Program-made: the position numbers and the translations under genes
Part shown: positions 1-64,000 of the stretch, in pieces
How positions within the stretch are numbered: position 1 is the first letter of the stretch
How the letters are laid out: every line of letters starts with the position of its first letter
The notes under the pieces: generated by a model
What the model was told of the DNA's origin: nothing
The model's input: only the letters and a program-made list of their open reading frames with translations
Databases searched by the model: none
NCBI RefSeq assembly: GCF_030052995.1
Contig: NZ_JASJPW010000001.1
Coordinates: 1,422,501 to 1,486,500, forward strand
DNA from: Gemmobacter sp. 24YEA27
GTDB lineage: Bacteria > Pseudomonadota > Alphaproteobacteria > Rhodobacterales > Rhodobacteraceae
Direction of reading: 5' to 3'
DNA: 64,000 bases

Positions 1-2
1 CG

Positions 3-542
3 AAGCCCGATGTGATCATCGAAACCGGTGTGGCGCGTGGCGGATCGGTGCTGTTCATGGCCTCGCTTCTGGAGGTGATGGGCAAGGGCAAGGTGATCGG
101 TGTCGATATCGACATCCGCGCCCATAACCGCGAGGCGATCGAAAGCCATCCGATGTCGAAACGGGTGGTGCTGATCGAAGGGGGCTCGGCGGATGAGGAT
201 ACGCTGGCAAAGGTGCGGGCCGAAATCCCGCCGGGGTCGCGAGTGATGGTGGTTCTCGACAGCGACCATTCGCGCGCGCATGTTCTGGCGGAATGCCGCG
301 CCTATGCCGATCTGGTGACCGAAGGCTGCTATCTTGTGGTCGCTGATACGGTGATCGGCTTTATGACGCCGGATCAGACGCCGGAGAAACGGTCGAAGAT
401 CTGGTATCCGGGTGATGAGCCGCTGAGCGGGATGCTGGATTTTCTGGCTGAGACCAGCGATTTCGAACCCGATCAGGTGATCAATGGCAAGCTGCAGATC
501 GCATCTTCGCCCGGCGGTTATCTGCGCCGCAAGAAGGCCTGA
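3..542 (+). CDS. CmcI/cephalosporin-hydroxylase-family methyltransferase-like protein (5' partial)
   Basis: The 3' part of a gene that begins before the window: codons at 3-14 read K-P-D-V and run straight into IIETGVARGGS, the glycine-rich SAM-binding loop of the CmcI family, so the GTG at 12 is not the real start. VIGVDID and VLDSDHS follow as expected for the fold and its metal/cofactor acidic residues. CmcI-family proteins are Mg-dependent, SAM-binding Rossmann proteins; in polysaccharide loci they are thought to methylate sugars, and that role is inferred here from the glycosyltransferases around it. About 180 residues are visible, including the C-terminus. The last 25 bases overlap the convergent acyltransferase gene. 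Confidence 0.8.
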   Translation, partial: KPDVIIETGVARGGSVLFMASLLEVMGKGKVIGVDIDIRAHNREAIESHPMSKRVVLIEGGSADEDTLAKVRAEIPPGSRVMVVLDSDHSRAHVLAECRAYADLVTEGCYLVVADTVIGFMTPDQTPEKRSKIWYPGDEPLSGMLDFLAETSDFEPDQVINGKLQIASSPGGYLRRKKA

Positions 543-1207
543 TCCAGCAATGCAAGATCGGTGACCGGCGGTTCCAGCCTGAGAAATCTGGCGGGATTGC
601 CGACCACCACCTCGTTTTCGCCTACATGCCGGCGAACCAGCGCGCCGGCGCCGATCTGGGCGCCACGTCCGATGGTGAGGTTCGGCAGAATGGTGGCATT
701 GGTGCCGATTGTTACGTGATCGCCAATGGTGACGCGCCCGGCAATGGCGGCTGCTCCCATGACATGGACGCCCTCACCGATCACACATTCATGGTCAATC
801 GTGGCGCCGGTATTGATCAGCGTGTAATCCCCAATCCGGCTGGCAAGCCCGATATAGGCCCGCGCCATCAGCTGTACACCTGCACCAAGAACCGCCTCAG
901 GATCCAGACCGGCCTGCGGCGAGATGATGGTAAGCGGGTTCAGCCCCCAGTCATCCCTGAGCCTGTGAGACAGGGCGGCCCTCTGTGCGCCATGCGCCCC
1001 GCCGATACAGACCACAAAGTCGCGCGCGCGGTCCAGCGCTGCGGCCAGCGCTCCGGATGTGTTGCAGAAACCAGCGCTGGTGGCGAAATCCGGCGCGCTC
1101 AGGGTCGCGTCGAACAGCATCCCGGGCGGTGTGCCGGCGCGCGTCAGCTCTGCCGCAATTATGCGCGCCTGCGATTTTGCCCCCCAGAGGAAAATTCCGC
1201 TGCTCAT
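518..1207 (-). CDS. NeuD/PglD-family sugar O- or N-acyltransferase
   Basis: A 229-residue protein with the two-part layout of the NeuD/PglD family. An N-terminal Rossmann-like PglD domain (FLWGAKSQARII near residue 6, VVCIGGAHG near 65) is followed from about residue 100 by hexapeptide repeats of a left-handed beta helix (IGDYTLINTGATIDHE, IGDHVTIGTNATI, IGRGAQIGAGA). The histidine in the ATIDHEC segment matches the catalytic histidine of PglD. Members use acetyl- or acyl-CoA to modify an amino or hydroxyl group of a surface-polysaccharide sugar; the exact substrate cannot be read from sequence. It faces the CmcI-like gene and overlaps its 3' end by 25 bp. Confidence 0.85.
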   Translation of the reverse strand: MSSGIFLWGAKSQARIIAAELTRAGTPPGMLFDATLSAPDFATSAGFCNTSGALAAALDRARDFVVCIGGAHGAQRAALSHRLRDDWGLNPLTIISPQAGLDPEAVLGAGVQLMARAYIGLASRIGDYTLINTGATIDHECVIGEGVHVMGAAAIAGRVTIGDHVTIGTNATILPNLTIGRGAQIGAGALVRRHVGENEVVVGNPARFLRLEPPVTDLALLDQAFLRRR

Positions 1208-1405
1208 CTCACGCCTGTCCTTTTTCAGCCCGTTCGTCAGGCAGGGGCCATATGCTGTCTTGGCTCATCCGGCGCTCGGCCCTGTTCCCGGAAAGACGCC
1301 GCTGAAACGCGTGAGACCTGCCGATCACTGCGATTTTAAGGGAGATCACGCGGCGAATACAATTGGGAAGGCTGGCCACACTCGCGCGACGATTGCGAGA
1401 AGCCC

Positions 1406-1525
1406 ATGACCTGTAAGATCCGCCTTATCATCCCGACCTACGAGCGCCTGGAATATCTGCCCTGCGCGCTGTCCTCGGCGGAGCTTACGGCACCTGGCAC
1501 CTGCATCACGGGCCTTTGCCTCTAA
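1406..1525 (+). pseudogene. N-terminal relic of a family 2 glycosyltransferase (39 codons)
   Basis: An ATG at 1406 opens a 39-codon reading frame whose first 25 residues (MTCKIRLIIPTYERLEYLPC then ALSSA) are a typical GT2 N-terminus: beta-strand, PTYxR nucleotide-binding turn and the start of the first helix. After that the match stops, the frame reads unrelated residues and ends at TAA 1523-1525. None of the three forward frames downstream continues the family, because the space is taken by the 3' end of an opposite-strand glycosyltransferase. This looks like a gene broken by rearrangement in the island, not a simple frameshift. It could be expressed as a meaningless short peptide. Confidence 0.6.
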
Positions 1526-1557
1526 AGGACGAGCCATGTGTTGCGACCCTATGCGTT

Positions 1558-2448
1558 TCAGGTAGCCTGCTTTTCAATTCCCAGAATAGTCCGCAGTTTT
1601 GCTTTCGCAACGCGCCGCCAAGGGTAACAGCGCTTGTAAGTATACTTCTGCAGAACCTTGTCGATTGCACGCTTGTCGGGCGCGGCCATATCGGTTTCGG
1701 TCAGCAGGTCCCTGGCGCAGGCGAGGAAGCGCGTATTGCGGTCCTTCATGACCGACCAGGGCGGCCGGCGCGACGAGCCGTAATGGCTGGGTCCGGGCAA
1801 AACGCCCTGCAGGAACTCGATTTCCGGATCGGAGGTGCCTGCTACGCCATCCGCAAGTATTGCGTGCAACAAAATCAGATGATCACTGGCCCAGAGATCG
1901 TCATATTGCGAAAGGACGCGCTCGAATGCCTCTGTGAGCGCTGCTTTTCGCCACAACCCGTAGAACCAGGCGGGGTAGCAGGCAAACATTCTGTGAATGA
2001 TGCGCTGCGCGGCCTGCCCTGTCTCTGTCGCCGGGTCGCTGATCCAGGGCACTTCGCGCATGCCGATCTCGGGTCCGAAGTCCTGTCTGACATTGCCGAC
2101 AGCCAGGCGCATGTCTGAATTCGTCTTAAGCAGGTCCGAGAGTTTGCTGAAATAGCCTGGAGAGCTCAGGTCATCATACGCCCGGAAGGCAAAGAACTCG
2201 CAGTCAGCAGCATCCCGAACCGAGCGAAAATTGTCGTTTGCCGAGGATGTTGTCGCGTGGCGCACATGCCTGAAACGTCGATCCCTGTCGGCAAATTCCG
2301 CGCAGATCTCGCTTGTGCCATCCGTGGACGCGTTGTCTGAGAGGATGATCTCAACGTCCTCAAGCTGATGTGCCGTGAGGTTCTCCAGGCACCTGCGGAT
2401 AAGAGAAACTCCGTTGAAGACAGGCACTCCGACAATGGTTCTTGGCAT
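1558..2448 (-). CDS. Family 2 (GT-A) glycosyltransferase
   Basis: A 296-residue GT2 protein. VGVPVFNG near residue 7 is the opening nucleotide-binding turn, IILSDNASTDGT near 34 is the canonical SDNxSxDGT motif, and AYDD near 95 stands where the metal-binding DxD lies. It transfers a sugar from a nucleotide donor to a growing surface glycan at the cytoplasmic face of the membrane; donor and acceptor are unknown. No membrane segments are visible. The gene and its 5' flank (to about 2578) look less GC-rich than the neighbours, which fits recent acquisition of a single glycosyltransferase module. The broken GT2 relic lies just past its 3' end. Confidence 0.85.
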   Translation of the reverse strand: MPRTIVGVPVFNGVSLIRRCLENLTAHQLEDVEIILSDNASTDGTSEICAEFADRDRRFRHVRHATTSSANDNFRSVRDAADCEFFAFRAYDDLSSPGYFSKLSDLLKTNSDMRLAVGNVRQDFGPEIGMREVPWISDPATETGQAAQRIIHRMFACYPAWFYGLWRKAALTEAFERVLSQYDDLWASDHLILLHAILADGVAGTSDPEIEFLQGVLPGPSHYGSSRRPPWSVMKDRNTRFLACARDLLTETDMAAPDKRAIDKVLQKYTYKRCYPWRRVAKAKLRTILGIEKQAT

Positions 2449-2578
2449 GCATATCTCCCGACAGTTACCTCAGAGCAGCGATACCTCAGGATTACTGCAC
2501 GGTAAATACGGGCGCGGGCGACGGCTATTTGAATGCGTCTGTCGCATCAGGCCACAAGACGAAGCTGTCGCGGAAAAC

Positions 2579-3502
2579 TCAGCGCCGCGCTTTTAATGAT
2601 ATGAGCTTGACCGCGCCATAAAGCCGGAATGCGGGCCGAATCAGCCGGGGGCGCACCATTGCCGTGAAAGCCCTGAGCCGCGCGCGCGCGCCCAGTTTTG
2701 CCGCCCGGCGCAGATAACGTGCGCCAAGGAACCAGCGTGCCTCGGACCATGCGGGAAAGCTTGCCTCATGCCGGGTCCAGGTCCGCAGGTAGCAGTCCAG
2801 CACCAGATCCGGATCCGAGCCTTGCGTCAGCTGCGCGCCGGGCGCGTCGGCGGCGCTGTGCAGGTGATAGATCCGCATGCCGGGCCGCGCCTCATACCAG
2901 GGCAGGCTGCCGCTGGCGATGAGCGCGCAGCACAGGCTGGTATCCTCGTCGATCTTCTGATCTGGATCGAGGCCGCCCAGGGCGAGAAACCGCGCGCGGC
3001 GGATCCAGAAACCGGTGCCAAGCCCGGCGATCTTGTGGCGCAGCGCGGCTTTTTGCGGCACCTGACCCGGGGCGAGGCGGCGGGTGACCGTTTCTTCCTG
3101 CCCTGAGGCATCGCGCCTGAGAACCGCACTGAAGCCGTAATCCACGGGTTCGCCTGTGGCGATTTCCAGGACGCGGGCCGCGTAACCGGGCAAGAGTTCA
3201 TCATCATCGTCGAGGAAGAGGATGATCCCGCCCAAGGCCTCCGCCACGCCGAAATTCCGCGCCCCTGCCGCGCCGCGCAAACCGCTGTTGCACAAGACCC
3301 GGAGCCGCGTGTCCCATCCGGCCAGAACCTCGCTGGCCGGCACAGTGGAGGCATCATCGATCACCAGAACCTCCGCCCCCGCCGGCAGATCGGCCAGCGC
3401 CGAAGCGACCGCGCGTTTCAGCAGATCCGGGCGGTTATGCGTCGGGATCAGCACCGTCAGCGCAAGCCCCTCAGTTTTTACCGCATCCCGCCCCTCTGTC
3501 AC
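2579..3502 (-). CDS. Family 2 glycosyltransferase
   Basis: A GT2 domain starts at LTVLIPTHNRPDLLKRA; VLVIDDAST and ILFLDDDDELLPGY give the nucleotide-binding and DxD motifs. The frame is open upstream to 3715, but that would overlap the divergent gene at 3654 and add about 70 low-complexity residues unlike the family. I therefore place the start at the GTG at 3502 (VTEGRDAV), which has a GGGGGA ribosome-binding sequence a few bases before it and gives 307 residues. The C-terminal third contains WF and RYL segments common in polysaccharide GT2 enzymes. The sugar transferred is unknown. Confidence 0.8.
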   Translation of the reverse strand: MTEGRDAVKTEGLALTVLIPTHNRPDLLKRAVASALADLPAGAEVLVIDDASTVPASEVLAGWDTRLRVLCNSGLRGAAGARNFGVAEALGGIILFLDDDDELLPGYAARVLEIATGEPVDYGFSAVLRRDASGQEETVTRRLAPGQVPQKAALRHKIAGLGTGFWIRRARFLALGGLDPDQKIDEDTSLCCALIASGSLPWYEARPGMRIYHLHSAADAPGAQLTQGSDPDLVLDCYLRTWTRHEASFPAWSEARWFLGARYLRRAAKLGARARLRAFTAMVRPRLIRPAFRLYGAVKLISLKARR

Positions 3503-3653
3503 TGCCAGGTCCCCCGTTTCCTGCGCTCTGACTAGCGCATTGCGCGGCGAATGGCGAGGCTGCGACGGGGCTGTGCCGCCCGCACTGGCAGCCCGGGCCG
3601 AATGGTGACAGAATGGACCCTTGTGATCCAATTCACGTAAATCCGAGGCAAGT

Positions 3654-4457
3654 ATGGCTCCCCATTCGAAAAGCGGCTCTGGCGAGCGCGTTGTGCTGAG
3701 CATGAAATGGGGCAAGCTCTATCCGGCCAGCTATGTGAACGTGCTTTATAATGCCTGCCGCCGGAACATCACCGGGGATTTCCGTTTTGTCTGCCTGACG
3801 GATGACGCGACCGGGCTTGGCCCCGATATCGAGGCCTATCCGATCCCCGATCTTGGCCTGACACAGGGCATGTGGAAAAGCGGCGCCTGGGCCAAACTCG
3901 GGGTGTTTGAGCATGATCTTTACGGGCTGAAGGGCCGCGCGCTTTTCATCGACCTTGATATGGTGATCTGCGGCGCGCTGGACCCGTTTTTCGACCATCC
4001 GGCGCCGGTCCTAACCACGGATATGGGCGAGGGCTGGGGGCGGCCGTCGCGGGCCAATGCGCCCCGGGAGGCCGGGACCTGCATTTTCGCCTTTACGCTC
4101 GGCGCCGAAGGCCAGATTGTCGACCGCTTTACCGCAGACCGCGAAAAGGCGGTGCGCGACCATGTGATCGAGCAAAACTGGGTCGGGGCCGAAGCCAGCG
4201 CAATGGAGTATTGGCCCGATGGCTGGGTGATCAGCTTCAAGCGGCATTTGCGCCGACCAGTTGGCCTGGATCTGATCCTGCCCCCGAAAGCACCACCGGC
4301 CTCTGCCAAGGTGCTCGCCTTTCACGGCACGCCGCGCCCGATTGACCTTCTGCGCCCGGGCAACCGGTTCTGGGACAGGTTTCCGCATATGGGCCATGGC
4401 CAGGTGCGCTGGATGGCGGATTACTGGGTGGAAAACGGCGGCGATCTGCCGCGCTGA
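3654..4457 (+). CDS. Putative glycosyltransferase with DLDM metal motif
   Basis: A 267-residue protein resembling nucleotide-diphospho-sugar transferases of the GT8-like fold. Near residue 16 is MKWGKLYPASYVN, and ALFIDLDMV near 97 supplies the DxD metal/nucleotide site. A W-x-G-A-K-L segment at about 77-83 and the HGTPRP and W-x-D-R-F segments near the C-terminus resemble small bacterial glycosyltransferases found in capsule loci. ATG 3654 has a GAGG sequence just upstream; ATG 3702 is a possible later start. It diverges from the GT2 gene across a 150-bp gap that should hold both promoters. Its 3' end lies three bases from that of the convergent GT25 gene. Precise family and substrate are uncertain. 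Confidence 0.7.
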   Translation: MAPHSKSGSGERVVLSMKWGKLYPASYVNVLYNACRRNITGDFRFVCLTDDATGLGPDIEAYPIPDLGLTQGMWKSGAWAKLGVFEHDLYGLKGRALFIDLDMVICGALDPFFDHPAPVLTTDMGEGWGRPSRANAPREAGTCIFAFTLGAEGQIVDRFTADREKAVRDHVIEQNWVGAEASAMEYWPDGWVISFKRHLRRPVGLDLILPPKAPPASAKVLAFHGTPRPIDLLRPGNRFWDRFPHMGHGQVRWMADYWVENGGDLPR

Positions 4458-4460
4458 TCC

Positions 4461-5255
4461 TCAGCCCTTAGGGGCGGGAAAGCGCCCTTTGCGGGTCAGA
4501 TAGACCAGCTTTCCGATCATATTGCGAAAACGCAGCCCATATAGCGGCAGCCGCCGATACCAGGTAAATTTTCGTACATCGCTGTGCGACTGGCCGGTGA
4601 TGGTGCTGGAATTGCCGTCATCGACATGGCTGGGAAAGGGTTCCAGGCCGTAATGGCGGAAGTCATGGATATGGACGCGGTCAAGTTCATGATCGATGGG
4701 CCGGGTGATCGGCAGCGTCGCGGGCAACAGCCGCGCCACCAGATCGCGGCGGATCAGATAGGCGCCAAGCCCCGTCGCGGGGCCGAGATAGGCGTTCAGA
4801 TCCCAGATGCCGAGCTTTTTCTGCCGCAAAGGCTGTTTGGCGCGGATCTTGTTGAGCTTCAGGAAATCCCAGTCGGCCCTGGCGGCCAGCGCCGTTTGCA
4901 GCGCGGTCATGAATTCGGGATGGAAGACGACATCATCCTCCATCACCAGCGCCACATCCTTGCCGGAGTCGAGAAACGCCTGCCAGACCGCGATATGCGA
5001 ATGGTAGCAGCCAATCTCGCCCGGAAGCACCTCGCGGCCCACATTGCGGCGAAAGGCGGCAAGGTCGACATTCTGCACCAGCCGGTTCCATTCCACGCGG
5101 CCATCGGTGGCCTCGTGCAGGCTATAGGGCAGGTTCAGTGCCGAAAGCTGTGCTTCCATAGCGGCGCGCCGCTGTGCTGATCGCGGCAGGTTGATCAGCC
5201 AGGCGCCGAAATCCGGCAGAGCTTGCGGGTCGGGCAGCGCTTGCGGGTCTGGCAT
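4461..5255 (-). CDS. Family 25 glycosyltransferase (LPS biosynthesis)
   Basis: A GT25/LgtF-type protein. AWLINLPRSAQRRAAM is the characteristic family 25 opening, EIGCYHSH the conserved middle motif, and VMEDDVV the acidic nucleotide/metal site. Such enzymes add galactose or related sugars to lipooligosaccharide or O-antigen. I chose ATG 5255 because AGGAG lies five bases upstream; a GTG at 5261 is also open. The first residues contain a short tandem duplication (DPQALP twice) encoded by a direct DNA repeat. It is the last gene of the rfbF-rfbG-methyltransferase-epimerase operon, separated from the epimerase by a TGACC repeat. Confidence 0.85.
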   Translation of the reverse strand: MPDPQALPDPQALPDFGAWLINLPRSAQRRAAMEAQLSALNLPYSLHEATDGRVEWNRLVQNVDLAAFRRNVGREVLPGEIGCYHSHIAVWQAFLDSGKDVALVMEDDVVFHPEFMTALQTALAARADWDFLKLNKIRAKQPLRQKKLGIWDLNAYLGPATGLGAYLIRRDLVARLLPATLPITRPIDHELDRVHIHDFRHYGLEPFPSHVDDGNSSTITGQSHSDVRKFTWYRRLPLYGLRFRNMIGKLVYLTRKGRFPAPKG

Positions 5256-5265
5256 GTTCACTCCT

Positions 5266-5285
5266 GGTCAGGTCAGGTCAGGTCA
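5266..5285. repeat. Four tandem copies of a 5-bp unit (GGTCA / TGACC)
   Basis: Four perfect copies of GGTCA on the plus strand. Read on the coding (minus) strand they are TGACC units, and the stop codon of the epimerase gene (5278-5280) is the TGA that opens the second unit. The unit closest to the glycosyltransferase runs directly into its AGGAG ribosome-binding sequence. Loss or gain of a unit would mostly change the spacing between stop and start, hence translational coupling; a drop to one unit would remove that stop codon. Confidence 0.85.
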
Positions 5286-5811
5286 GGCTGGCGAAGGGCG
5301 GCAGGGCGGCGTCGGCGTCAGAGATCACCGCAGGCCGCGCGGGCCAGGTGATGGCGAGATCGGGGTCATCCCAGGCGATGCCGCGCCCATGGCCGGGGAT
5401 ATAGGCGGGCGCCATCATATATTGAACCACTGCGCCGGGCGTCAGGCTGAGAAAGCCATGCGCAAAGCCTTTGGGGATATAGATGCCGTTCATCCGCGCC
5501 GCATCCAGTTCAACCGCATACCATGCGCCGCGCGTCGGGCCGGGGCGCAGATCGACCGCCACATCCCAGACCCGGCCCGCGACACAGCGGACCAGCTTCT
5601 CCTCGGCAAACTCACCGGCCTGGTAATGCAGTCCCCGCAAGGTATGGACCGCCGTATTGGTCGAAAGATTGACCTGCACCGGCTGAAAATCCACCCCGGC
5701 CGCCAGAAAGCTGTCACGGCAAAAGACCCGCGCGAACTGCCCGCGCGTATCCTGATGCGGATGAGCTTCGACCTGGATCAGGCCGGGAAAGGGTGTCGGG
5801 ATCAGTCTCAT
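5278..5811 (-). CDS. rfbC: RmlC-type dTDP-4-dehydrorhamnose 3,5-epimerase-like protein
   Basis: A 177-residue cupin of the RmlC/RfbC family: DTRGQFARVF, STNTAVHTLRGLHYQ with the catalytic histidine of the RGLHYQ motif, and YIPKGFAHGF. Length is as usual. The classical enzyme epimerises C3 and C5 of dTDP-4-keto-6-deoxyglucose. Here it sits behind CDP-glucose genes and a C-methyltransferase, so I infer that it acts on a CDP-4-keto-6-deoxy sugar, probably after methylation. Its start overlaps the methyltransferase stop by 4 bp, suggesting translational coupling. The symbol reflects the family, not a proven rhamnose role. Confidence 0.85.
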   Translation of the reverse strand: MRLIPTPFPGLIQVEAHPHQDTRGQFARVFCRDSFLAAGVDFQPVQVNLSTNTAVHTLRGLHYQAGEFAEEKLVRCVAGRVWDVAVDLRPGPTRGAWYAVELDAARMNGIYIPKGFAHGFLSLTPGAVVQYMMAPAYIPGHGRGIAWDDPDLAITWPARPAVISDADAALPPFASLT

Positions 5812-7040
5812 CCGATCTGAAGCGCCGGGATCGCGGTGACGAATTCGCCACCCCAGGTGCGGATCTGCGCCTGTTGGTAGCGGACCTCGGCTGCGATGTT
5901 CCAGGGCAGGATCACCAGGTAATCCGGGCGGCGGGCGGCGATTTCCTCGGGCGCGAAGACCGGGATATGGCTGCCCGGCAACAGGGTCGCCTGTTTCTCG
6001 GGGTTGCGGTCGACGACGAAGGCGATGTCATCCGCGCCGATGCCGGCCACGTTGAGGAAGGTGTTGCCCTTGGCCGCCGCACCATAGCCCGCGATGGTCT
6101 TGCCGTCTTCACGCGCACGCGCCACGAAGGCGCGGAAGGCGCTTGTGATTGCCGCGACCTTGCCGGCGAGATCGCCATATCCGGCAGCCTGATCCAGCTT
6201 CAGGCGCGTCTCTTCCGCCGCGACCTCTGCGAGGCCCGGCCCCGGCTGATGCGCGCCCTTATGGCCGACAAAGACCCGCAGCGAGCCGCCATGGGTTGGC
6301 AGGCGTTCGACATCGAAGACCTCCAGCCCGGCCTCATCCATCAGGCGGCGCACGAAGGTCAGCGACAGGTAGGAATAGTGTTCGTGATAGATCGTATCGA
6401 ACTGTACCTGTTCGATCAGCCGCGCCAGATGCGGAAATTCAAAGGTCGCAACGCCTTCGGGGTTCAGCAGCACCCGGAATCCGGCAGCGAAATCGCGGAT
6501 ATCGGGGACATGGGCCAGCACGTTATTCGCGGCCATCAGGTCGGCGCCATGGCCCTCTTCACGCAGCTGCCGCGCGGTCGCTTCGCCGAAGAACGCGACC
6601 CGCGTGGGCACGCCCTTTGCCTCGGCAAGGCTTGCGGCATGGCCGGCGGGTTCGACCCCATGCACCGGGACACCATCCGCCACGAAATGCTGCAGCAGAT
6701 AGCCGTCATTCGACGCGATCTCGACTACCTTCGACTGCGGGCCAAGCCCAAACCGCGCCGTCATGGCGGTCGCATAGCGGCGGGCATGTTCGACCCAGCC
6801 CTGGGAAAAGGACGAGAGATAGGCATAGCCGTGCGAGAAGATTGCGTCCGCAGGCACGGTCTCGGTCGTCTGGGCAAGCCAGCAGCTGTTGCAGACCATG
6901 ACATGGAGGGGAAAGCGCCGCTCGGCGGCCTGGGCGCCCGCATCCCCTGCGGGTAGGTAGCTGTTTGCAAGCGGGGTCTCGCCCAGATCGACGAGCGTCT
7001 GGGTCAGGGCTGCGTTGCAAAAGCGGCAGGAACGGGTCAC
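5808..7040 (-). CDS. NDP-4-keto-6-deoxyhexose C-methyltransferase
   Basis: A 410-residue class I SAM methyltransferase with the three-part architecture of sugar C-methyltransferases. The N-terminal zinc domain shows CRFC near residue 5 and CNSC near 50. A central SAM-binding domain has VVEIASNDGYLLQ near 105, and a C-terminal domain carries YGAAAKGNTFLN near 310. Related enzymes (TylC3/NovU type) methylate C3 or C5 of 4-keto sugars and need the adjacent keto group, which rfbG would supply. The preserved YHEHYSYL motif contains the catalytic Tyr/His pair reported for this family. It overlaps rfbG and the epimerase by 4 bp each. Confidence 0.85.
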   Translation of the reverse strand: MTRSCRFCNAALTQTLVDLGETPLANSYLPAGDAGAQAAERRFPLHVMVCNSCWLAQTTETVPADAIFSHGYAYLSSFSQGWVEHARRYATAMTARFGLGPQSKVVEIASNDGYLLQHFVADGVPVHGVEPAGHAASLAEAKGVPTRVAFFGEATARQLREEGHGADLMAANNVLAHVPDIRDFAAGFRVLLNPEGVATFEFPHLARLIEQVQFDTIYHEHYSYLSLTFVRRLMDEAGLEVFDVERLPTHGGSLRVFVGHKGAHQPGPGLAEVAAEETRLKLDQAAGYGDLAGKVAAITSAFRAFVARAREDGKTIAGYGAAAKGNTFLNVAGIGADDIAFVVDRNPEKQATLLPGSHIPVFAPEEIAARRPDYLVILPWNIAAEVRYQQAQIRTWGGEFVTAIPALQIG

Positions 7041-8107
7041 GGGCGGATATCCTCGTAAAGGGCAATCTGGTGGTCGGTGAGCGCGGTCACATCCTGCCCC
7101 TCCGCCCAGGCGGCATACCAGTCAGCGGTGAGGCCGATGGTCCGGGCGGCGTCAAGGCGCGGCGTCCAGCCAAGCACCTTCTGCGCCAGCGCGGAGTTGA
7201 TACCAAGGAGCGCCATTTCATGCGGGCCGGTTTGACTGTCCTGCGCAAAAGCGGTGGGTCGTCCCATGGCCGAGAGCAGGCGGTTCGTCAGGACGCCGAC
7301 CGCGACCGGCTCTGCCCCCTCGGCAGGGCCAAAATTCAGCGCATCGGGCAGGGGCGCGTCACCTGTCATCGCCTCAAGCAGGGTGAGATAGCCGTCAAGA
7401 CATTCCAGCACATGCTGCCAGGGCCGGGTCGAGGTGGGGTTGCGCAGCACCGGCACCTCATCTGCGGCCAGCGCACGGATGATATCGGGGATCAGCCGGT
7501 CCTCCGACCAGTCGCCGCCGCCGATCACATTGCCGCCCCGCGCGGTCATCAGCCGGGGGCCGGCCTCGGTGCAGAAAGACTGCCGCCACGAGGCCACAGC
7601 GATCTCGGTCGCGGCTTTCGAGGCCGAGTAGGGGTCATGCCCGCCCAGCCGGTCGCCTTCCTCATAGGCACGGCCGGAGCCGTCATTCTCATAGACCTTG
7701 TCCGAGGTGATCACGAGCACCGCGCGCGGGCGTGCCAGCCGCTGCAGCGCGTCGAGGAGATGCAGCGTGCCCATCACATTGGTGGCAAAGGTCGCGACCG
7801 GTTCTGCGTAAGACCGCCGCACCAGCGGCTGTGCGGCCATATGCAGCACCAGATCGGGCTGCGCCTGTGCCACGGCCGCGTCAACCGCCGCCGCATCGCG
7901 CAGATCGACCAGATGCGAGGCCGCGAGATGATCCTCGCCCAGAAGCGTCGAGAGGTTCGGCCCGGGCTCCGGGGCCAAAGCGAGGCCGGTCACGGCCGCA
8001 CCGCGCCGGGCCAGCCAGCGGCCCGCCCAGGCGCCCTTGAACCCGGTATGGCCGGTCAGGAGAACGCGCTTCCCGGCCCAGAAGTCGCTCGCGGAACCAG
8101 AGGTCAC
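7037..8107 (-). CDS. rfbG: CDP-glucose 4,6-dehydratase
   Basis: A 356-residue extended SDR. LLTGHTGFKGAW is the NAD-binding glycine motif, HMAAQPLVRRSY and SDKVYEND are characteristic of RfbG, and YSASKAA is the catalytic YxxxK. It converts CDP-glucose to CDP-4-keto-6-deoxyglucose, the branch point to CDP-linked 6-deoxy and dideoxy sugars. None of the ascorbate-family genes E1/E3 (ddhC/ddhD) for 3,6-dideoxyhexoses is nearby, so the 4-keto product is more likely handed to the adjacent C-methyltransferase. It overlaps rfbF by 4 bp (ATGA). Confidence 0.92.
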   Translation of the reverse strand: MTSGSASDFWAGKRVLLTGHTGFKGAWAGRWLARRGAAVTGLALAPEPGPNLSTLLGEDHLAASHLVDLRDAAAVDAAVAQAQPDLVLHMAAQPLVRRSYAEPVATFATNVMGTLHLLDALQRLARPRAVLVITSDKVYENDGSGRAYEEGDRLGGHDPYSASKAATEIAVASWRQSFCTEAGPRLMTARGGNVIGGGDWSEDRLIPDIIRALAADEVPVLRNPTSTRPWQHVLECLDGYLTLLEAMTGDAPLPDALNFGPAEGAEPVAVGVLTNRLLSAMGRPTAFAQDSQTGPHEMALLGINSALAQKVLGWTPRLDAARTIGLTADWYAAWAEGQDVTALTDHQIALYEDIRP

Positions 8108-8874
8108 GACCAGATTTTCCAGGGCGCGGCCCCACCGGCCCAGAGCTTTTCCAGATGGTTGCGGTCGCGCAGTGTATCCATCGCGTGCCAGAACCCGGGA
8201 TGGCGCCAGGCCTGCAGCTCGCCGTCGCGGGCGAGCCCCTCAAGCGGATCTCCCTCGAACGGGGTCGGATCTCCCTCGATCCGGTCCAGAACCTCACGCT
8301 CCAGCACGAAAAAGCCGCCATTGATGCGGCCCTCATCCCCGGGCGGCTTTTCGATGAACCGCTCCACCTGGCCGCTTGCGGTGATCTCAAGCGCGCCATA
8401 GCGGCCCGGAGGCGTCACTGCCGCGATGGTCGCAAGCTTGCCATGGGCGCGGTGAAAGGCGATTTCCGCCGTGATATCGATATCCGAGACCCCGTCGCCA
8501 TAGGTCATGCAAAAGGTCTGGCCAAGCCAGGGCTTTGCCCGTTTCAGCCGCCCCCCGGTCATCGAATTCTCGCCTGTGTCAATCAGCGTGATGCGCCAGG
8601 GTTCGGCGACCGAGCCGTGAAAAGTGATCTCGCCCGTCCGCGCATCGACCGTCATATCCGAGCTGTGCATGACGTAATTGGCGAAATATTCCTTGATCAT
8701 ATGGCCGCGATAGCCAAGGCAGATCACGAAATCGGTAATGCCGTGATGGGCATAGATCTTCATGATATGCCACAATATCGGGCGGCTGCCGATCTCGATC
8801 ATCGGCTTGGGTTTCAGATGGCTCTCTTCGGAGATCCGGGTGCCAAAGCCCCCTGCCAGGATAACAGCCTGCAT
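8104..8874 (-). CDS. rfbF: Glucose-1-phosphate cytidylyltransferase
   Basis: A 256-residue sugar nucleotidyltransferase. MQAVILAGGFGTRISEES gives the GGxGTR nucleotide-binding loop, followed by LKPKPMIEIG and the YGDGVSDID acidic site. It joins CTP and glucose-1-phosphate to CDP-glucose. The frame is open to 8892, but ATG 8874 is chosen because GAGGGTGG lies directly upstream and homologs start at this position. It is the first gene of the four-gene CDP-sugar cassette, with the start about 200 bp from the divergent transporter gene, so the cassette promoter should lie in 8875-9081. Confidence 0.92.
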   Translation of the reverse strand: MQAVILAGGFGTRISEESHLKPKPMIEIGSRPILWHIMKIYAHHGITDFVICLGYRGHMIKEYFANYVMHSSDMTVDARTGEITFHGSVAEPWRITLIDTGENSMTGGRLKRAKPWLGQTFCMTYGDGVSDIDITAEIAFHRAHGKLATIAAVTPPGRYGALEITASGQVERFIEKPPGDEGRINGGFFVLEREVLDRIEGDPTPFEGDPLEGLARDGELQAWRHPGFWHAMDTLRDRNHLEKLWAGGAAPWKIWS

Positions 8875-9081
8875 GTCCACCCTCATATCCATCGCCCGCT
8901 ATGTACAATATCGCGGGCGCGGATGACAACCTCCGGCGCAGGCAGGGACTGTGTCGGCGGCGGTCCTCAGCTTTTCCGGGGGGAGGCCCCGGTCATTCGA
9001 TTGGTAAGCCCGGCGGCGGATATGCGATAGCGTGGACTGGCCAGACCGGATGGGGCGGCCAGGATGGCAGGAGAGGGTCTG

Positions 9082-10464
9082 ATGGGCGCAGTACAAAGAC
9101 AGGGCATGGCGGCGCTGATCACCCTGATGAGCCTTGCGCTCGCCGCAGGGCTGGCGCTCTGGCTGCCCTGGGGGATCGCCGGGACCGCCGGTCTGGGCGC
9201 GTTTTGCATCCTGATGTGGGCCAGTGGCGCAGTGCCGGAACATCTCACCGGGCTGATCTTCTTCGCGGTGGCGATCCTGAGCGGGCTGGCGGTGCCCGAA
9301 GTGGTGCTGGGGGATTTTCCTCCTCGACCTTCTGGCTGTTGTTCGGGGGGATGGTGATGGCGGCCTCGATCCGCTTTACCGGGCTCGGGCGGCGACTGGC
9401 GCCGCTTCTCGGGCGGCTGACGGGGCAGAGCCTTGGCGGCATCGTGGCGACGATCGTTGCGGTGGGGTGGTGCTGTCTTTCGTGCTGCCCTCGTCGATGG
9501 GGCGGATCGCGCTGTTGTTGCCGGTGGTGGCGGCGCTGGCGGATCACCTCGGATATGCGCAGGGGCGACCGGGGCGGATGGCCATGCTGATGGCGGCCAC
9601 GTTTGGCGCCTGCCTGCCTGCCTATGCGATCCTGCCCGCCAATCTGCCGAACATGATCCTTGCGGGCAGTGCCGAAAGCCTCTGGCAATATCACATCGGC
9701 TATTTCGATTATTTCTGGCTGCATTTTCCGGTTCTGGGCGCGCTGAAGGCGGTGCTGCTGGTGGTGGTGATCCTGCGCCTCTATCCCGATCAGCCACCCG
9801 GGCGTCCGGAGCGGCATGAGGCGCCATCGGCCATGAGCCGGGCCGAGATCGCGCTTCTGGTGATCATCCTTGCGATGCTGGGCCTGTGGCTGACCGATGC
9901 GCTGCATCACATCTCGCCGGGCTGGATCGCGCTGGCGGGGCGGTGATCTGTCTCTGGCCGGGCGCCGGGCTGACCGGGCCGAAATGCCTGAATGAAGAGA
10001 TCGGCTACGGCACCCTGTTCTTTGTCGCGGCGATCATGGGGCTCGGGGCGGTGATTGCGACCAGTGGGCTGGGCGAATGGATCGTCGGTCAGGCATCCGG
10101 GCTGATCGGGCTCGCGCCGGGGCAGCCGCTGCGCAGCACCCTGGCGCTTGGCGCGATCGCGACGCTGGTGGCGCTGGTGACCAATCAGCCCGGCGTGCCA
10201 CTGGTCATGACCCCGGGCGCCGGCCATCTGGCAGAGGTGACCGGTCTGCCGCTGGCCACGGTGCTGATGACCCAGGCACTTGCGTTTTCCAATGTGATGC
10301 TGCCGTTTCAGGCGCCGCCTTTGATCATGGCCGCCCAGACCGGCAATCTGCCGATGCGCGAGATGACCCGGATCTGCCTGATCCTCTTCGGGCTGACGCT
10401 TCTGGTGCTGACGCCGCTTGATCTGGTCTGGTGGTGGTGTCTCGGCATGTTTCCGCTATCGTAA
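9082..10464 (+). pseudogene. SLC13/DASS-family anion transporter, three frameshifts
   Basis: One transporter gene is spread over three reading frames. It starts at ATG 9082, preceded by AGGAGAGG, and gives hydrophobic helices (MAALITLMSLALAAGLAL). It then breaks at 9309-9313, 9464-9467 and 9939-9942. Each break is cured by adding one G to the local G run, restoring GGFSSSTFWLLFGGM, AVGVVLSFVLPSSMGR and ALAGAVICLWPG. These segments, with SxTFWLLFGG and the proline-rich LPSSMGR hairpin, match the two-fold pseudo-symmetric SLC13/CitT/sulfate-dicarboxylate symporters. No other stop interrupts the roughly 460 codons. Sequencing error in G runs is the simplest reading; a recent pseudogene is the alternative. 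Substrate unknown. Confidence 0.7.
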
Positions 10465-10469
10465 CCACG

Positions 10470-11365
10470 ATGGATATCCATGAGCTGCGCAGTTTTATCG
10501 CGGTGGCGGCGGTGGGCAGTATCACCCGCGCCTCGGAACAGCTTTGTCTGAGCCAGCCGGCGGTCAGCGCCCATATCAAAGCATTGGAGGAGGAGCTGGG
10601 CCTCGTGCTCTTCCGGCGCAATCCGCGTGGGATGGGGCTGACCGATGACGGTGCCCGGCTGCTGTCCGGGGCCGAAGCAATCCTGGCGGCGCATCGCGAC
10701 TTCCTCGCCTGTGCGCAGCTTTTGCGCGGGCGGCTGTCCGGCCCGCTGCGGATCGCGGGGGGCGGCAATTCTGACCCGGAACCGCCAGGCCTTCTGGTTA
10801 GCGCGCTTTCTGCCCGCCATCCGGAAATCGCGGTGACCCTGGTACAGGCGAGCAGCGGTGAGGTGATCCGCGGGCTGCGGGAGGGCAATTTTGACGCAGG
10901 GTTCTTCAATGCGCCCGCGCCGGACGGTGCCGGGAGGATCTGAGTGATCTGACGCAGCGGGTGGTGGGGCGGTTCAGCATCTGGCTTGCCGCGCCGAAAG
11001 GCATGGTGGCGGATCCGTCCGATCCCGACTGGCAGGCCCTGGCAGAACAGACCTGGATCCTGCCCTCCGAGCGCCCGAGCTGTTGTGGCCTGGCTGGCGA
11101 GGCGCTGTTCCTGCGCCACCAGTTCCGTCCGCGCCAGGTGATCGGGATCGACCGCGAGGCCGCAACCCGCAGCCTGATCGCAAGCGGGGCCGGTCCCGGC
11201 TTTCTCCATGACAGGGCGGCGTTTGCCGCGCGCGACAATGGCGAGCTGGAGCTGATCTGCCAGGCCGGGCAGGGCGGTGATGTGGTTTTCGCAACCCTCG
11301 CCAGTCGGGCGGAAGAGCCGCTGATTGCTGCCACAGGCGCAATCGCAGATGATCTCTGGCCGTGA
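10470..11365 (+). pseudogene. LysR-family transcriptional regulator, one frameshift
   Basis: An N-terminal LysR winged helix (MDIHELRSFIAVAAVGSITR, then LSQPAVSAHIKALEEELG) is followed by the effector-binding domain (HPEIAVTLVQ, GNFDAGFFN). The frame stops at TGA 10941-10943 after GAGRI. Adding one G to the GGG at 10932-10934 restores GAGEDLSDLTQRVVGRFSIW and an open frame to 11365, for a protein of about 298 residues, the normal LysR length. The gene starts five bases after the transporter and in the same direction, unlike the usual divergent LysR layout, so the two are probably one transcript. Fourth single-G deletion within 1.7 kb. Confidence 0.75.
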
Positions 11366-11402
11366 TCGCGCAGCAGCCAGAGCCCAAAACAGATAACAAA
11401 TG

Positions 11403-11433
11403 AAAAAGGCCGGGACATGATCCCGGCCTTTTT
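11403..11433. terminator. Bidirectional intrinsic terminator between lysR and infB
   Basis: AAAAAGGCCGGGA and TCCCGGCCTTTTT form a perfect 13-bp inverted repeat around a CATGA loop, with T5 on both strands. It sits between the convergent lysR (ends 11365) and infB (ends 11463) and can serve both. Confidence 0.92.
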
Positions 11434-11462
11434 CATAGTCACTACGCTTTGAGGCCGGGCGC

Positions 11463-14060
11463 TCAGAGGCTGCGCTGGATCTCTTCGCGTTCGAAGATCT
11501 CGATCACGTCGCCCTGACGGATATCCTCGTAGCGTTCAAACGCCATACCGCATTCGGTGCCGGACTGGACCTCTTTGACCTCGTCCTTGTGGCGCTTCAG
11601 CGTTTTCAGCGTGCCTTCATGGATCACCACATTGTCACGCAGCAGGCGCACGCCAGCCGAACGGCGGGCAATGCCTTCGGTGACCAGACAGCCTGCGACA
11701 TTGCCGGTGCCGGTGATGCGGAAGACCTCGAGGATCTTCGCATAGCCGATGAAATGCTCGCGGATCTCGGCCTTGAGCATGCCCGAAGCCGCCTGTTTCA
11801 TATCATCCAGCAGATCATAGATGATCGAATAATAGCGGATCTCGACGCTCTTTTGCTGCGCCGAAGCGCGGGCGGTCGCGTTGGGACGCACGTTGAAGGC
11901 AAGGATCGGCGCGCCCGAAGCATCGGCCAGGCCCACATCCGAATCGGTGATAGCCCCGACACCGTAATGCAGGATCCGGATCCGGACCTCGTCATTGCCA
12001 ACCTTTTCCAGCGCCTGGACAATGGCCTCAGCCGAGCCCTGGACGTCTGCCTTCACGATCACCGGCAGCACGGCCACATCCTTGTCAGCCTTGGCTTTCG
12101 CCATCAGCTGTTCCAGCGTGGTTGCAGCACCGGCAGCCGCACGTTTGTCCTTGGTCGCTTTCTCGCGGTAATCGGCGATCTCGCGGGCCTGGGCCTCGGA
12201 TGCCACCACGTCAAGCGTGTCACCAGCCGAAGGCGTCCCATCTAGGCCAAGAACCTCGACCGGAACCGAAGGACCGGCTTCAAGCACGGTCTCGCCCTTG
12301 TCATTCACAAGCGCGCGGACCTTACCCCATTTCTCGCCGACGACGAAGATATCGCCCTTCTTCAGCGTGCCGTTCTGCACGAGAACCGTCGCCACCGGGC
12401 CGCGGCCCACATCCAGCTTGGCCTCGACCACGGCCGCACGGGCGGCCCGGTTCGGGTTGGCTTTCAGGTCAAGCACTTCGGCCTGGATCGCGATGGCTTC
12501 CAGCAGGTCGTCAATGCCCTGGCCGGTATGGGCCGAGACCTCGACATCCTGCACGTCGCCCGACATCGCCTCGACGACGATCTCGTGCTGCAGAAGATCG
12601 GTGCGCACCTTGGTCGGATTGGCCGAAGGTTTGTCGATTTTGTTGATCGCCACGATGATCGGGACGCCCGCCGCTTTCGCGTGGGAAATCGCCTCGACCG
12701 TCTGCGGCATAACCGCGTCATCCGCCGCGACCACCAGCACCACGATATCCGTCACCTGGGCGCCACGGGCGCGCATCGAGGTGAAGGCCGCGTGGCCGGG
12801 CGTGTCGAGGAAGGTGATCAGCTGGCCGTTCGGGGCTTTCACCTGATAGGCGCCGATATGCTGGGTGATGCCGCCGGCTTCACCCGTGGCCACAGTAGCC
12901 TTGCGGATCTTGTCCAGGAGCGAGGTCTTGCCGTGGTCGACATGGCCCATGATCGTCACAACCGGCGAGCGGGTGATCAGGTCATCGGCTTTGTCCACAA
13001 CGGTGTCGATCGACTGTTCAACGTCAGCATCCGAGACGCGGACAGCACGGTGGCCGAATTCCCCGATCACCAGTTCAGCCGTATCGGCATCAATGGATTG
13101 GTTCATCGTGACCATCATGCCCATTTTCATCAGCGATTTGACGACATCGGCGGCACGTTCGGCCATCCGGTTCGCCAGTTCGCTGATCACAATGGTCTCA
13201 GGCAACTGCACATCGCGGGCCTGCTTCTCGGGCTTCGAGAAGCCCATTGCCTTCTGGCGGGCCTTTTCCTGCTTGCGCTTCATCGCAGCAAGGCTGCGCT
13301 GACGTCCGCCTTCTTCATTGGTCGCAGCCGAGAGTGTCAGCTTGCCGGCACGGCGGTCGCCTTCGCCGCGACGTGCGGCGCCGCGATCGGTGTCGCGATT
13401 CTCACGCTCGCGCTCGGTCTTGCGCGGCGTGGTGGCCGGGCGCGGGCCGGTGGCGTCGGTTGCACCGGGGCGCGGACGGCTCTGGCCGGCGCCGCGATCT
13501 GCGGGTACGCCCGGATCGGCTTCGGCTGCGGTCTTTGCAGGCGCTTCGGGGGCTGCGGGCTGACGACGCTGCGTGCCAAGCACATCAGCCTTACGGGCTG
13601 CGGCTTTGGCCTTAGCCTCTTCCTCGGCCTCGCGCTTGACGCGCTCTTCCTCTTCGGCTTTCGCCCGGAGAGCGGCCTCGCGCTGGCGATCCTCGCGCTC
13701 TTTCGCCTCGATTTCCTCGCGGCGGCGCTGGCGTTCCTCTTCGCGTTCTTTTTCCTCGGCAGCCCGTCTGGCTGCATCTTCCTGCTCGCGTGCTTTGGCA
13801 CTGCGCAGAGCGTCGAGGCGGCGCTGCATTTCAGCATCAGAGATGCCTGCGGGCCGTTTCGACGGGTCGCCCAGATGCGACGCGCCGGCCCCGCCGGCAG
13901 CCGTACCGGGCTTTGCCTGGGCAGGCACCACAACGCGCTTGCGTTTGGTCTCTACGACCACCGCATGGGTGCGTCCGTGCGAGAAGCTTTGCTTCACCGA
14001 ACCGGAACGTGGGCCACCACCGCCAAGCCCGAGGGGTTTTTTGCCGTCAGTATCGCTCAT
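11463..14060 (-). CDS. infB: Translation initiation factor IF-2
   Basis: An 865-residue IF-2. The N-terminus has the alphaproteobacterial IF2-associated segment and a long, highly charged region rich in Glu, Arg and Lys (about residues 80-200) that should form a helix. The GTPase domain begins near residue 365 with [14 protein letters not shown] (P loop), DTPGHAAF (switch II) and NKIDKPSAN (base recognition). Domains II-IV follow and bind fMet-tRNA. It positions the initiator tRNA on the 30S subunit and promotes 50S joining. It is the last gene of rimP-nusA-ylxR-infB, five bases after the YlxR/L7Ae gene, and ends at the bidirectional terminator. Confidence 0.97.
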
Positions 14061-14065
14061 ACGTC

Positions 14066-14712
14066 TTACATATCCTTCCCGGCGGATATCCCGCCGACAT
14101 GCTCTGCGTCCGGTTCGCCCGATGGCGCCCTGAAGCCGGAGAGCCTTGCCGCTTCCTCTACTATGCGTGGACTGAGTCCACCAGCGGCAAGCGCCGCGTG
14201 TATTGCACGTTCACGACCGAATGCCAAACCCAATTCCCCGGCAGAAAGCCAGGAAATCAGGGTGTTTTTGCCTTCGGGGGGCGCAGCTTGCTTTTGCCGC
14301 GTTCCGATCCGTCTTCTGCCTGGATCAGGACACGCGCGGTCCCCTTCACCAGCCACTCTTTCACCTTCTCATATCCGGTGACCGCATCGCCGGATTTGCG
14401 GGCCAGCGAGATCAGTTCGATCACCCGTCTTGTCAGCAGATCATGGACCGTATCTGCCAGGTCTTCCGGAGCCATCACAGGGGCGCGCGCCGCCCGGGCG
14501 AAGAGCCCCTTCTTCGCGGCTTTCGTCACCAGATCCCGGTCGGCCGAGACCCAGATCCCCCGGCCGGGCAGGCGTTCCAGAATATCCGGAACGATTTGCC
14601 CGTCAGGTCCGACGACGAAACGGACGAGGCCGGTTTTCGACCCCGTCTCGCCGGAAGCGATACATTTGCGCTCCGGCTCGTCCCTTGATTTATCCCGGCC
14701 ACCGCGCGTCAT
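14066..14712 (-). pseudogene. YlxR/L7Ae-fold RNA-binding protein, one frameshift
   Basis: Residues 1 to about 85 form a YlxR (DUF448) domain (ERKCIASG, VRFVVGPDGQIVPD, LPGRGIWVS). An L7Ae-like domain follows (LARKSGDAVTGYEKVK). The frame then runs off into RPPKAKTP and stops. Adding one C to the six-base C run (plus strand G run 14276-14281) restores RPPEGKNTLISWLSAGELGL and an open frame ending at 14066, giving about 215 residues, the usual alphaproteobacterial length. YlxR proteins are nucleoid or RNA-associated and lie in nusA operons almost everywhere, so I expect this gene to be intact in the organism. Gap to nusA 24 bp, to infB 5 bp. Confidence 0.8.
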
Positions 14713-14736
14713 CGCGGAAACTCCCGAGGCCTGAGA

Positions 14737-16362
14737 TCAGGCCCCGGTCTCCTCTTCGCCGGTTTCATCTTCTTCGGTCTCTTCTGCCTCTGCCGGCATC
14801 ATTTCGGTCGGGTCGACCCAACCCAGCATGACGCGCGCGGTCATGACCAGGTTCTGTGCATCATCAAGCGACACGCCGAATTTCTCGAGCAGGCCGTCGT
14901 CTTTCTTGCGCTGGCCGTTTTCCGTGGTCCAGCCGCCGGCCAGTTCCCAGTCGGCGCAGGTTGCGAAATCTTCCAGCGTCTTCACGCCGTCTTTACCCAG
15001 CACTTCCAGCATCTGGGGAGTGAGGCCCTCGAATTCAATGAGGCTTTCCTCGACACCCATCGCGCGGGCGGCTTCCAGAGACTTTTTCGCCTGCTCTTCC
15101 AGGTAGTCGCGGGCGCGGGCCTGCAATTCGTCTGCGGTGCCTTCGTCAAAGCCGTCGATGGACAAAAGCTCGTCCTGGTCGACATAGGCGACTTCTTCGA
15201 GATTGGTGAAGCCTTCGGCCACCAAGAGCTGCGCCATCATCTCGTCCACGTCCAGCGTCTCCATGAAGAGCGCGGTGCGGGCGGCGAATTCAGCCTGGCG
15301 GCGGGTCGATTCTTCGGCTTCGGTCAGGATATCGATGTCCAGAGCCGTCAGCTGCGAGGCCAGACGCACGTTCTGACCGCGACGGCCGATGGCGAGCGAG
15401 AGCTGCTCGTCCGGTACCACGACCTCGATCTTGCCGCCTTCATCGTCGAAGACAACCTTGGAGACCTGGGCCGGTTGCAGCGCGTTCACGAGGAAGGTCG
15501 CCTGGTCCTGGTTCCACGGAATGATGTCGATCTTCTCGCCCTGCAGCTCGTTCACCACGGCCTGGACGCGGCTGCCGCGCATACCGACGCAGGCGCCGAC
15601 CGGATCGATCGAGTTGTCATAGGAAATCACTGCGATCTTGGCGCGCGAGCCGGGGTCACGGGCCACGGCCTTGATCTCGATGATGCCGTCATAGATTTCC
15701 GGCACTTCCATCTTGAAGAGCTCGGCCATGAATTGCGGGTCGGTGCGCGACAGGAACACCTGCGGGCCACGGACTTCGCGGCGCACGTCTTTGATATAGC
15801 AGCGGATGCGGTCGCCGATGCGATACGCTTCGCGGCCGATCTTTTCGTTGCGGCGCAGGATGCCCTCGCCACGGCCGATATCGACGATGACATTGCCATA
15901 TTCTTCGCGTTTGACTGCGCCGTTGATGATGGTGCCCTTGCGATCCTTGAATTCGTCGAACTGACGATCACGCTCAGCCTCGCGAACGCGCTGCAGGATC
16001 ACCTGTTTCGCCGATTGCGCGGCGATGCGGCCCAGATCGACCGGGGGCACTTCGTCAACGATCTCGTCGCCGATGGCCGGGTCTTTCAGGTAGTCTTTCG
16101 CCTGTTTGACAGTCAGCTGGGCGTGGTAGTTCTCAACCGCATCATCCTCGACCACGGTGCGCACGCGGGTGAAGCTTGCGCGGCCCGTCTTGCGATCGAT
16201 GGCGACACGGATGTCCATATCGGCGCCGTAACGCGATTTCGCCGCACGGGCGAGGCTGTCTTCCATCGCCTGGATCACCAGATCCGGGTCAATCATCTTC
16301 TCGCGCGCAACGGCCTCTGCGGTCTGCAAAAGCTCAAGCTGGTTGGCCGAGGTAATCGCCAT
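14737..16362 (-). CDS. nusA: Transcription termination/antitermination factor NusA
   Basis: A 541-residue NusA. An N-terminal RNA-polymerase-binding domain (about 1-130) is followed by an S1 domain ([11 protein letters not shown] region), two KH domains ([20 protein letters not shown] and [13 protein letters not shown]), two C-terminal helix-hairpin-helix-type repeats around 360-500, and an acidic tail rich in Glu and Thr. It binds the flap of RNA polymerase, modulating pausing, Rho-independent termination and antitermination. It stands second in the rimP operon, 52 bp after rimP. The hairpin in the operon leader is a plausible target for NusA feedback. Confidence 0.97.
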
Positions 16363-16414
16363 TTGGGTCTCTCCCGCTCTCGTGTCAGGTTCTGGAAGTC
16401 AGTATTCGGTAGCG

Positions 16415-17032
16415 TCAGTGTTTCGTCTCGGGCGTGTCGGAAATGTCTTCCTCTTCGCCTTCGACTTCTTCGATCTCGTCAAAACCGCCCTCTTCGGGCA
16501 GTGCGACTTTGCGCTGGCGCAGCATCTCGGCGATCAGCTCATCCGTCAGGACCAGTTTCGCATCCGCCAGCCAGTCGAATTGCAGCCCGATGATCACAAG
16601 CTGACCGTGCTGTTCGATCTCGATCAGGATCTCGCCATCCTCGACGCCTTTCAGCTCGCCCTTAAAGCGGCGCTGGCCTTCGATCAGCTCGGTCGTCTCG
16701 ATCCGCGCTTCCCAGCCGGCCCAGGCTTCGAAATCCTTCTCCCGGGTCAGCGGGCGGTCGATGCCGGGCGAGGAGACCTCGAGCACGTAATTCTCTTCGA
16801 TCGGGTCTTCGACGTCGAAAACCGCCGACACCGCAGTCGAGATTTTCGAGCAATCTTCGACGCCGATGCCGCCCTCGGGCCTGTCGGCCATGATCTGGAG
16901 GGTGCGCTGGACCCTGCCCTGGCCGCCCATCAGACGGATGCGCACCAGTTCATAGCCGAGCCCCTCGATCACCGGAGTGGCGATTTCGGCGAGGCGGCGG
17001 TCAATGGCGGTTTTTGCGATCAGGTCGGACAT
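16415..17032 (-). CDS. rimP: Ribosome maturation factor RimP
   Basis: A 205-residue RimP. The N-terminal domain has [22 protein letters not shown] and the motif [17 protein letters not shown], followed by [14 protein letters not shown], the RimP signature, then an SH3-like C-terminal domain and an acidic tail ([13 protein letters not shown]). It assists 30S subunit assembly. It is the first gene of the nusA operon. The leader between the start and 17123 holds a terminator-like hairpin 66 bases upstream of the ATG. Confidence 0.95.
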
Positions 17033-17457
17033 GGCGGGCTCGGATATGCCTTTCGGGCGAAGGGTCTGGTGCGGTAACGGCAGGGCGGGGCGCGAAACAA
17101 AAAAGCGGGCTCAGCGGCCCGCTCATCTTTTCGGTAGCCCCGGGTTTGGACCCCGGCGCAGCTGTTGGAGCCTTATATAGGGCCAGTGACGTTTTCATGC
17201 AAGCGCTCAGTGGTCCGGCCACCGGTGGTGGCGGCGTCAGGGAGGCTCCGGCCAGCAAAACCAGGGCCTTAGCTGTCAGGACTGCGACGCGGCACCGGGG
17301 CGGTGGTCGCGAATCGGTGTGCCAGGCAGCCGGCTGCGCCGGGCAACAGAGGGGAACAGTTTGGGATAAGCCTGCCACAACACGCTAAATCTGTGGTTCT
17401 CCGGTTGCTCTTGGCCAGGAATTTGCGATACTTGACCGGTTGGCGGAGGGTGATGTT
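17033..17457. other. Intergenic region between rimP and tamA (leaders and promoters)
   Basis: About 425 bp between two divergent operons with no supportable gene. On the rimP side it holds the AGCGGGC hairpin with T6 (17099-17123) and, further upstream, a weaker GC-rich stem around CCCGGGTTTGGACCC (17140-17157). I see no tRNA; a short open frame that reads through the hairpin on the minus strand looks accidental. The tamA ribosome-binding site GGAGGG lies at the right end. Confidence 0.6.
17099..17123 (-). terminator. Terminator-like hairpin in the rimP-nusA-infB leader (candidate attenuator)
   Basis: Read on the minus strand, AGCGGGC and GCCCGCT pair around a six-base loop and are followed by TTTTTTG. 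It is a well-formed intrinsic terminator placed 66 bases before the rimP start, with no minus-strand gene upstream for it to end. That position suggests a 5' leader attenuator; in E. coli the homologous operon is also terminated in its leader and autoregulated through NusA. It could instead end an unrecognised small RNA. Confidence 0.6.
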
Positions 17458-19278
17458 TTGCGTAGCTTTTTTCCAGGACTCCCAGGGCGCCGGCTGGCGC
17501 GCGTCACGCTGATTGCGGGGGGCATTTCCTGTTTCGCGCTGGAGCCCGGCCAGGCGCTGGACGGGGTCGCGTTTGACGTGGTGGGCGCGGATAAAGACCT
17601 TACCAGAACCCTGCGGCAATCGTCGCTTCTGGTGGCGCAGGTCTCTGAAAAGCAGACCGAGGCCGAAGATCTGTTTACCGCCGCGCGGGCCGATTACGGC
17701 CGCATCCTTGCCGCGCTTTACGCCGAGGGCTATTATTCGGCGGTGATCCGCATCACCATCGACGGGCGCGAAGCCGCGAATATCCCGCCGCTGGATGCGC
17801 CCTCCTCGGTCGGTGCGGTCAGCGTCTGGGTCGATCCCGGCCCGCGTTTCGAGTTTTCCGATACAGTAATCGACCCGCTGGCCAGCGATACGGTCCTGCC
17901 CGAGGAATTCGCCCGCGGCGAGGTCGCCCGCGCCGGGGTGATTGAAGAGGCGGTCTCGGCCTCGATCCTGCAATGGCGCGAGCGCAGCCATGCGAAAGCA
18001 AAGGTCGAGCGTGAGGATGTTACCGCCGATCACCGCAATAACACACTTTCGGCGCGGATCGGGATCCTGCCCGGCCCGTCGCTGCGGTTCGGCACGGTGA
18101 CCGTCAAAGGCGCCGAACGGATGCGGGTGCAGCGCATCCTCAAAATCGCGGGCCTGCGCGAGGGGGAGAAATTCAGCCAGACCGAGCTGGACCGCGCCGC
18201 CAACCGGCTGCGGCGGTCAGGCGTTTTCTCGGCTGTGACGCTGACCGAGGGAGAGACACTGCAAAATGGCGGTCTCCTGCCCATCGAGATCTCGGTCACT
18301 GAACAGAAGACGCGGCGCTATTCCATCGGGGCTGAGCTGTCTTCGGTCGACGGGGTCGCGCTGACCGGCAACTGGATGCATCGCAATCTGCTGGGCGGCG
18401 GTGAGCGGCTCAAGGTCGAGGGCGCGATCAGCAATATCGGCTCGGGCGACAGCGGGGTGGATTACGAACTGGGCGTCACCATCGACCGCCCCGCCACGCT
18501 GACCCCGGACACCACGGCCGGGCTTCTGGCAAAGGTCGGCCATCTTGACGAGGTGGATTACTACGCCGATTACGCCGAATTCGGCCTGACCTTCACACAG
18601 TATTTCTCGGAACAGGTGACGTTCCGGGGCGGGCTTTCCTTCGAATATGTGCAGGGTGCGGATCCGACCGGCGATTTCCGCTACCGCAATCTCGCGCTGC
18701 CGCTGGGCGTGACCTGGGACCGCCGCGACAGCAGCACGGATGCGCGCAAGGGCTTTTATATCGATGCGACCGCCAAGCCGTTTTACGGGCTTGGCACCAC
18801 CGGTTCGGGCGCGCGGCTGACCGCAGATATGCGCGGCTATCGCAGCTTTGCCGATAAGAAATACACCATCGCGGCGCGGATCCAGGGCGGTGCGATCGTC
18901 GGCAGCGAGCTCTTGGAAACGCCGCGCGATGATCTGTTCTTCTCGGGCGGCGGCGGTACGGTACGCGGCCAGCCCTATCGCTCGCTCGGGATCGACACGC
19001 CGGACGGCTCCGGCGGCACCTATCTGATCGGCGGCACCGAATTCGCCGCCGCCTCGATAGAGCTGCGCGCGCGGTTTGGCGAAAGCTGGGGAGGCGTGGC
19101 TTTCGTGGATGCCGGCTATGTCGGCGCCGATGGCGACAGCGAATCCCATGCCGGCGCCGGTCTTGGTGTACGCTATGAGACGGGCTTTGGCCCGATCCGC
19201 TTTGACGTGGCGGCTCCGGTCAGCGGCAAGACCGGGGACGGCGTGCAGATTTACATCGGTCTGGGGCAGGCATTCTGA
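17458..19278 (+). CDS. tamA: Outer-membrane translocation protein TamA
   Basis: About 606 residues of an Omp85-family protein: signal peptide, POTRA domains in the first 270 residues, then a C-terminal 16-strand beta barrel with the GGGGTVRGQPYRS lid-lock-type motif and a terminal aromatic (LGQAF). I place the start at TTG 17458 because GGAGGG lies seven bases upstream; the open frame from TTG 17440 has no such site. TamA works with TamB to move autotransporters and other material to the outer membrane. Its stop and the tamB start share a base (TGATG), so the two are translationally coupled. Confidence 0.92.
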   Translation: MRSFFPGLPGRRLARVTLIAGGISCFALEPGQALDGVAFDVVGADKDLTRTLRQSSLLVAQVSEKQTEAEDLFTAARADYGRILAALYAEGYYSAVIRITIDGREAANIPPLDAPSSVGAVSVWVDPGPRFEFSDTVIDPLASDTVLPEEFARGEVARAGVIEEAVSASILQWRERSHAKAKVEREDVTADHRNNTLSARIGILPGPSLRFGTVTVKGAERMRVQRILKIAGLREGEKFSQTELDRAANRLRRSGVFSAVTLTEGETLQNGGLLPIEISVTEQKTRRYSIGAELSSVDGVALTGNWMHRNLLGGGERLKVEGAISNIGSGDSGVDYELGVTIDRPATLTPDTTAGLLAKVGHLDEVDYYADYAEFGLTFTQYFSEQVTFRGGLSFEYVQGADPTGDFRYRNLALPLGVTWDRRDSSTDARKGFYIDATAKPFYGLGTTGSGARLTADMRGYRSFADKKYTIAARIQGGAIVGSELLETPRDDLFFSGGGGTVRGQPYRSLGIDTPDGSGGTYLIGGTEFAAASIELRARFGESWGGVAFVDAGYVGADGDSESHAGAGLGVRYETGFGPIRFDVAAPVSGKTGDGVQIYIGLGQAF

Positions 19279-22200
19279 TGCGCTATATTCCTCTGATTCT
19301 CCCGGTTGTTGCGCTTACCGTGCTGCCGGGCGCCCCTATCCATGCGCAGGACAGCGCCGCTGATGATCGCGGCTGGCTGACTGCCATGCTGGAAGACAGC
19401 CTTTCGGGGGCCGGGCGCAAGGTGACGATCACCGGTTTCGCCGGCGCCTTGTCCTCGCGCGCGACGATCCAGAAACTGACCATCGCCGATGATCAGGGCG
19501 TCTGGCTGACCATCGACAATGCCGCCCTTGACTGGAGCCGCACCGCGCTTTTGTCGGGCGAGGTGATCGTCAACGAGCTTTCCGCCAGCTCGATCGTGCT
19601 GGACCGTATTCCGGCGGGCGATCCGGACGCGGTCGCCCCCGAGGCGGGGACGTTTGATTTCTCGCTGCCGGATCTGCCGGTCTCGATTGATATCGGCAAG
19701 GTCCAGGCCAACAGTATCGTGCTTGGGGAAAGCGTGCTCGGCCAGCAGCTGACCGGCACGCTGGCGGCGGAACTGCACCTTGCGGGCGGCGCCGGTACTG
19801 CCGATGTACTGATCGAACGTACCGATGACGGGCCCGAGGCGAAGATCGCGCTGAAAGGCAGCTATTCGAACGAGACGAAACAGCTGGCGCTTGATCTGGA
19901 TGCGCGCGAAGGCGCGGGCGGGCTGGTCGCCACTGCGCTGGATCTTCCGGGCAAACCCGCCGCCGGGCTGAGCGTCAAAGGTCAGGGCACATTCGACGAT
20001 TTCGCCGCCGATTTCCGGCTGGAAAGCGATGGCGAGGAACGTCTGGCCGGGCCGGTTACGGTGAAAACCATCGAGGCGGGCACCGGGTTCGAGGCGCGTC
20101 TGACCGGCAATCCGGCGCCTTTGTTCCTGCCGGAATATGCCGAATTCCTCGGCGACAGCCTGTCGCTTGATGTGGCCGGCACCAGCCTTAGCAGCGGCGA
20201 GCTGGATCTGGGCGAGGTCACGCTGAAAGCGCGCTCGCTGAACCTTGATGGCAAGCTGAAGCTTGATGCCGGCAAGATGCCGACCCTGATTAACCTGACC
20301 GGCACCTTGGCCAGCCCCGATGGCACCGCGGTGCTACTGCCGATCTCTGGCCCGGTGCCGACACGGGTGCAGGATGCGGCACTCGGGCTGCAATTCGATG
20401 CAGCGCAGGGCTCCGGCTGGACCATGCAGCTGAGCATGACCGGGCTTGACCGTGCTGACCTTTCGCTGGCCCGGGCCGGACTGATTGGCGGCGGCACGCT
20501 GGACCGACAGGACGGCAAGCCCGGGATCGAAGGAACGCTGATGTTCGACGCCGAAGGCATCGGGCGGCTTGACCCCGCGCTGATCACGGCGATCGGCCCG
20601 AAAGTCACCGGTCGCACCAGCTTCAGATGGCGCGAGGGCGACCAGTCGTTCAGCCTGCCGGAAATCTCCCTCAACGGCAGTGATTACGGGCTGACCGGCA
20701 CTGTCGATATTGCCGGGATCGGCGAAGCGCTTTTGACCAGGCTTGATATGGTGGTGAAAGCCGGGGATCTGGGGCGCTTTTCGGGGCTGGCCGGGCGCCC
20801 GCTTGCCGGTGTGGCCGAAGTCGGGCTGAAAGGCACGGTGACGCCGCTGACCGGGGCGTTTGATCTTGATCTGAACGTGCTGGGCGAGGGGCTGAAATCC
20901 GGCATTGCTGAGGCCGACCGGCTGCTCGCGGGGCGTTCGGTCATCACAGCCTCGGCTCTGCGCGATATCACGGGCACCACGCTGCGCAGCTTCTCGGCCC
21001 AGGCGGCATCACTGAATGTCAGCGGCTCCGGCAAGCTGACCAGCCAGGGCGCTGATATCAAAGCCGATATCGACTGGAGCAACCTCGCCGATATCGGGGC
21101 GAATTATGGCGGCGGGCTGAAGGTCAGCGGCACGTTCACCGGTGATGCGGCCAATGGAACCGCAAGTTTCAGCGGCGAAAGCCAGGGGCTGCGCATCGGC
21201 CAGGCCGAGGTCGACCGGCTGATCTCGGGGCGCTCGGATATCAGGGCGACGGTGGCGCTGGTCGGCGGCGCGCCGATCCTGCGGGCGCTGAACCTCACCT
21301 CTCCCCATGTCACCGCCGAGGTGACGGGCGAGGGGGATCAGGGCGCGATGCGGGTCTCGGGGCGGCTGAGCGATCTTGGGCTGCTGGTCGCGGAATTCCC
21401 CGGGCCGGTGACGCTTTCGGGGCGGCTGACCCCGGCGGGGGGCGCGGATTTCGACAGCGATCTGCGGGTCCAGGGGCCGGCGGGGATCGATGCGCGGCTT
21501 ACCGGTCGTATCGGCCCGGTGCCGGATCTGACCGTCACCGGCAGCGGCGAGGCAGGGGTGGCCAATCCCTTCACCGATCCGATCACTGTCGCGGGGCGGC
21601 TGGGTTATGACATCCGCCTTCAGGGCGGCTGGGGTGTGACGAATGCCGCCGGTCGGGTGACGCTCTCGAATGGTCAGCTGGCCGTGCCTGCGCGGGGGAT
21701 CTCTTTCGAGCGGATGGCGGCGACGGCGGATCTCTCGGGTGGTACGGTGCGGCTTGCGCTGACGACTGATGTGACGCGGGGCGGGCGGATACGGGTCGAC
21801 GGACCGCTGGCGCTGGCCGCGCCATTCAACGCCGATCTGACCATCCAGGCCGACCGGGTCCATTTGCGCGATGCCGAGCTTTACGACACTACCATTGATG
21901 CGGCGCTGGCACTGAGCGGGCCACTGATGGGCGCGGCGCGGCTTTCGGGCACGGTGCAGATCGGCGAGACCGAGTTGCGCGTGCCCTCGACCGGCTTTGC
22001 TTCGGCGGCCGATATGGAGAAGATCCGCCATGTCGGGGATTCGAGCGCGGTGCGGGCCACCCGCGACCGGGCGGGACTGGGGGCCGTACCGCCGGGCGGT
22101 GCTGCGGCAGAGGCCGGCTCTGGCATGCCGCCCTGTGCGCTGGACCTGGTGATCCAGGCGCCGAACCGGATTTTCGTGCGCGGACGCGGGCTTGATGCCG

Positions 22201-22826
22201 AACTGGGCGGGCAGCTGCGCGTTGGTGGCACGCTGAACAATATCGTGCCCGCCGGCAGTTTCGACCTGATCCGGGGCCGTCTCGATATCCTCGGCAAACG
22301 CCTCGTGCTGGATGTCGCGTCGCTGACGATGGAAGGCAGCCTCGTGCCCTATATCAATTTCCAGGCGAGCAACGTTTCGGATGAGGTGACCAGCACCGTG
22401 ACTGTCTCGGGCCCGGCCAATGACCCGGAAGTGACCTTCTCTTCTGACCCGGAGAAGCCACAGGAAGAGGTTCTTGCCTGGCTTCTGTTCGGGCGTGGGC
22501 TGGATACGATCTCGGCCTTCCAGGCAGCGCAGCTGGCCAATGCGGTGGCCACGCTGGCGGGCCGCGGTGGCGAGGGGATCGTCAATAAACTGCGGCGCGG
22601 CTTTGGTTTTGACGATCTGGATGTCTCGACCTCGGCGGACGGGAATACATCGGTCAGCGCCGGGAAATATATCTCAGAGAAAGTCTATACCGAGGTCGGC
22701 GTTGATCAGTCCGGCAATACGCGGGTCAACCTCAACCTGAGCCTGAAGCCCGGTGTCACGGTCAAGGGCAGGGTCGACAGCGATGGCAGCAGCGGCATCG
22801 GTATCTTCATGGAGCGCGATTACTGA
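19278..22826 (+). CDS. tamB: Translocation and assembly module protein TamB
   Basis: An 1182-residue AsmA/TamB-type protein. An N-terminal hydrophobic signal or anchor (residues 1-24) leads into a long, repetitive beta-rich region predicted to form the hydrophobic groove of these bridge-like proteins, and a C-terminal TamB (DUF490) domain from about residue 830. That domain includes PASxDLIRG-like GSFDLIRGRLDILG and EEVLAWLLFGRG, both family hallmarks. It spans the periplasm from inner membrane to TamA and is linked to phospholipid transport and outer-membrane protein insertion. It ends 56 bp before a strong terminator. Confidence 0.93.
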   Translation: MRYIPLILPVVALTVLPGAPIHAQDSAADDRGWLTAMLEDSLSGAGRKVTITGFAGALSSRATIQKLTIADDQGVWLTIDNAALDWSRTALLSGEVIVNELSASSIVLDRIPAGDPDAVAPEAGTFDFSLPDLPVSIDIGKVQANSIVLGESVLGQQLTGTLAAELHLAGGAGTADVLIERTDDGPEAKIALKGSYSNETKQLALDLDAREGAGGLVATALDLPGKPAAGLSVKGQGTFDDFAADFRLESDGEERLAGPVTVKTIEAGTGFEARLTGNPAPLFLPEYAEFLGDSLSLDVAGTSLSSGELDLGEVTLKARSLNLDGKLKLDAGKMPTLINLTGTLASPDGTAVLLPISGPVPTRVQDAALGLQFDAAQGSGWTMQLSMTGLDRADLSLARAGLIGGGTLDRQDGKPGIEGTLMFDAEGIGRLDPALITAIGPKVTGRTSFRWREGDQSFSLPEISLNGSDYGLTGTVDIAGIGEALLTRLDMVVKAGDLGRFSGLAGRPLAGVAEVGLKGTVTPLTGAFDLDLNVLGEGLKSGIAEADRLLAGRSVITASALRDITGTTLRSFSAQAASLNVSGSGKLTSQGADIKADIDWSNLADIGANYGGGLKVSGTFTGDAANGTASFSGESQGLRIGQAEVDRLISGRSDIRATVALVGGAPILRALNLTSPHVTAEVTGEGDQGAMRVSGRLSDLGLLVAEFPGPVTLSGRLTPAGGADFDSDLRVQGPAGIDARLTGRIGPVPDLTVTGSGEAGVANPFTDPITVAGRLGYDIRLQGGWGVTNAAGRVTLSNGQLAVPARGISFERMAATADLSGGTVRLALTTDVTRGGRIRVDGPLALAAPFNADLTIQADRVHLRDAELYDTTIDAALALSGPLMGAARLSGTVQIGETELRVPSTGFASAADMEKIRHVGDSSAVRATRDRAGLGAVPPGGAAAEAGSGMPPCALDLVIQAPNRIFVRGRGLDAELGGQLRVGGTLNNIVPAGSFDLIRGRLDILGKRLVLDVASLTMEGSLVPYINFQASNVSDEVTSTVTVSGPANDPEVTFSSDPEKPQEEVLAWLLFGRGLDTISAFQAAQLANAVATLAGRGGEGIVNKLRRGFGFDDLDVSTSADGNTSVSAGKYISEKVYTEVGVDQSGNTRVNLNLSLKPGVTVKGRVDSDGSSGIGIFMERDY

Positions 22827-22882
22827 GGCCAGTCAGGCCGGCACTGAGGGGCCAGCACGGGCAGGCCAGTGAAAACGGAAAA

Positions 22883-22909
22883 GGGCCACCCTGGCGGGTG
22901 GCCCTTTTT
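22883..22909 (+). terminator. Intrinsic terminator of tamA-tamB
   Basis: GGGCCACCC and GGGTGGCCC form a perfect 9-bp stem around TGGC, followed by T5. It lies 56 bp after the tamB stop in the correct orientation. Confidence 0.92.
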
Positions 22910-22956
22910 CTGTCCGGCCTCACTGCGATATACCGCACAGCTGAAGGAGAGGAGGC

Positions 22957-22990
22957 AAAAAAAAGAGCCAGCCCGAAGGCTGACCCTTTT
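22957..22990 (-). terminator. Intrinsic terminator of the 65-aa protein gene
   Basis: On the minus strand GTCAGCC and GGCTGGC pair around a TTCG tetraloop (one G-T pair), followed by a tract of eight T. It begins about 30 bp past the stop of the small gene ending at 23021. Confidence 0.88.
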
Positions 22991-23020
22991 AAGTTTCTGC
23001 GCGAGTTATGCGCAGTTGGC

Positions 23021-23218
23021 TCAGCTGTCGCTGCCGCAAGCAACGGCGCAGAGAACCGCAGCACCGATCAGCAGCGGGACGAGAACGCCACCGGTGCTCG
23101 AGGTGCGCTCGGTAACAACTACCGGTTCAACGTCGTCAACGACGACAACCGGGCCACCAGCGAAAGCAGCCGAGCCCACGAGGGACAGTGCGACTGCAGC
23201 AGTCATGACTTTCTTCAT
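23021..23218 (-). CDS. Small exported protein, paralog of the one at 35882-36058 (unknown function)
   Basis: A 65-residue protein starting at ATG 23218, seven bases after a strong GGAGG site. MKKVMTAAVALSLVGSAAFA is a textbook signal peptide with an AFA-GG cleavage site. The mature part is about 45 residues: a Val/Asp/Glu-rich stretch (GGPVVVVDDVEPVVV), then TSSTGGVLVPLLIGAAVLC, a hydrophobic C-terminal segment that could insert in a membrane, ending ACGSDS. The same layout, including TSSxGGxLVPLL, recurs in the 58-aa protein at 35882. It is a stand-alone gene with its own terminator. I do not recognise the family and give no function. Confidence 0.8.
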   Translation of the reverse strand: MKKVMTAAVALSLVGSAAFAGGPVVVVDDVEPVVVTERTSSTGGVLVPLLIGAAVLCAVACGSDS

Positions 23219-23629
23219 CGGAAACCTCCAGAACGACTCCACCTTCCGGATAGCATTTTTCTGCTCAGGACAAAAGCTAATCTCACGCGCTGAGCGGAAA
23301 CTGTGGCAGCGGTGCAATGAATTCGCCCTGCGGATGCAGAGATCCGCCAATCCTGTCGGACTTAACCCTGAAAATGATGCTTTTTAAGGCCGAAAGCGCG
23401 AAATTTGAGGGGGCGCTGGCAATCGTCGCGTGGCCAGGCCGGAGGGCGGTGGCGTTTGGTCAACAAAAGCGGCGGAATCACGCCTGGGATTGCGGGTGTT
23501 TCCGACTGCAGGAGGCCGGAAGATATACCGCAGTGCCCGAAAGCCTGTGACGCGCCGGATAAAAGAAAAGGTGCTGCGGGCGAGGCAGCGGAGATTCCCT
23601 GCCCCCTTCGCTTTCTTGCCCGCGCGCGG
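23219..23629. other. Intergenic region upstream of the 65-aa gene
   Basis: About 410 bp between yjbF (ends 23630) and the small gene. It should hold the small gene's promoter near its left end; the stretch 23250-23290 is relatively AT-rich. I see no gene, RNA or clear terminator in the rest. Confidence 0.5.
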
Positions 23630-24268
23630 TCAGTCGACCACGCGTTCGAATTCGATCTGACCGATACCCGGGCTGACCCATTCGCGCGATTTGCGGACCT
23701 TGCCGCCTTCCAGCCAGTAATGATTGGTGAGGCGCCCGCCTTCGCGTTCACAGGTCTCGCTGATCTTGCGGGTGCTGTGGCCGCGCCCGTAGATCGTCAC
23801 CGTCTCGGACCCGTCGGTGGTGGTGACGCAATTGTAATCGCGCCGTCCGGTCTGGTCATCGGCATCCATATAGAAATACGACCGCCGGTAAGCGCCGCCC
23901 GAGGCGATCTGGCCGGCCTGGGGGGCAGCAGAGGACATCAGATCAGCGCCAAGCCCCCGGGTCTCGATCAGGATATCCCCACGGAACGAGAACAGCATCC
24001 CGTCCGCCGAGAACCATTGTGTCACATCGCCACGACGGTCGCGGATGGTGAGGAACGTCTCGATCCCGCGCGAGGGGACGCGCAGTTTCATCACCGGCCC
24101 GCCCGATTTCTCGATCGCGGCGCGGCTGACATTGCCGATCGGTGCCAGCTGGCCACCGGCCTCGCCGCCCGTCAGGTCGCTGACCCCGGGGATGAGCTTT
24201 TCCAGCTTGCCGCAGCCCGCGAGCGTGGCGAGCAGCGCCAGCGCGCCGGTGGTGGTTTTCAGCGCCAT
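23630..24268 (-). CDS. yjbF: YjbF/GfcB-family lipoprotein
   Basis: A 212-residue predicted lipoprotein. The start at ATG 24268 has GGAG six bases upstream and gives the signal MALKTTTGALALLATLAGC with the lipobox LAGC. The rest (VPSRGIETFLTIRDRRGDV, WFSADGMLFSFRGD, CVTTTDGSETV) matches the YjbF/GfcB family, beta-rich lipoproteins of group 4 capsule and exopolysaccharide loci. Its start overlaps the stop of the YjbH-like gene by 10 bp, the same gene pair found in yjbEFGH and gfcABCD operons. It probably acts at the inner face of the outer membrane in polysaccharide export. Confidence 0.85.
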   Translation of the reverse strand: MALKTTTGALALLATLAGCGKLEKLIPGVSDLTGGEAGGQLAPIGNVSRAAIEKSGGPVMKLRVPSRGIETFLTIRDRRGDVTQWFSADGMLFSFRGDILIETRGLGADLMSSAAPQAGQIASGGAYRRSYFYMDADDQTGRRDYNCVTTTDGSETVTIYGRGHSTRKISETCEREGGRLTNHYWLEGGKVRKSREWVSPGIGQIEFERVVD

Positions 24269-26405
24269 ACGCGGCTCCATTGGTCATCGACCCGGTCAGA
24301 GTGATAATCGCGGATCGTGTCATAGAGCCTGCCCTCGACATCGACACGCGCGCCGCCGTCGCGTTGCAGCGGGCGGATGGTCTGGCTGATTTCCTGGCGG
24401 GACGGGTTGCTGAGCATCCAGTTCATCGGGATGGTGATGCGGATCCCCTTGTCGAACCGCCCCTCGCCAACCTCTGCCGCGCTGGCATCGGTCAGGGTGG
24501 CAAAAGCGCCCACTTTCCAGCCATTGGCGAATTCGCGGTCCAGCGTCAGCGTTGCGCCGACATCGCCCGCAAGATAGCGCCCGACATCTAGCTGGCCGAG
24601 ATAGCCATTGCCGAAATCGTAATAGGCCGAAAGGTAGCCGGTCGCGATGGCATAGTCATAGTCGCCAAAGCCCAGCATGCCGTCGGTGTCACGCTGCTTG
24701 GTGTAATTCACCTCGACCCCAAGGGCGAGCGGGCTGTCGGCGGGCTTCCAGAGCACCTCACCCGAGACGCCGCCATGCATCCGTTCCAGATAACCGACGG
24801 TGACGCGGCTGTAGAAATTCGGGGCAGGGTGGGCGTACCAGGCCAGCGTCGCGCGTTCGAACGCGAAATCGGAATCCTCGTTATATTTGCGCGTGTCCGA
24901 GCGAACATGGGGCAGGGTGCCGCCTTTGGGGACCAGATGGGCTTTCTCGGAATTGCCGGCGATCTTTTGATAGATGGTGCCCGAGGCCACCCAGCCAGGG
25001 GCGAAATCATAGCTGGCCGAGGCGCGGATACCGATATCGCCATGCGCCGGCGACGTCACGCGGAAGCCCGGCAGGATGCGCCAGCGGAGTTTCTGATACA
25101 TGTCCTCTTCGGCGCCTGCGCCACCGGGATCATCTCGCCTGCATCGGCCCAGGTGACACGGTCCCGCAGGGTCGCGGCATTGTTGGGCGTATGCTCCAGC
25201 CGTTCAAGATCCGAACGGCGGATGGTGACTTTCGACACGCCCATGCCTTTGACGACCGGCACGATCTCAAAGGTCTCGACCGAGGCCGGCATCACAGCGG
25301 CAAGGGCGCGGGCGGTGCGGCCTATCGCCTGGGCCGGGGCGTCAAGCTTGTCATTGCGGATGCGGATCTGCACGCGATCAGCGGTATAGGCGAAATCCTC
25401 GATCCGGATTCCGTCCTTTTCCAGATAGCGGTTCAGGTTCTTGCGCAACACACCATTGGCATCGGCCTGCGTCACCCAGCCGCCGTCATAAGCATCCGGG
25501 TTCGAGGCACGCGACGGGCGGGTGATCACCGGGATCGGCCCTGACCCCAGCACGCCGATGGTGCCGGGGCGGTTTTTCGGATCCATCACCAAATGGAAGG
25601 AAAGCCCGAATTCCGACCCGTAAAGCGAATAGGCGCCGATGCGGACATTGTCGCCCCAAGCGTATTCGACGCCGATATTATAGGGGTTCTTGCGCTCGAA
25701 CACTTTCCGGTCGCCGGATTCCAGATTGTAATTGTCGCTGGAATACTCGGCCTTCAGCGTCCATTTGTCGTTGATCTTATATTCAAGGCCGCCAAAGAGT
25801 GCGGCCGGGCCGCGAAACCAGTTATCGGCGTTCAGCTCAGAGCCGAGGCCGGTGGCGGAATCCCAGGTGTCGCGCACGCCGCCGAACGGATTGCCAAAGG
25901 ACTGGTAGCTGCCAAAACGCCCCCAGCCGATGCCGGCGGTCACCTTCAGCCTGTCGTTGAAGGTTTTGGTCGCGACAAGATATTCGGCAGAATTAAAGCC
26001 TGTCCCCAGAAAATCCTGCAACCCGAGGGTGACAGCGGGCATCCATGTGCCCTCTTCCGCGAGGCGGAAGCGCAGATCGAAGCTGCGGTCATTATAGGTC
26101 GAATAATCATTCGGGTCGGGCAGAACATCGTTCCACTTGCCGGTCGCCTGCAGCCGGAAACTTGCGGCCATCCAGGAGGTGATCTGGAAGCTGAGTGTTG
26201 CGCGAGACACCGCGCCAAATTTCGAAACAGAGAGATTGAAGGTGCCATCCGGCATAGCATCGCCCGAGGGCATATCAATAAGGCCGGGCACGCCGCTGAA
26301 GCTCAGCGTCGGTTTCATCTCTGCCTTCGACTCTCGCACAAAGGGAAACGTCATCACCGATGCACAAACCGTCGCAAGCAGCAGGCTACGTGTCTTGCTT
26401 GCCAA
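24259..26405 (-). pseudogene. yjbH: YjbH-family outer-membrane protein, one frameshift
   Basis: About 715 residues of a YjbH/GfcD-like beta-barrel protein split in two. TTG 26405, seven bases after GGAGGG, starts a signal peptide (LASKTRSLLLATVCASVMTF). FSGVPGLIDMPSGDAMPDGT is the family's N-terminal signature. The first frame ends in PKRTCIRNS after 25110. Adding one base at 25110-25116 restores EEDMYQKLRWRILPGF and the open frame to 24259, which contains the FERATLAWYAHPAP and barrel-like YLSAYYDFGNGYLGQ segments. YjbH forms a large outer-membrane pore for polysaccharide with YjbF/YjbG. Unlike the other breaks, this one is not in a long run. Confidence 0.75.
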
Positions 26406-26498
26406 AACTGACCCTCCGTTCGCCCCATCTATGCGAAAGCCTGCACCGAACGGCAAGCCCTGCTGTGCGCAGCTGCCCACAGATTGGCAGGAACCGCG

Positions 26499-28421
26499 TC
26501 ACTGCGACATCACTGCCGCGTTGAGATCCCGCCCGGCTTCGCCAGTGCCGCAGGCGACGCTGATCGCCAGTTCACGGGCTTCCGCGGCATCGCCTGTGGC
26601 GGCAATCCGGCCAAGCCTTTGCAGCAGAAGCGGAATTTCCAGCCGGGTCTCGTCTTCTTCACTCGCGCGCAGGATCTTGGGATGCGGCGTGCGCAACAGG
26701 CCGTCGCCGATCAGCAATTCCTCATGCAGTTTTTCGCCAGGACGCAGCCCGATGACGGTGATTTCAATATCGCCGGTCGGGTTGTTCTCATCGCGTAAGG
26801 TATAGCCCGCCGCTTCGATCAGCTGGGTCGCGAGGTCGCGGATCCGGACCGGCTTGCCCATGTCCAGCACGAAGACATTGGCGCGCCCGCGTGTCGAGGC
26901 ATCCTCGAACGAGCCCGCCAGCAGGACGAGCCGGGTCGCCTCGGAGATCGTCATGAAATAGCGGGTGACGTCTTCATGGGTCAGGGTGACCGGCCCGCCA
27001 TGCGCGATCTGGTCTTTGAAGAGCGGAATGACCGAGCCCGAGGACCCCAGCACGTTTCCGAACCGCACGATTGAGAAATGTGTGCCCGGGTGGCGATGCG
27101 CCATATCCTGGATCACCAGTTCCGCCAGCCGTTTGGAGGCGCCCATCACATTCGTGGGCCTGACCGCCTTATCTGTCGAAACCAGCAAAAAGCGCTGCAC
27201 CCCCGCCTCGACACAGGCATCGGCCAGCGCCCTGGTGCCCAGCACATTGTTTACCAGACCCGAAATCGGATTGGCCTCGACCAGCGGGACATGTTTATAG
27301 GCGGCGGCATGGAGCACCACCTCGACGCCGTTTTCATGGATGGTGCGGCGCAGGGTACGGGCATCCGTGACCGATCCCAGCACCGGTTCGATATGGATAT
27401 CCTGCGCGCCGGGCATCGCGGCGAGTTCGCGCTCGATGGTGTAAAGCGCCAGTTCGGACATCTCGAACAGAACCAGCCGCGCCGGTCCGCAGGACATAAG
27501 CTGGCGGCACAGCTCGGACCCGACAGACCCCCCGGCGCCCGAGACCAGGACCGAGCGGCCGTAATAGGCGTCCGATCCGTCCGGCAGGCCGACATCAAGC
27601 CGGTCGCGGTTCAGAAAATGCCCCGGCGAAACCGATTTCAGCGTATCGACGCGCATCTCGGCACCGGCGAGCTGCTCGAACGAGGGCAGCACCTGCACCT
27701 CCAGCCCAAGCGCCTGCATCTGCCGCACGATCCGCATCTGTTTTGGTGCCGACAGCGACGGGATCGCCAGGATCACCCGGTTGATCTCATGATTGCGGGC
27801 AATATCGGAAATCCACTCGGGCGAGAGGATGCGCAGCCCGGCAATGCGCTGGCTGGACAGGTTCGTGTCATCATCAAGGAAGGCGACAACGCGGATCGTC
27901 TCATGCGCTTTCAGGGCCGAAGCGAGACGCAGCCCCGTGGTGCCGGCACCATAGATCAGAACCCGTACCGGCACTTTGTTATAGCGCAGCGCCGAGAGGT
28001 AAAGCTGCAGCAATACCACCCGCGAGCCAATGGCGGACAGAAACAGGATCAGCGCAAAGGCCAGCGTCCCGACCACCGGGAAATAGAGCCCCGGCAGGCT
28101 GGTGACGAAAAAGGCGCCGGTCGCCACCACTGCCGCATAGGGGAAGATCCCGATGGTGCCGAAGGTCTCATAGCTTTTCAGCTTGACCCGCAGCAGCCCG
28201 AAGGCGACCGAGGCAAAGCCGCCAAACACCGCCAGCAGCGGAAAGACCAGCCCCAGCCGCGAGAGCTGCTCGCTGGGCCAGAGTGTATTATACGTGAAAA
28301 TGCAGGCCAGCAAAAAGCTGAATGGGGCCAGCGAGACATCGAGCAGCCAGATGGCCAGTTGCTTGTGCTGCCTGGTCAGAGATTGGGAGATCCAGAACAG
28401 CGTCTTGCGAAAAGATGTCAT
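26499..28421 (-). CDS. CapD/WbpM-type nucleoside-diphosphate-sugar 4,6-dehydratase, membrane-bound
   Basis: About 640 residues. Four or five membrane helices occupy the first 140 residues (WLLDVSLAPFSFLLACIFTY and following). A first Rossmann domain has VLIYGAGTTGLRL, and the catalytic extended SDR domain has VSGAGGSVGSELCRQL, SDKAVRPTNVMGASKR and RFGNVLGSSGSVIPLF. The MxxxK in place of YxxxK is normal for this long-chain CapD/WbpM/PglF group, which converts UDP-GlcNAc to a 4-keto-6-deoxy intermediate. I chose ATG 28421; a GTG at 28469 also opens the frame. It lies next to the initiating sugar transferase, as in many capsule loci. Confidence 0.88.
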   Translation of the reverse strand: MTSFRKTLFWISQSLTRQHKQLAIWLLDVSLAPFSFLLACIFTYNTLWPSEQLSRLGLVFPLLAVFGGFASVAFGLLRVKLKSYETFGTIGIFPYAAVVATGAFFVTSLPGLYFPVVGTLAFALILFLSAIGSRVVLLQLYLSALRYNKVPVRVLIYGAGTTGLRLASALKAHETIRVVAFLDDDTNLSSQRIAGLRILSPEWISDIARNHEINRVILAIPSLSAPKQMRIVRQMQALGLEVQVLPSFEQLAGAEMRVDTLKSVSPGHFLNRDRLDVGLPDGSDAYYGRSVLVSGAGGSVGSELCRQLMSCGPARLVLFEMSELALYTIERELAAMPGAQDIHIEPVLGSVTDARTLRRTIHENGVEVVLHAAAYKHVPLVEANPISGLVNNVLGTRALADACVEAGVQRFLLVSTDKAVRPTNVMGASKRLAELVIQDMAHRHPGTHFSIVRFGNVLGSSGSVIPLFKDQIAHGGPVTLTHEDVTRYFMTISEATRLVLLAGSFEDASTRGRANVFVLDMGKPVRIRDLATQLIEAAGYTLRDENNPTGDIEITVIGLRPGEKLHEELLIGDGLLRTPHPKILRASEEDETRLEIPLLLQRLGRIAATGDAAEARELAISVACGTGEAGRDLNAAVMSQ

Positions 28422-28520
28422 TGTCAGAAAGATCACCAAGTAACTGAACACAGAATGAGCATATGCCACCCACAGGGCAAGCGTAACATGCTGCGCAGCC
28501 TGTCGGCGGCATTTACCGGC

Positions 28521-29132
28521 CTATTTCCGCCGTAAAACCTGCCCGATCGTGCGGCCGAGTATGACAATATCGTAACAAAGGCTGCGCTTCGTGCGGTAGA
28601 TCAGGTCGAGATGCGCCTTTCTGGGCACACAGCGCCGGCGGTAAACCTCGTCGGTCTCAGATGCGTCACGGCATTGCGCAAGCAGCCATGCCTCGTGGCG
28701 ATGGAAGTGCAGCGTGGCGAGGCCGGTGAGACCGGGGCGGCATTGCAGCACCTCGCGGTAAAGATCGGGGAAGGCCTCGGTATATTGCCGCAAGGGCGGG
28801 CGCGGGCCGACAATGCTCATATCACCTTTGAGGATGTTCCAGATCTGCGGGATCTCATCAAGCCGGTAGCGGCGCAGGATGCGGCCCTCGCGGGTGATGC
28901 GCGCGCTTTTATCGCCGCCCGAAACGCCGGTATCGGCACGGTCCACCGTCATGGTGCGAAATTTCCACAGCCGGAACGGCTGGTCGGGTGTCTTCATCCG
29001 CTCGGCACGGTAGAAGACCGGCCGGCCGGAACGGATCAGGATCCAGATCGCGATGATCAGCGCCGGCACAGCCAGCAGAAAGGCTGCCATCAGCGCGAGA
29101 ACAAGGTCAAAGAGGCGTTTGCCGGGGGTCAT
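28521..29132 (-). CDS. Polyprenyl-phosphate sugar-1-phosphate transferase (ExoY/WcaJ/PglC family)
   Basis: A 203-residue initiating glycosyltransferase of the small PglC-like type. KRLFDLVLALMAAFLLAVP is the single membrane-associated helix. FYRAERM, FRLWKFRTM, RRYRLDEIPQIWNIL and GDMSIVGPRPPL are the catalytic core motifs; the Asp-Glu pair in RLDEIPQ and the DMSxVGPRP loop are the active site. It moves a sugar-1-phosphate from a UDP-sugar to undecaprenyl phosphate and so starts the repeat unit. The 203 aa length lacks the long N-terminal membrane domain of WcaJ. It follows the epimerase with a 3-bp gap. Confidence 0.92.
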   Translation of the reverse strand: MTPGKRLFDLVLALMAAFLLAVPALIIAIWILIRSGRPVFYRAERMKTPDQPFRLWKFRTMTVDRADTGVSGGDKSARITREGRILRRYRLDEIPQIWNILKGDMSIVGPRPPLRQYTEAFPDLYREVLQCRPGLTGLATLHFHRHEAWLLAQCRDASETDEVYRRRCVPRKAHLDLIYRTKRSLCYDIVILGRTIGQVLRRK

Positions 29133-29135
29133 GGT

Positions 29136-29996
29136 TTATGGCTCCGGCAGGGCGCGCAGCGCCTGGATTTCCGCGATGATCTGTGCGGGCGTGGCAGAAG
29201 GCAGCGGCAGCAGCGCGGCAAGCGCGGCATTGTCCTGGGTTGCGACCGGCACCACCTTTGGATTGGGTGCGGCCCAGCCCCATGCGAGGTCTGACGCACG
29301 CAGGAGATCGGCCATGCCCAAAGGTGGCGCCTGCACGATATTCAGCACGGGCGGCAGGGCTTCGCCCGCCGCAATCCGCCCCAGCAGCGCGGCCAGTGCC
29401 TGGGCGAAGGTGAGGGGGCCGATCCAGGACCGCAATGGCCCGCCCGGCGCATCTGCAACCGGGTCGAGGCGAATGTCCTGCCCGGGCGCGCGCGGGGCCA
29501 AAAGTGCATCGGCCCCGGCCAGATTGCCAAGCCGCAGGATGGTCAGCGGCAGGCCCGATGCCACAAGCAGACGCTCGGCCTCCAGCTTGGCCGCACCATA
29601 GGGGCCCGGCGGCGCAGGCGGGTCGCTTTCGCGGGCCGGCACCGGCCCCGGCGCATAGACGGCCGCAGTTGAGAGACAGACCAGATGGCGGACATGATTT
29701 TGGCGACAGGCCTCCAGCACCGGCGGGATCAGACCCGGATTGGAACCCGGATCCCTCGCGCCGGTCGTGCCGGCCAGATGCAAAAGGATCGCATCCCGCC
29801 GCCAGGCCGGTGCAGGGCCGGCGCCGATATCCCAGCGGATGCCGGGCGTCTCCTGCCGCGAAGACCACAGAAACCGCAGCGCCGGCGGTGGCGCGGCCGT
29901 CCAGACCCGTTTCAGGATCGAGCCAACCCGGCCTGCCGCGCCGGTTACAATAACAGTGGTCTCTGACAGAGTTGCCCCCAGGTTTTTGCGCCGCAT
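29136..29996 (-). CDS. NAD-dependent epimerase/dehydratase
   Basis: A 286-residue extended SDR. VIVTGAAGRVGSILKRV is the NAD-binding GxxGxxG loop, LVCLSTAAVY holds the catalytic Ser/Thr, and YGAAKLEAERLL the YxxxK. I start at ATG 29996; the frame is open further upstream but that part lacks family features and would run over the palindrome that probably controls wza. Enzymes of this type make or reduce 4-keto sugars; the exact sugar cannot be told. It is the first gene of the epimerase-sugar transferase-CapD transcript, divergent from wza. Confidence 0.82.
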   Translation of the reverse strand: MRRKNLGATLSETTVIVTGAAGRVGSILKRVWTAAPPPALRFLWSSRQETPGIRWDIGAGPAPAWRRDAILLHLAGTTGARDPGSNPGLIPPVLEACRQNHVRHLVCLSTAAVYAPGPVPARESDPPAPPGPYGAAKLEAERLLVASGLPLTILRLGNLAGADALLAPRAPGQDIRLDPVADAPGGPLRSWIGPLTFAQALAALLGRIAAGEALPPVLNIVQAPPLGMADLLRASDLAWGWAAPNPKVVPVATQDNAALAALLPLPSATPAQIIAEIQALRALPEP

Positions 29997-30072
29997 TCCC
30001 GCCAAATCGTCCCGGCCAATGTCACAGGCAATTGACCGCAGCCGACCAGAGCTTATGGTCCCGGGGGTCGAA

Positions 30073-30100
30073 CTGTCCATATATGGGGATATGCGGACAG
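30073..30100. promoter_or_regulatory. Palindrome between divergent wza and epimerase genes (candidate operator)
   Basis: CTGTCC (30073-30078) and GGACAG (30095-30100) are perfect inverted arms around ATATATGGGGATATGC, itself containing two ATAT blocks. It is the most AT-rich part of the 145-bp gap between two exopolysaccharide transcripts and ends 40 bp before the wza start, where a shared operator or promoter would be expected. The binding protein is unknown. Confidence 0.45.
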
Positions 30101-30140
30101 GCACGACACCGGAATTCCAGGGCTGCCGCCGGAGATTTGT

Positions 30141-31282
30141 ATGCGTTCCTCGTCTGTCGTCAGGCTGCTTGTCGCAGCCACTGTCTCTGTGTCACTTGCC
30201 GGCTGCACCGCGCCGAGAGGGGCGGGGAAGGCGAGCGAGATCCTGCGCGGCGCTGATGCCGAAGACGCCGATTTCCAGGTGGTGCATGTGTCGCGCGATA
30301 CGGTGGGGAGGGTTTCGGGCTGGCCCGGCCTGGGCGGGGGCGCCGCCACCTCGGGCTGGCTGACGAAAAAGCGTGGGCCTTCGGGCAATACTATCCAGGC
30401 CGGCGACAAGGTCGATCTGACGATCTGGGAGACCGGGATGTGACGCTCCTGTCGCAGCCGGGACAGAAACTCGTGGCGCTGCCGGGGCTTACCGTCTCGC
30501 CCGATGGGTCGATCTACCTGCCCTTCGCCGACAAGGTCTATATTGGCAATATGACCCCCGACCAGGCGCGCGAGGCGGTACAGAAAAAAATCGAAACGAT
30601 CATGCCCTCGTCGCAGGTGCTGGTCGCGCATCAGCCGGGGCATAAATCGACCGTCGATCTGGTCTCAGGCGTCAATGCGCCTGGCAGCTATCCGATGCCC
30701 TCGCGGGACTTTACCGTACTGGGCCTGCTTGCCATGGGAGGCGGCATCCCGGCCGCGATGAAGAACCCCTATGTGCGGCTGATGCGCGACGGCAAGCTCT
30801 ACGGCATCTCTGCCGACCGGCTGCTGAAAGACCCGGCGCAGGACACCACGCTGCGTGGCGGCGACAAGGTCTATGTCGAATCGGATGAACGCTATTTCAT
30901 CGCGCTGGGCGCTTCGGGCGCCGAATCGCAGGTGCCCTTCCCGCAAGAACGGGTGACCGCACTGGAGGCTCTGTCGCTGACCGGCGGGCTGAACGATGCG
31001 CGTGCGGATGCCAAATCGGTGCTGGTCCTGCGCAACTATCCGGCGACTGCGCTGCGTGCGGCGAGCAGCGCGGCAGGCGTGGGCCCGGACAAGCAACGCG
31101 TGATCTTTGCCATCGACCTGACCTCGGCAGACGGGCTGTTCTCGGCCGGACAGTTCTACATCCAGAACAAGGATGTGGTTGTGGTGGCAGAAAGCCCGAT
31201 CGGCTCGGCGGCTTCCATCATCGGCCTTGCGGCGGGTGTGATGGGCATCGGACGCGCGGCCCAGGCGATTTCGAACAACTGA
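30141..31282 (+). pseudogene. wza: Wza-type polysaccharide export lipoprotein, one frameshift
   Basis: A signal peptide with lipobox SLAGC (residues 18-22) is followed by a polysaccharide-export domain (NTIQAGDKVDLTIWETG) and SLBB-like domains (VSPDGSIYLPFADKVYIG, SGVNAPGSYPMPSRDFTVL). The first frame stops at TGA 30440-30442. Adding one G to the GGG at 30435-30437 restores IWETGDVTLLSQPGQKL and an open frame to 31282, about 380 residues. Wza proteins form the octameric outer-membrane channel for capsule or exopolysaccharide. A hydrophobic C-terminus (SIIGLAAGVMGIGRAAQAI) replaces the amphipathic helix of E. coli Wza. Likely intact in the organism. Confidence 0.8.
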
Positions 31283-31301
31283 TTGCGGGGCTGAGGCGGC
31301 G

Positions 31302-31320
31302 GGAGGGCCTTCAGCCCTCC
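31302..31320. terminator. Hairpin between convergent wza and marR
   Basis: GGAGGGC and GCCCTCC pair around CTTCA, 20 bp past the wza stop and overlapping the marR stop codon. The following TGTTCC is only weakly T-rich, so it is a poor intrinsic terminator. Confidence 0.45.
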
Positions 31321-31757
31321 TGTTCCAGCCTTGCCCGCATCTCACGCAGGACCGGCAGGACGGCGCGCACCCGGTCCTGGCCAAGCGCCTCGACCACTTC
31401 GGCAATCATCGGCGTCACTGCCTGGACGGCGGCATCGCGGGCGGCGCGTCCGGCGGGGCTGATCGCCACGAATTTCCGGCGTGCGTCATCCCAGTCGGGG
31501 CGGATATGGATATGCCCGGCCCATTCCAGCCGCGACAGTGTGTTGGTCATCGCGCCCCGCGTGACATGGAACGCGCGCGCAAGCTGCGCGGGGCTGCGTT
31601 CATCCTGCACCCGCGCGAGGTGGTTCAGCACCGAGAACTGCGACAGTTCCATGCCCTTTGGCAGTGCTTTCGAAATGCGGTTGCGCGCAAGCTGATCGGT
31701 CATGAACAATTCGCCAAACAGCGCGACGGCAATGTCTTCGGTGCGGTCCTGGCTCAT
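31311..31757 (-). CDS. MarR-family transcriptional regulator
   Basis: A 148-residue winged-helix regulator. SQFSVLNHLARVQDERSPAQ and AFHVTRGAMTNTLSRLEWAG are the recognition helix region, and IHIRPDWDDARRKFVAISPAG is the wing with the conserved D-x-R. MarR proteins repress, as dimers, genes for stress, efflux or aromatic metabolism and respond to small ligands. The start overlaps the stop of the nitrilase-like gene by 4 bp, so it is the last gene of a comF-grxC-nitrilase-marR transcript. The target is unknown. Confidence 0.85.
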   Translation of the reverse strand: MSQDRTEDIAVALFGELFMTDQLARNRISKALPKGMELSQFSVLNHLARVQDERSPAQLARAFHVTRGAMTNTLSRLEWAGHIHIRPDWDDARRKFVAISPAGRAARDAAVQAVTPMIAEVVEALGQDRVRAVLPVLREMRARLEQEG

Positions 31758-32596
31758 AGGGGCGTATCCGGCCCGCTGAAATCGCGGTCATGGCTCAGCG
31801 CCGGAACCCGGCCCCGCGCCCGCGCGATCTGGGAAAGGTCGAGATCGGCCAGGGTGACGCCCGGCTCGGTCCCGCCATCGGCGATCACCTCGCCCCAGGG
31901 CGCGATGGCAAGCGAATGGCCCCAGGTGCGCCGCCCGCGGCCATGCGCCTCGCGGTGAAAACCGGTCTGGGCAGGGGCGAGGACGAAACAGCCATTTTCA
32001 ATGGCGCGGGCGCGCAGCAGGGTCTCCCAATGCGCGCGTCCGGTGGTGTCGTTGAAGGCCGCCGGCACGGTCAGGATCTCTGCGCCGCCTTTCGCGAGGT
32101 GGCGGAAAAGATGCGGGAAGCGGAGGTCGTAGCAGACCGCCATGCCGACCTTACCAAAGGGTGTTTCCGCCACCACCGCGCGGTCGCCGGGCCGATAGCC
32201 TGCGCTCTCGCGGTAGATCTCGGTTTCCGAGACATTGACGTCGAACATATGAATTTTGTCGTACCGCGCGAGGATGCCGCCATCCGGCCCGATCAGAAAG
32301 GAGCGATTCGCGAATCGTCCATCTGCATCGCGGGTCAACAGCCCCAGCGAACCGATCAGCAGATGCTTCCCCGCCGCCGCTGCTGCCTCGCGCAGGGCGC
32401 TGAGCGTGGGGTCGTCGTCCTCATGGTGATAAACACTGCGTTGGTGATCGCGCGATGAGGACAGGCAATTGGTCATCTCGGGCGTCAGGATGAAATCCGC
32501 ACCCGAGGCCACCGCGGTGCGAAACATACCCTGGACCGAGGCGAGATTCTCGGCCGGGTCGTCTGTCACATTCAGCTGGATCAGAGCCGCGCGCAT
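31754..32596 (-). CDS. Carbon-nitrogen hydrolase (Nit/omega-amidase-like)
   Basis: A 280-residue nitrilase-superfamily enzyme with the full catalytic triad: Glu in LTPEMTN near residue 42, Lys in RYDKIHMFDVN near 108, and Cys in GMAVCYDLRFPHLFR near 150. It is closest in pattern to the Nit1/Nit2 branch, which repairs deaminated glutathione or hydrolyses alpha-keto-amides; the glutaredoxin gene directly upstream supports a glutathione link, as inference. Its start shares one base with the grxC stop and its stop overlaps marR by 4 bp. Confidence 0.88.
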   Translation of the reverse strand: MRAALIQLNVTDDPAENLASVQGMFRTAVASGADFILTPEMTNCLSSSRDHQRSVYHHEDDDPTLSALREAAAAAGKHLLIGSLGLLTRDADGRFANRSFLIGPDGGILARYDKIHMFDVNVSETEIYRESAGYRPGDRAVVAETPFGKVGMAVCYDLRFPHLFRHLAKGGAEILTVPAAFNDTTGRAHWETLLRARAIENGCFVLAPAQTGFHREAHGRGRRTWGHSLAIAPWGEVIADGGTEPGVTLADLDLSQIARARGRVPALSHDRDFSGPDTPL

Positions 32597-32853
32597 CAGC
32601 CGGCCAGCAAGGCGTCAAGCCTGCCCTCATGCTCCAGCGCATGCAGATCGTCCGAGCCACCGACATGGGTCTGGCCGATGAAAATCTGCGGCACCGTCCG
32701 CCGCCCGCCGGCACGGTTGGTCATGGCGATCCGCAGATCCGGGTCGCGGCTGACGTCAATCTCGGCGAAGGCCACGCCCTTTTTCGTCAGAAGCCGCTTT
32801 GCCGCGAGGCAATAGGGGCAGGTGGGGGTGGTGTAGATCTCGACTTTACGCAT
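32596..32853 (-). CDS. grxC: Glutaredoxin 3
   Basis: An 85-residue class I glutaredoxin. The dithiol site CPYC lies at residues 13-16, with the cis-proline in TVPQIFIG and the glutathione-binding GGSDDL. It reduces disulfides and glutathionylated proteins in the cytoplasm using glutathione. Length is normal. It lies between comF and the nitrilase-like gene on one strand. Confidence 0.93.
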   Translation of the reverse strand: MRKVEIYTTPTCPYCLAAKRLLTKKGVAFAEIDVSRDPDLRIAMTNRAGGRRTVPQIFIGQTHVGGSDDLHALEHEGRLDALLAG

Positions 32854-32888
32854 GGCTCGTCCCTTATTCCGGATGGAACTATAGGGAT

Positions 32889-33672
32889 TTAACCATTGCG
32901 TGCAACGCGTGCGAGGGCGAGAACGGATACCGGCCCTGCGCCTGCTGCATGACAGGCGGCGGTCGCTGCGGAAAATGTCGCCCCCGAGGTCATCACATCA
33001 TCGACCAGCAGCACCGGGCGGCCCCGGATCCGGGCGGCCTGGCGCGGCGAAATGCGAAATGCCCCGTCAAGCGCGGCAAAGCGCGCCTCGCGCGAGCGGC
33101 CCTCCTGGCTGCCTGTGGCGCGCGGGCGGGTCAACAGATCGGGAAAGTGATCAAGCCCGGTCAGCCGGGCCAGTTCATGCGACAACAGGGCAGCCTGGTT
33201 GTATTGCCGCCGAAAGAGCCGCCAGCGGTGCAACGGGCACGGGGGCGATCACCATGCCTTCGGCCAGCAGGGGCCGTGCCGCGCGCGCAAGCCACTCGCC
33301 CATGGGGCGCGCCAGATCCAGCCGGTCGCCATGTTTCAGCGCCAGCACAAGGCTGCGCCCGGTCGCCCTGTAGAGCATCGCCGCGCGCCCGGCCGCCCAG
33401 GGGCGGGGGGCGGCATGGCATTCCTCGCAAAGGTGATCCCCGCCGCCAGCTGCCCCGGAGGCATCCGGATCTGCGGGCACCTCCAGGCCGCAGGTGCTGC
33501 AGCAGGCGCCGGTGATAAACGGCGTGTCACGCCAGCAGCCGCCGCAAAGCCCGAAATCCGACGAGACCAGCCCGCCGCAGGCAATGCATTGCGGCGGAAA
33601 TACCGCGCGGATCAGCCCGAGCCCCAGTGTCTTCGCAAGCAAAGAAGGCCGACCGGACGGCGCCCCAATCAC
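32889..33672 (-). pseudogene. comF: ComF-family phosphoribosyltransferase-like protein, one frameshift
   Basis: The N-terminal zinc-binding part has paired cysteines (CIACGG, CGGC, CCSTCG, CEEC). The second half carries VLLVDDVMTSGATF, the PRPP-binding loop of phosphoribosyltransferases. The first frame ends in AAIQPGCPVVA. Removing one G from the GGG at 33235-33237 restores APVPLHRWRLFRRQYNQA, the ComF hallmark, and an open frame to 32889 (about 260 residues). This is the only break explained by an extra base. ComF is needed for natural DNA uptake in competent bacteria, but its role in non-competent ones is unclear. Confidence 0.78.
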
Positions 33673-33719
33673 CTTATCTTCGCTTGCATCTTTGCCTGCG
33701 CCCCCTATTTTCCGCCATC

Positions 33720-34541
33720 ATGTCCGCACCTGTCCTGACCGATCGCCACGCCCTTTCGCTGCACCGCCGTCGCGCGGTTGCCTCGCCTGATCCGGCCTTT
33801 TTCCTGCTTGAAGAGGCTGCCGATGAGATCAAGGAAAGGCTGCTTTCGGTTAACAGGAGGTTTACGGCGCCGGTTCTGATCAGCGGTTTTCCGGATTTCT
33901 GGGCCGGGGCGCTGCCGGATCTGCCGCAATCCCCGGATCTGCCGCTGCTTGACCTGGCCCCTGGCAGCCAGGATGCCGTAATCCACGCGATGAGCCTGCA
34001 TTGGGCGGATGACCCGGTCGGGCAGATGGTGCAGGGGTTTCGCGCCCTGAAACCCGACGGGTTGTTCCTCGCCCTTTTGTTCGGCGGACAAACGCTGCAC
34101 GAGCTGCGCGCCTGTCTCGCCGAGGCCGAGGCCGAAATCAGCGGCGGTCTCTCGCCCCGGATCCTGCCGATGGCCGAGATCCGCGATCTGGGCGCGCTGT
34201 TGCAACGAGCCGGATTCGCACTGCCGGTGGCAGACAGTTTCACCCGCAAAGTGGCCTATCGCGACATTTTTCATCTGATGTCGGATCTGCGCGCCATGGG
34301 CGAGACCAATGCGCTGGCAGCCCGGTTGCGCCGCCCGACATCGCGCGCGCTGTTTCTAAGGGCTGGCGAGATCTATCGGCAAAATTTCCCGGCAGCCGGC
34401 GACCGGATCGAGGCTACATTCGAGGTGATCTGCCTGACCGGATGGACCCCGCATGAAAGCCAGCAAAAGCCGCTGCGCCCCGGATCAGCACGCGCGCGGC
34501 TGGCGGATGCGCTTCGTGCGACGGAACACCGCTTGCCGTGA
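33720..34541 (+). CDS. SAM-dependent methyltransferase, BioC/NDUFAF5-like
   Basis: A 273-residue protein starting at ATG 33720, divergent from comF. LLDLAPGSQDAVIHAMSLHW and LHWADDPVGQMVQGFRALKP match alphaproteobacterial homologs of the NDUFAF5/BioC group. The glycine-rich SAM motif is weak, the region LISGFPDFWAGA being unusual, as is common in this subgroup. Mitochondrial NDUFAF5 modifies an arginine of complex I; the bacterial role is unproven. GWTPHESQQKPLRPGSARAR is the conserved C-terminal tail. It ends 72 bp before hemH. Confidence 0.8.
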   Translation: MSAPVLTDRHALSLHRRRAVASPDPAFFLLEEAADEIKERLLSVNRRFTAPVLISGFPDFWAGALPDLPQSPDLPLLDLAPGSQDAVIHAMSLHWADDPVGQMVQGFRALKPDGLFLALLFGGQTLHELRACLAEAEAEISGGLSPRILPMAEIRDLGALLQRAGFALPVADSFTRKVAYRDIFHLMSDLRAMGETNALAARLRRPTSRALFLRAGEIYRQNFPAAGDRIEATFEVICLTGWTPHESQQKPLRPGSARARLADALRATEHRLP

Positions 34542-34552
34542 TGCGGCCTGGC

Positions 34553-34573
34553 GCTTGACCCCACAGGTCAAGC
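34553..34573. repeat. Inverted repeat upstream of hemH
   Basis: GCTTGACC and GGTCAAGC are perfect 8-bp arms around CCACA, between the methyltransferase stop and the hemH start, 41 bp before the ATG. There is no T tract. It could be a weak terminator, mRNA-stabilising hairpin or an operator. Confidence 0.55.
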
Positions 34574-34613
34574 CTGTATCCCGGACCCGCAACCAGCAGA
34601 GGGAGCGACAGGC

Positions 34614-35666
34614 ATGACTGACGCGAGAATCAGCGCGGCGAACGGGCTCCCCGAAGGGCATCCGGTGACGGGCAGCAAGAAGATCGGCGTGCTGATCGCC
34701 AATCTCGGCACGCCTGACGGCTATGATTACTGGTCGATGCGCCGCTATCTGAACGAATTCCTGTCAGACAAGCGGGTGATCGATATCCCGGACTGGAAAT
34801 GGCAGCCGCTGTTGCAGGCGGTGATCCTGTCGAAACGCCCCTTCACCTCAGGCGCGAATTACAAGCTGATCTGGAACGAAGACCTGAACGAATCGCCTCT
34901 GATGACGATCACCAAGGCGCAGACGGCTGCGCTTGCGGCGTCGCTGAAGGCGCAGTTCGGCGACCGGGTCGAGGTCGATTTCTGCATGCGTTACGGCAAG
35001 CCCTCGACAGAGGAAAAGCTGAAAGCGCTGATCGCAAAAGGGTGCACGAAGATCGCCTTCCTGCCGCTTTACCCGCAATATGCGGGGGCAACGGTGGCGA
35101 CGGCGAATGACCAGCTCTTCCGCGCGCTGATGCAGGAAAAGCGCCAGCCCTCGGTCCGGATCGTTCCGGAATATTACGACAACCCGGCCTATATCACGGC
35201 ACTGGCGGGGTCGGTCACCCGCGCCTATGCGGCGCTGGATCACCGTCCCGATCTGCTGGTCGCAAGCTATCACGGCATGCCGAAACGCTATGTCGAAGAG
35301 GGTGACCCCTATTTCTGCCAATGCCGCAAGACCTCGCGCCTGTTGCGCGAGGCGCTCGGCTGGGACGAGGCAGAGCTGCATACGTCTTTCCAGTCGGTCT
35401 TTGGCACCGAGGAATGGCTGCGCCCCTATACGGTCGAATATGTGGCCGAGCTGGCGAAACAGGGAAGGAAGCGGATCGCAGTGATCGCACCGGCCTTTTC
35501 GGCCGATTGCATCGAGACGCTGGAAGAGATCCAGGGCGAGATTCAGGAGGCCTTCCTGCATGCCGGGGGCGAGCGCTTCACCTATATTCCCTGCCTCAAT
35601 GACGACCCGGCCCATATCGAGGCCCTGACCGGCATCATCGCGGCTAATCTGGCTGGCTGGGTCTGA
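34614..35666 (+). CDS. hemH: Ferrochelatase
   Basis: A 350-residue ferrochelatase. GVLIANLGTPDGYDYWSMRR is the N-terminal signature, SYHGMPKRYVEEGDPY contains the catalytic histidine, and FSADCIETLEEI the conserved glutamate that helps metallate the porphyrin. CQCRKTSRLL is the region that carries iron-sulfur ligands in some relatives. It inserts ferrous iron into protoporphyrin IX, the last step of protoheme synthesis, at the membrane. GAGGGAGCGACAGGC precedes the ATG. It ends at a bidirectional terminator shared with the convergent 58-aa gene. Confidence 0.95.
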   Translation: MTDARISAANGLPEGHPVTGSKKIGVLIANLGTPDGYDYWSMRRYLNEFLSDKRVIDIPDWKWQPLLQAVILSKRPFTSGANYKLIWNEDLNESPLMTITKAQTAALAASLKAQFGDRVEVDFCMRYGKPSTEEKLKALIAKGCTKIAFLPLYPQYAGATVATANDQLFRALMQEKRQPSVRIVPEYYDNPAYITALAGSVTRAYAALDHRPDLLVASYHGMPKRYVEEGDPYFCQCRKTSRLLREALGWDEAELHTSFQSVFGTEEWLRPYTVEYVAELAKQGRKRIAVIAPAFSADCIETLEEIQGEIQEAFLHAGGERFTYIPCLNDDPAHIEALTGIIAANLAGWV

Positions 35667-35830
35667 GCAGGCGTCAGACGGTTCCCTGGCGGCTCTGCGG
35701 GATGATTCTCTTGGTTAATCCCGCGGGCCTAATCGCCCCGGAGGTGCTCAGCCTTGTGTCCGATCGAGGCATCTGCCGCCCGGATCTGACACAGGCATAA
35801 GGCATACGCATCAAGGCATAGACACAAATG

Positions 35831-35862
35831 AAAAGGGACGGCAGAAGCTCTGCCGTCCCTTT
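35831..35862. terminator. Bidirectional terminator between hemH and the 58-aa gene
   Basis: GGGACGGCAGA (35835-35845) and TCTGCCGTCCC (35849-35859) form a perfect 11-bp stem with an AGC loop, T3 on the plus side and T4 on the minus side. It separates two convergent transcripts. Confidence 0.88.
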
Positions 35863-35881
35863 CCATGAATTGCTTCAGTGA

Positions 35882-36058
35882 TCAGCTTGCGGCAGCTGCT
35901 GCGATCACAACGAGCACCAGCAGCGGAACAAGGATGCCGCCCGAGGACGACGTCGTTTGCTTCACGACTTCCGGCTCCATATGGGGTTCAACAACACCAC
36001 CTGCGAAAGCCGACGAAGCGGCAACCGAGAGAGCAGCGGCAAGCGCGATTTTTTTCAT
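35882..36058 (-). CDS. Small exported protein, paralog of the one at 23021-23218 (unknown function)
   Basis: A 58-residue protein from ATG 36058, with GGAGA upstream. MKKIALAAALSVAASSAFA is a signal peptide with the same AFA-GG junction as its paralog. The mature peptide, about 39 residues, has GGVVEPHMEPEVV, then TTSSSGGILVPLLVLVV and an Ala-rich hydrophobic end. The shared features are the cleavage site, the acidic EPxVV segment, the TSSxGGxLVPLL core and the hydrophobic tail. Both genes stand alone with their own terminators. I do not recognise a described family. The extra upstream codons in the open frame are ignored because the signal peptide and ribosome site fix the start. Confidence 0.8.
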   Translation of the reverse strand: MKKIALAAALSVAASSAFAGGVVEPHMEPEVVKQTTSSSGGILVPLLVLVVIAAAAAS

Positions 36059-36202
36059 CTTAGAATCTCCAGTTACAGCATGCCGTGGTATTGCAGAGGT
36101 CACGACATGCACCCAAGTGTCCTCGTAACCGTTTGTTAATCAGGAGCCCCTGGAAAATGCAATTCGCTGTAAGCGGGTGCTGTATGTAGGGCTAAAGTGT
36201 CG

Positions 36203-36805
36203 TCAAATTAGCAACACTTGTGTGCCAATTTGCGCCATATCGTAAAGTTCCTGCACGTGTTCATTATACATGCCGATGCAGCCATTGGACGATTTCCGCC
36301 CGATCTTGCGCGTGTCATGCGTGCCGTGGATCCGGTAATAGGTCCAGCTCAGATACATTGCGCGGGTTCCAAGCGGATTGTCCGCAGCACCGCCTTCGAC
36401 CACATCCGGCCATTCCGGATTGCGCTCTTTCATCGAGGGCGTCGGACGCCAGGACGGATTGACGACCTTTTGCACCACTTCGGTCCGGCCGAGACGGGTC
36501 AGATCATCCGAGAGCGGCACCGAAGTCGGGTAAAGCCGGTAGACCGACTGGTCCTCCGACCAGAAGTGAAGCGCCCGCGAGGTGATATCGACGAGAATCG
36601 CCCCTTTGCGGGTGTTGTCGAAATAGCCCCGCCAGTCCAGCATCCGGAAGCTGGAGGCATTGTTGCGCGGAGTATCCTGGGCCATTGCCGGCGTCAGCCC
36701 GGTGCCGAAAGTGGCGGCTCCGAAGGCAGAGGCGCCCAGAGCGGCGGCCCCCAACGCGGCGGCATTGCCAAGCACCCTGCGGCGATTCAGGTGGTCAGCG
36801 GACAT
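36203..36805 (-). CDS. L,D-transpeptidase (YkuD domain) with Tat-type signal
   Basis: A 200-residue protein. NRRRVLG near residue 7, followed by an Ala/Gly-rich hydrophobic stretch and AMAQD, is a twin-arginine signal with a signal-peptidase site. The YkuD catalytic region reads YRIHGTHDTRKIGRKSSNGC near 155-180, holding the HGT motif and the catalytic Cys in SNGCIGM. These periplasmic enzymes form 3-3 cross-links in peptidoglycan or attach outer-membrane proteins to it. It is divergent from the CAP-domain gene across 263 bp. Confidence 0.9.
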   Translation of the reverse strand: MSADHLNRRRVLGNAAALGAAALGASAFGAATFGTGLTPAMAQDTPRNNASSFRMLDWRGYFDNTRKGAILVDITSRALHFWSEDQSVYRLYPTSVPLSDDLTRLGRTEVVQKVVNPSWRPTPSMKERNPEWPDVVEGGAADNPLGTRAMYLSWTYYRIHGTHDTRKIGRKSSNGCIGMYNEHVQELYDMAQIGTQVLLI

Positions 36806-37068
36806 CTCGTTACTCCTGCAATGGGTATTTTTGTGCGGAACCTAGTATTTTCCGGCGTCATGCGCAAATCAAACGGTTGTAACTTCGGTGCATGGCGGCG
36901 CCCTGCGCTGTTCAAAGGCGCGAAAGCGGGCCGGGGCGATGTCGGCGCCGCCGTTGGGCATGGCCCCGGGGGCCGCCCGTCGCCTGCGTTATGCGTAGCA
37001 TTTGCGCCCGCGCCGCAGAACGGATAAAAGGGGGCAAAACACCGAAACGGGCAGTAGTTGGTGAGAGC

Positions 37069-37587
37069 ATGAACAGACGAGCATTCCTGGCCCTGGGGCC
37101 GGCACTTCTGCTGGCGGCATGTGTGGGGGCGGGAACCGAACCGGTGCAGCTTGGTGCGGATGGCAAACCGCTGCCGCGCATCTATCGCATCACCCCGGCC
37201 ATTGCCGAACAGATCCCTTATCGCTTCCTCGACAGCGTCAATACGATGCGCCGGGCAAAGGGCGCACAGCCTCTGGCCTTCAGCGCGGCGCTGAATGCGG
37301 CGGCAGAGACCCATTCGCGCGATATGTCGGTGCAGAACCGCCCCTGGCATTTCGGCTCTGACGGCTCTTCGCCGCTGACGCGGGTGCAGCGTGCGGGCTA
37401 TAACGGGCGGCTTTTGGGCGAGAATATCTCTGAGACCTATCAGACCGAGCTTGAGACGCTTTCGGTCTGGATGGCGGCCAAGGACCAGCGCGATGTGATT
37501 CTCGATCCGAATGCGCGCGAGGCGGGCTTCGCCTGGTATCAGGAAGAGGGCGGCAAGATCTGGTGGACCCTGGTCACCGGCGGCTGA
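37069..37587 (+). CDS. CAP-domain (SCP/PR1-like) lipoprotein
   Basis: A 172-residue protein from ATG 37069. MNRRAFLALGPALLLAAC is a lipoprotein signal with lipobox LAAC, possibly Tat-dependent given the NRR. The CAP domain follows: FLDSVNTMRRAKGAQPLAFS, then HSRDMSVQNRPWHFGSDG with the conserved His/Asp pair, and GENISE with the conserved Glu. Bacterial CAP proteins are exported; their activity is mostly unknown, though some are tied to cell-wall or heme binding. It stands between two L,D-transpeptidase genes. Confidence 0.88.
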   Translation: MNRRAFLALGPALLLAACVGAGTEPVQLGADGKPLPRIYRITPAIAEQIPYRFLDSVNTMRRAKGAQPLAFSAALNAAAETHSRDMSVQNRPWHFGSDGSSPLTRVQRAGYNGRLLGENISETYQTELETLSVWMAAKDQRDVILDPNAREAGFAWYQEEGGKIWWTLVTGG

Positions 37588-37613
37588 TCCGGAATCGGAG
37601 ACCCATTCAAAGC

Positions 37614-37647
37614 AAAACGGGCGGCCCGCACAGGTCGCCCGTTTTGT
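37614..37647. terminator. Bidirectional terminator between the CAP gene and the YafK-like gene
   Basis: AAAACGGGCG (37614-37623) and CGCCCGTTTT (37636-37645) are perfect 10-bp arms around a 12-base loop, with T-rich ends on both strands, between convergent genes. Confidence 0.85.
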
Positions 37648-37674
37648 TTAGGGTACTGGTTATGAGGCGAGAAT

Positions 37675-38175
37675 TCAGGGCAGAATGTGGATCGGCGTGC
37701 CCAGGTTGACCATAGAATAGACCTCTTCGATCTGATCATCGGTCACGGCGATACAGCCTTCGGTCCAGTCCCGCACCGAGACTTTGTTGCGCGGCCCGCC
37801 ATGGATGAAGATCTCACCGCCAGGCTTTTTATTCTGCAAAAGCGCGAATTCCTTGTCGATGACATTGGGGTAATTCACGTAAAGCGACAGGTGATAGCGC
37901 GAATTCGGGTTCTTGAAGGTCATGTAATAGGTGCCTTCGGGCGTCTTGCCGTCCCCTTCGAACTGCTTGTGGCCGACCGGTGCGAAACCTAGGCCCACAT
38001 CATATTTCTTCAGCACTTTTTCATTGTGCAGAAGATACATGATTCGGTCGGTCTTCTTGATGACGACCGAAGTGACCTCCGGGCCCTTATAGGTCCGGAA
38101 TTTGGTATCCTTCTTGCCACAGGCTGCCAGCGTCACCGCAAGCGCCAGGATAATAAGAAGTCTGAATGCCCGCAT
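37675..38175 (-). CDS. YafK-type L,D-transpeptidase-family lipoprotein
   Basis: A 166-residue protein from ATG 38175. MRAFRLLIILALAVTLAAC is a signal with lipobox LAAC at the cysteine. The YkuD-like region has FIHGGPRNK and WTEGCIAVTDDQIEEVY with the catalytic His and Cys. The YafK/DpaA branch, to which the short form and the G-C-I-A-V motif point, cleaves rather than makes the link between Lpp-like proteins and peptidoglycan in E. coli; a hydrolase role here is an inference. It is the second L,D-transpeptidase fold within 2 kb. Confidence 0.88.
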   Translation of the reverse strand: MRAFRLLIILALAVTLAACGKKDTKFRTYKGPEVTSVVIKKTDRIMYLLHNEKVLKKYDVGLGFAPVGHKQFEGDGKTPEGTYYMTFKNPNSRYHLSLYVNYPNVIDKEFALLQNKKPGGEIFIHGGPRNKVSVRDWTEGCIAVTDDQIEEVYSMVNLGTPIHILP

Positions 38176-38272
38176 GGAGTGTTTCCGCTCGCCTGTTTTT
38201 TTACCGGATAGCGGAATCACCTTACTGAGGCCAGCATTCCCGTCGCCATCCGGTCTCACGGATGCGTTATTT

Positions 38273-39508
38273 TCAACGCGAAAAGCGGGCGGCCAGTTCG
38301 ATATGAACCGACCAGCGGAACTGGTCGACGACCTGAACATGGTCGAGCTGGTAGCCCGCCGCGATCAGGATCTTTGCATCGCGCGCGAAGGTGACGGGGT
38401 TGCAGGACACCATCGCGATCACCGGCACCTCTGATGCGGCAAGCCGCTGACATTGCGCCTCGGCTCCGGCACGGGGCGGGTCGATCACCACCGCGTCAAA
38501 GCCCTTCAGTTCATCGGTCTCAAGCGGGCGGCGGAAGAGGTCGCGCGTCTCGGTGGTGATTTTCTTCAGCCCCGGCGTGTTGCGCGCGGCTTTTTCAAGC
38601 GCACCCGTGAGGGCAGGGTGGCCCTCGACCGCATGAATCGCAGCCTCTGCCGCCAGCGGCAGGGCGAAAGTGCCAAGCCCGCAGAACAGATCCGCGATGC
38701 GCTTCGCGCCCCCGACGGCGGTTTTCACCGCGCTGACCAGTGCCGCCTCACCCTGGAATGTCGCCTGCAAAAAGGCGCCGGGGGGGAATTCGACCCGCGC
38801 CGTGCCCAGCCGGATCACCGGGGCCTCGCGTTGCGAGATGATGTCTTTGTCCCAGGTCAGCCGCGCGATGGAGAACCGCTCGGCAATCCGCGCAAGCTCC
38901 ATCTGGGCCGGGCCATCCAGTACCTTGCCGCCGGTCACAACCACATCCGGCCCCGCGAGGCTTTGCGTTACCTGAAGCTGGATCTCGGATGTGCGCGAGC
39001 CCCCGAACTGCACCAGCGCCTCCAGCGCGGGCAGGGTGGCCATCAGGTCGGGATGCAGCAGTTTGCAGCCCGGAACCGGGATGATCAGCTCCTGGCCCTT
39101 GACGTGAAACCCAAGCTGCACACCGCCTTTGGTGCGCCGCCCCGACAGGGTTGCGCGCCGCCGTGTGGCCGGTGGCGAGGTCACAACCCCGGGCAAAAGC
39201 GGCGCCTCGATCCCCTGCAGGCGCAGCGACTGGGCAACCACATCGCGTTTCCAGCCGGCGACGAAATCGTCCGAGGCATGTTGCAGCTGACAGCCACCGC
39301 AGCTTTTCGCATGCGGACAGGGCGGTTTTACACGCGCAGGCGAGGGCGTCACGATTCGCGCGCCGGTCAGACGGTCGCCCTGCAATATGCCTTCGACCTC
39401 TTCGCCGGGCAGCATCCCGGCAACAAACACCGCACCATCCGGGCCAGACGCAATCGCGTCGCCCAGATGCCCCAGCCGGTCAATGACCAGCCGAACCGTT
39501 TCACCCAT
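38273..39508 (-). CDS. RumA/RlmD-type 23S rRNA (uracil-C5) methyltransferase
   Basis: About 411 residues from ATG 39508, which overlaps the ABC transporter stop by 8 bp. A TRAM-like N-terminus is followed by CPHAKSCGGCQLQHA, cysteines matching the iron-sulfur site of RumA-type enzymes. The SAM-binding part has IADLFCGLGTFALPLA and VIDPPRAGAEAQ; SCNPVTFARD carries the catalytic cysteine. It methylates C5 of a uridine in 23S rRNA, or possibly tRNA; the exact position cannot be told. Confidence 0.9.
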   Translation of the reverse strand: MGETVRLVIDRLGHLGDAIASGPDGAVFVAGMLPGEEVEGILQGDRLTGARIVTPSPARVKPPCPHAKSCGGCQLQHASDDFVAGWKRDVVAQSLRLQGIEAPLLPGVVTSPPATRRRATLSGRRTKGGVQLGFHVKGQELIIPVPGCKLLHPDLMATLPALEALVQFGGSRTSEIQLQVTQSLAGPDVVVTGGKVLDGPAQMELARIAERFSIARLTWDKDIISQREAPVIRLGTARVEFPPGAFLQATFQGEAALVSAVKTAVGGAKRIADLFCGLGTFALPLAAEAAIHAVEGHPALTGALEKAARNTPGLKKITTETRDLFRRPLETDELKGFDAVVIDPPRAGAEAQCQRLAASEVPVIAMVSCNPVTFARDAKILIAAGYQLDHVQVVDQFRWSVHIELAARFSR

Positions 39509-41363
39509 TCGCTTCTTCCTGTTCGGTGACGATGAAGCCGCCCGACTGGCGTTTCCAGTACCGCGCGTAGCGCCCGTCCTGTGCCAGCAGCGCCTCATGG
39601 CTGCCTTCTTCGACAATCTCGCCTTTTTCCATCACGATGATGCGATCCATCGCCGCGATGGTCGAAAGCCGGTGCGCGATGGCAAGCACGGTCTTGCCCT
39701 GCATCACCCGTTCCAGCGCCTCCTGGATCGAAGCCTCGACCTCGCTGTCGAGCGCCGAGGTCGCCTCGTCCAGCACCAGAATCGGTGCGTTTTTCAGGAA
39801 GGCCCGCGCCAGAGCGATGCGCTGCCGCTGGCCGCCGGAAAGCTTGACGCCGCGCTCGCCAAGGAAGGCGTCATAGCCCTGGCGCCCCTGGTGATCGACC
39901 ATGGAGGAGACGAAGTCATGTGCCTCGGCGGCACGCGCCGCCGCTTCGATCTCGGCCTGGGAGGCTTCGGGATTGCCATAAGCGATATTGTCGCGGGCGG
40001 ATCGGTTGAAGGTCGCGGTTTCCTGCGTGACCATGCCGATCTGACGGCGCAGGCTTTCCTGCGTCACGCCGCGCAGGTCATGGCCGTCAATGGTGACCGA
40101 CCCTTTTTCCGGGTCGTAAAGCCGGAGCAGCAGCGAAACCAATGTCGATTTCCCCGCGCCCGAAGCGCCGACAATGCCGATCTTCTCGCCCGCCAGGATG
40201 GTCAGGCGGATGCCCCGCACCCCGCCCCGGCCTTTCTCATCGGTGCGGCCATAGGCAAAGGTCACGCCATTATAGCCGATCTCACCCCGGATCCTCGGCA
40301 GTTCGATCGCGCTTTCGGCATCGGCCAGCGCATGGGGGATCGAGAGCGTCTTCATCCCGTCCTCGACCTCGCCGACCGAGGTATAGATCCCCATCAGCGT
40401 GAAGGAGACCCAGCCCGACATCTGCGCGATCCTGAGCGCCACCGCGCCCGCCGCCGCGATATCCCCCGCCGTCGCCGCCCCGGCCTGCCATTGCAGCAGC
40501 GTGCCGCCAATCAGCATCACCGGCAGCACCCCCGCCAGCGTCATCAGCGCCAGCCGGAACCAGGTGGAGATCTCGCCATATTCCAGTGAGGCGTCGCGGA
40601 AATTCTCCATCGCCTTCAGCGCAACTTCATCCTCGAACCGGTGATGGGCGAACAGCTTGACGGTCTTGATATTGGTGATCGTGTCGACAACCTGACCCGA
40701 AACCATGGCACGGGTTGCCGCGCGGGCGGCCGAATTCTTGCGGATCCGCGGCAGGAAAAAGCGGATCATCAGCAGGTACGCGACCAGCCAGACCAGCAGG
40801 GCGACTGCAACGATGGGGTCAATTGCGATCAGGAAAATCGCTGAACCGATCACCGAGGCCAGCGCGAAACAGACGGTATTGATGATCTCGGATGCGGTAT
40901 CGGTGACGGCGCGGGCCGCCTGCATCTGTTTGGTGGCAATGCGGCCGGCAAAGTCATTGTCGAAAAAGGTCACCGGCTGGCCAAGCGTCCAGCGATGCAG
41001 GCGCGACAGGACCAGGGGCATCACATTCGGCCCGATCACCACCGCGTTCGAGGCATTGCCAAGCCCGAAAGCCAGCGGCCTTACGATCAGGTAAAAGCCA
41101 AGAAAGCCCAGCAAAAGCCAGGCATGGGTGCTGAAAAAGGCCTCTGGCCCGGACGTGACCGCGGCATCGATCACCTGGCCGAGGATCATCGCGCTGACCA
41201 CCTCGGTCACGCCGGTCAGCGCCGAGATCACACCCGCGACCACCATCCAGGGCCAGGCGCCGCGCAGGCACCAGCGCATGAAGGCGCCGAGCTGCTGCGG
41301 CGGCGGCCCATCCGCCGGGCGGAACGCGTCGATCCTTGCGCCGAGCCAGGCGAAAACGCTCAT
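39501..41363 (-). CDS. ABC exporter half-transporter (MsbA-like), second of a pair
   Basis: A 620-residue fusion of a six-helix ABC type I membrane domain (residues 1 to about 330) and an ATPase domain: IVGASGAGKSTLVSLLLRLY (Walker A), KLSGGQRQRIALARA (signature), ILVLDEATSALDSE (Walker B with the catalytic Glu). Exporters of this family move lipids, peptides or drugs. It is 4 bp overlapped by its homologous upstream neighbour, so the two are probably a heterodimer. Both have complete catalytic sites, unlike pairs with one degenerate site. Confidence 0.92.
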   Translation of the reverse strand: MSVFAWLGARIDAFRPADGPPPQQLGAFMRWCLRGAWPWMVVAGVISALTGVTEVVSAMILGQVIDAAVTSGPEAFFSTHAWLLLGFLGFYLIVRPLAFGLGNASNAVVIGPNVMPLVLSRLHRWTLGQPVTFFDNDFAGRIATKQMQAARAVTDTASEIINTVCFALASVIGSAIFLIAIDPIVAVALLVWLVAYLLMIRFFLPRIRKNSAARAATRAMVSGQVVDTITNIKTVKLFAHHRFEDEVALKAMENFRDASLEYGEISTWFRLALMTLAGVLPVMLIGGTLLQWQAGAATAGDIAAAGAVALRIAQMSGWVSFTLMGIYTSVGEVEDGMKTLSIPHALADAESAIELPRIRGEIGYNGVTFAYGRTDEKGRGGVRGIRLTILAGEKIGIVGASGAGKSTLVSLLLRLYDPEKGSVTIDGHDLRGVTQESLRRQIGMVTQETATFNRSARDNIAYGNPEASQAEIEAAARAAEAHDFVSSMVDHQGRQGYDAFLGERGVKLSGGQRQRIALARAFLKNAPILVLDEATSALDSEVEASIQEALERVMQGKTVLAIAHRLSTIAAMDRIIVMEKGEIVEEGSHEALLAQDGRYARYWKRQSGGFIVTEQEEANG

Positions 41364-43216
41364 TGCGGCTGATCCTCAGACTGGGCTTCAAGACCGATAA
41401 AGCCGCCTGACTGGCGCGCCCAGAACCGGGCATAAAGCCCGTTCCGCGCCAGCAATTCGGCATGGCTGCCCTGTTCGGCCACGCGGCCATCATCCAGGAC
41501 GACAATGCGGTCCATCTCGGCAATGGTGGAAAGCCGGTGCGCAATCGCGATCACGGTTTTCCCCTGCATCACGCCGTAAAGCGCGGCCTGGATCGCGGCT
41601 TCCGCCTCGCTGTCCAGCGCCGAAGTGGCCTCGTCGAGGATCAGGATCGGGGCGTCTTTCAGGATCACCCGCGCCAGGGCCACCCGCTGCCGCTGACCGC
41701 CCGAAAGCTTCACGCCACGCTCGCCGACATGGGCGTCATAGCCACGGCGCCCTGCAGGGTCTTCCAGCGTCAGGATGAACTCATGTGCATCGGCGCGTCT
41801 GGCGGCTGCGATCATCTCGTCTTCCGTCGCATCCGGCCGGCCATAAAGGATATTGTCGCGCACCGAACGGTGCATCAGCGAGCTGTCCTGCTGCACCATG
41901 CCGATCAGCCGGCGCAAGGAATCCTGGGTGACTTTCGTCACATCCTGGCCGTCGATCAGCACCTGGCCGCCTTCGGGGTCGTAGAACCTGAGGATCAGCT
42001 TCACCAGCGAGGATTTCCCCGCACCCGACCGCCCGACCACACCGATTTTCTCGCCCGGACGGATCACCAGGTCGATGCCCTGGATGCCGCCCGCCTCACG
42101 CCCGTAATGGTGGCGCAGACCTTTCAGCTCGATCAGCCCCTCGCGATAATCCAGCGGATTCGCGCCGGTCGCATCGGTCAGCTGAATGGGCTGGGTGATG
42201 GTCTGCATCCCCTCCTGCACCACGCCGAGAGCCTGAACGAGGCCGGAAAACGCCCACATGATCCAGAAGGTCATATTGTTCAGCCGCAGAACCAGCGCCG
42301 AAGCGGCGGCGACGGTTCCGGTCGAGGCATGACCCTGAACCCAGAGCCAGACTGCCCAGCCGATGATCGCGATGATCAGGAACCCGTTCAGAAGCGTCAG
42401 CGCGAGATCCATCCTGGTGATGATCCGCATTTCCTTCTGGAAGGTGGCACGGGCGTTTTCGATCGCCTCTTTCGCATAGAGGATTTCGCGGTCGTGATGG
42501 GCAAAGAGCTTGACGGAATGGATGTTGGAATAGGCATCGACCACCCGCGCGGTCACGGCGGAACGCGCATCCGAGCTTGCCATCGCGGCCGGGCCGGCGC
42601 GGCGGATCGTCCAGCGGACCAGCGCCATGTAAAGCGCGAACCACAGGACCAGCGGCACCAGAAGGCGCGGGTCGGCCTCGGCCAGCATAAGCCCGGCGCC
42701 GACCACCGTGACGGCGGCAAAGGCCACCGCGTCAAAGGTCTGGAACACCGCGTCACCTGCGGCGGGCGGTGTTTGCATGATGCGGTTGGCGATGCGGCCG
42801 GCAAAGTCGCTCTCGAACCAGCCGACCGGCTGGCGCAGGACATGGCGATGGGCGCGCCAGCGGATCATGGTGCCGAAATTCGGCAGGATCGTGTTGTGCA
42901 GAAGCGCCACGCTGCCGACCTGGATCATCGGGCGTATCACCAGGACCGCCAGCGCGATCAGCGCCACTTCCAGCCCGTGTGCGGCAAAAAAGGCGGCGGG
43001 GCCCGACGTCACCATTAGGTCAATCAGCCGCCCGAGATACCAGATCATCGCCACTTCAATGAAGGCCGAGGCCACCGACAGGGTGCCGGTGACCGCAAAG
43101 ACCTTGCGGAAGGGGCGGATATAGTCCCTCAGCCAGGGCCAGAGCCTGCGCGGCGGGGTATCCGTTTCGGAATAGGCGGTATATGGGTCGACGAGACCCT
43201 CGAAAAAGCGAAACAT
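41360..43216 (-). CDS. ABC exporter half-transporter (MsbA-like), first of a pair
   Basis: A 618-residue protein with the same plan as its neighbour: six membrane helices, then VVGRSGAGKSSLVKLILRFY, VKLSGGQRQRVALARV and ILILDEATSALDSEAE. Sequence similarity along the whole length points to a tandem duplication. The stop and the next start overlap by 4 bp. The pair is embedded in a housekeeping transcript (cca upstream, rRNA methyltransferase downstream) and gives no clue to the substrate. Confidence 0.92.
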   Translation of the reverse strand: MFRFFEGLVDPYTAYSETDTPPRRLWPWLRDYIRPFRKVFAVTGTLSVASAFIEVAMIWYLGRLIDLMVTSGPAAFFAAHGLEVALIALAVLVIRPMIQVGSVALLHNTILPNFGTMIRWRAHRHVLRQPVGWFESDFAGRIANRIMQTPPAAGDAVFQTFDAVAFAAVTVVGAGLMLAEADPRLLVPLVLWFALYMALVRWTIRRAGPAAMASSDARSAVTARVVDAYSNIHSVKLFAHHDREILYAKEAIENARATFQKEMRIITRMDLALTLLNGFLIIAIIGWAVWLWVQGHASTGTVAAASALVLRLNNMTFWIMWAFSGLVQALGVVQEGMQTITQPIQLTDATGANPLDYREGLIELKGLRHHYGREAGGIQGIDLVIRPGEKIGVVGRSGAGKSSLVKLILRFYDPEGGQVLIDGQDVTKVTQDSLRRLIGMVQQDSSLMHRSVRDNILYGRPDATEDEMIAAARRADAHEFILTLEDPAGRRGYDAHVGERGVKLSGGQRQRVALARVILKDAPILILDEATSALDSEAEAAIQAALYGVMQGKTVIAIAHRLSTIAEMDRIVVLDDGRVAEQGSHAELLARNGLYARFWARQSGGFIGLEAQSEDQPQ

Positions 43217-43276
43217 TTCAGCACCCGGAATTGTCCCGGGTGTCTATACGGTTTTGCGGCAGAAGGAAACTGCGGC

Positions 43277-44428
43277 TCAGGGCAGAGCCAGCAGTGCGTC
43301 TCTGCCGAGGGTCAGATCCGAGGCGAGCCAGGCCTCTTTCAGCGCCGCCAGCCGCCGGCCAAGCGCGGGGCCGCTGTAATCCGTCATCAGATCCGCAGCG
43401 GTGACGGGGAAAGTGGCGGCGGCACCGCGCGCGACCGCGTCTTCCCAAGCCAGGGGCGGCGGGCTTTCGAGCAGCGCCGCGCGGGCGAGAATGGCATCGG
43501 TGGCGGTCTCTGTGCCGAGGATATGGCCCAGCCGGGCAGGGGCGCCGCCTTCCAGGGTGGCCTCGCGCAGGCGGGTGATTTCTGTGCTCTCGGCGCGTGA
43601 GAGGCGTAGTGTCTCGCCCAGGGTGTCGCCGCCCATGACCGCAAGGCGGCGGGTCCAGCGCGGGGTGCGGCCCGTCTCGAAATGGACCAGCAAGGCGACC
43701 TGGCGCGCATCGGCGCCGGGCAACGCGGCCGCCAGCACGCCCGCAGCCTGCATCGCCGCCAGCGCAGGTGCCGGATCGGGGGCGGCGAGGAGCTTTTTCA
43801 GCTCGGCCCCGACCCTTTCGCGCGACAGCGTGTCGACCCCGCCCGCCAGCGCCGCGCAGGCGCCGAGGCTGTCCGGGTCCGGGCCCTCATCCGGGTCGCC
43901 ATACCAGGCGTAAAAACGGAAGAAGCGCAGGATGCGCAGGTAATCCTCGCGGATCCGCGCCTCTGCCGCGCCGACAAAGCGGATATGGCGGGCCAGCGCA
44001 TCCGCGAGGCCGGTGCCCAAAGGGTCGGTCACGGTGCCATCTGCCCGGGCGTAGAGCGCGTTCATGGTGAAGTCGCGCCGCATGGCATCATCTTCGATCC
44101 GGTCGGCAAAAGCCACCACGGCGCGGCGGCCATCCGTTTCGACATCGCGCCGCCAGGTGGTGATCTCATAGGGCGCGTCACCGATGATCACGGTGACTGT
44201 GCCATGGTCGATCCCGGTCGGCACGACGCGAAGCCCTGCCGCGCGGGCGAGCCCGATCACCCGGTCGGGATGCGCATCGGTCGAGATATCGACATCGGCG
44301 ACAGGCGCGCCGATCAGCGCATTCCTGACGCAGCCGCCCACCGCCAGGGCCTGATGGCCCGCGCTTTCCAACAGGCGAAAGACCTGCTGGCTTTCGGTGC
44401 GGGTGAGCCAGTCGCCGGTGATCTTCAT
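43277..44428 (-). CDS. cca: CCA tRNA nucleotidyltransferase
   Basis: A 383-residue class II enzyme from ATG 44428. LAVGGCVRNALIGAPVADVD is the nucleotide-binding loop with the catalytic DVD carboxylates; RRDFTMNALYARADG and RIREDYLRILRFFRFYAWYG are the tRNA and nucleotide-selecting motifs. It adds or repairs the 3' CCA of tRNAs. It follows the CoA-type NUDIX gene by 13 bp; that order is common in Rhodobacteraceae. Confidence 0.95.
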   Translation of the reverse strand: MKITGDWLTRTESQQVFRLLESAGHQALAVGGCVRNALIGAPVADVDISTDAHPDRVIGLARAAGLRVVPTGIDHGTVTVIIGDAPYEITTWRRDVETDGRRAVVAFADRIEDDAMRRDFTMNALYARADGTVTDPLGTGLADALARHIRFVGAAEARIREDYLRILRFFRFYAWYGDPDEGPDPDSLGACAALAGGVDTLSRERVGAELKKLLAAPDPAPALAAMQAAGVLAAALPGADARQVALLVHFETGRTPRWTRRLAVMGGDTLGETLRLSRAESTEITRLREATLEGGAPARLGHILGTETATDAILARAALLESPPPLAWEDAVARGAAATFPVTAADLMTDYSGPALGRRLAALKEAWLASDLTLGRDALLALP

Positions 44429-44441
44429 GATGCAGTGGTTT

Positions 44442-45062
44442 TCATGACCCGTCCCGCCCGGCAGCGCGCCCGGCAAGGCCGCGCAGGATACGGGCGGTGG
44501 CACCCCAGATATACCAGGGCCCCCAGGGCACGGTGTAATAGCGTCGCCATTCACCGCGCCACATCCGCCGCTCGATCGAGTAACGCGGGATCGACAGAAG
44601 ATGTGCCAGCGGCACGGTGAAAACCTCTGCGACCTCGCCGGCCTCGGGGCGCGGGGCAAACGGGGCCGCTATAAGCCCCAGAATCGGGGTGACCTGAAAG
44701 CCGGTCACCGTCTCATGGTCCGGCAGGCGGCCAAGGACCTCGACCGCGCCGGGGGCAAGGCCGGTTTCCTCCCATGCCTCGCGCAGGGCGGTGGCCTCGG
44801 GGCCTGCATCCCCTTCGTCGGTCTTGCCGCCCGGGAAGGCGATCTGGCCGGGATGGTGTTTCAGCTGCGAGGAGCGTTTCGTCAGCATCACCCGCGCGCC
44901 GCCCTGCATCAGCAGCACCGGGATCAGCACGGCGGCGGGGCGCAGTTTGCGCCCCTCGGGCAGGCGGATGCCGGGGTTCAGGTCGTAATCCGACGATGGC
45001 GGGGTGGCCCCTGGCAAAGCCAGGAGCTGCCGCAGCGTCTCGGGCGAAGGGTCAGCCGCCAT
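44442..45062 (-). CDS. CoA pyrophosphatase-type NUDIX hydrolase
   Basis: A 206-residue NUDIX enzyme from ATG 45062, which lies 11 bp inside the 3' end of hslO. LKHHPGQIAFPGGKTDEGD is the CoA-pyrophosphatase (NudL) extension preceding the NUDIX box, and REAWEETGL completes the box. It cleaves CoA or acyl-CoA to phosphopantetheine and 3',5'-ADP in characterised members. Located between hslO and cca on one strand. Confidence 0.88.
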   Translation of the reverse strand: MAADPSPETLRQLLALPGATPPSSDYDLNPGIRLPEGRKLRPAAVLIPVLLMQGGARVMLTKRSSQLKHHPGQIAFPGGKTDEGDAGPEATALREAWEETGLAPGAVEVLGRLPDHETVTGFQVTPILGLIAAPFAPRPEAGEVAEVFTVPLAHLLSIPRYSIERRMWRGEWRRYYTVPWGPWYIWGATARILRGLAGRAAGRDGS

Positions 45063-46071
45063 TGCCGGTGGTGCTGGCCGCAGCTGTGCCCTCAAAACCG
45101 AGCGTTGCCGGGTCCATCTCGTAATGCGCGCCGCAGAACTGGCAATCGGCGGTGACCTTGCCTTCGGCTGTCGTCATATGGGCGATGTCTTTCTGGCTGT
45201 AGATCGAGAGCGTGTTGCGCACCTTATCTTCCGAGCACGAACAGCCGAACCGCAACGGCTGTGCGTCAAACACCCGGGGCTCTTCCTCGTGGAACAGCCG
45301 CACCAGCAGTTCCGTCGGCGCGACATTGGGGCCGATCAGCTCCAGCGTCTCGACCGTGTCGAGGAGGTGATTGGCGCGGTTCCAGTCTTCGGCCGGTGCG
45401 CCGGAAAGAATATCCGCATGGGTCAGCAGCCCGCTTTCGCCCGAGCCCTGCGCCGCGGCCACACCGCCGGTTTGCGGCATATGTTGCAGCATGATGCCGC
45501 CCGCGCGCCAGCCGGCCTCACGCCCCGGCTCGTGGCTTTTGCCAAAGCTCAGTGCGAAACGGGTCGGGATCTGTTCGGATTGCGCGAAATAGCTTTCGGC
45601 ACAGGATCTCAGGCTGCCCCCGGCGATGGGGGTAAAGCCCTGATAGGGCAGCATCCCTTCCCCCTGGTCGAGCATGACCGCGAAATACCCGTCGCCGATC
45701 AGCGAGAAAGGATCATCGGTTTCCCAAACGCGCTCAGCATCATAGCTGGCATAGGCGCGGATGCGGGCGGGTTCGCCCTCGGCGGTCGGGCCGTAATAAT
45801 CGGTGGCAATCAGCCGGGCCGCACCATTGCCCCGGATCTGCAGCGAGAGCTTCCAGCGCAGTTTGATCGTCTGCCCGATCAGCGCGGTCAGAAGCGCACA
45901 TTCTGCCACCAGCGCCTCGATGGCGGGCGGGTATTTGTGTTGCGAAAGGACCTGGTCAAGCACCCCGTCCAGCCGCGCGACCCGGCCACGGATGCCGCTG
46001 AGGTCGAGCTGGAAGGGAAGGACCGTGTCATCCCATGCGATTTTGGAGCCGATCTGGATCCCGGTTGCCAT
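45052..46071 (-). CDS. hslO: Hsp33 redox-regulated chaperone
   Basis: A 339-residue Hsp33 from ATG 46071. The N-terminal domain has PPAIEALVAECALLTALIGQ and LMLQHMPQTGG-like IMLQHMPQTGG. The C-terminal zinc switch is complete, with CSC near residue 270 and CQFC near 305; on oxidation these cysteines form disulfides and unlock the chaperone. It protects proteins from aggregation during oxidative stress. First gene of the hslO-nudix-cca-ABC-ABC-rumA transcript. Confidence 0.95.
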   Translation of the reverse strand: MATGIQIGSKIAWDDTVLPFQLDLSGIRGRVARLDGVLDQVLSQHKYPPAIEALVAECALLTALIGQTIKLRWKLSLQIRGNGAARLIATDYYGPTAEGEPARIRAYASYDAERVWETDDPFSLIGDGYFAVMLDQGEGMLPYQGFTPIAGGSLRSCAESYFAQSEQIPTRFALSFGKSHEPGREAGWRAGGIMLQHMPQTGGVAAAQGSGESGLLTHADILSGAPAEDWNRANHLLDTVETLELIGPNVAPTELLVRLFHEEEPRVFDAQPLRFGCSCSEDKVRNTLSIYSQKDIAHMTTAEGKVTADCQFCGAHYEMDPATLGFEGTAAASTTGNGG

Positions 46072-46295
46072 AGATTTATCCTCGGGCGCGGAATTTGCGC
46101 ATGTCTGAAGGGCTGAGACCCGGGCAGGGCCTGGGCTCTGCACGCGCACGCCATCAGCCTTGCCCATCAGGGCGGGCTCTGGCAAGGCTGGTGGCAGAAC
46201 GGCACCCGGGCCGGGACTGGGTTCGACGGCCTATATAGGCGCGCCAGGGCGGGTGACCAAGGGGGGCCGTTTATGGGGCGCTGTATGGGGATGCG

Positions 46296-46739
46296 ATGAT
46301 CAGGCGGTATGGCGAGGCGGTGAAACCCGGGCAGCAGTATCGCCGGCGACCAGGGGTCTATGCGGTTCTGTGGCGCGGGGGCCGGATCCTGACCACCTTT
46401 CAGCAAAGTCCGGTGCCGGAGCTTCAGCTGCCGGGCGGCGGAATAGATCCGGGCGAGAACCCTCTGGCGGCATTGCATCGCGAGGTCTTTGAGGAGACCG
46501 GCTGGAAGATTGACGCGCCGCGCCGGATCGGGACCTATCGGCGGTTCACCTTCATGCCGGATTATGACTTCTGGGCCGAGAAGGTCTGCACGGTCTGGCT
46601 GGCGCGGCCGGTCCTGCGGCACGGGCCGCCAGGCGAGCCGGGCCATACGGCAGTCTGGCTGACCCCGGGAGAGGCGCTGGAGCGTTTGGGCAGCGAGGGT
46701 GACCGCGCCATGCTGGCACGAGTGCTGGCTGGCCGGTGA
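46296..46739 (+). CDS. NUDIX hydrolase
   Basis: A 147-residue NUDIX protein. GGGIDPGEN and REVFEETGW form the GX5EX7REUXEEXGU box, with the metal-binding glutamates in place. The rest (GTYRRFTFMPDYDFWAEKV) resembles small housekeeping phosphohydrolases. Substrate unknown; possibilities include oxidised nucleotides or nucleotide sugars. A single gene, divergent from hslO and convergent with the HAD gene. The start follows GGGGATGCG. Confidence 0.85.
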   Translation: MIRRYGEAVKPGQQYRRRPGVYAVLWRGGRILTTFQQSPVPELQLPGGGIDPGENPLAALHREVFEETGWKIDAPRRIGTYRRFTFMPDYDFWAEKVCTVWLARPVLRHGPPGEPGHTAVWLTPGEALERLGSEGDRAMLARVLAGR

Positions 46740-46801
46740 CGGAAGCGGGGGGCATTTCCCTCCGCATCCCCGGTAGTATTTTGATCAGGAGGCAGGGGCG
46801 A

Positions 46802-47425
46802 TCAGAGCCCGGCCTCATCCTCGGTCAGCAGGTCTTCCGCGACGAGACGACGGGCGAGGCCTTCCCAGCTTTCGACCTGATGGGTGCGCCAGCCGCGCCT
46901 GGCGGCGGCGGCGATATTGTCCGCGCGGTCATCGGCAAAGAGCAGCCGGTCGGGGGCAATGCCGCAATCCGCCTCGACATGCGCGTAGAGCGCGGGGTCT
47001 GGTTTCACCAGCCGCAGGCGGCCCGAGATATAGAGCCGGTCGAAATCGGCGAGGAAGCCGTAGCGCAGCAGGGCATGGTCCCAGGAACCGTCGCCGAAAT
47101 TCGTCAAAGCAAAGACCGGGATGCCTTTTGCGCGCAAAGTGTCACGCAGCCGGATTGCTCCGGTGATCGGCGGCGAGGCGAGATCATGCCAGCGGTCATG
47201 CCACATCATGATCTCGGCCGCCCAGGCCGGATGGCGTGCAGCGAGATCCTCGATCGAGGCGCGGAACGGCGCGCCGGCGTCGACTTCGTCATTCACTTCC
47301 ATCACGCCGGTCTCGGCAAAAAGCGCGCGGCGGCGGTCCTCGCCGATCTCGCGGTCATAGAAACCCTCGGGATCCCAGCGGAGCAGCACATTACCGATGT
47401 CGAAGATGACGGCTTCGGGTTTCAC
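46802..47425 (-). CDS. HAD-superfamily subfamily IA phosphatase
   Basis: A 207-residue HAD hydrolase resembling YihX: AVIFDIGNVLLRWDPEGFYD carries the nucleophile Asp, VFALTNFGDGSW is motif II, KPDPALY holds the motif III lysine, and LLFADDRADNIAAA the acidic motif IV. The D-x-G-N form of motif I is normal for this branch. It probably dephosphorylates a sugar phosphate or other small metabolite. Its start overlaps the EamA-transporter stop by 4 bp. Confidence 0.87.
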   Translation of the reverse strand: MKPEAVIFDIGNVLLRWDPEGFYDREIGEDRRRALFAETGVMEVNDEVDAGAPFRASIEDLAARHPAWAAEIMMWHDRWHDLASPPITGAIRLRDTLRAKGIPVFALTNFGDGSWDHALLRYGFLADFDRLYISGRLRLVKPDPALYAHVEADCGIAPDRLLFADDRADNIAAAARRGWRTHQVESWEGLARRLVAEDLLTEDEAGL

Positions 47426-48384
47426 GTCTTTTTCCTTTTGCCGATGATCGCCTCACGCCAGACGATATAGATGCCCGAGCCGCAGATCAGCGCGATGCCG
47501 CCCCAGGAGGTGAGGTCGGGCCAGGTGCCAAAAATGGTGACGCCCCAGAAAATCGCCATCGGCATCCCGGTATAGTCGAAAGGGGCGAGGATGGCGGCTT
47601 CGGTGGTGCGATAGGCCTGAGCGACCATAAGCCCGCCGGTCACCACGCAGCAGCCGGTCAGCAAAAGCCAGGGGATATCGGCAAGCGGCGGCCAGATCCA
47701 GGGGCGCAACAGAAAGCTCCAGAGCTCATCGCCGGTGTCGAACCGGCCATCACCGCAGATAAGACCCATAAGCGATGACAGGATGATGAAACCCGAGATG
47801 ACATAGAAAGAAAATGTCATCGCCGTCTCGGTTTCGCGCATTGATCGGGTCATCAGATTGCCGATCGCATAGAGCAGCGAAGACAGGAGCACGAGCAGGG
47901 CGGCGATCTGGATGACCCCGGCGCCGGGTCGCAGGATCAGGATGGTGCCGATCAGACCGAGGAATACCGCAAACCAGCGCCTTGGTCCGACACGTTCATG
48001 CAGCGCAAGGACGGAAAGCGCGGTCACCATCAGCGGGCTCGTATACGACACCGCCGCGGCATCGGCCATCGGCATCACCGCGAGGCCGGTGTAATAGACC
48101 GAGTTCGAGATCAGGATGACGAGAACGCGGATCAGGTGTCCCAGTGGCCTTCGGGTGCGCAGCTGCGCAAAGCCGCGCCCGGAGCGCGCGATCAGGAACA
48201 GCAGGACCGTCATCCCGATCAGCGAGCGGATCAGGATGATCTGATGCAGCGCATAGCCGCTGGACAGCTGCTTGATCGCCATATCATTGACCGAGTAAAG
48301 CGCGGTGCCTCCTGCGGCGAGCAGGATGCCGGTCAGAACCGGCGAGGGGCCGGATGGGCCGGCATGGTGTATGGGCTCAGACAT
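47422..48384 (-). CDS. EamA-family DMT transporter
   Basis: About 320 residues with ten predicted membrane segments in two EamA halves. SLIGMTVLLFLIARSGRG and YYTGLAVMPMADAAAVSYTS are typical of the RhaT/EamA drug and metabolite transporters. ATG 48384 is chosen, since the frame upstream overlaps the YaiI gene and lacks a membrane start. Substrate unknown (amino acid, metabolite or drug). The gap to the preceding YaiI gene is 13 bp and it overlaps the HAD gene by 4 bp, so all three form one transcript. Confidence 0.88.
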   Translation of the reverse strand: MSEPIHHAGPSGPSPVLTGILLAAGGTALYSVNDMAIKQLSSGYALHQIILIRSLIGMTVLLFLIARSGRGFAQLRTRRPLGHLIRVLVILISNSVYYTGLAVMPMADAAAVSYTSPLMVTALSVLALHERVGPRRWFAVFLGLIGTILILRPGAGVIQIAALLVLLSSLLYAIGNLMTRSMRETETAMTFSFYVISGFIILSSLMGLICGDGRFDTGDELWSFLLRPWIWPPLADIPWLLLTGCCVVTGGLMVAQAYRTTEAAILAPFDYTGMPMAIFWGVTIFGTWPDLTSWGGIALICGSGIYIVWREAIIGKRKKT

Positions 48385-48397
48385 GATGGCAGCAGGT

Positions 48398-48877
48398 TCA
48401 GCCTGCTTTTCCGCCGGCGTCTGTCCTGCCCGCGACATCGGCGCGGCGCATCACGCGATCCAGCGATTCCAGAAACCGGGAGCGGTCGGCTTTCGAGAAG
48501 GCGCGGCCACCCCCCTGGCGGAACGGATCGGCCGAGCGCAGGTCTGCCATCAGATCGCGGGTGGCCAGAACCGAGCCGATATTGCGCTCATGCAGCTCTT
48601 CCCCATTGGGTTTGACAACAAAAGCGCCGCCTTCGATCACGCGCGCGGCCAGCGGGATATCCGAGGTCACCACCACATCACCGCGCCCCGCGCGATCCGC
48701 GATCCAGCGATCGGCCTCGTCCAGGCCCTGACCGACATAGACCGACGAGACCAGTGGATTGGCCGAGGGCCGGATGCCGCCATTCGAAACGAGCACCATC
48801 GGCTGGCGCAGCCGGGTTGCAACCTGTTCGGCCTCGGCTTTCACCGGGCAGGCATCAGCGTCGATGTAAAGCGTCAT
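48398..48877 (-). CDS. YaiI/YqxD (DUF188) family protein
   Basis: A 159-residue protein with [20 protein letters not shown], the conserved acidic motif of the DUF188/PIN-like fold, [13 protein letters not shown], and the C-terminal tail that includes [17 protein letters not shown]. The fold resembles PIN nucleases and several acidic residues of the active site are kept, but the function is not established. First gene of the yaiI-eamA-HAD transcript. A palindromic element lies just upstream. Confidence 0.85.
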
Positions 48878-48929
48878 CGGGCATTCCTGACATGCGTTGT
48901 CATCTCTGGCTGGTCGGGGAAGCCTCCGG

Positions 48930-49030
48930 CGGGGATATTTAAGGACAGATGAAACACGGATATTTTCATCTGTCTCTAAATATCCCGGGGGAGAGGCCCT
49001 GAAAGGGCCGAGGGGGCAGGGCCCCCTCTT
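48930..49030. repeat. Palindromic intergenic element, copy A
   Basis: GGGGATATTTAAGGACAGAT-GAAA (48931-48954) and TTTTCATCTGTC-TCTAAATATCCC (48963-48986) are long imperfect inverted arms around an 8-base loop. Behind them come GGCCCT/AGGGCC (48995-49009) and GAGGGGGC-AGG-GCCCCCTC (49010-49028) followed by a T-rich end. A second copy, in inverted orientation, is at 55193-55297. Located between fghA (its 3' end) and the yaiI gene. Rhodobacterales genomes often carry REP-like palindromes of this kind. Confidence 0.75.
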
Positions 49031-49035
49031 TGTCT

Positions 49036-49866
49036 TCAGCCCCTCAGCGCGTCGACATGGAAGGAGATGTGATCTTCGATGAAGGAGGACACGAAGAAAT
49101 AGCTGTGGTCATAGCCTTTCTGCATCCGGAAGGTGCCGCCCTGGCGGCGTTCGGTCATCGCGGCGGCAAGGGCTTCGGGTTTCAGGAGGTCGATGAACTG
49201 ATCAGAGGTGCCCTGGTCGATCAGCACCGGCCCGTCAAAGCCACGTTTGCGCATCAACGCCGAGGCGTCATGCGGCGCCCATGTGCTCTCATCCGCGCCC
49301 AGATAGGCGGTAAACTGTTTGCGGCCCCAGTCTGACGCCATCGGGTTGCAGATCGGCGAAAAGGCCGAGACCGAGGAAAAGCGGCCCGGGAGACTCATCG
49401 CGATGGTCAGCGCGCCATGGCCGCCCATCGAGTGGCCGGTGATCGCCTGAAGGCCCTCCTCCAGCGGGAAGGCGCGGAACACGAGGTCCGGCAGCTCATC
49501 CGTCACATAATCCCACATCTTGTAATGCCTGGCCCAGGGGCCTTCGGTCGCATTCACATAGAAGCCGGCACCCTGGCCCAGATCATAGGCCTCGTCATTG
49601 GCGACTGCCTCGCCGCGCGGGCTGGTATCGGGGAAGATCAGCGCGATGCCGGCCTCTGCGGCCCAGCGTTGCGCGCCGGCTTTCACCATCGCATTCTCAT
49701 GCGTGCAGGTCAGGCCTGAGAGATACCATAACAGCGGCACGGGCCCGTCTTCGGCCCCTTCCGGCAGGAAAAGGCCAAAGGTCATATCGGTCCGCGTGGT
49801 CTCCGAGGCATGGCTATAGACGCCCTGCACCCCGCCAAAGCAGCGGTTTTCCGAAATCGTCTTCAT
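49036..49866 (-). CDS. fghA: S-formylglutathione hydrolase
   Basis: A 276-residue esterase-D-type alpha/beta hydrolase. [20 protein letters not shown] is the family signature, [12 protein letters not shown] the nucleophile elbow with the catalytic Ser, and GYDHSYFF the catalytic His. It hydrolyses S-formylglutathione to formate and glutathione in formaldehyde detoxification. No S-(hydroxymethyl)glutathione dehydrogenase is in the window, so the partner enzyme must lie elsewhere. Its 3' end is followed by palindromic element copy A. Confidence 0.93.
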
Positions 49867-49969
49867 GGTCTCTCCTCTTTCGTCTCCGGATGGGGCGGAT
49901 CCCGGCCCCCTCCGGCTTTGGCGCCACCATGGAGTTATTGCCGCGCCGGAGCAAGGGGCGCGGGCGCGG

Positions 49970-50947
49970 CTAACCGCCGCCGATCAGCACGCCGGCGGCG
50001 AAGACCAGCGCGCCGCCCAGCACGACCTGGAAGGCCGCACGCAGGAAAGGCGTCTCCATATAGCGGTTCTGGATCCAGGCGATGGCCCAGAGTTCGAAGA
50101 ACACTACGATCATCGCGATGGTGGTGGCCAGGTGGAAATTCGGGATCAGATAAGGCAGCGCATGGCCAAGCCCGCCAAGGGCCGTCATCACCCCGGTCGC
50201 GATGCCGCGCTTGAGTGGGCTGCCGCGCCCCGAGATCCGGCCATCATCCGCCGCGGCTTCGGTAAAGCCCATCGAGATCCCGGCGCCGACCGAAGCGGCC
50301 AGCCCCACCAGAAAGGTCGTATGGGTGTTTTGCGTCGCGAAAGCCGTGGCGAAGATCGGCGCGAGGGTCGAGACCGAGCCATCCATCAGCCCGGCAAGGC
50401 CTGGCTGTACCCAGGTCAGGATGAACTGGCGCTTTTCCGTCTGGCTTTCGGCAGCACTTGCATCGTCGCTCAGATGGGTTTTTGTCAGCTGATCGGCGGC
50501 CCGTTCATGGGCCGATTCCGCCTGGGCCAGATCGCCCAGCAATTTGCGCGTCGCGGCATCGGTGGCATGGGCGGCGGCGCTTTCATAAAAGGCGCCGGCC
50601 TCGCGTTCCATTTTTGCCGCCTCTGCCCGGATCACGTCCAGCGACATCTGCGTCTTCAGCCAGACCGGCCTGCGCATATGGAACCCTGCCACATGTTCGC
50701 GCCGGATCAGTGGGATCACCTGGCCGAACCGGCTGGTGAAAAGGTCGATCAGCGCGCGGCGATGGCCATCTTCCTCAAGCGCCATCCCGTCAAACACCGC
50801 TGCGCTGGCGGGGTATTCCGCCCGGAGATGGTCGGCGTAATGGCGGTAAATGCGTGCGTCATCTTCTTCTGACGAGATCGCCAGAGCGAGGATCTCTTTC
50901 TCCGAGAGATCCCGGAGCCGGCGGCGGGATGAGAGCGCGGTCAACAT
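49970..50947 (-). CDS. mbfA: MbfA-type ferritin-like/VIT1 membrane protein
   Basis: A 325-residue fusion. An N-terminal ferritin/rubrerythrin-like domain (residues 1 to about 145) has SSEEDDARIYRHYADHL, LEEDGHRRALID and EAGAFYESAAAHA, which supply the carboxylate and His ligands of a di-iron site. A C-terminal VIT1/CCC1-type domain has four or five membrane helices (PGLAGLMDGSVSTLAPIF, GISMGFTEAAADD). Rhizobial MbfA exports iron or manganese under high-iron and acid stress and is repressed by Irr. I see no obvious ICE-type Irr box upstream. Divergent from a TetR gene. Confidence 0.88.
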   Translation of the reverse strand: MLTALSSRRRLRDLSEKEILALAISSEEDDARIYRHYADHLRAEYPASAAVFDGMALEEDGHRRALIDLFTSRFGQVIPLIRREHVAGFHMRRPVWLKTQMSLDVIRAEAAKMEREAGAFYESAAAHATDAATRKLLGDLAQAESAHERAADQLTKTHLSDDASAAESQTEKRQFILTWVQPGLAGLMDGSVSTLAPIFATAFATQNTHTTFLVGLAASVGAGISMGFTEAAADDGRISGRGSPLKRGIATGVMTALGGLGHALPYLIPNFHLATTIAMIVVFFELWAIAWIQNRYMETPFLRAAFQVVLGGALVFAAGVLIGGG

Positions 50948-51129
50948 CTCGGACCTCCATCACAGCGGCATCACTAAAGCACCCCTGCACCATCTTTGCG
51001 CGATATGCTGCATTGCGGTCAGCTAGCCTGCTGCGCTGCCGGAAGGCCAGCCGGAAAATCTGGTCCGGGGGCGAATTGACAAGCCTCATGGTTGCCAACT
51101 GCCCGACCCGCGGCCATGATGCTGCTGTT

Positions 51130-51756
51130 ATGACATGTATTTCCGACTCCGAGGTCCGCAGAGGCCGAAAATTTGATCAGGTTCAGGAAGGCGCATTGCG
51201 TGTTTTCCTGCGCGATGGGTTTGAAGGCGCATCGGTCGATGAGATCGCCCGCGAGGCCGGGGTTTCCAAGGCCACGCTCTATTCCTACTTCCCCGACAAA
51301 CGCGTAATGTTTGCCGAGGTGTTCAGCGTCGAATGCCAGCGTCAGGCCAGCCTTGCCGAGGCGGATATGACGCAGACGCCCCCGGCGCGCGAGTTTCTGG
51401 CTCAGTCCTCGCGGCGGGTGATCCGCTTTGCGCTGTCGGATTTCGGGCGGCAGCTCTTCCGGCTTGTGGTGGGCGAAGTGTCGCGCTTTCCCGAGCTGGC
51501 GCGGCAGTTCTATGTGAACGGGCCGGGGATGGTCAGGGGCCGGCTGGAGATCCGCCTGCGCGAACTGGCGGCACGCGGCGAGCTGGAGATCGCGGATTTC
51601 GACCTGGCGGTGGATCAGTTCGTGCAGCTGGCGAAATCGACAGTCCATGACCGGGCGATGCTGAACCTCGTCGATGATATCCATCCCGAAGAGATCGAGC
51701 GCGCGGTCACGGCCACAGTGGAGATGTTCATGGCGCGCTACGGGGCGAAAGGCTGA
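51130..51756 (+). CDS. TetR/AcrR-family transcriptional regulator
   Basis: A 208-residue regulator from ATG 51130. The N-terminal helix-turn-helix is complete (ALRVFLRDGFEGASVDEIAR, then AGVSKATLYSYFPDKR). The C-terminal ligand domain resembles AcrR-type TetR_C proteins. An earlier ATG at 51088 would add 14 residues without family features; TTGACA at 51076 may be a -35 element. It faces mbfA across 182 bp, so regulation of mbfA or itself from that gap is possible but not shown. Confidence 0.85.
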   Translation: MTCISDSEVRRGRKFDQVQEGALRVFLRDGFEGASVDEIAREAGVSKATLYSYFPDKRVMFAEVFSVECQRQASLAEADMTQTPPAREFLAQSSRRVIRFALSDFGRQLFRLVVGEVSRFPELARQFYVNGPGMVRGRLEIRLRELAARGELEIADFDLAVDQFVQLAKSTVHDRAMLNLVDDIHPEEIERAVTATVEMFMARYGAKG

Positions 51757-51911
51757 GGCGGGTGCTCTCCGGGCGTCCTCTGGGCCGGCCATAAACGGCA
51801 GGCCAGCCCGCCTCGGCGGCAATCTGTCAGCTGCAAAGAGCCGAAGCCAGCTATCACCTGAGGGACGCAGGGTTGCGTTGTGCAGGATCACAGGCGGGGC
51901 CCGGGCACCGC

Positions 51912-52397
51912 TTAAGGTGACGGGATGCCGCCCGACTGAAGCAGCAGATAATCCTGACCATCCGCATGGCCATCACCCGCCTGCGTGAACTGATTTGCCC
52001 GATAGAACGCAAGTGCCGGGGTGTTCACTGCGACGCATTTGAGACGGTAGGGGGCGGTTGGCCAGCCGGGCAAGGCCCCGAGAAGGGCTGACCCGATGCC
52101 ACGGCGTGGAAGCTCCGGGTCAACATGCAGGTGATGGATGAAACTGTCGGGCTCCCAGACCGAGATGAACCCCAGAATCCGACCGGCATCCACTGCGACA
52201 TATTTCAGTTCATCGACTGTCTGGATGTCGAAGTCCTCGGCACGCAGCGAGGACCGTTCCTCCCAGACGAAGGCCGAGCGTCTGGATCGCAGGAACAGGT
52301 CCCGCAAAGCTGGCAGGTCCTGGGCGTCGGCAATTCGGGTTATCAGGGTCGCACCCTTTCCTGGGCTTATGGCAGTGTCCGGCCATTGGTCAGTCAA
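51912..52397 (-). CDS. GNAT-family N-acetyltransferase
   Basis: A 161-residue GNAT protein. FIHHLHVDPELPRRGIGSAL gives the acetyl-CoA pyrophosphate loop (RRGIGSA), and VNTPALAFYRANQF the C-terminal half of the fold. The only start in frame near the family's N-terminus is TTG 52397, and it lies inside a perfect inverted repeat. Substrate unknown; many such proteins acetylate amines or peptides. Single gene with 147 bp to folC. Confidence 0.78.
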   Translation of the reverse strand: MTDQWPDTAISPGKGATLITRIADAQDLPALRDLFLRSRRSAFVWEERSSLRAEDFDIQTVDELKYVAVDAGRILGFISVWEPDSFIHHLHVDPELPRRGIGSALLGALPGWPTAPYRLKCVAVNTPALAFYRANQFTQAGDGHADGQDYLLLQSGGIPSP

Positions 52398-52409
52398 TCA
52401 GACCAATGG
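52383..52409. promoter_or_regulatory. Perfect inverted repeat over the GNAT gene start
   Basis: CCATTGGTC (52383-52391) and GACCAATGG (52401-52409) are identical 9-bp inverted arms with a 9-bp spacer; the GNAT start codon (52395-52397) is in the spacer. The symmetry resembles an operator for a dimeric regulator, or a hairpin that occludes translation initiation. Confidence 0.45.
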
Positions 52410-52544
52410 CACCCCGGTCCCGTTAAGGAGCCTGAAGACCACCCCGGCAATTATGCGAGGATGGCGGGTTGGCATCCGCTGCGGCCGAAACGCAAAACGG
52501 TCCTCTGGCACTGTACTTTGCAAAGAAATGGCCGGGCGCCTGGC

Positions 52545-53828
52545 TCAGCCATTCTCTTTGAGGATCTGCCCCGCGAGATAGAGCGAGCCGCAGATCAACA
52601 CCCGTGCTTCGGGCGCCCCGGCGGAAATTTCGTCAAGCGCGGCCTGGACGGATCCTGCAACTGCGGCAGGGATCCCGGCGGTTGCAGCTGCATCGCGCGT
52701 TGCCGTGGCCGGCAGGGTGTTCGGCTCGCCCGGGATCTCGACCGCGATCAGGCGCCGCAGCGCGGGGGCGAGCGGGCGCATATAGCCCGTCACATCCTTG
52801 GTGTTGAGCATGCCGCAAATCGCGTAAGTGTCGCGCGCGGGCATGCGGGCAAGCGTTGCCGCCACTGCATCGCCGCCTGCCGGATTGTGACCCCCATCAA
52901 GCCAGAGCTCGATGCCCGGCGCCGATGCCGCAAGCGGGCCTTGCGTCAGACGTTGCATCCGGGCGGGCCAGATGGCGCGGGTGACGGCGGCCTCGCAGGC
53001 GGCCTCATCCCGGCCGAGATGGCGCAGCGCGGCAATCGCCGCCCCGGCATTCTGGATCTGATGCGGCCCCGGCAGATTGGGCAGGGGCAGATCCAGCAGG
53101 CCGTTTTCGTCCTGGTAAACCATCCGGCCGCGTTCTTCGGCGATCTGCCAGTGCTGACCGAAGGCAAAGACCGGTGCGCCAAGACGGGCGGCCTTTGCCT
53201 CGATCACCGCGAGGCCCGCCTCTTCCTGGGGGCCGACCACGACAGGCACACCGCGCTTGATGATCCCGGCTTTCTCGCCGGCGATTTCGGGCAGCGTCTC
53301 GCCGAGATATTGCTGATGGTCGATCGAGACCGGCGTGATGATCGACAGCCGCGGCTGGTCTACGACATTGGTGGCATCAAGCCGCCCGCCAAGCCCGACC
53401 TCAAGCAGCGTGAAATCCGCCGGAACCCGCGAAAAAGCGAGCATCGCCGCGACGGTGGTGATTTCAAAAAATGTGATCGGCTCACCGCCATTGGCGGCAA
53501 TGCATTCATCCAGCAGTGCCATCAGAGCCGGTTCCGAAATCAGCTCGCCCGCGAGCCGGATCCGTTCGTGGAACCGCGCCAGATGCGGCGAGGTATAGGC
53601 ATGGACCTTTGCGCCCGAGGCCTCGAGCCCGGCGCGGATCATCGCCTGGGTCGAGCCCTTGCCATTGGTGCCCGCGAGATGGATCACCGGCGGCAGGTTA
53701 CGCTCCGGGTGGCCGAGAGCGGCCAGAAGACGATGCACGCGGTCAAGCGTCAGGTCGATGATTTTTGGATGAAAGCTCATCATCCGCTCGAGGATCGCAT
53801 CCGATCCGGTGCTGTCTGGCATGGTCAT
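52545..53828 (-). CDS. folC: Bifunctional folylpolyglutamate/dihydrofolate synthase
   Basis: A 427-residue Mur-ligase-fold enzyme from ATG 53828, next to the stop of the YdhR-like gene. VIHLAGTNGKGSTQAMIRA is the P loop, YTSPHLARFHERIRL the folate/omega-loop motif, DATNVVDQPRLSIITPVSID the central region, and LDGGHNPAGGDA the C-terminal ligase motif. It makes dihydrofolate from dihydropteroate and adds glutamates. accD-folC is a common alphaproteobacterial pair. Confidence 0.94.
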   Translation of the reverse strand: MTMPDSTGSDAILERMMSFHPKIIDLTLDRVHRLLAALGHPERNLPPVIHLAGTNGKGSTQAMIRAGLEASGAKVHAYTSPHLARFHERIRLAGELISEPALMALLDECIAANGGEPITFFEITTVAAMLAFSRVPADFTLLEVGLGGRLDATNVVDQPRLSIITPVSIDHQQYLGETLPEIAGEKAGIIKRGVPVVVGPQEEAGLAVIEAKAARLGAPVFAFGQHWQIAEERGRMVYQDENGLLDLPLPNLPGPHQIQNAGAAIAALRHLGRDEAACEAAVTRAIWPARMQRLTQGPLAASAPGIELWLDGGHNPAGGDAVAATLARMPARDTYAICGMLNTKDVTGYMRPLAPALRRLIAVEIPGEPNTLPATATRDAAATAGIPAAVAGSVQAALDEISAGAPEARVLICGSLYLAGQILKENG

Positions 53829-53829
53829 G

Positions 53830-54135
53830 TCAGAGCGGCGCGCGCGTGATGGCGGACAGCGCGTCATTCACTGCAAAAGCATGCGCGACAATGCCGGTGA
53901 TGCCGAAGGCTGCGAGCCGGGCCGAATGTTTCACGCGGTACGCCTCTGCCGCGTCAGCCGAGGCGAAGAGGTAGACCCCGCCTGCACGGCCGCTGTCCTG
54001 GTTCTCCGTCCAGATCTTCCACAAAAGCCCCGGCTCTCCGGCGATATCCTGTGCCAGGTCCTCCATTGCCGCAGTCATCCCGGCCCCCCAGGGGCCCGTG
54101 AAGGGGAAATCGAACTGAAGAAGTGTGACAGACAT
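53830..54135 (-). CDS. YdhR-like putative monooxygenase/dimeric alpha-beta barrel protein
   Basis: A 101-residue protein from ATG 54135: MSVTLLQFDFPFTGPWGAGM, GLLWKIWTENQDSGRAGGVY, and FGITGIVAHAFAVNDALSAI match the YdhR family, small ferredoxin-like dimers proposed as monooxygenases. No catalytic proof exists for the family. Inserted between accD (19 bp) and folC (start directly after its stop), it is probably co-transcribed with both. Confidence 0.8.
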   Translation of the reverse strand: MSVTLLQFDFPFTGPWGAGMTAAMEDLAQDIAGEPGLLWKIWTENQDSGRAGGVYLFASADAAEAYRVKHSARLAAFGITGIVAHAFAVNDALSAITRAPL

Positions 54136-54154
54136 TGCGAATGCCTTTCCTGGA

Positions 54155-55087
54155 TCAGCTTTGGGGTGTGTCGGGGGCCGGAGCAGTGGTCCCGACCTGG
54201 GCCGGCTCGGGGGCGGCAAGATCGGCGCGGATCGCCGGGGGCTGGCCGGTGAGCATCCTGAGGATGGTGATCAGCTCTTCCCGCATGGATTTGCGATGGG
54301 TGACGCGGTCAAGCATGCCGTGATCGAGCAGATATTCTGCGCGCTGGAACCCTTCGGGGAGCTTTTCGCGGATGGTCTGCTCGATCACGCGCGGCCCGGC
54401 GAAGCAGATCAGCGCATTGGGTTCGGCGATCTGCACATCGCCCAGCATCGCGTAAGAGGCCGTGACACCGCCGGTGGTCGGATGCGTCAGCACCACGATA
54501 TAGGGAAGCCCCGCCTCTTTCAGCATCTGGATCGCCACGGTCGTGCGCGGCATCTGCATAAGGGCAAGGATCCCCTCCTGCATCCGGGCGCCGCCGGCGG
54601 CGGAAAAGACCACGAAGGGCTTCTTCATCTGAACCGCGCGCTCGGCGCCCGCGATGAAGGCATTGCCGACATACATCGACAGCGAGCCGCCGATAAAGGC
54701 GAAATCCTGTGCTGCGGCGACAATGGGGGTGCGGCCGATCTCACCCTCGGCCACCAGCATCGCCTCTTTCTCGCCGGTCGATTTCTGTGCGGCCTTCAGG
54801 CGGTCAGGATATTTCTTCTGGTCGCGGAAATGCAGCGGATCGGAGATCGGTTCGGGAACCTTCACTTCCGTGAAAATGCCGCCGTCGAACAGCGCGGTAA
54901 AGCGATCCCGCGGGCTGATCGCCATATGGTGATCACAATTCGAGCAGACATTGAGATTGGCCTCGAGCTCACGATGGAACAGCATGGTTCCGCATTCCGG
55001 ACATTTGGTCCACAGGTTCTCGGGCACCTCGCGCCGCGAGAAGAGCGAGTTGATCTTCGGGCGGACGTAATTGGTGATCCAGTTCAT
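54155..55087 (-). CDS. accD: Acetyl-CoA carboxylase carboxyltransferase subunit beta
   Basis: A 310-residue AccD from ATG 55087. The N-terminal zinc ribbon is [11 protein letters not shown] with CSNCDHH. The crotonase-like core has [20 protein letters not shown] (with the conserved GGARMQEG), [20 protein letters not shown], and [20 protein letters not shown]. With AccA it transfers the carboxyl group from biotin to acetyl-CoA, the first committed step of fatty-acid synthesis. A Pro/Ala-rich tail ends the protein. Palindromic element copy B lies upstream. Confidence 0.97.
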
Positions 55088-55192
55088 ATGCAGGCCTTTC
55101 CACCGGGGACGTTTCGGGGGTCTGAGGTTCGGGTTCCGAGATAAGGCCCCGGCGCCCTGAATGCAATGCAAAGGCCTGGGGCTGGCGGTGAA

Positions 55193-55297
55193 GAGGGGGC
55201 CAGCCCCCTCGCGGCTTTGCCACTCACCCCCGGGATATTTATAGACAGATGAAATTGGTAAGTGAGAGTGGTTTTCAGCTGTCCTTAAATATCCCCG
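55193..55297. repeat. Palindromic intergenic element, copy B (inverted relative to copy A)
   Basis: The same parts as copy A in reverse order and orientation: GAGGGGG-CCAG-CCCCCTC (55193-55210), then CGGGATATTTATAGACAGAT-GAAA (55231-55254) and TTTTCAGCTGTCC-TTAAATATCCCCG (55272-55297) as inverted arms with a 17-base loop. The reverse complement of its right arm, with the GCCTCCGGCGGGG flank, matches the left arm of copy A almost base for base. It lies between the recR 3' end and the accD start. Confidence 0.75.
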
Positions 55298-55334
55298 CCG
55301 GAGGCATCCGCAGCCGGCAAGAGGCTCCGGAGTT

Positions 55335-55940
55335 TCAAAGTTTGCGCCGCGCCCGCAAGGCGGCTCCAAGTGTGCCATCGTCGAGATGGTCAAGTTCCCC
55401 ACCGACTGGCACGCCCTGGGCGAGGGTGGTGATCTGCGCTGTGGTGAGCGTCAGGGCATCGGCGATATAATGCGCGGTGGTTTGTGCGTCGATGGTTGCG
55501 CTCAGTGCGAGGATCACTTCGGTGACAGCCTCGTCCGCGACCCTTGCGACAAGTCGCGGGATGCCCAGCTCTTCGGGGCCAAGCCCGTCCAAAGCCGAAA
55601 GTGTGCCTCCGAGAACCTGGTAGCGACCGCGAAACACGCCTGCGCGTTCCAGGGCCCAGAGATCGGCGACATCTTCGACCACGCAAAGTTCTCCGGTGGC
55701 CCGGGACGGGTCCTGGCAGATCGGGCAGAGATCAGCGGTCGAGATATTGCCGCAACTCTGGCAGTCGCGTGCGGTCAGCGCCACTTCGGCCAGCGATTGT
55801 GCCAGCGGGGCCATGACCTGAGCGCGGCGCTTCAGCATGGCCAGTACTGCGCGCCGGGCCGAGCGCGGGCCGAGGCCCGGCAGCCGCGACATCAGCTGGA
55901 TCAGCGTTTCGATACCGGTCTCGTCAGAAGTGCGCGTCAC
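55335..55940 (-). CDS. recR: Recombination mediator RecR
   Basis: A 201-residue Rec[18 protein letters not shown] is the helix-hairpin-helix, [16 protein letters not shown] the four-cysteine zinc site, and [17 protein letters not shown] the Toprim core. It loads RecA at gapped DNA with RecO/RecF. It follows the nucleoid protein YbaB by 13 bp in the standard dnaX-ybaB-recR order. Confidence 0.96.
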
Positions 55941-55953
55941 TGGGGCGCCGGCA

Positions 55954-56307
55954 TCAGAACGGAAGTTTCATATCGGCCGGCAGGCCGAGCTGTTCAGTCA
56001 GGCGGCGCATCTCATCGGCGGATTTCGTAGCGGCGCGCGACTGGGCGTCGCGGATCGCGGCGAGAATCAGGTCCTCCAGCACTTCCTTTTCCGAAGGCAC
56101 CAGGATTGACGGGTCGATATCGAGCCCGGTCACATCGCCCTTGCAGGTCGCGCGCGCCTTCACGAGGCCGGCGCCGCTTTCGCCCACCACCACGCTGTTT
56201 GCGAGGCTCTCCTGCAGATCGGCCATTTTCGTCTGCATTTCCTGGGCGGCTTTCATCATTTTGGCCATATCGCCAATCCCGCCGAGACCACCAAGACCTT
56301 TGAACAT
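55954..56307 (-). CDS. YbaB/EbfC nucleoid-associated protein
   Basis: A 117-residue YbaB/EbfC protein: [20 protein letters not shown], a coiled coil through about residue 40, then [20 protein letters not shown] with the family's basic and acidic faces. It binds DNA as a dimer and is encoded between dnaX (55 bp) and recR in most proteobacteria. Confidence 0.95.
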
Positions 56308-56362
56308 CGGTTTCTTCCTTTGTGTTTACCGCTGACTGCTGCGCCCCGGGCTGCGGGCAGGG

Positions 56363-58162
<1,800 letters not shown>

Positions 58163-58230
58163 CTGGCCTCCTGTGGCTCTGGCTCAATCTAAGCACCGGC
58201 GTCGCTTTCGGCAACCGGCTGCCGCTGGCG

Positions 58231-58293
58231 CCGGAATTCGTGACGAATTCCGGTTCGGTTTCTTGATGAAGAAACCGGCGCCCGTTACGGGCG
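58231..58293. repeat. Three successive palindromes between dnaX and tsaC
   Basis: Within 63 bp: CCGGAATTCGT-G-ACGAATTCCGG (58231-58253, 11-bp arms), CGGTTTCTT-GATG-AAGAAACCG (58256-58277, 9-bp arms) and CGCCCG-TTA-CGGGCG (58279-58293), the last spanning the tsaC stop codon. Read on the minus strand they come directly after tsaC and lack a T tract. They may end or stabilise the tsaC transcript or be binding sites. Confidence 0.65.
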
Positions 58294-59243
58294 GGGCGCG
58301 GCGGCGCGGCGCAGGCGATCATTGATGGCCTGGCCAAGACCGGTTTCCGGGATAGGCGCAAAGGCGATGCGGCCTTCTGCACCTGCAAGCACATCGGCTT
58401 CGCGCAGGATGTGAAAGAGCCGCGCCGCAGCCTCCACGAGATCACCATGCTCGGACAGGGTCAGATCGCCTTTTACCTCGCCGAAGCCTATGAGGATCTC
58501 GCCGGTTTCGGCTGCTCTTGCCTCCAGCCGCACCAGCGCGCCCGGCGCGTAATGCGACCCGAGCTGGCCGGGCGCCGTTGGGCGGTCAGGCGCTTTTGGC
58601 GTCATATGCGGTGGGATCCGCTGACCCAGCACGGTTTCCAGGGCCTCGACCGGTACGCCGCCGGGTCGCAAAAGCTGTGCCCCGTCGCCGAAGCCCAGGA
58701 TTGTCGATTCCACCCCGACCTCGCAGGCGCCGCCATCCAGCACCGCCGCGATCCGGCCTTCCAGCCCGTCCATCACATGCGAGGCCCTGGTCGGCGAGAC
58801 CCGGCCCGAGGGATTGGCCGAGGGCCCTGCCAGCGGGCCGCCGAAGGCGCGCAGCAGCGCCCGCGCCACCGGATGCGCCGGCACCCGTACCGCAAGCGTT
58901 TCCAGCCCTGCCGTCGCCAGCGGCGAGATCCCCGCACCGGATCTGAGCGGCAGCACCAGGGTCAGAGGCCCCGGCCAGAAATGTTCCGCCAGCAAAAGCG
59001 CCTCTGGCGTGAAGGTCACATAATGCTCTGCCGCCGCCAGATCCGGCAGATGCGCGATCAGCGGGTTGAAAGAGGGCCGCCCTTGGCCTCGAAAATCCGC
59101 GCGACTGTGCTGTCGAGACGCGCATCCCCCCCGAGCCCGTAGACCGTCTCGGAAGGGAAGGCGACCAACTCGCCCTCACGCAGGAGCCGGGCCGCGCGGG
59201 CGATGCCGTGATCGGTGGCAGCAAGGAGTTCGGTCTGGCGCAT
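58285..59243 (-). pseudogene. tsaC: Threonylcarbamoyl-AMP synthase (Sua5/YciO/YrdC family), one frameshift
   Basis: From ATG 59243: LLREGELVAFPSETVYGLGG, the YrdC nucleotide-binding start. The frame breaks at about 59079. Adding one G there (GGCCGCCC to GGCCGGCCC) restores AKGRPSFNPLIAHLPDL and an open frame to 58285. That part has GPSANPSGRVSPTRASHV and a Sua5 C-terminal domain (LRPGGVPVEALETVLG, PGQLGSHYAPGALV). Total about 319 residues, typical Sua5. It makes threonylcarbamoyl-AMP for t6A37 tRNA modification and is usually essential, so the break is most likely a sequencing error. Divergent from the acyl-CoA dehydrogenase. Confidence 0.82.
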
Positions 59244-59402
59244 TCCTGATCCTGGCATGTGACGTCCGGCGATTGTGACGCAGCGTCTGTCTTGCGGGTG
59301 AGGGGCATTTGTTATGCTTTTGCGCATATTGGACCTCGACAGATCAGACAAGACCGTTCCCGGGCTCCGGCCCCGGCGCAGCGGCCCGCCGGAGACCAGA
59401 AT

Positions 59403-61097
59403 ATGAGCCATGCACCCGCAGCGGATCACCGATTCATCCTGGATCACATCATTGATTTTACGGATATTTCCGGGACGGATCGCTTTGCCGAAGCCTCGCC
59501 CGACATGGTGAGCGCGATCCTTGATGGTGCGGCGCGGCTTTGCGATGAAGTGGTGGCGCCGGTCAACCGCAATGGCGACCTGACACCCGCGCGGCTGGAA
59601 AACGGTGTGCTGCGCGCCTCGCCCGGCTTTGAGCGCGCCTACCGTGCCATTGCCGGGGGCGGTTGGGTCGGGGTCTCGGCCAGTGCGGAATATGGCGGTA
59701 TGGGGCTGCCGCATGTGCTGGCGACCTGCGTCAACGAGATGCTTGCCGGCGCCTGCCTGTCCTTGCAGCTGAAACCGCTTCTGAGCCAGGGGCAGATCGA
59801 AGCGCTGGAACATCACGCTTCGGAGGCGCTGAAAGCGCTTTATCTGCCGAAGCTGATTTCGGGCGAATGGTCGGGCACGATGAACCTGACCGAGCCGCAG
59901 GCCGGGTCGGATGTCGGTGCCCTGACCACGCGCGCGGTGCCGGCAGAGGATGGCAGCTACCGGATCAGTGGCCAGAAGATCTTTATCACCTGGGGCGATT
60001 CGGATCTGGTGTCGAATATCTGCCATCTGGTGCTGGCGCGGCTGCCGGATGCGGCACCGGGGGTGAAGGGGATTTCACTGTTTCTGGTGCCGAAATACCT
60101 GCCGGATGCGGCGGGAAATCCGGGGCAGGCGAATAATCTGCGGGTGGTCAGCCTGGAACATAAGCTCGGCATCCATGGCAGCCCGACCTGCGTGATGGAA
60201 TTCGATCAGGCCACCGGCTGGATGGTGGATGGGCCGGGCAAGGGCATGGCTGCGATGTTCACCATGATGAACAACGCCCGCCTGGGCGTGGGGATGCAGG
60301 GGGTCGGCGTGGCAGAGGCGGCGCTGCAAAAGGCCGTGGCCTTCGCGCAGGAGCGGGTGCAGGGCAGGACGCCCGACGGATCTGCCACGATCATCGGCCA
60401 TGCCGATATCCGCCGTATGCTGACTGAGGCGCGCGCCAAAATCTTTGCGGCGCGGGCGATCGGCCTCACCTGTGCCAAAGCGATCGATATGGCCAGCGCG
60501 ACCGGCGATGCCGCCTGGGCGGCGCGGGCGGCATTCCTGACGCCCATCGCCAAGGCTTTCGGCACCGATATCGGCATCGAGGTCGCCGATATGGGGGTGC
60601 AGGTTCATGGTGGCATGGGCTTCATCGAGGAAACCGGCGCCGCGCAGTATCTGCGCGATGCCAGGATCACTGCGATCTACGAGGGCACCAATGGCATCCA
60701 GGCGATGGATCTGGTCGGGCGCAAGCTGGCCGATGGCGGCGCGGTGGCCTTTGAGCTGATCGACGGGATCATCGCCCGCGCCATCGCGGCGGAGGAACAC
60801 TGGCCGGAGCTCGCGGCGATCCTCGGCACGGTGGCGAGATCGTTGCGGGGGGCGACCGGCGCGCTGCTTGAGATGGAGATGAATGACCGTTTCGCTGGCG
60901 CGGTGCCCTATCTGCGCGCTTTCGCGCTGGTGCTGGGGGCGGATGCACATCTGCGGGCCGCGCAGGCCGATCCGGAGCGGCTGCCACTGGCGCGGGTGAT
61001 GATCACCCGTCTTACAGAGGATGCGCTTTTCCTGCTTTCCGCGGCACGCCGGCGCGCGGCGGATCTTTACGCGGTGCCGGTCGCGATGCTGGGCTGA
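59403..61097 (+). CDS. Acyl-CoA dehydrogenase (DmdC/large ACAD-like)
   Basis: A 564-residue flavoprotein from ATG 59403. SGTMNLTEPQAGSDVGALTT is the FAD-binding ACAD motif, IHGSPTCVMEFD the acyl-CoA/FAD region, and QVHGGMGFIEETGAAQYLRD with ITAIYEGTNGIQAMDL the C-terminal helical part; the Glu of the YEGTNG motif is the likely catalytic base. A further C-terminal acetyl-CoA-dehydrogenase-like extension brings it near the size of 3-methylmercaptopropionyl-CoA dehydrogenase (DmdC), but many related enzymes act on other acyl-CoAs. No other DMSP or beta-oxidation gene is adjacent. Confidence 0.9.
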   Translation: MSHAPAADHRFILDHIIDFTDISGTDRFAEASPDMVSAILDGAARLCDEVVAPVNRNGDLTPARLENGVLRASPGFERAYRAIAGGGWVGVSASAEYGGMGLPHVLATCVNEMLAGACLSLQLKPLLSQGQIEALEHHASEALKALYLPKLISGEWSGTMNLTEPQAGSDVGALTTRAVPAEDGSYRISGQKIFITWGDSDLVSNICHLVLARLPDAAPGVKGISLFLVPKYLPDAAGNPGQANNLRVVSLEHKLGIHGSPTCVMEFDQATGWMVDGPGKGMAAMFTMMNNARLGVGMQGVGVAEAALQKAVAFAQERVQGRTPDGSATIIGHADIRRMLTEARAKIFAARAIGLTCAKAIDMASATGDAAWAARAAFLTPIAKAFGTDIGIEVADMGVQVHGGMGFIEETGAAQYLRDARITAIYEGTNGIQAMDLVGRKLADGGAVAFELIDGIIARAIAAEEHWPELAAILGTVARSLRGATGALLEMEMNDRFAGAVPYLRAFALVLGADAHLRAAQADPERLPLARVMITRLTEDALFLLSAARRRAADLYAVPVAMLG

Positions 61098-61100
61098 GCC

Positions 61101-61765
61101 CTATCCGGCGAGGTGGCGCAGCCCCTGTGTCACATCGGTTCTGACGGCAAGGCGCAGCCCCGGCTCGTCACCGGCTTTCAGCGCCGACAGGATCATCCGG
61201 TGATAGGGCGGGGCCTCGCGCCGCCGCAGACGCGCGTAAAGCGCCCGCATCGTCGGGCCAAGCTGCAGCCAGACCGTCTCGCACATTGCGAGCATCGCGG
61301 GGGCCTGGGCGCGCAGATACAGGGTGCGGTGAAATTCCAGATTGGTCCGGACATAGGCGACCGCATCGTGGCGCGCGACGGCCTCGGTATTGGCGGTGTT
61401 GATCGCCGCCAGCCGCTCGATCAGCGCGAAATGCGCGCGGGCAGGGCGCGGGCGGCCAGTTCCGGCTCTAGCATGGCGCGGATTGCAGCCAGTTCCTCGA
61501 TCCGCTCGGGTGTCAGCTCCGGCGTGGACACCCGCCCTGAGGAGGACAGCGTCAGCGCGCCTTCGGCCACAAGACGGCGCAACGCCTCGCGCGCGGGCGT
61601 CATCGAGACGCCGAAATCCTTCGCGAGCCCGCGCAGCGTCAGCGACTGGCCGGGCGCCAGTTCGCCATGCATCACCTGCTGGCGCAGGACACGGTAAAGC
61701 CGCTCATGCGCGGCGGCATTGGGGTCGGGCGGACGGGGGCCGGCAGGAATGATCATGGCGGGCAT
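61101..61765 (-). pseudogene. GntR/FadR-family (FCD domain) regulator, one frameshift
   Basis: The N-terminal GntR winged helix (ERLYRVLRQQVMHGELAPGQ, MTPAREALRRLVAEGAL) is followed by the start of an FCD domain (EELAAIRAMLEPELAARAL). The frame ends in PARISR. Adding one C to the CCC opposite 61439-61441 restores ALPRAHFALIERLAAINTAN and an open frame to 61101 that holds FHRTLYLRAQAPAMLAMCET and the C-terminal helices. Total about 222 residues, normal. FCD regulators bind organic acids and usually control nearby catabolic genes; the convergent acyl-CoA dehydrogenase is a possible target. Confidence 0.8.
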
Positions 61766-61831
61766 CGGAACATGCTGGGCAAAGCGGGGTCAACCGGTAT
61801 CGGAGTGGGAATAAGGGCGGGCATGATGCGT

Positions 61832-62524
61832 TCAGCCCGCAAAACTGTAGCGGTGCAGCGTCTGGCCGTCGCGTTTCAGCCAGTCGCGCTCGGCCTTCCA
61901 GCCGGGGCGGATCTTCGAGACCACTGCCCAGAAATCAGCGGAATGGTTCATCTCGACCAGATGCGCGACCTCATGCGCCGCGACATAGTCAAGCACCTCG
62001 CGCGGCGCCATGGCAAGGCGCCAGGAATACATCAGCGTGCCGTCATGGCTGCAAGATCCCCAGCGGGACCGTGTGTCGCGCAAAACCAGCCGCGCATAGC
62101 TGCGCCCGACAAGTCCCGCGTAATGGGTTGAACTATAGGCCAGCCGGTCGCGCGCCAGCGCCTTGAGCCAGGCCGCCACCTTCGCACCGGCCTGATCCGG
62201 CCGCCCCGGCACCAGGAGGCTGTCGCCCTCGACCCGGACGCCGCGCCCTTCGGAGGGCGTGATTCGCATCATCCGGCCCAAAACCGGCAGTTCGGCCCCA
62301 TGGCTGACCGGCACCAGCCGTGCCATCGGCATCGAGGCCAGAACAGTCCGCAGCCAGCCCTCCTGATCGTGCAGGAAACTCAGCGCATCACGGTCTTTTG
62401 CGCGCGGCGGCAGCGTCAGCGTCACCTTGCCATCGAGTCGCGAAACCCTGAGCGAGAACCGCTTCGCCCGGGCCGAGCGGCGCATATTGATCTCGACCGG
62501 CGGCGGTCCGGGCAGCAACAGCAT
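61832..62524 (-). CDS. YgjP/WSS1-like zinc metallopeptidase (DUF45)
   Basis: A 230-residue protein from ATG 62524. RWGSCSHDGTLMYSWRLAMA is the family signature; YVAAHEVAHLVEMNHSADFW contains HExxH with the third His ligand in NHS, a complete zinc site. YgjP-type proteins are soluble gluzincins near SprT; the bacterial function is poorly known. Divergent from TIGR02300 across 167 bp. Confidence 0.88.
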   Translation of the reverse strand: MLLLPGPPPVEINMRRSARAKRFSLRVSRLDGKVTLTLPPRAKDRDALSFLHDQEGWLRTVLASMPMARLVPVSHGAELPVLGRMMRITPSEGRGVRVEGDSLLVPGRPDQAGAKVAAWLKALARDRLAYSSTHYAGLVGRSYARLVLRDTRSRWGSCSHDGTLMYSWRLAMAPREVLDYVAAHEVAHLVEMNHSADFWAVVSKIRPGWKAERDWLKRDGQTLHRYSFAG

Positions 62525-62691
62525 CAAATTCTCGTTCCAGAGGCCACAATTCACACGCCGTCCGGCTTGATTCCCCGCCGGTAAAGGCGCATCTGACGGC
62601 TTATGCAAAAGGCTTTGACAGCCGCCCCGGCCTGTGGCAAGGGCAGCGTTCGGATTACCCTGTCATCAGGGCGAAAGTGAAGGGACAACCC

Positions 62692-63027
62692 ATGGCCAAG
62701 GAAGACTGGGGCACCAAGCGACTGTGCCCGACGACCGGTAAACGGTTCTATGACCTGAACCGGACGCCGGTGGTCAGCCCCTATACCGGCGAGGTTGTGG
62801 ATATCGAATCGGCCCGCCGCAAGCTGGCGGCTGCGGTGATCTCGCGCGTTTCGCCCGAGAAGGACGATGAAGTTCTGGTCGACGATCTCGAAGCCGAAGA
62901 AGATCTGCTGGAAACGGCAGAAGGCGGCGATGATGATATCGACGATGATCTGCTCGAAGATGATGCCGATGACAATGTCTCGCTCGACGAGCTGGCCGAT
63001 GTGGCCGGCAGCGACGAAGAGGGCTGA
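62692..63027 (+). CDS. TIGR02300 (FYDLN acid) family protein
   Basis: A 111-residue protein. MAKEDWGTKRLCPTTGKRFY and DLNRTPVVSPYTGE form the conserved N-terminal FYDLN domain with a small zinc-like turn; the C-terminal half is strongly acidic (ETAEGGDDDIDDDLLEDDAD). The family is almost confined to alphaproteobacteria and has no known function. A clean intrinsic terminator follows 46 bp after the stop. Confidence 0.93.
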   Translation: MAKEDWGTKRLCPTTGKRFYDLNRTPVVSPYTGEVVDIESARRKLAAAVISRVSPEKDDEVLVDDLEAEEDLLETAEGGDDDIDDDLLEDDADDNVSLDELADVAGSDEEG

Positions 63028-63073
63028 GGCAAGCCTGCAGAAACGTTCCGCAGGGCATGCCTTGTGAAACAGG

Positions 63074-63101
63074 AAAAGACCCGCCTCTGGCGGGTCTTTT
63101 T
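63074..63101 (+). terminator. Intrinsic terminator after the TIGR02300 gene
   Basis: GACCCGCC (63078-63085) and GGCGGGTC (63089-63096) pair around TCT, with A4 before and T5 after, making it usable on both strands between convergent genes. Confidence 0.92.
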
Positions 63102-63154
63102 CATTTCGCCCTGCGGGGCAGGAAGGGGCAGATCGGGCAGATCCTGTCGGGTGC

Positions 63155-64000
63155 TCAGCCGGGCCCGGGCAGGATCGGGCCGGCCTTTGCCCACCAGCCG
63201 GGATTGGCACGGGCGATCAGCGGCAGCGCGCCACTGGCTGCGGCTTCATCGGCAAAAAGCGCGAAACAGGTGGCGCCCGAGCCGGACATCCGCGCCATCA
63301 GTGTGCCAGGAAGCGCGTTGAGCTGGTCCAGCACCGCGCCGATCACTGGTGCGACCTCGCGCGCGGGCTTCTCCAGGTCATTGCGCTGGTTCCTGGCCCA
63401 GGCGGCAAGCGTGGTGATATCGGGCCAGCAGGGAAGTCGCGGCGGCAAAGGCGGGTTCTCGCGGCGGGTCAGGGCACGAAATACCGCCGGCGTGGGGACC
63501 CCGACACCAGGATTGACGAGGAGAATCCCGCCCGAGGGGAAGCCGGTCAGTGGTTCGATGATTTCGCCGATGCCGCGCATCCTGGCAGGGCCAGGGCTCA
63601 GGCAGACCGGCACATCTGCACCAAGCCGGGCCGCGATACGGGCAATCTCCGCCGGGTCAGGCCGCGCCCCGGGCGGGGCCAGCCGCAGGGCGGCACGGAT
63701 CGCAGCCGCCGCATCCGAAGATCCGCCGCCGATGCCAGAGGCCGGCGGCAGGTGCTTTTCCAGCCGGAACGCCAGGGACAGCCCCGGCAGGATCGCTGCT
63801 GCGGCGCGAGAGACAAGGTTCTCCGCGCCCCCGGGCAATGCCGGTCCGAAGGGGCCGGTCAGCTCAAGCGCGGGGCCAGCGGCCGGTGCCGTCTCCAGCC
63901 AGTCGCCGATGCCTGCAAAAATCACCAGGCTGTCCAGCAGGTGATAGCCATCGGCCCGCTGCCCGGTGACATGCAGGCAGAGATTGACCTTCGCAGGCGC
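63155..64000 (-). CDS. ispE: 4-diphosphocytidyl-2-C-methyl-D-erythritol kinase (5' partial)
   Basis: The frame is open to the window's right edge, where it reads APAKVNLCLHVTGQRADGYH and HLLDSLVIFAGIGDWLE, the N-terminal ATP-binding start of IspE; only the first few residues are missing. PPASGIGGGSSDAAAAIRAA is the GHMP-kinase glycine loop, and MSGSGATCFALF the C-terminal motif. It phosphorylates CDP-methylerythritol in the MEP pathway for isoprenoids. About 282 residues are visible. Convergent with TIGR02300. Confidence 0.93.
   Translation of the reverse strand, partial: APAKVNLCLHVTGQRADGYHLLDSLVIFAGIGDWLETAPAAGPALELTGPFGPALPGGAENLVSRAAAAILPGLSLAFRLEKHLPPASGIGGGSSDAAAAIRAALRLAPPGARPDPAEIARIAARLGADVPVCLSPGPARMRGIGEIIEPLTGFPSGGILLVNPGVGVPTPAVFRALTRRENPPLPPRLPCWPDITTLAAWARNQRNDLEKPAREVAPVIGAVLDQLNALPGTLMARMSGSGATCFALFADEAAASGALPLIARANPGWWAKAGPILPGPG

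Follow-up and report, generated by a model that had tools for sequence, protein, structure and literature searches.

Two genes encoding tiny exported peptides were analyzed in a 64,000-nucleotide stretch of the Gemmobacter sp. 24YEA27 genome (the window), and both belong to an apparently undescribed Rhodobacteraceae family of one-helix peptides. The existence of this family (types A and B) is well supported, as is the usual placement of A in the order L,D-transpeptidase, leader RNA, A and hemH. The computed results comprise the family, its architecture, the A locus, the yjbF/yjbH setting of B, and an N-terminus common to A, B and about half of the sampled small outer-membrane barrels. It is proposed, tentatively and with somewhat less than even confidence, that both peptides are membrane-anchored, that A is probably tethered covalently to peptidoglycan through its N-terminus, and that B is an accessory of exopolysaccharide export.

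Translation and homologs placed both genes on the minus strand: the family A gene at 35882..36058 including the stop codon (coding part 35885-36058; 58 amino acids) and the family B gene at 23021..23218 including the stop codon (coding part 23024-23218; 65 amino acids). A plus-strand reading of both coordinates was rejected as the wrong strand, since the plus strand there translates otherwise. Both open reading frames are thus present where the earlier note had claimed them, and its strong ribosome-binding sites were seen as GGAG-type sites before both genes. The terminators claimed for each were likewise found as terminator-like hairpins of 18 pairs for A (35828..35866, minus strand) and 13 pairs for B (22961..22990, minus strand). 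These two are the longest in the region and lie directly downstream of their genes; terminator-like sites across the region number 13 against 10.0 expected. Family A consists of a signal peptide ending in AFA-GG (the hyphen marks the predicted cleavage site), an acidic EP..EP spacer, TTSSSGG and a hydrophobic C-terminal helix, predicted at residues 40-57 (mean pLDDT 74). In family B, the AFA-GG signal is followed by PVVVVDDVEPVVV, TSSTGG and a hydrophobic segment with the terminal residues LCAVACGSDS. The predicted mature peptide begins with Gly-Gly, in a free N-terminus that is acidic and contains proline, and has a single hydrophobic helix at its C-terminal end; both architectures are compatible with the earlier suggestion of small membrane-protein partners. 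The VPLPA-CTERM and PEP-CTERM sorting signals consist of a VPLPA-type motif, a helix and then a basic cluster; such sorting was ruled out, as both A and B have VPLL and lack basic residues beyond the helix.

Judged by profile comparison, the mature parts of A and B are homologous beyond chance. The B peptide scored 27.0 bits against an HMM of mature A, compared with a maximum of 10.6 for shuffled sequences (2,369 of 2,400 shuffles gave a score), and hhalign of A with B, signal included, gave 98.6%. Among the B-type relatives, 3 of 12 fell below the shuffle maximum and a fourth scored merely 10.7. The paralogous exported pair proposed earlier is in agreement with these scores. Contrary to the earlier view that conservation lies in the mature segment, family A is more conserved in its signal (median dN/dS 0.12; mature part 0.33), and both segments are under purifying selection. 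Homologs exist and show purifying selection, counter to the refuting outcome named in the earlier note. That note had also suggested looking for further paralogs in the same genome; no third short copy was found in Gemmobacter sp. 24YEA27, where a third family match falls on the N-terminal part of an outer-membrane barrel.

The A profile matched in 126 of 149 genomes, some of them by B-type or weak matches. In a class-wide sample taken to look outside the taxonomic family, 8 of 289 genomes matched: four from the own or same taxonomic family, one from another family (L158, fused to a Peptidase_S74 domain) and three with matches confined to the signal region or little more. Tandem arrays of 5 to 6 copies occur in G121 and L003. 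Cereibacter (Rhodobacter) sphaeroides also carries a family A gene. The analyses of gaps, motifs and intergenic regions drew on 169 family members, 28 of which are identical to another member in both peptide and upstream sequence. Against Pfam and NCBIfam, A and B gave only sub-threshold matches, and PHROGs gave none, so the earlier statement that no described family was recognized is right for these databases. A literature search of titles and abstract beginnings, with subscription papers largely outside its scope, returned nothing on these peptides or the leader. UniRef labels several of the peptides "Ferrochelatase"; this name was discarded for the window, which has hemH as a gene of its own, 350 amino acids long.

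In the window, an L,D-transpeptidase gene (YkuD; 36203..36805, minus strand; PF03734, E 4.9e-23) lies upstream of A and co-oriented with it, and hemH, encoding ferrochelatase (34614..35666, plus strand; PF00762, E 2.1e-105), is convergent with A. The transpeptidase signal looks twin-arginine-like by eye. Among 79 named A loci, which include one S74 fusion (L044), 56 have both the co-oriented upstream transpeptidase and the convergent hemH, 13 the transpeptidase alone, five hemH alone and five neither. The gap between the transpeptidase stop and the A start is nearly constant, with a median of 146 bp (quartiles 145 and 149, range 133-300) over 113 loci, some of which come from the same genome taken more than once. 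A CtrA-type box upstream of A is present but rare (5/118, against 0.75 in shuffles). The usual transpeptidase neighbor with its near-constant spacing, the single helix, and a dedicated leader suggestive of dosage control would also suit a small inner-membrane regulator or scaffold acting non-covalently on L,D-transpeptidases or another envelope complex. This explanation is considered improbable, and it leaves unexplained the Gly-Gly/EP N-terminus common with beta-barrels.

The leader of A (36056..36126, minus strand) comprises ACGAGG..CTTGGG, a hairpin with a CCTC loop, the ribosome-binding site and the start codon, and is well supported as a conserved element with a covarying hairpin. Upstream lies a putative promoter-like conserved block (TTGCAT ... 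TGATTAACA; 36134..36162, minus strand), taken from an alignment of 81 intergenic regions of which 22 rows were shown; a promoter scan of the region called none at these positions. The window leader, itself a row of leader model R1, scored 58.1 bits against it (E 7.6e-11). Each of the model's 55 genome matches ends at the start codon of an A gene; no fewer than 15 of these genomes had contributed rows to the model. In 45 rows, 82.6% of the hairpin cells were paired compared with 65.2% in shuffles, and 93 cells were double-changed compared with 33.2, neither value being reached in 500 shuffles; the number of pairs with a double change did not differ (9 against 8.4). These 45 rows were hand-picked from 65 and the dropped ones mostly had a different-looking hairpin, so the sample favors structure. 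In a plain alignment of all 65 rows, only five outer pairs remain, each with double changes, and the consensus energy is weak (-3.2 kcal/mol). Folded singly, eight sequences were only modestly more stable than their shuffles, with z between -1.07 and -2.92. The modest folding, the one null covariation measure and the five remaining pairs with their weak energy count against the preferred explanation. A short upstream open reading frame in the leader was considered by eye and rejected, its frame not being kept among the rows viewed. An Rfam search over the leader (E up to 1) gave no match. Rhodobacterales RNA motifs have been described at metK (PMC2864571) and between cco operons and at cysS (PMC8632094); the available text of both sources contains no hemH, ferrochelatase or transpeptidase. 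The leader may mask the ribosome-binding site and so tune translation of A.

In both window peptides Gly-Gly directly follows the predicted cleavage site, as judged by eye and by pattern. AxA-GG was found in 103 and AxA-G[GNS] in 119 of 136 distinct family peptides. Small outer-membrane proteins (OMP_b-brl) were compared at 31 loci among the matches listed, 26 of which gave an open reading frame with a signal, two of these (L282, L300) looking like wrong frames. G[GNSD] with a Pro/acidic stretch occurred in 14 of the 26 and AxA-GG in nine, whereas neither occurred in 90 other exported open reading frames from 800 kb of the Gemmobacter sp. 24YEA27 genome (14/26 against 0/90, Fisher 2.4e-11). 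A first pass using the first AxA site alone had found GG in 2 of the 26; afterwards any AxA site was accepted, in outer-membrane proteins and background alike. In a background of 240 proteins, 11 had AxA-GG and five the full motif, namely one of the compared outer-membrane proteins itself, three S74-fused family members and one transpeptidase. This AxA-GG..EP.. N-terminus resembles the Gly-Gly attachment site of L,D-transpeptidases reported elsewhere: a review (PMC12729407) describes Ldt2 of Coxiella as joining Gly-Gly N-termini of outer-membrane proteins to meso-DAP, and N-terminal attachment of such proteins in Brucella as well. According to PMC10470522, most Alphaproteobacteria, R. sphaeroides among them, have no Lpp homolog.

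Based on these sequence features, the neighboring L,D-transpeptidase, or another, would join the alpha-amino group of the N-terminal glycine of A to meso-DAP. The helix would stay in a membrane, most probably the inner one, since a segment of this kind is expected to halt translocation. A would thus be a miniature membrane-to-wall tether in bacteria without Braun's lipoprotein. The placement of A and its gap, the N-terminal motif, the Coxiella and Brucella precedent, the absence of Lpp, the helix and the leader covariation count in favor of this tether. Against it, the cleavage site was assigned by pattern, 12 of the 26 outer-membrane proteins are without the motif, no transpeptidase was found at 10 of the 79 A loci, and genes that are neighbors do not have to act together.

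Family B lies in the setting of E. coli yjbE/gfcA, which A does not share. Upstream and on the same strand are a yjbF/gfcB homolog (23630..24280, minus strand; PF11102, E 3.7e-25) and a yjbH/gfcD homolog (24259..26480, minus strand), recorded as two overlapping frames with PF06082 in both pieces. The 90 yjbF loci examined, out of about 110 among the matches listed, did not include the window's own; 42 of them had a small exported one-helix open reading frame no more than 1.2 kb from yjbF, compared with 0 of 128 windows; looser rules gave 49 of 90 against 23 of 240. These peptides range from B-like to YjbE-like, with a polar tail in 36 of 49. The yjbF/yjbH neighbors and the small frames near yjbF suggest for B a role at this exopolysaccharide exporter like that of YjbE/GfcA in E. 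coli. The earlier idea of polysaccharide-associated factors thus gains support for the 65-amino acid peptide, with B- or YjbE-like peptides at about half of the relatives' yjbF loci examined; overall, the earlier observation was confirmed in part and its interpretation supported in part. Since A and B are homologous, both peptides might be such accessories, A being a copy moved to the transpeptidase/hemH locus and the helix only a membrane anchor. The Ser/Thr residues near the helix may then carry glycan, as suggested for GfcA, which could be O-antigen-modified and directed to GfcD (PMC8592465). This explanation appears to be on the unlikely side, as the A profile occurs in more of the same 149 genomes than yjbF (92), and three genomes that are 98-100% complete (G010, G024, G027) have strong A matches and no yjbF match. 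Moreover, PF11106 (YjbE) gave no match over the cut-off to A or B, in any of 20 genomes, or to six YjbE-like yjbF neighbors, whereas E. coli YjbE itself scored 113.6 bits. E. coli YjbE and GfcA have no Gly-Gly after the signal and only 19 of the 49 yjbF-side peptides have AxA-G[GNS]; the motif is therefore dispensable for the B-type role, which weighs against the preferred explanation.

Some relatives carry a C-terminal Peptidase_S74 domain, a self-cleaving trimer chaperone. None was found in the window peptides or, at E up to 0.001, in the Gemmobacter sp. 24YEA27 genome. The domain exceeded the cut-off in 10 of 149 genomes, five holding an A-type fusion. The Ser..Lys site, a dyad described in PMC3742443, is present in all eight aligned fusions, Lys having been part of the selection filter for six. 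A fold search of an S74-fused relative against the PDB (E up to 0.001) gave nothing, and a sequence search (E up to 1) gave only 3gud, a neck appendage protein, and 7dc3, myelin regulatory factor, with weak E values of 0.036 and 0.039. From these relatives, the peptide may act as a trimer, self-cleavage leaving a product like the short form. The dyad, a fused copy adjoining a tandem array of short copies in G012, and the 5 to 6 copy arrays would also fit a structure of three or more subunits, at the surface or in the periplasm, in which S74 aids assembly of fused copies and short copies co-assemble. This is decidedly improbable given the few genomes with S74, the lack of a beta fiber region and the low confidence of the N-terminal half of the model. 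For the preferred tether, a helix acting as an inner-membrane stop-transfer segment would leave a fused S74 in the cytoplasm, odd for a chaperone of secreted fibers. The earlier note had not included the strand, the transpeptidase by A, the leader, the S74 fusions or the N-terminal motif common with outer-membrane proteins. Taken to its fullest, the proposal would be a probably trimeric, peptide-sized membrane-to-peptidoglycan tether of Rhodobacteraceae, an exported single helix with its Gly-Gly bonded to the wall by the adjoining L,D-transpeptidase. A new structured leader RNA would control its dose, in some lineages a domain of the phage-tailspike type that removes itself would chaperone its assembly, and a paralog would serve the yjbFH exporter and explain YjbE/GfcA; this combination is considered unlikely.

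The family offers a testable candidate for the covalently peptidoglycan-bound outer-membrane proteins of R. sphaeroides, stated to be currently unknown (PMC10470522), and a link by position and architecture to GfcA, called entirely uncharacterized (PMC11494523). It also brings a leader RNA of its own, whose hairpin covaries.

Among known systems, peptidoglycan-tethered outer-membrane beta-barrels with Gly-Gly or Asp-Ala N-termini (PMC12729407) resemble the family in the Gly-Gly after AxA, the acidic/Pro spacer and, for A, the adjoining transpeptidase gene; A and B differ in having a single hydrophobic helix and no barrel, and their attachment is predicted. Like Braun's lipoprotein Lpp, which forms a trimer (PMC12274547), A is very small and exported and would connect membrane and wall. 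However, neither A nor B has a lipobox Cys at the predicted cleavage site or a C-terminal Lys (the C-termini being AAAAAS and CGSDS, respectively), and the proposed attachment end is the N-terminus. Phage tailspikes, MYRF and other Peptidase_S74 intramolecular chaperone proteins share the domain and the Ser..Lys with some A relatives, whereas the window genes are without it and the part upstream of it is a helix peptide rather than a beta fiber. The likeness to YjbE/GfcA lies in a small exported-type protein beside yjbF/gfcB with a signal peptide, a Ser/Thr-rich part, a short Ala/Val/Gly hydrophobic stretch and a polar tail; the differences are the missing PF11106 match, the other locus of A, and the CxxxC end and GGPVVV start of the window B peptide.

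Both open reading frames described in the earlier note were recovered on the minus strand by translation of the region, a 58-aa peptide (type A; 35882..36058; MKKIALAAALSVAASSAFAGGVVEPHMEPEVVKQTTSSSGGILVPLLVLVVIAAAAAS) and a 65-aa peptide (type B; 23021..23218; MKKVMTAAVALSLVGSAAFAGGPVVVVDDVEPVVVTERTSSTGGVLVPLLIGAAVLCAVACGSDS). A GGAG-type ribosome-binding site was present ahead of both. Of the terminator-like hairpins in the region, the two longest stand one behind each gene, in agreement with the individual terminators proposed. The suggested paralogy was also borne out, as a mature-only profile of either type picked up the other group above shuffles. The mature-A profile scored 27.0 bits against the window B (best of 2,369 scored shuffles, 10.6), with three of 12 B-type relatives under the best-shuffle score and one more at only 10.7, and the mature-B profile scored up to 33.0 bits against A (best of 2,399 scored shuffles, 15.0). 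Comparison of the A and B alignments by hhalign, signal included, gave 98.6% probability. The median pairwise dN/dS of A was 0.25 (82 peptides; 1,500 pairs sampled, 1,183 usable), and type A is under purifying selection. The ratio was lower in the signal (0.12) than in the mature part (0.33), and hence the earlier note's placing of conservation in the mature part does not hold within A. Taken as a pair, A and B are almost certainly real, paralogous, conserved genes of the exported type.

Pfam, NCBIfam and PHROGs contained no family for A or B, giving sub-threshold matches only. In protein searches at E <= 10, A had 326 relatives and B had 23. The A profile (E <= 0.01) matched 126 of 149 Rhodobacteraceae genomes, part of these matches being weak or B-like. 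A mixed profile matched 8 of 289 genomes sampled from the class Alphaproteobacteria: four from the own or same family, one an S74-fused relative from another family, and three covering the signal region or little more. The check for further paralogs in the Gemmobacter sp. 24YEA27 genome, advised in the earlier note, returned the known pair alone, a single gene of each type. In relatives, copies also stand in tandem, five or six to an array (genome G121, locus L003), and genome G012 has an array with one fused copy. R. sphaeroides carries an A gene (UniRef match P0073). Several tiny peptides (P0030, P0037, P0054, P0073, P0111, P0131 and others) are named 'Ferrochelatase' in UniRef, perhaps a mislabel inherited from the neighboring hemH. 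Another genome of the same family (G410; L159/L163 and L165) harbored several divergent peptides built in the same way and having a INSTYVIVGILAALLIAAAVNEAD-type end; two of them are in tandem.

In the window, A is flanked by an L,D-transpeptidase (YkuD) gene (36203..36805, minus strand) and hemH (34614..35666, plus strand). The 79 named loci compared were taken from the 80 best of at least 119 confirmed ones; 56 showed a co-oriented L,D-transpeptidase upstream and a convergent hemH downstream, 13 the transpeptidase only, five hemH only and five neither. The distance from transpeptidase stop to A start was nearly fixed, with a median of 146 and quartiles of 145 and 149 (range 133-300; 113 loci, some being repeat fetches). 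A second YkuD gene (37675-38340, minus strand) lies ∼0.9 kb from the first, and its match recurs upstream of A in many named loci.

Alignment of 81 transpeptidase-A intergenic regions revealed a promoter-like block followed by a leader, which opened with ACGAGG at the expected place in 66 regions, mostly with TACAGTCTTGGG next, and ended in a sequence-variable hairpin, CTGGAGG and the ATG. RNAalifold on 45 leader rows, selected by us out of 65, gave ten pairs, and in nine of them both sides change. In these rows, 82.6% of cells were paired; shuffles gave 65.2%, and sliding the partners by one to three columns gave 32-52%. Double-changed cells numbered 93, as against 33.2 in shuffles, and neither the 82.6% nor the 93 was matched by any of 500 shuffles. 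Counted per pair, double changes did not differ from shuffles (9 vs. 8.4 pairs). A plain alignment of all 65 rows left five outer pairs, all with double changes, and a weak consensus energy. Folded singly, the eight sequences tried had a modest advantage over shuffles (z -1.07 to -2.92), and in six of the eight, by our reading, part of the conserved CTTGGG stretch paired with the ribosome-binding site. CCTC was located in the hairpin loop or at its edge in 35 of the 45 rows, where shuffling predicts 5.1. It could base-pair with the invariant GAGG on the 5' side, a contact that we only infer because the letters do not vary. Rfam gave no match over the leader. A covariance model matched 55 of 100 Rhodobacteraceae genomes, at least 15 of which had contributed rows to it, with a single match per genome, and all 55 matches ended at an A start codon. 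The leader RNA is very probably real and would act in cis, tuning the translation of A.

AxA followed by GG was found in 103 of 136 distinct A/B family peptides, and AxA followed by G[GNS] in 119. Among 26 readable small outer-membrane barrels of Rhodobacteraceae, nine had AxA followed by GG, and 14 had G[GNSD] and then a Pro/acidic stretch; one of these 14, from Gemmobacter sp. 24YEA27, reads AFA followed by GGPAVVVDEP. A first pass limited to the first AxA site gave GG in 2 of 26 barrels; the any-AxA-site rule was adopted afterward, for barrels and background alike, and neither feature occurred in any of 90 other exported ORFs from 800 kb of Gemmobacter sp. 24YEA27 (p 2.4e-11). In Coxiella, an L,D-transpeptidase bonds the Gly-Gly N-termini of barrels to meso-DAP, according to a review (PMC12729407). 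Owing to the shared Gly-Gly N-terminus, this precedent and the transpeptidase gene beside A, we favor a mechanism in which the A N-terminus would be attached to peptidoglycan, with the helix (residues 40-57 of the A model, mean pLDDT 74) lying in a membrane; the covalent tether itself is put forward tentatively. Outer-membrane proteins covalently bound to the wall in R. sphaeroides are stated to be unknown in PMC10470522.

Some relatives join the N-terminal part of the A/B family to a Peptidase_S74 domain, assigned from Pfam and sequence (scores of 28.0 and 22.3 bits against a cut-off of 22). Ten of 149 genomes had S74 above cut-off, and five of the ten carried an A-type fusion (G012, G068, G080, G121, and G145); in G012 the fusion adjoins the tandem array, and in G004 a Thr-tailed fusion lies ∼0.4 kb from yjbF. 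Two more of the ten genomes had small S74 proteins with a signal peptide, one helix and another N-terminal part, at L171 (G082) and L179 (G098). The sequences hint that S74 may be attached to more than one anchor type. The fusion profile (E <= 1e-5) retrieved 456 proteins among 7,998 candidates scored, and all 12 inspected had both parts. For an S74-fused relative, Foldseek gave nothing significant, and sequence search of the PDB gave only two matches, both weak, to a phage neck appendage protein and myelin regulatory factor. A Ser and a Lys five residues apart were kept in all eight aligned fusions, the Lys having already been required by the filter that supplied six of them, and the two residues are spaced as in the Ser/Lys dyad that PMC3742443 reports from phage endosialidases and MYRF. 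Self-cleavage at this Ser would yield 70-79 residues including the signal, with the build of the short form. A trimer is considered unlikely.

Upstream of B, on the same strand, lie homologs of yjbF (23630..24280, minus strand; PF11102) and yjbH (PF06082), with tamA/tamB on the other side. The yjbH homolog (24259-26480, minus strand) consists of two overlapping ORFs in different frames, both halves matching PF06082, and the split may reflect either disruption or a sequencing error. Ninety yjbF loci among ∼110 matches listed in relatives were surveyed. A strict search, covering 1.2 kb around yjbF, for short exported ORFs that have a single hydrophobic stretch besides the signal was positive at 42 of 90 loci and in none of 128 equal-size background windows; a looser search was positive at 49 of 90 loci vs. 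23 of 240 tiles of the Gemmobacter sp. 24YEA27 genome (p = 7e-17), and at 41 of 90 no such peptide was found. The yjbF-side peptides formed a spectrum from clear A/B family members to YjbE/GfcA-like ones with Ser/Thr/Asp tails. At five loci (L200, L202, L203, L228, and L246) they had an extra soluble stretch ahead of the hydrophobic segment, usually with two cysteines. No match to PF11106 (YjbE) passed its cut-off, and the claim is therefore restricted to position and architecture, in which B resembles YjbE/GfcA; family membership is not claimed. It is likely that B serves in the yjbE role. Larson et al. (PMC8592465) suggested that GfcA may be O-antigen-modified and sent to GfcD for export. 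E. coli YjbE and GfcA have the same build as the yjbF-side peptides, and just as yjbE adjoins yjbF and gfcA adjoins gfcB in E. coli, B is placed beside yjbF.
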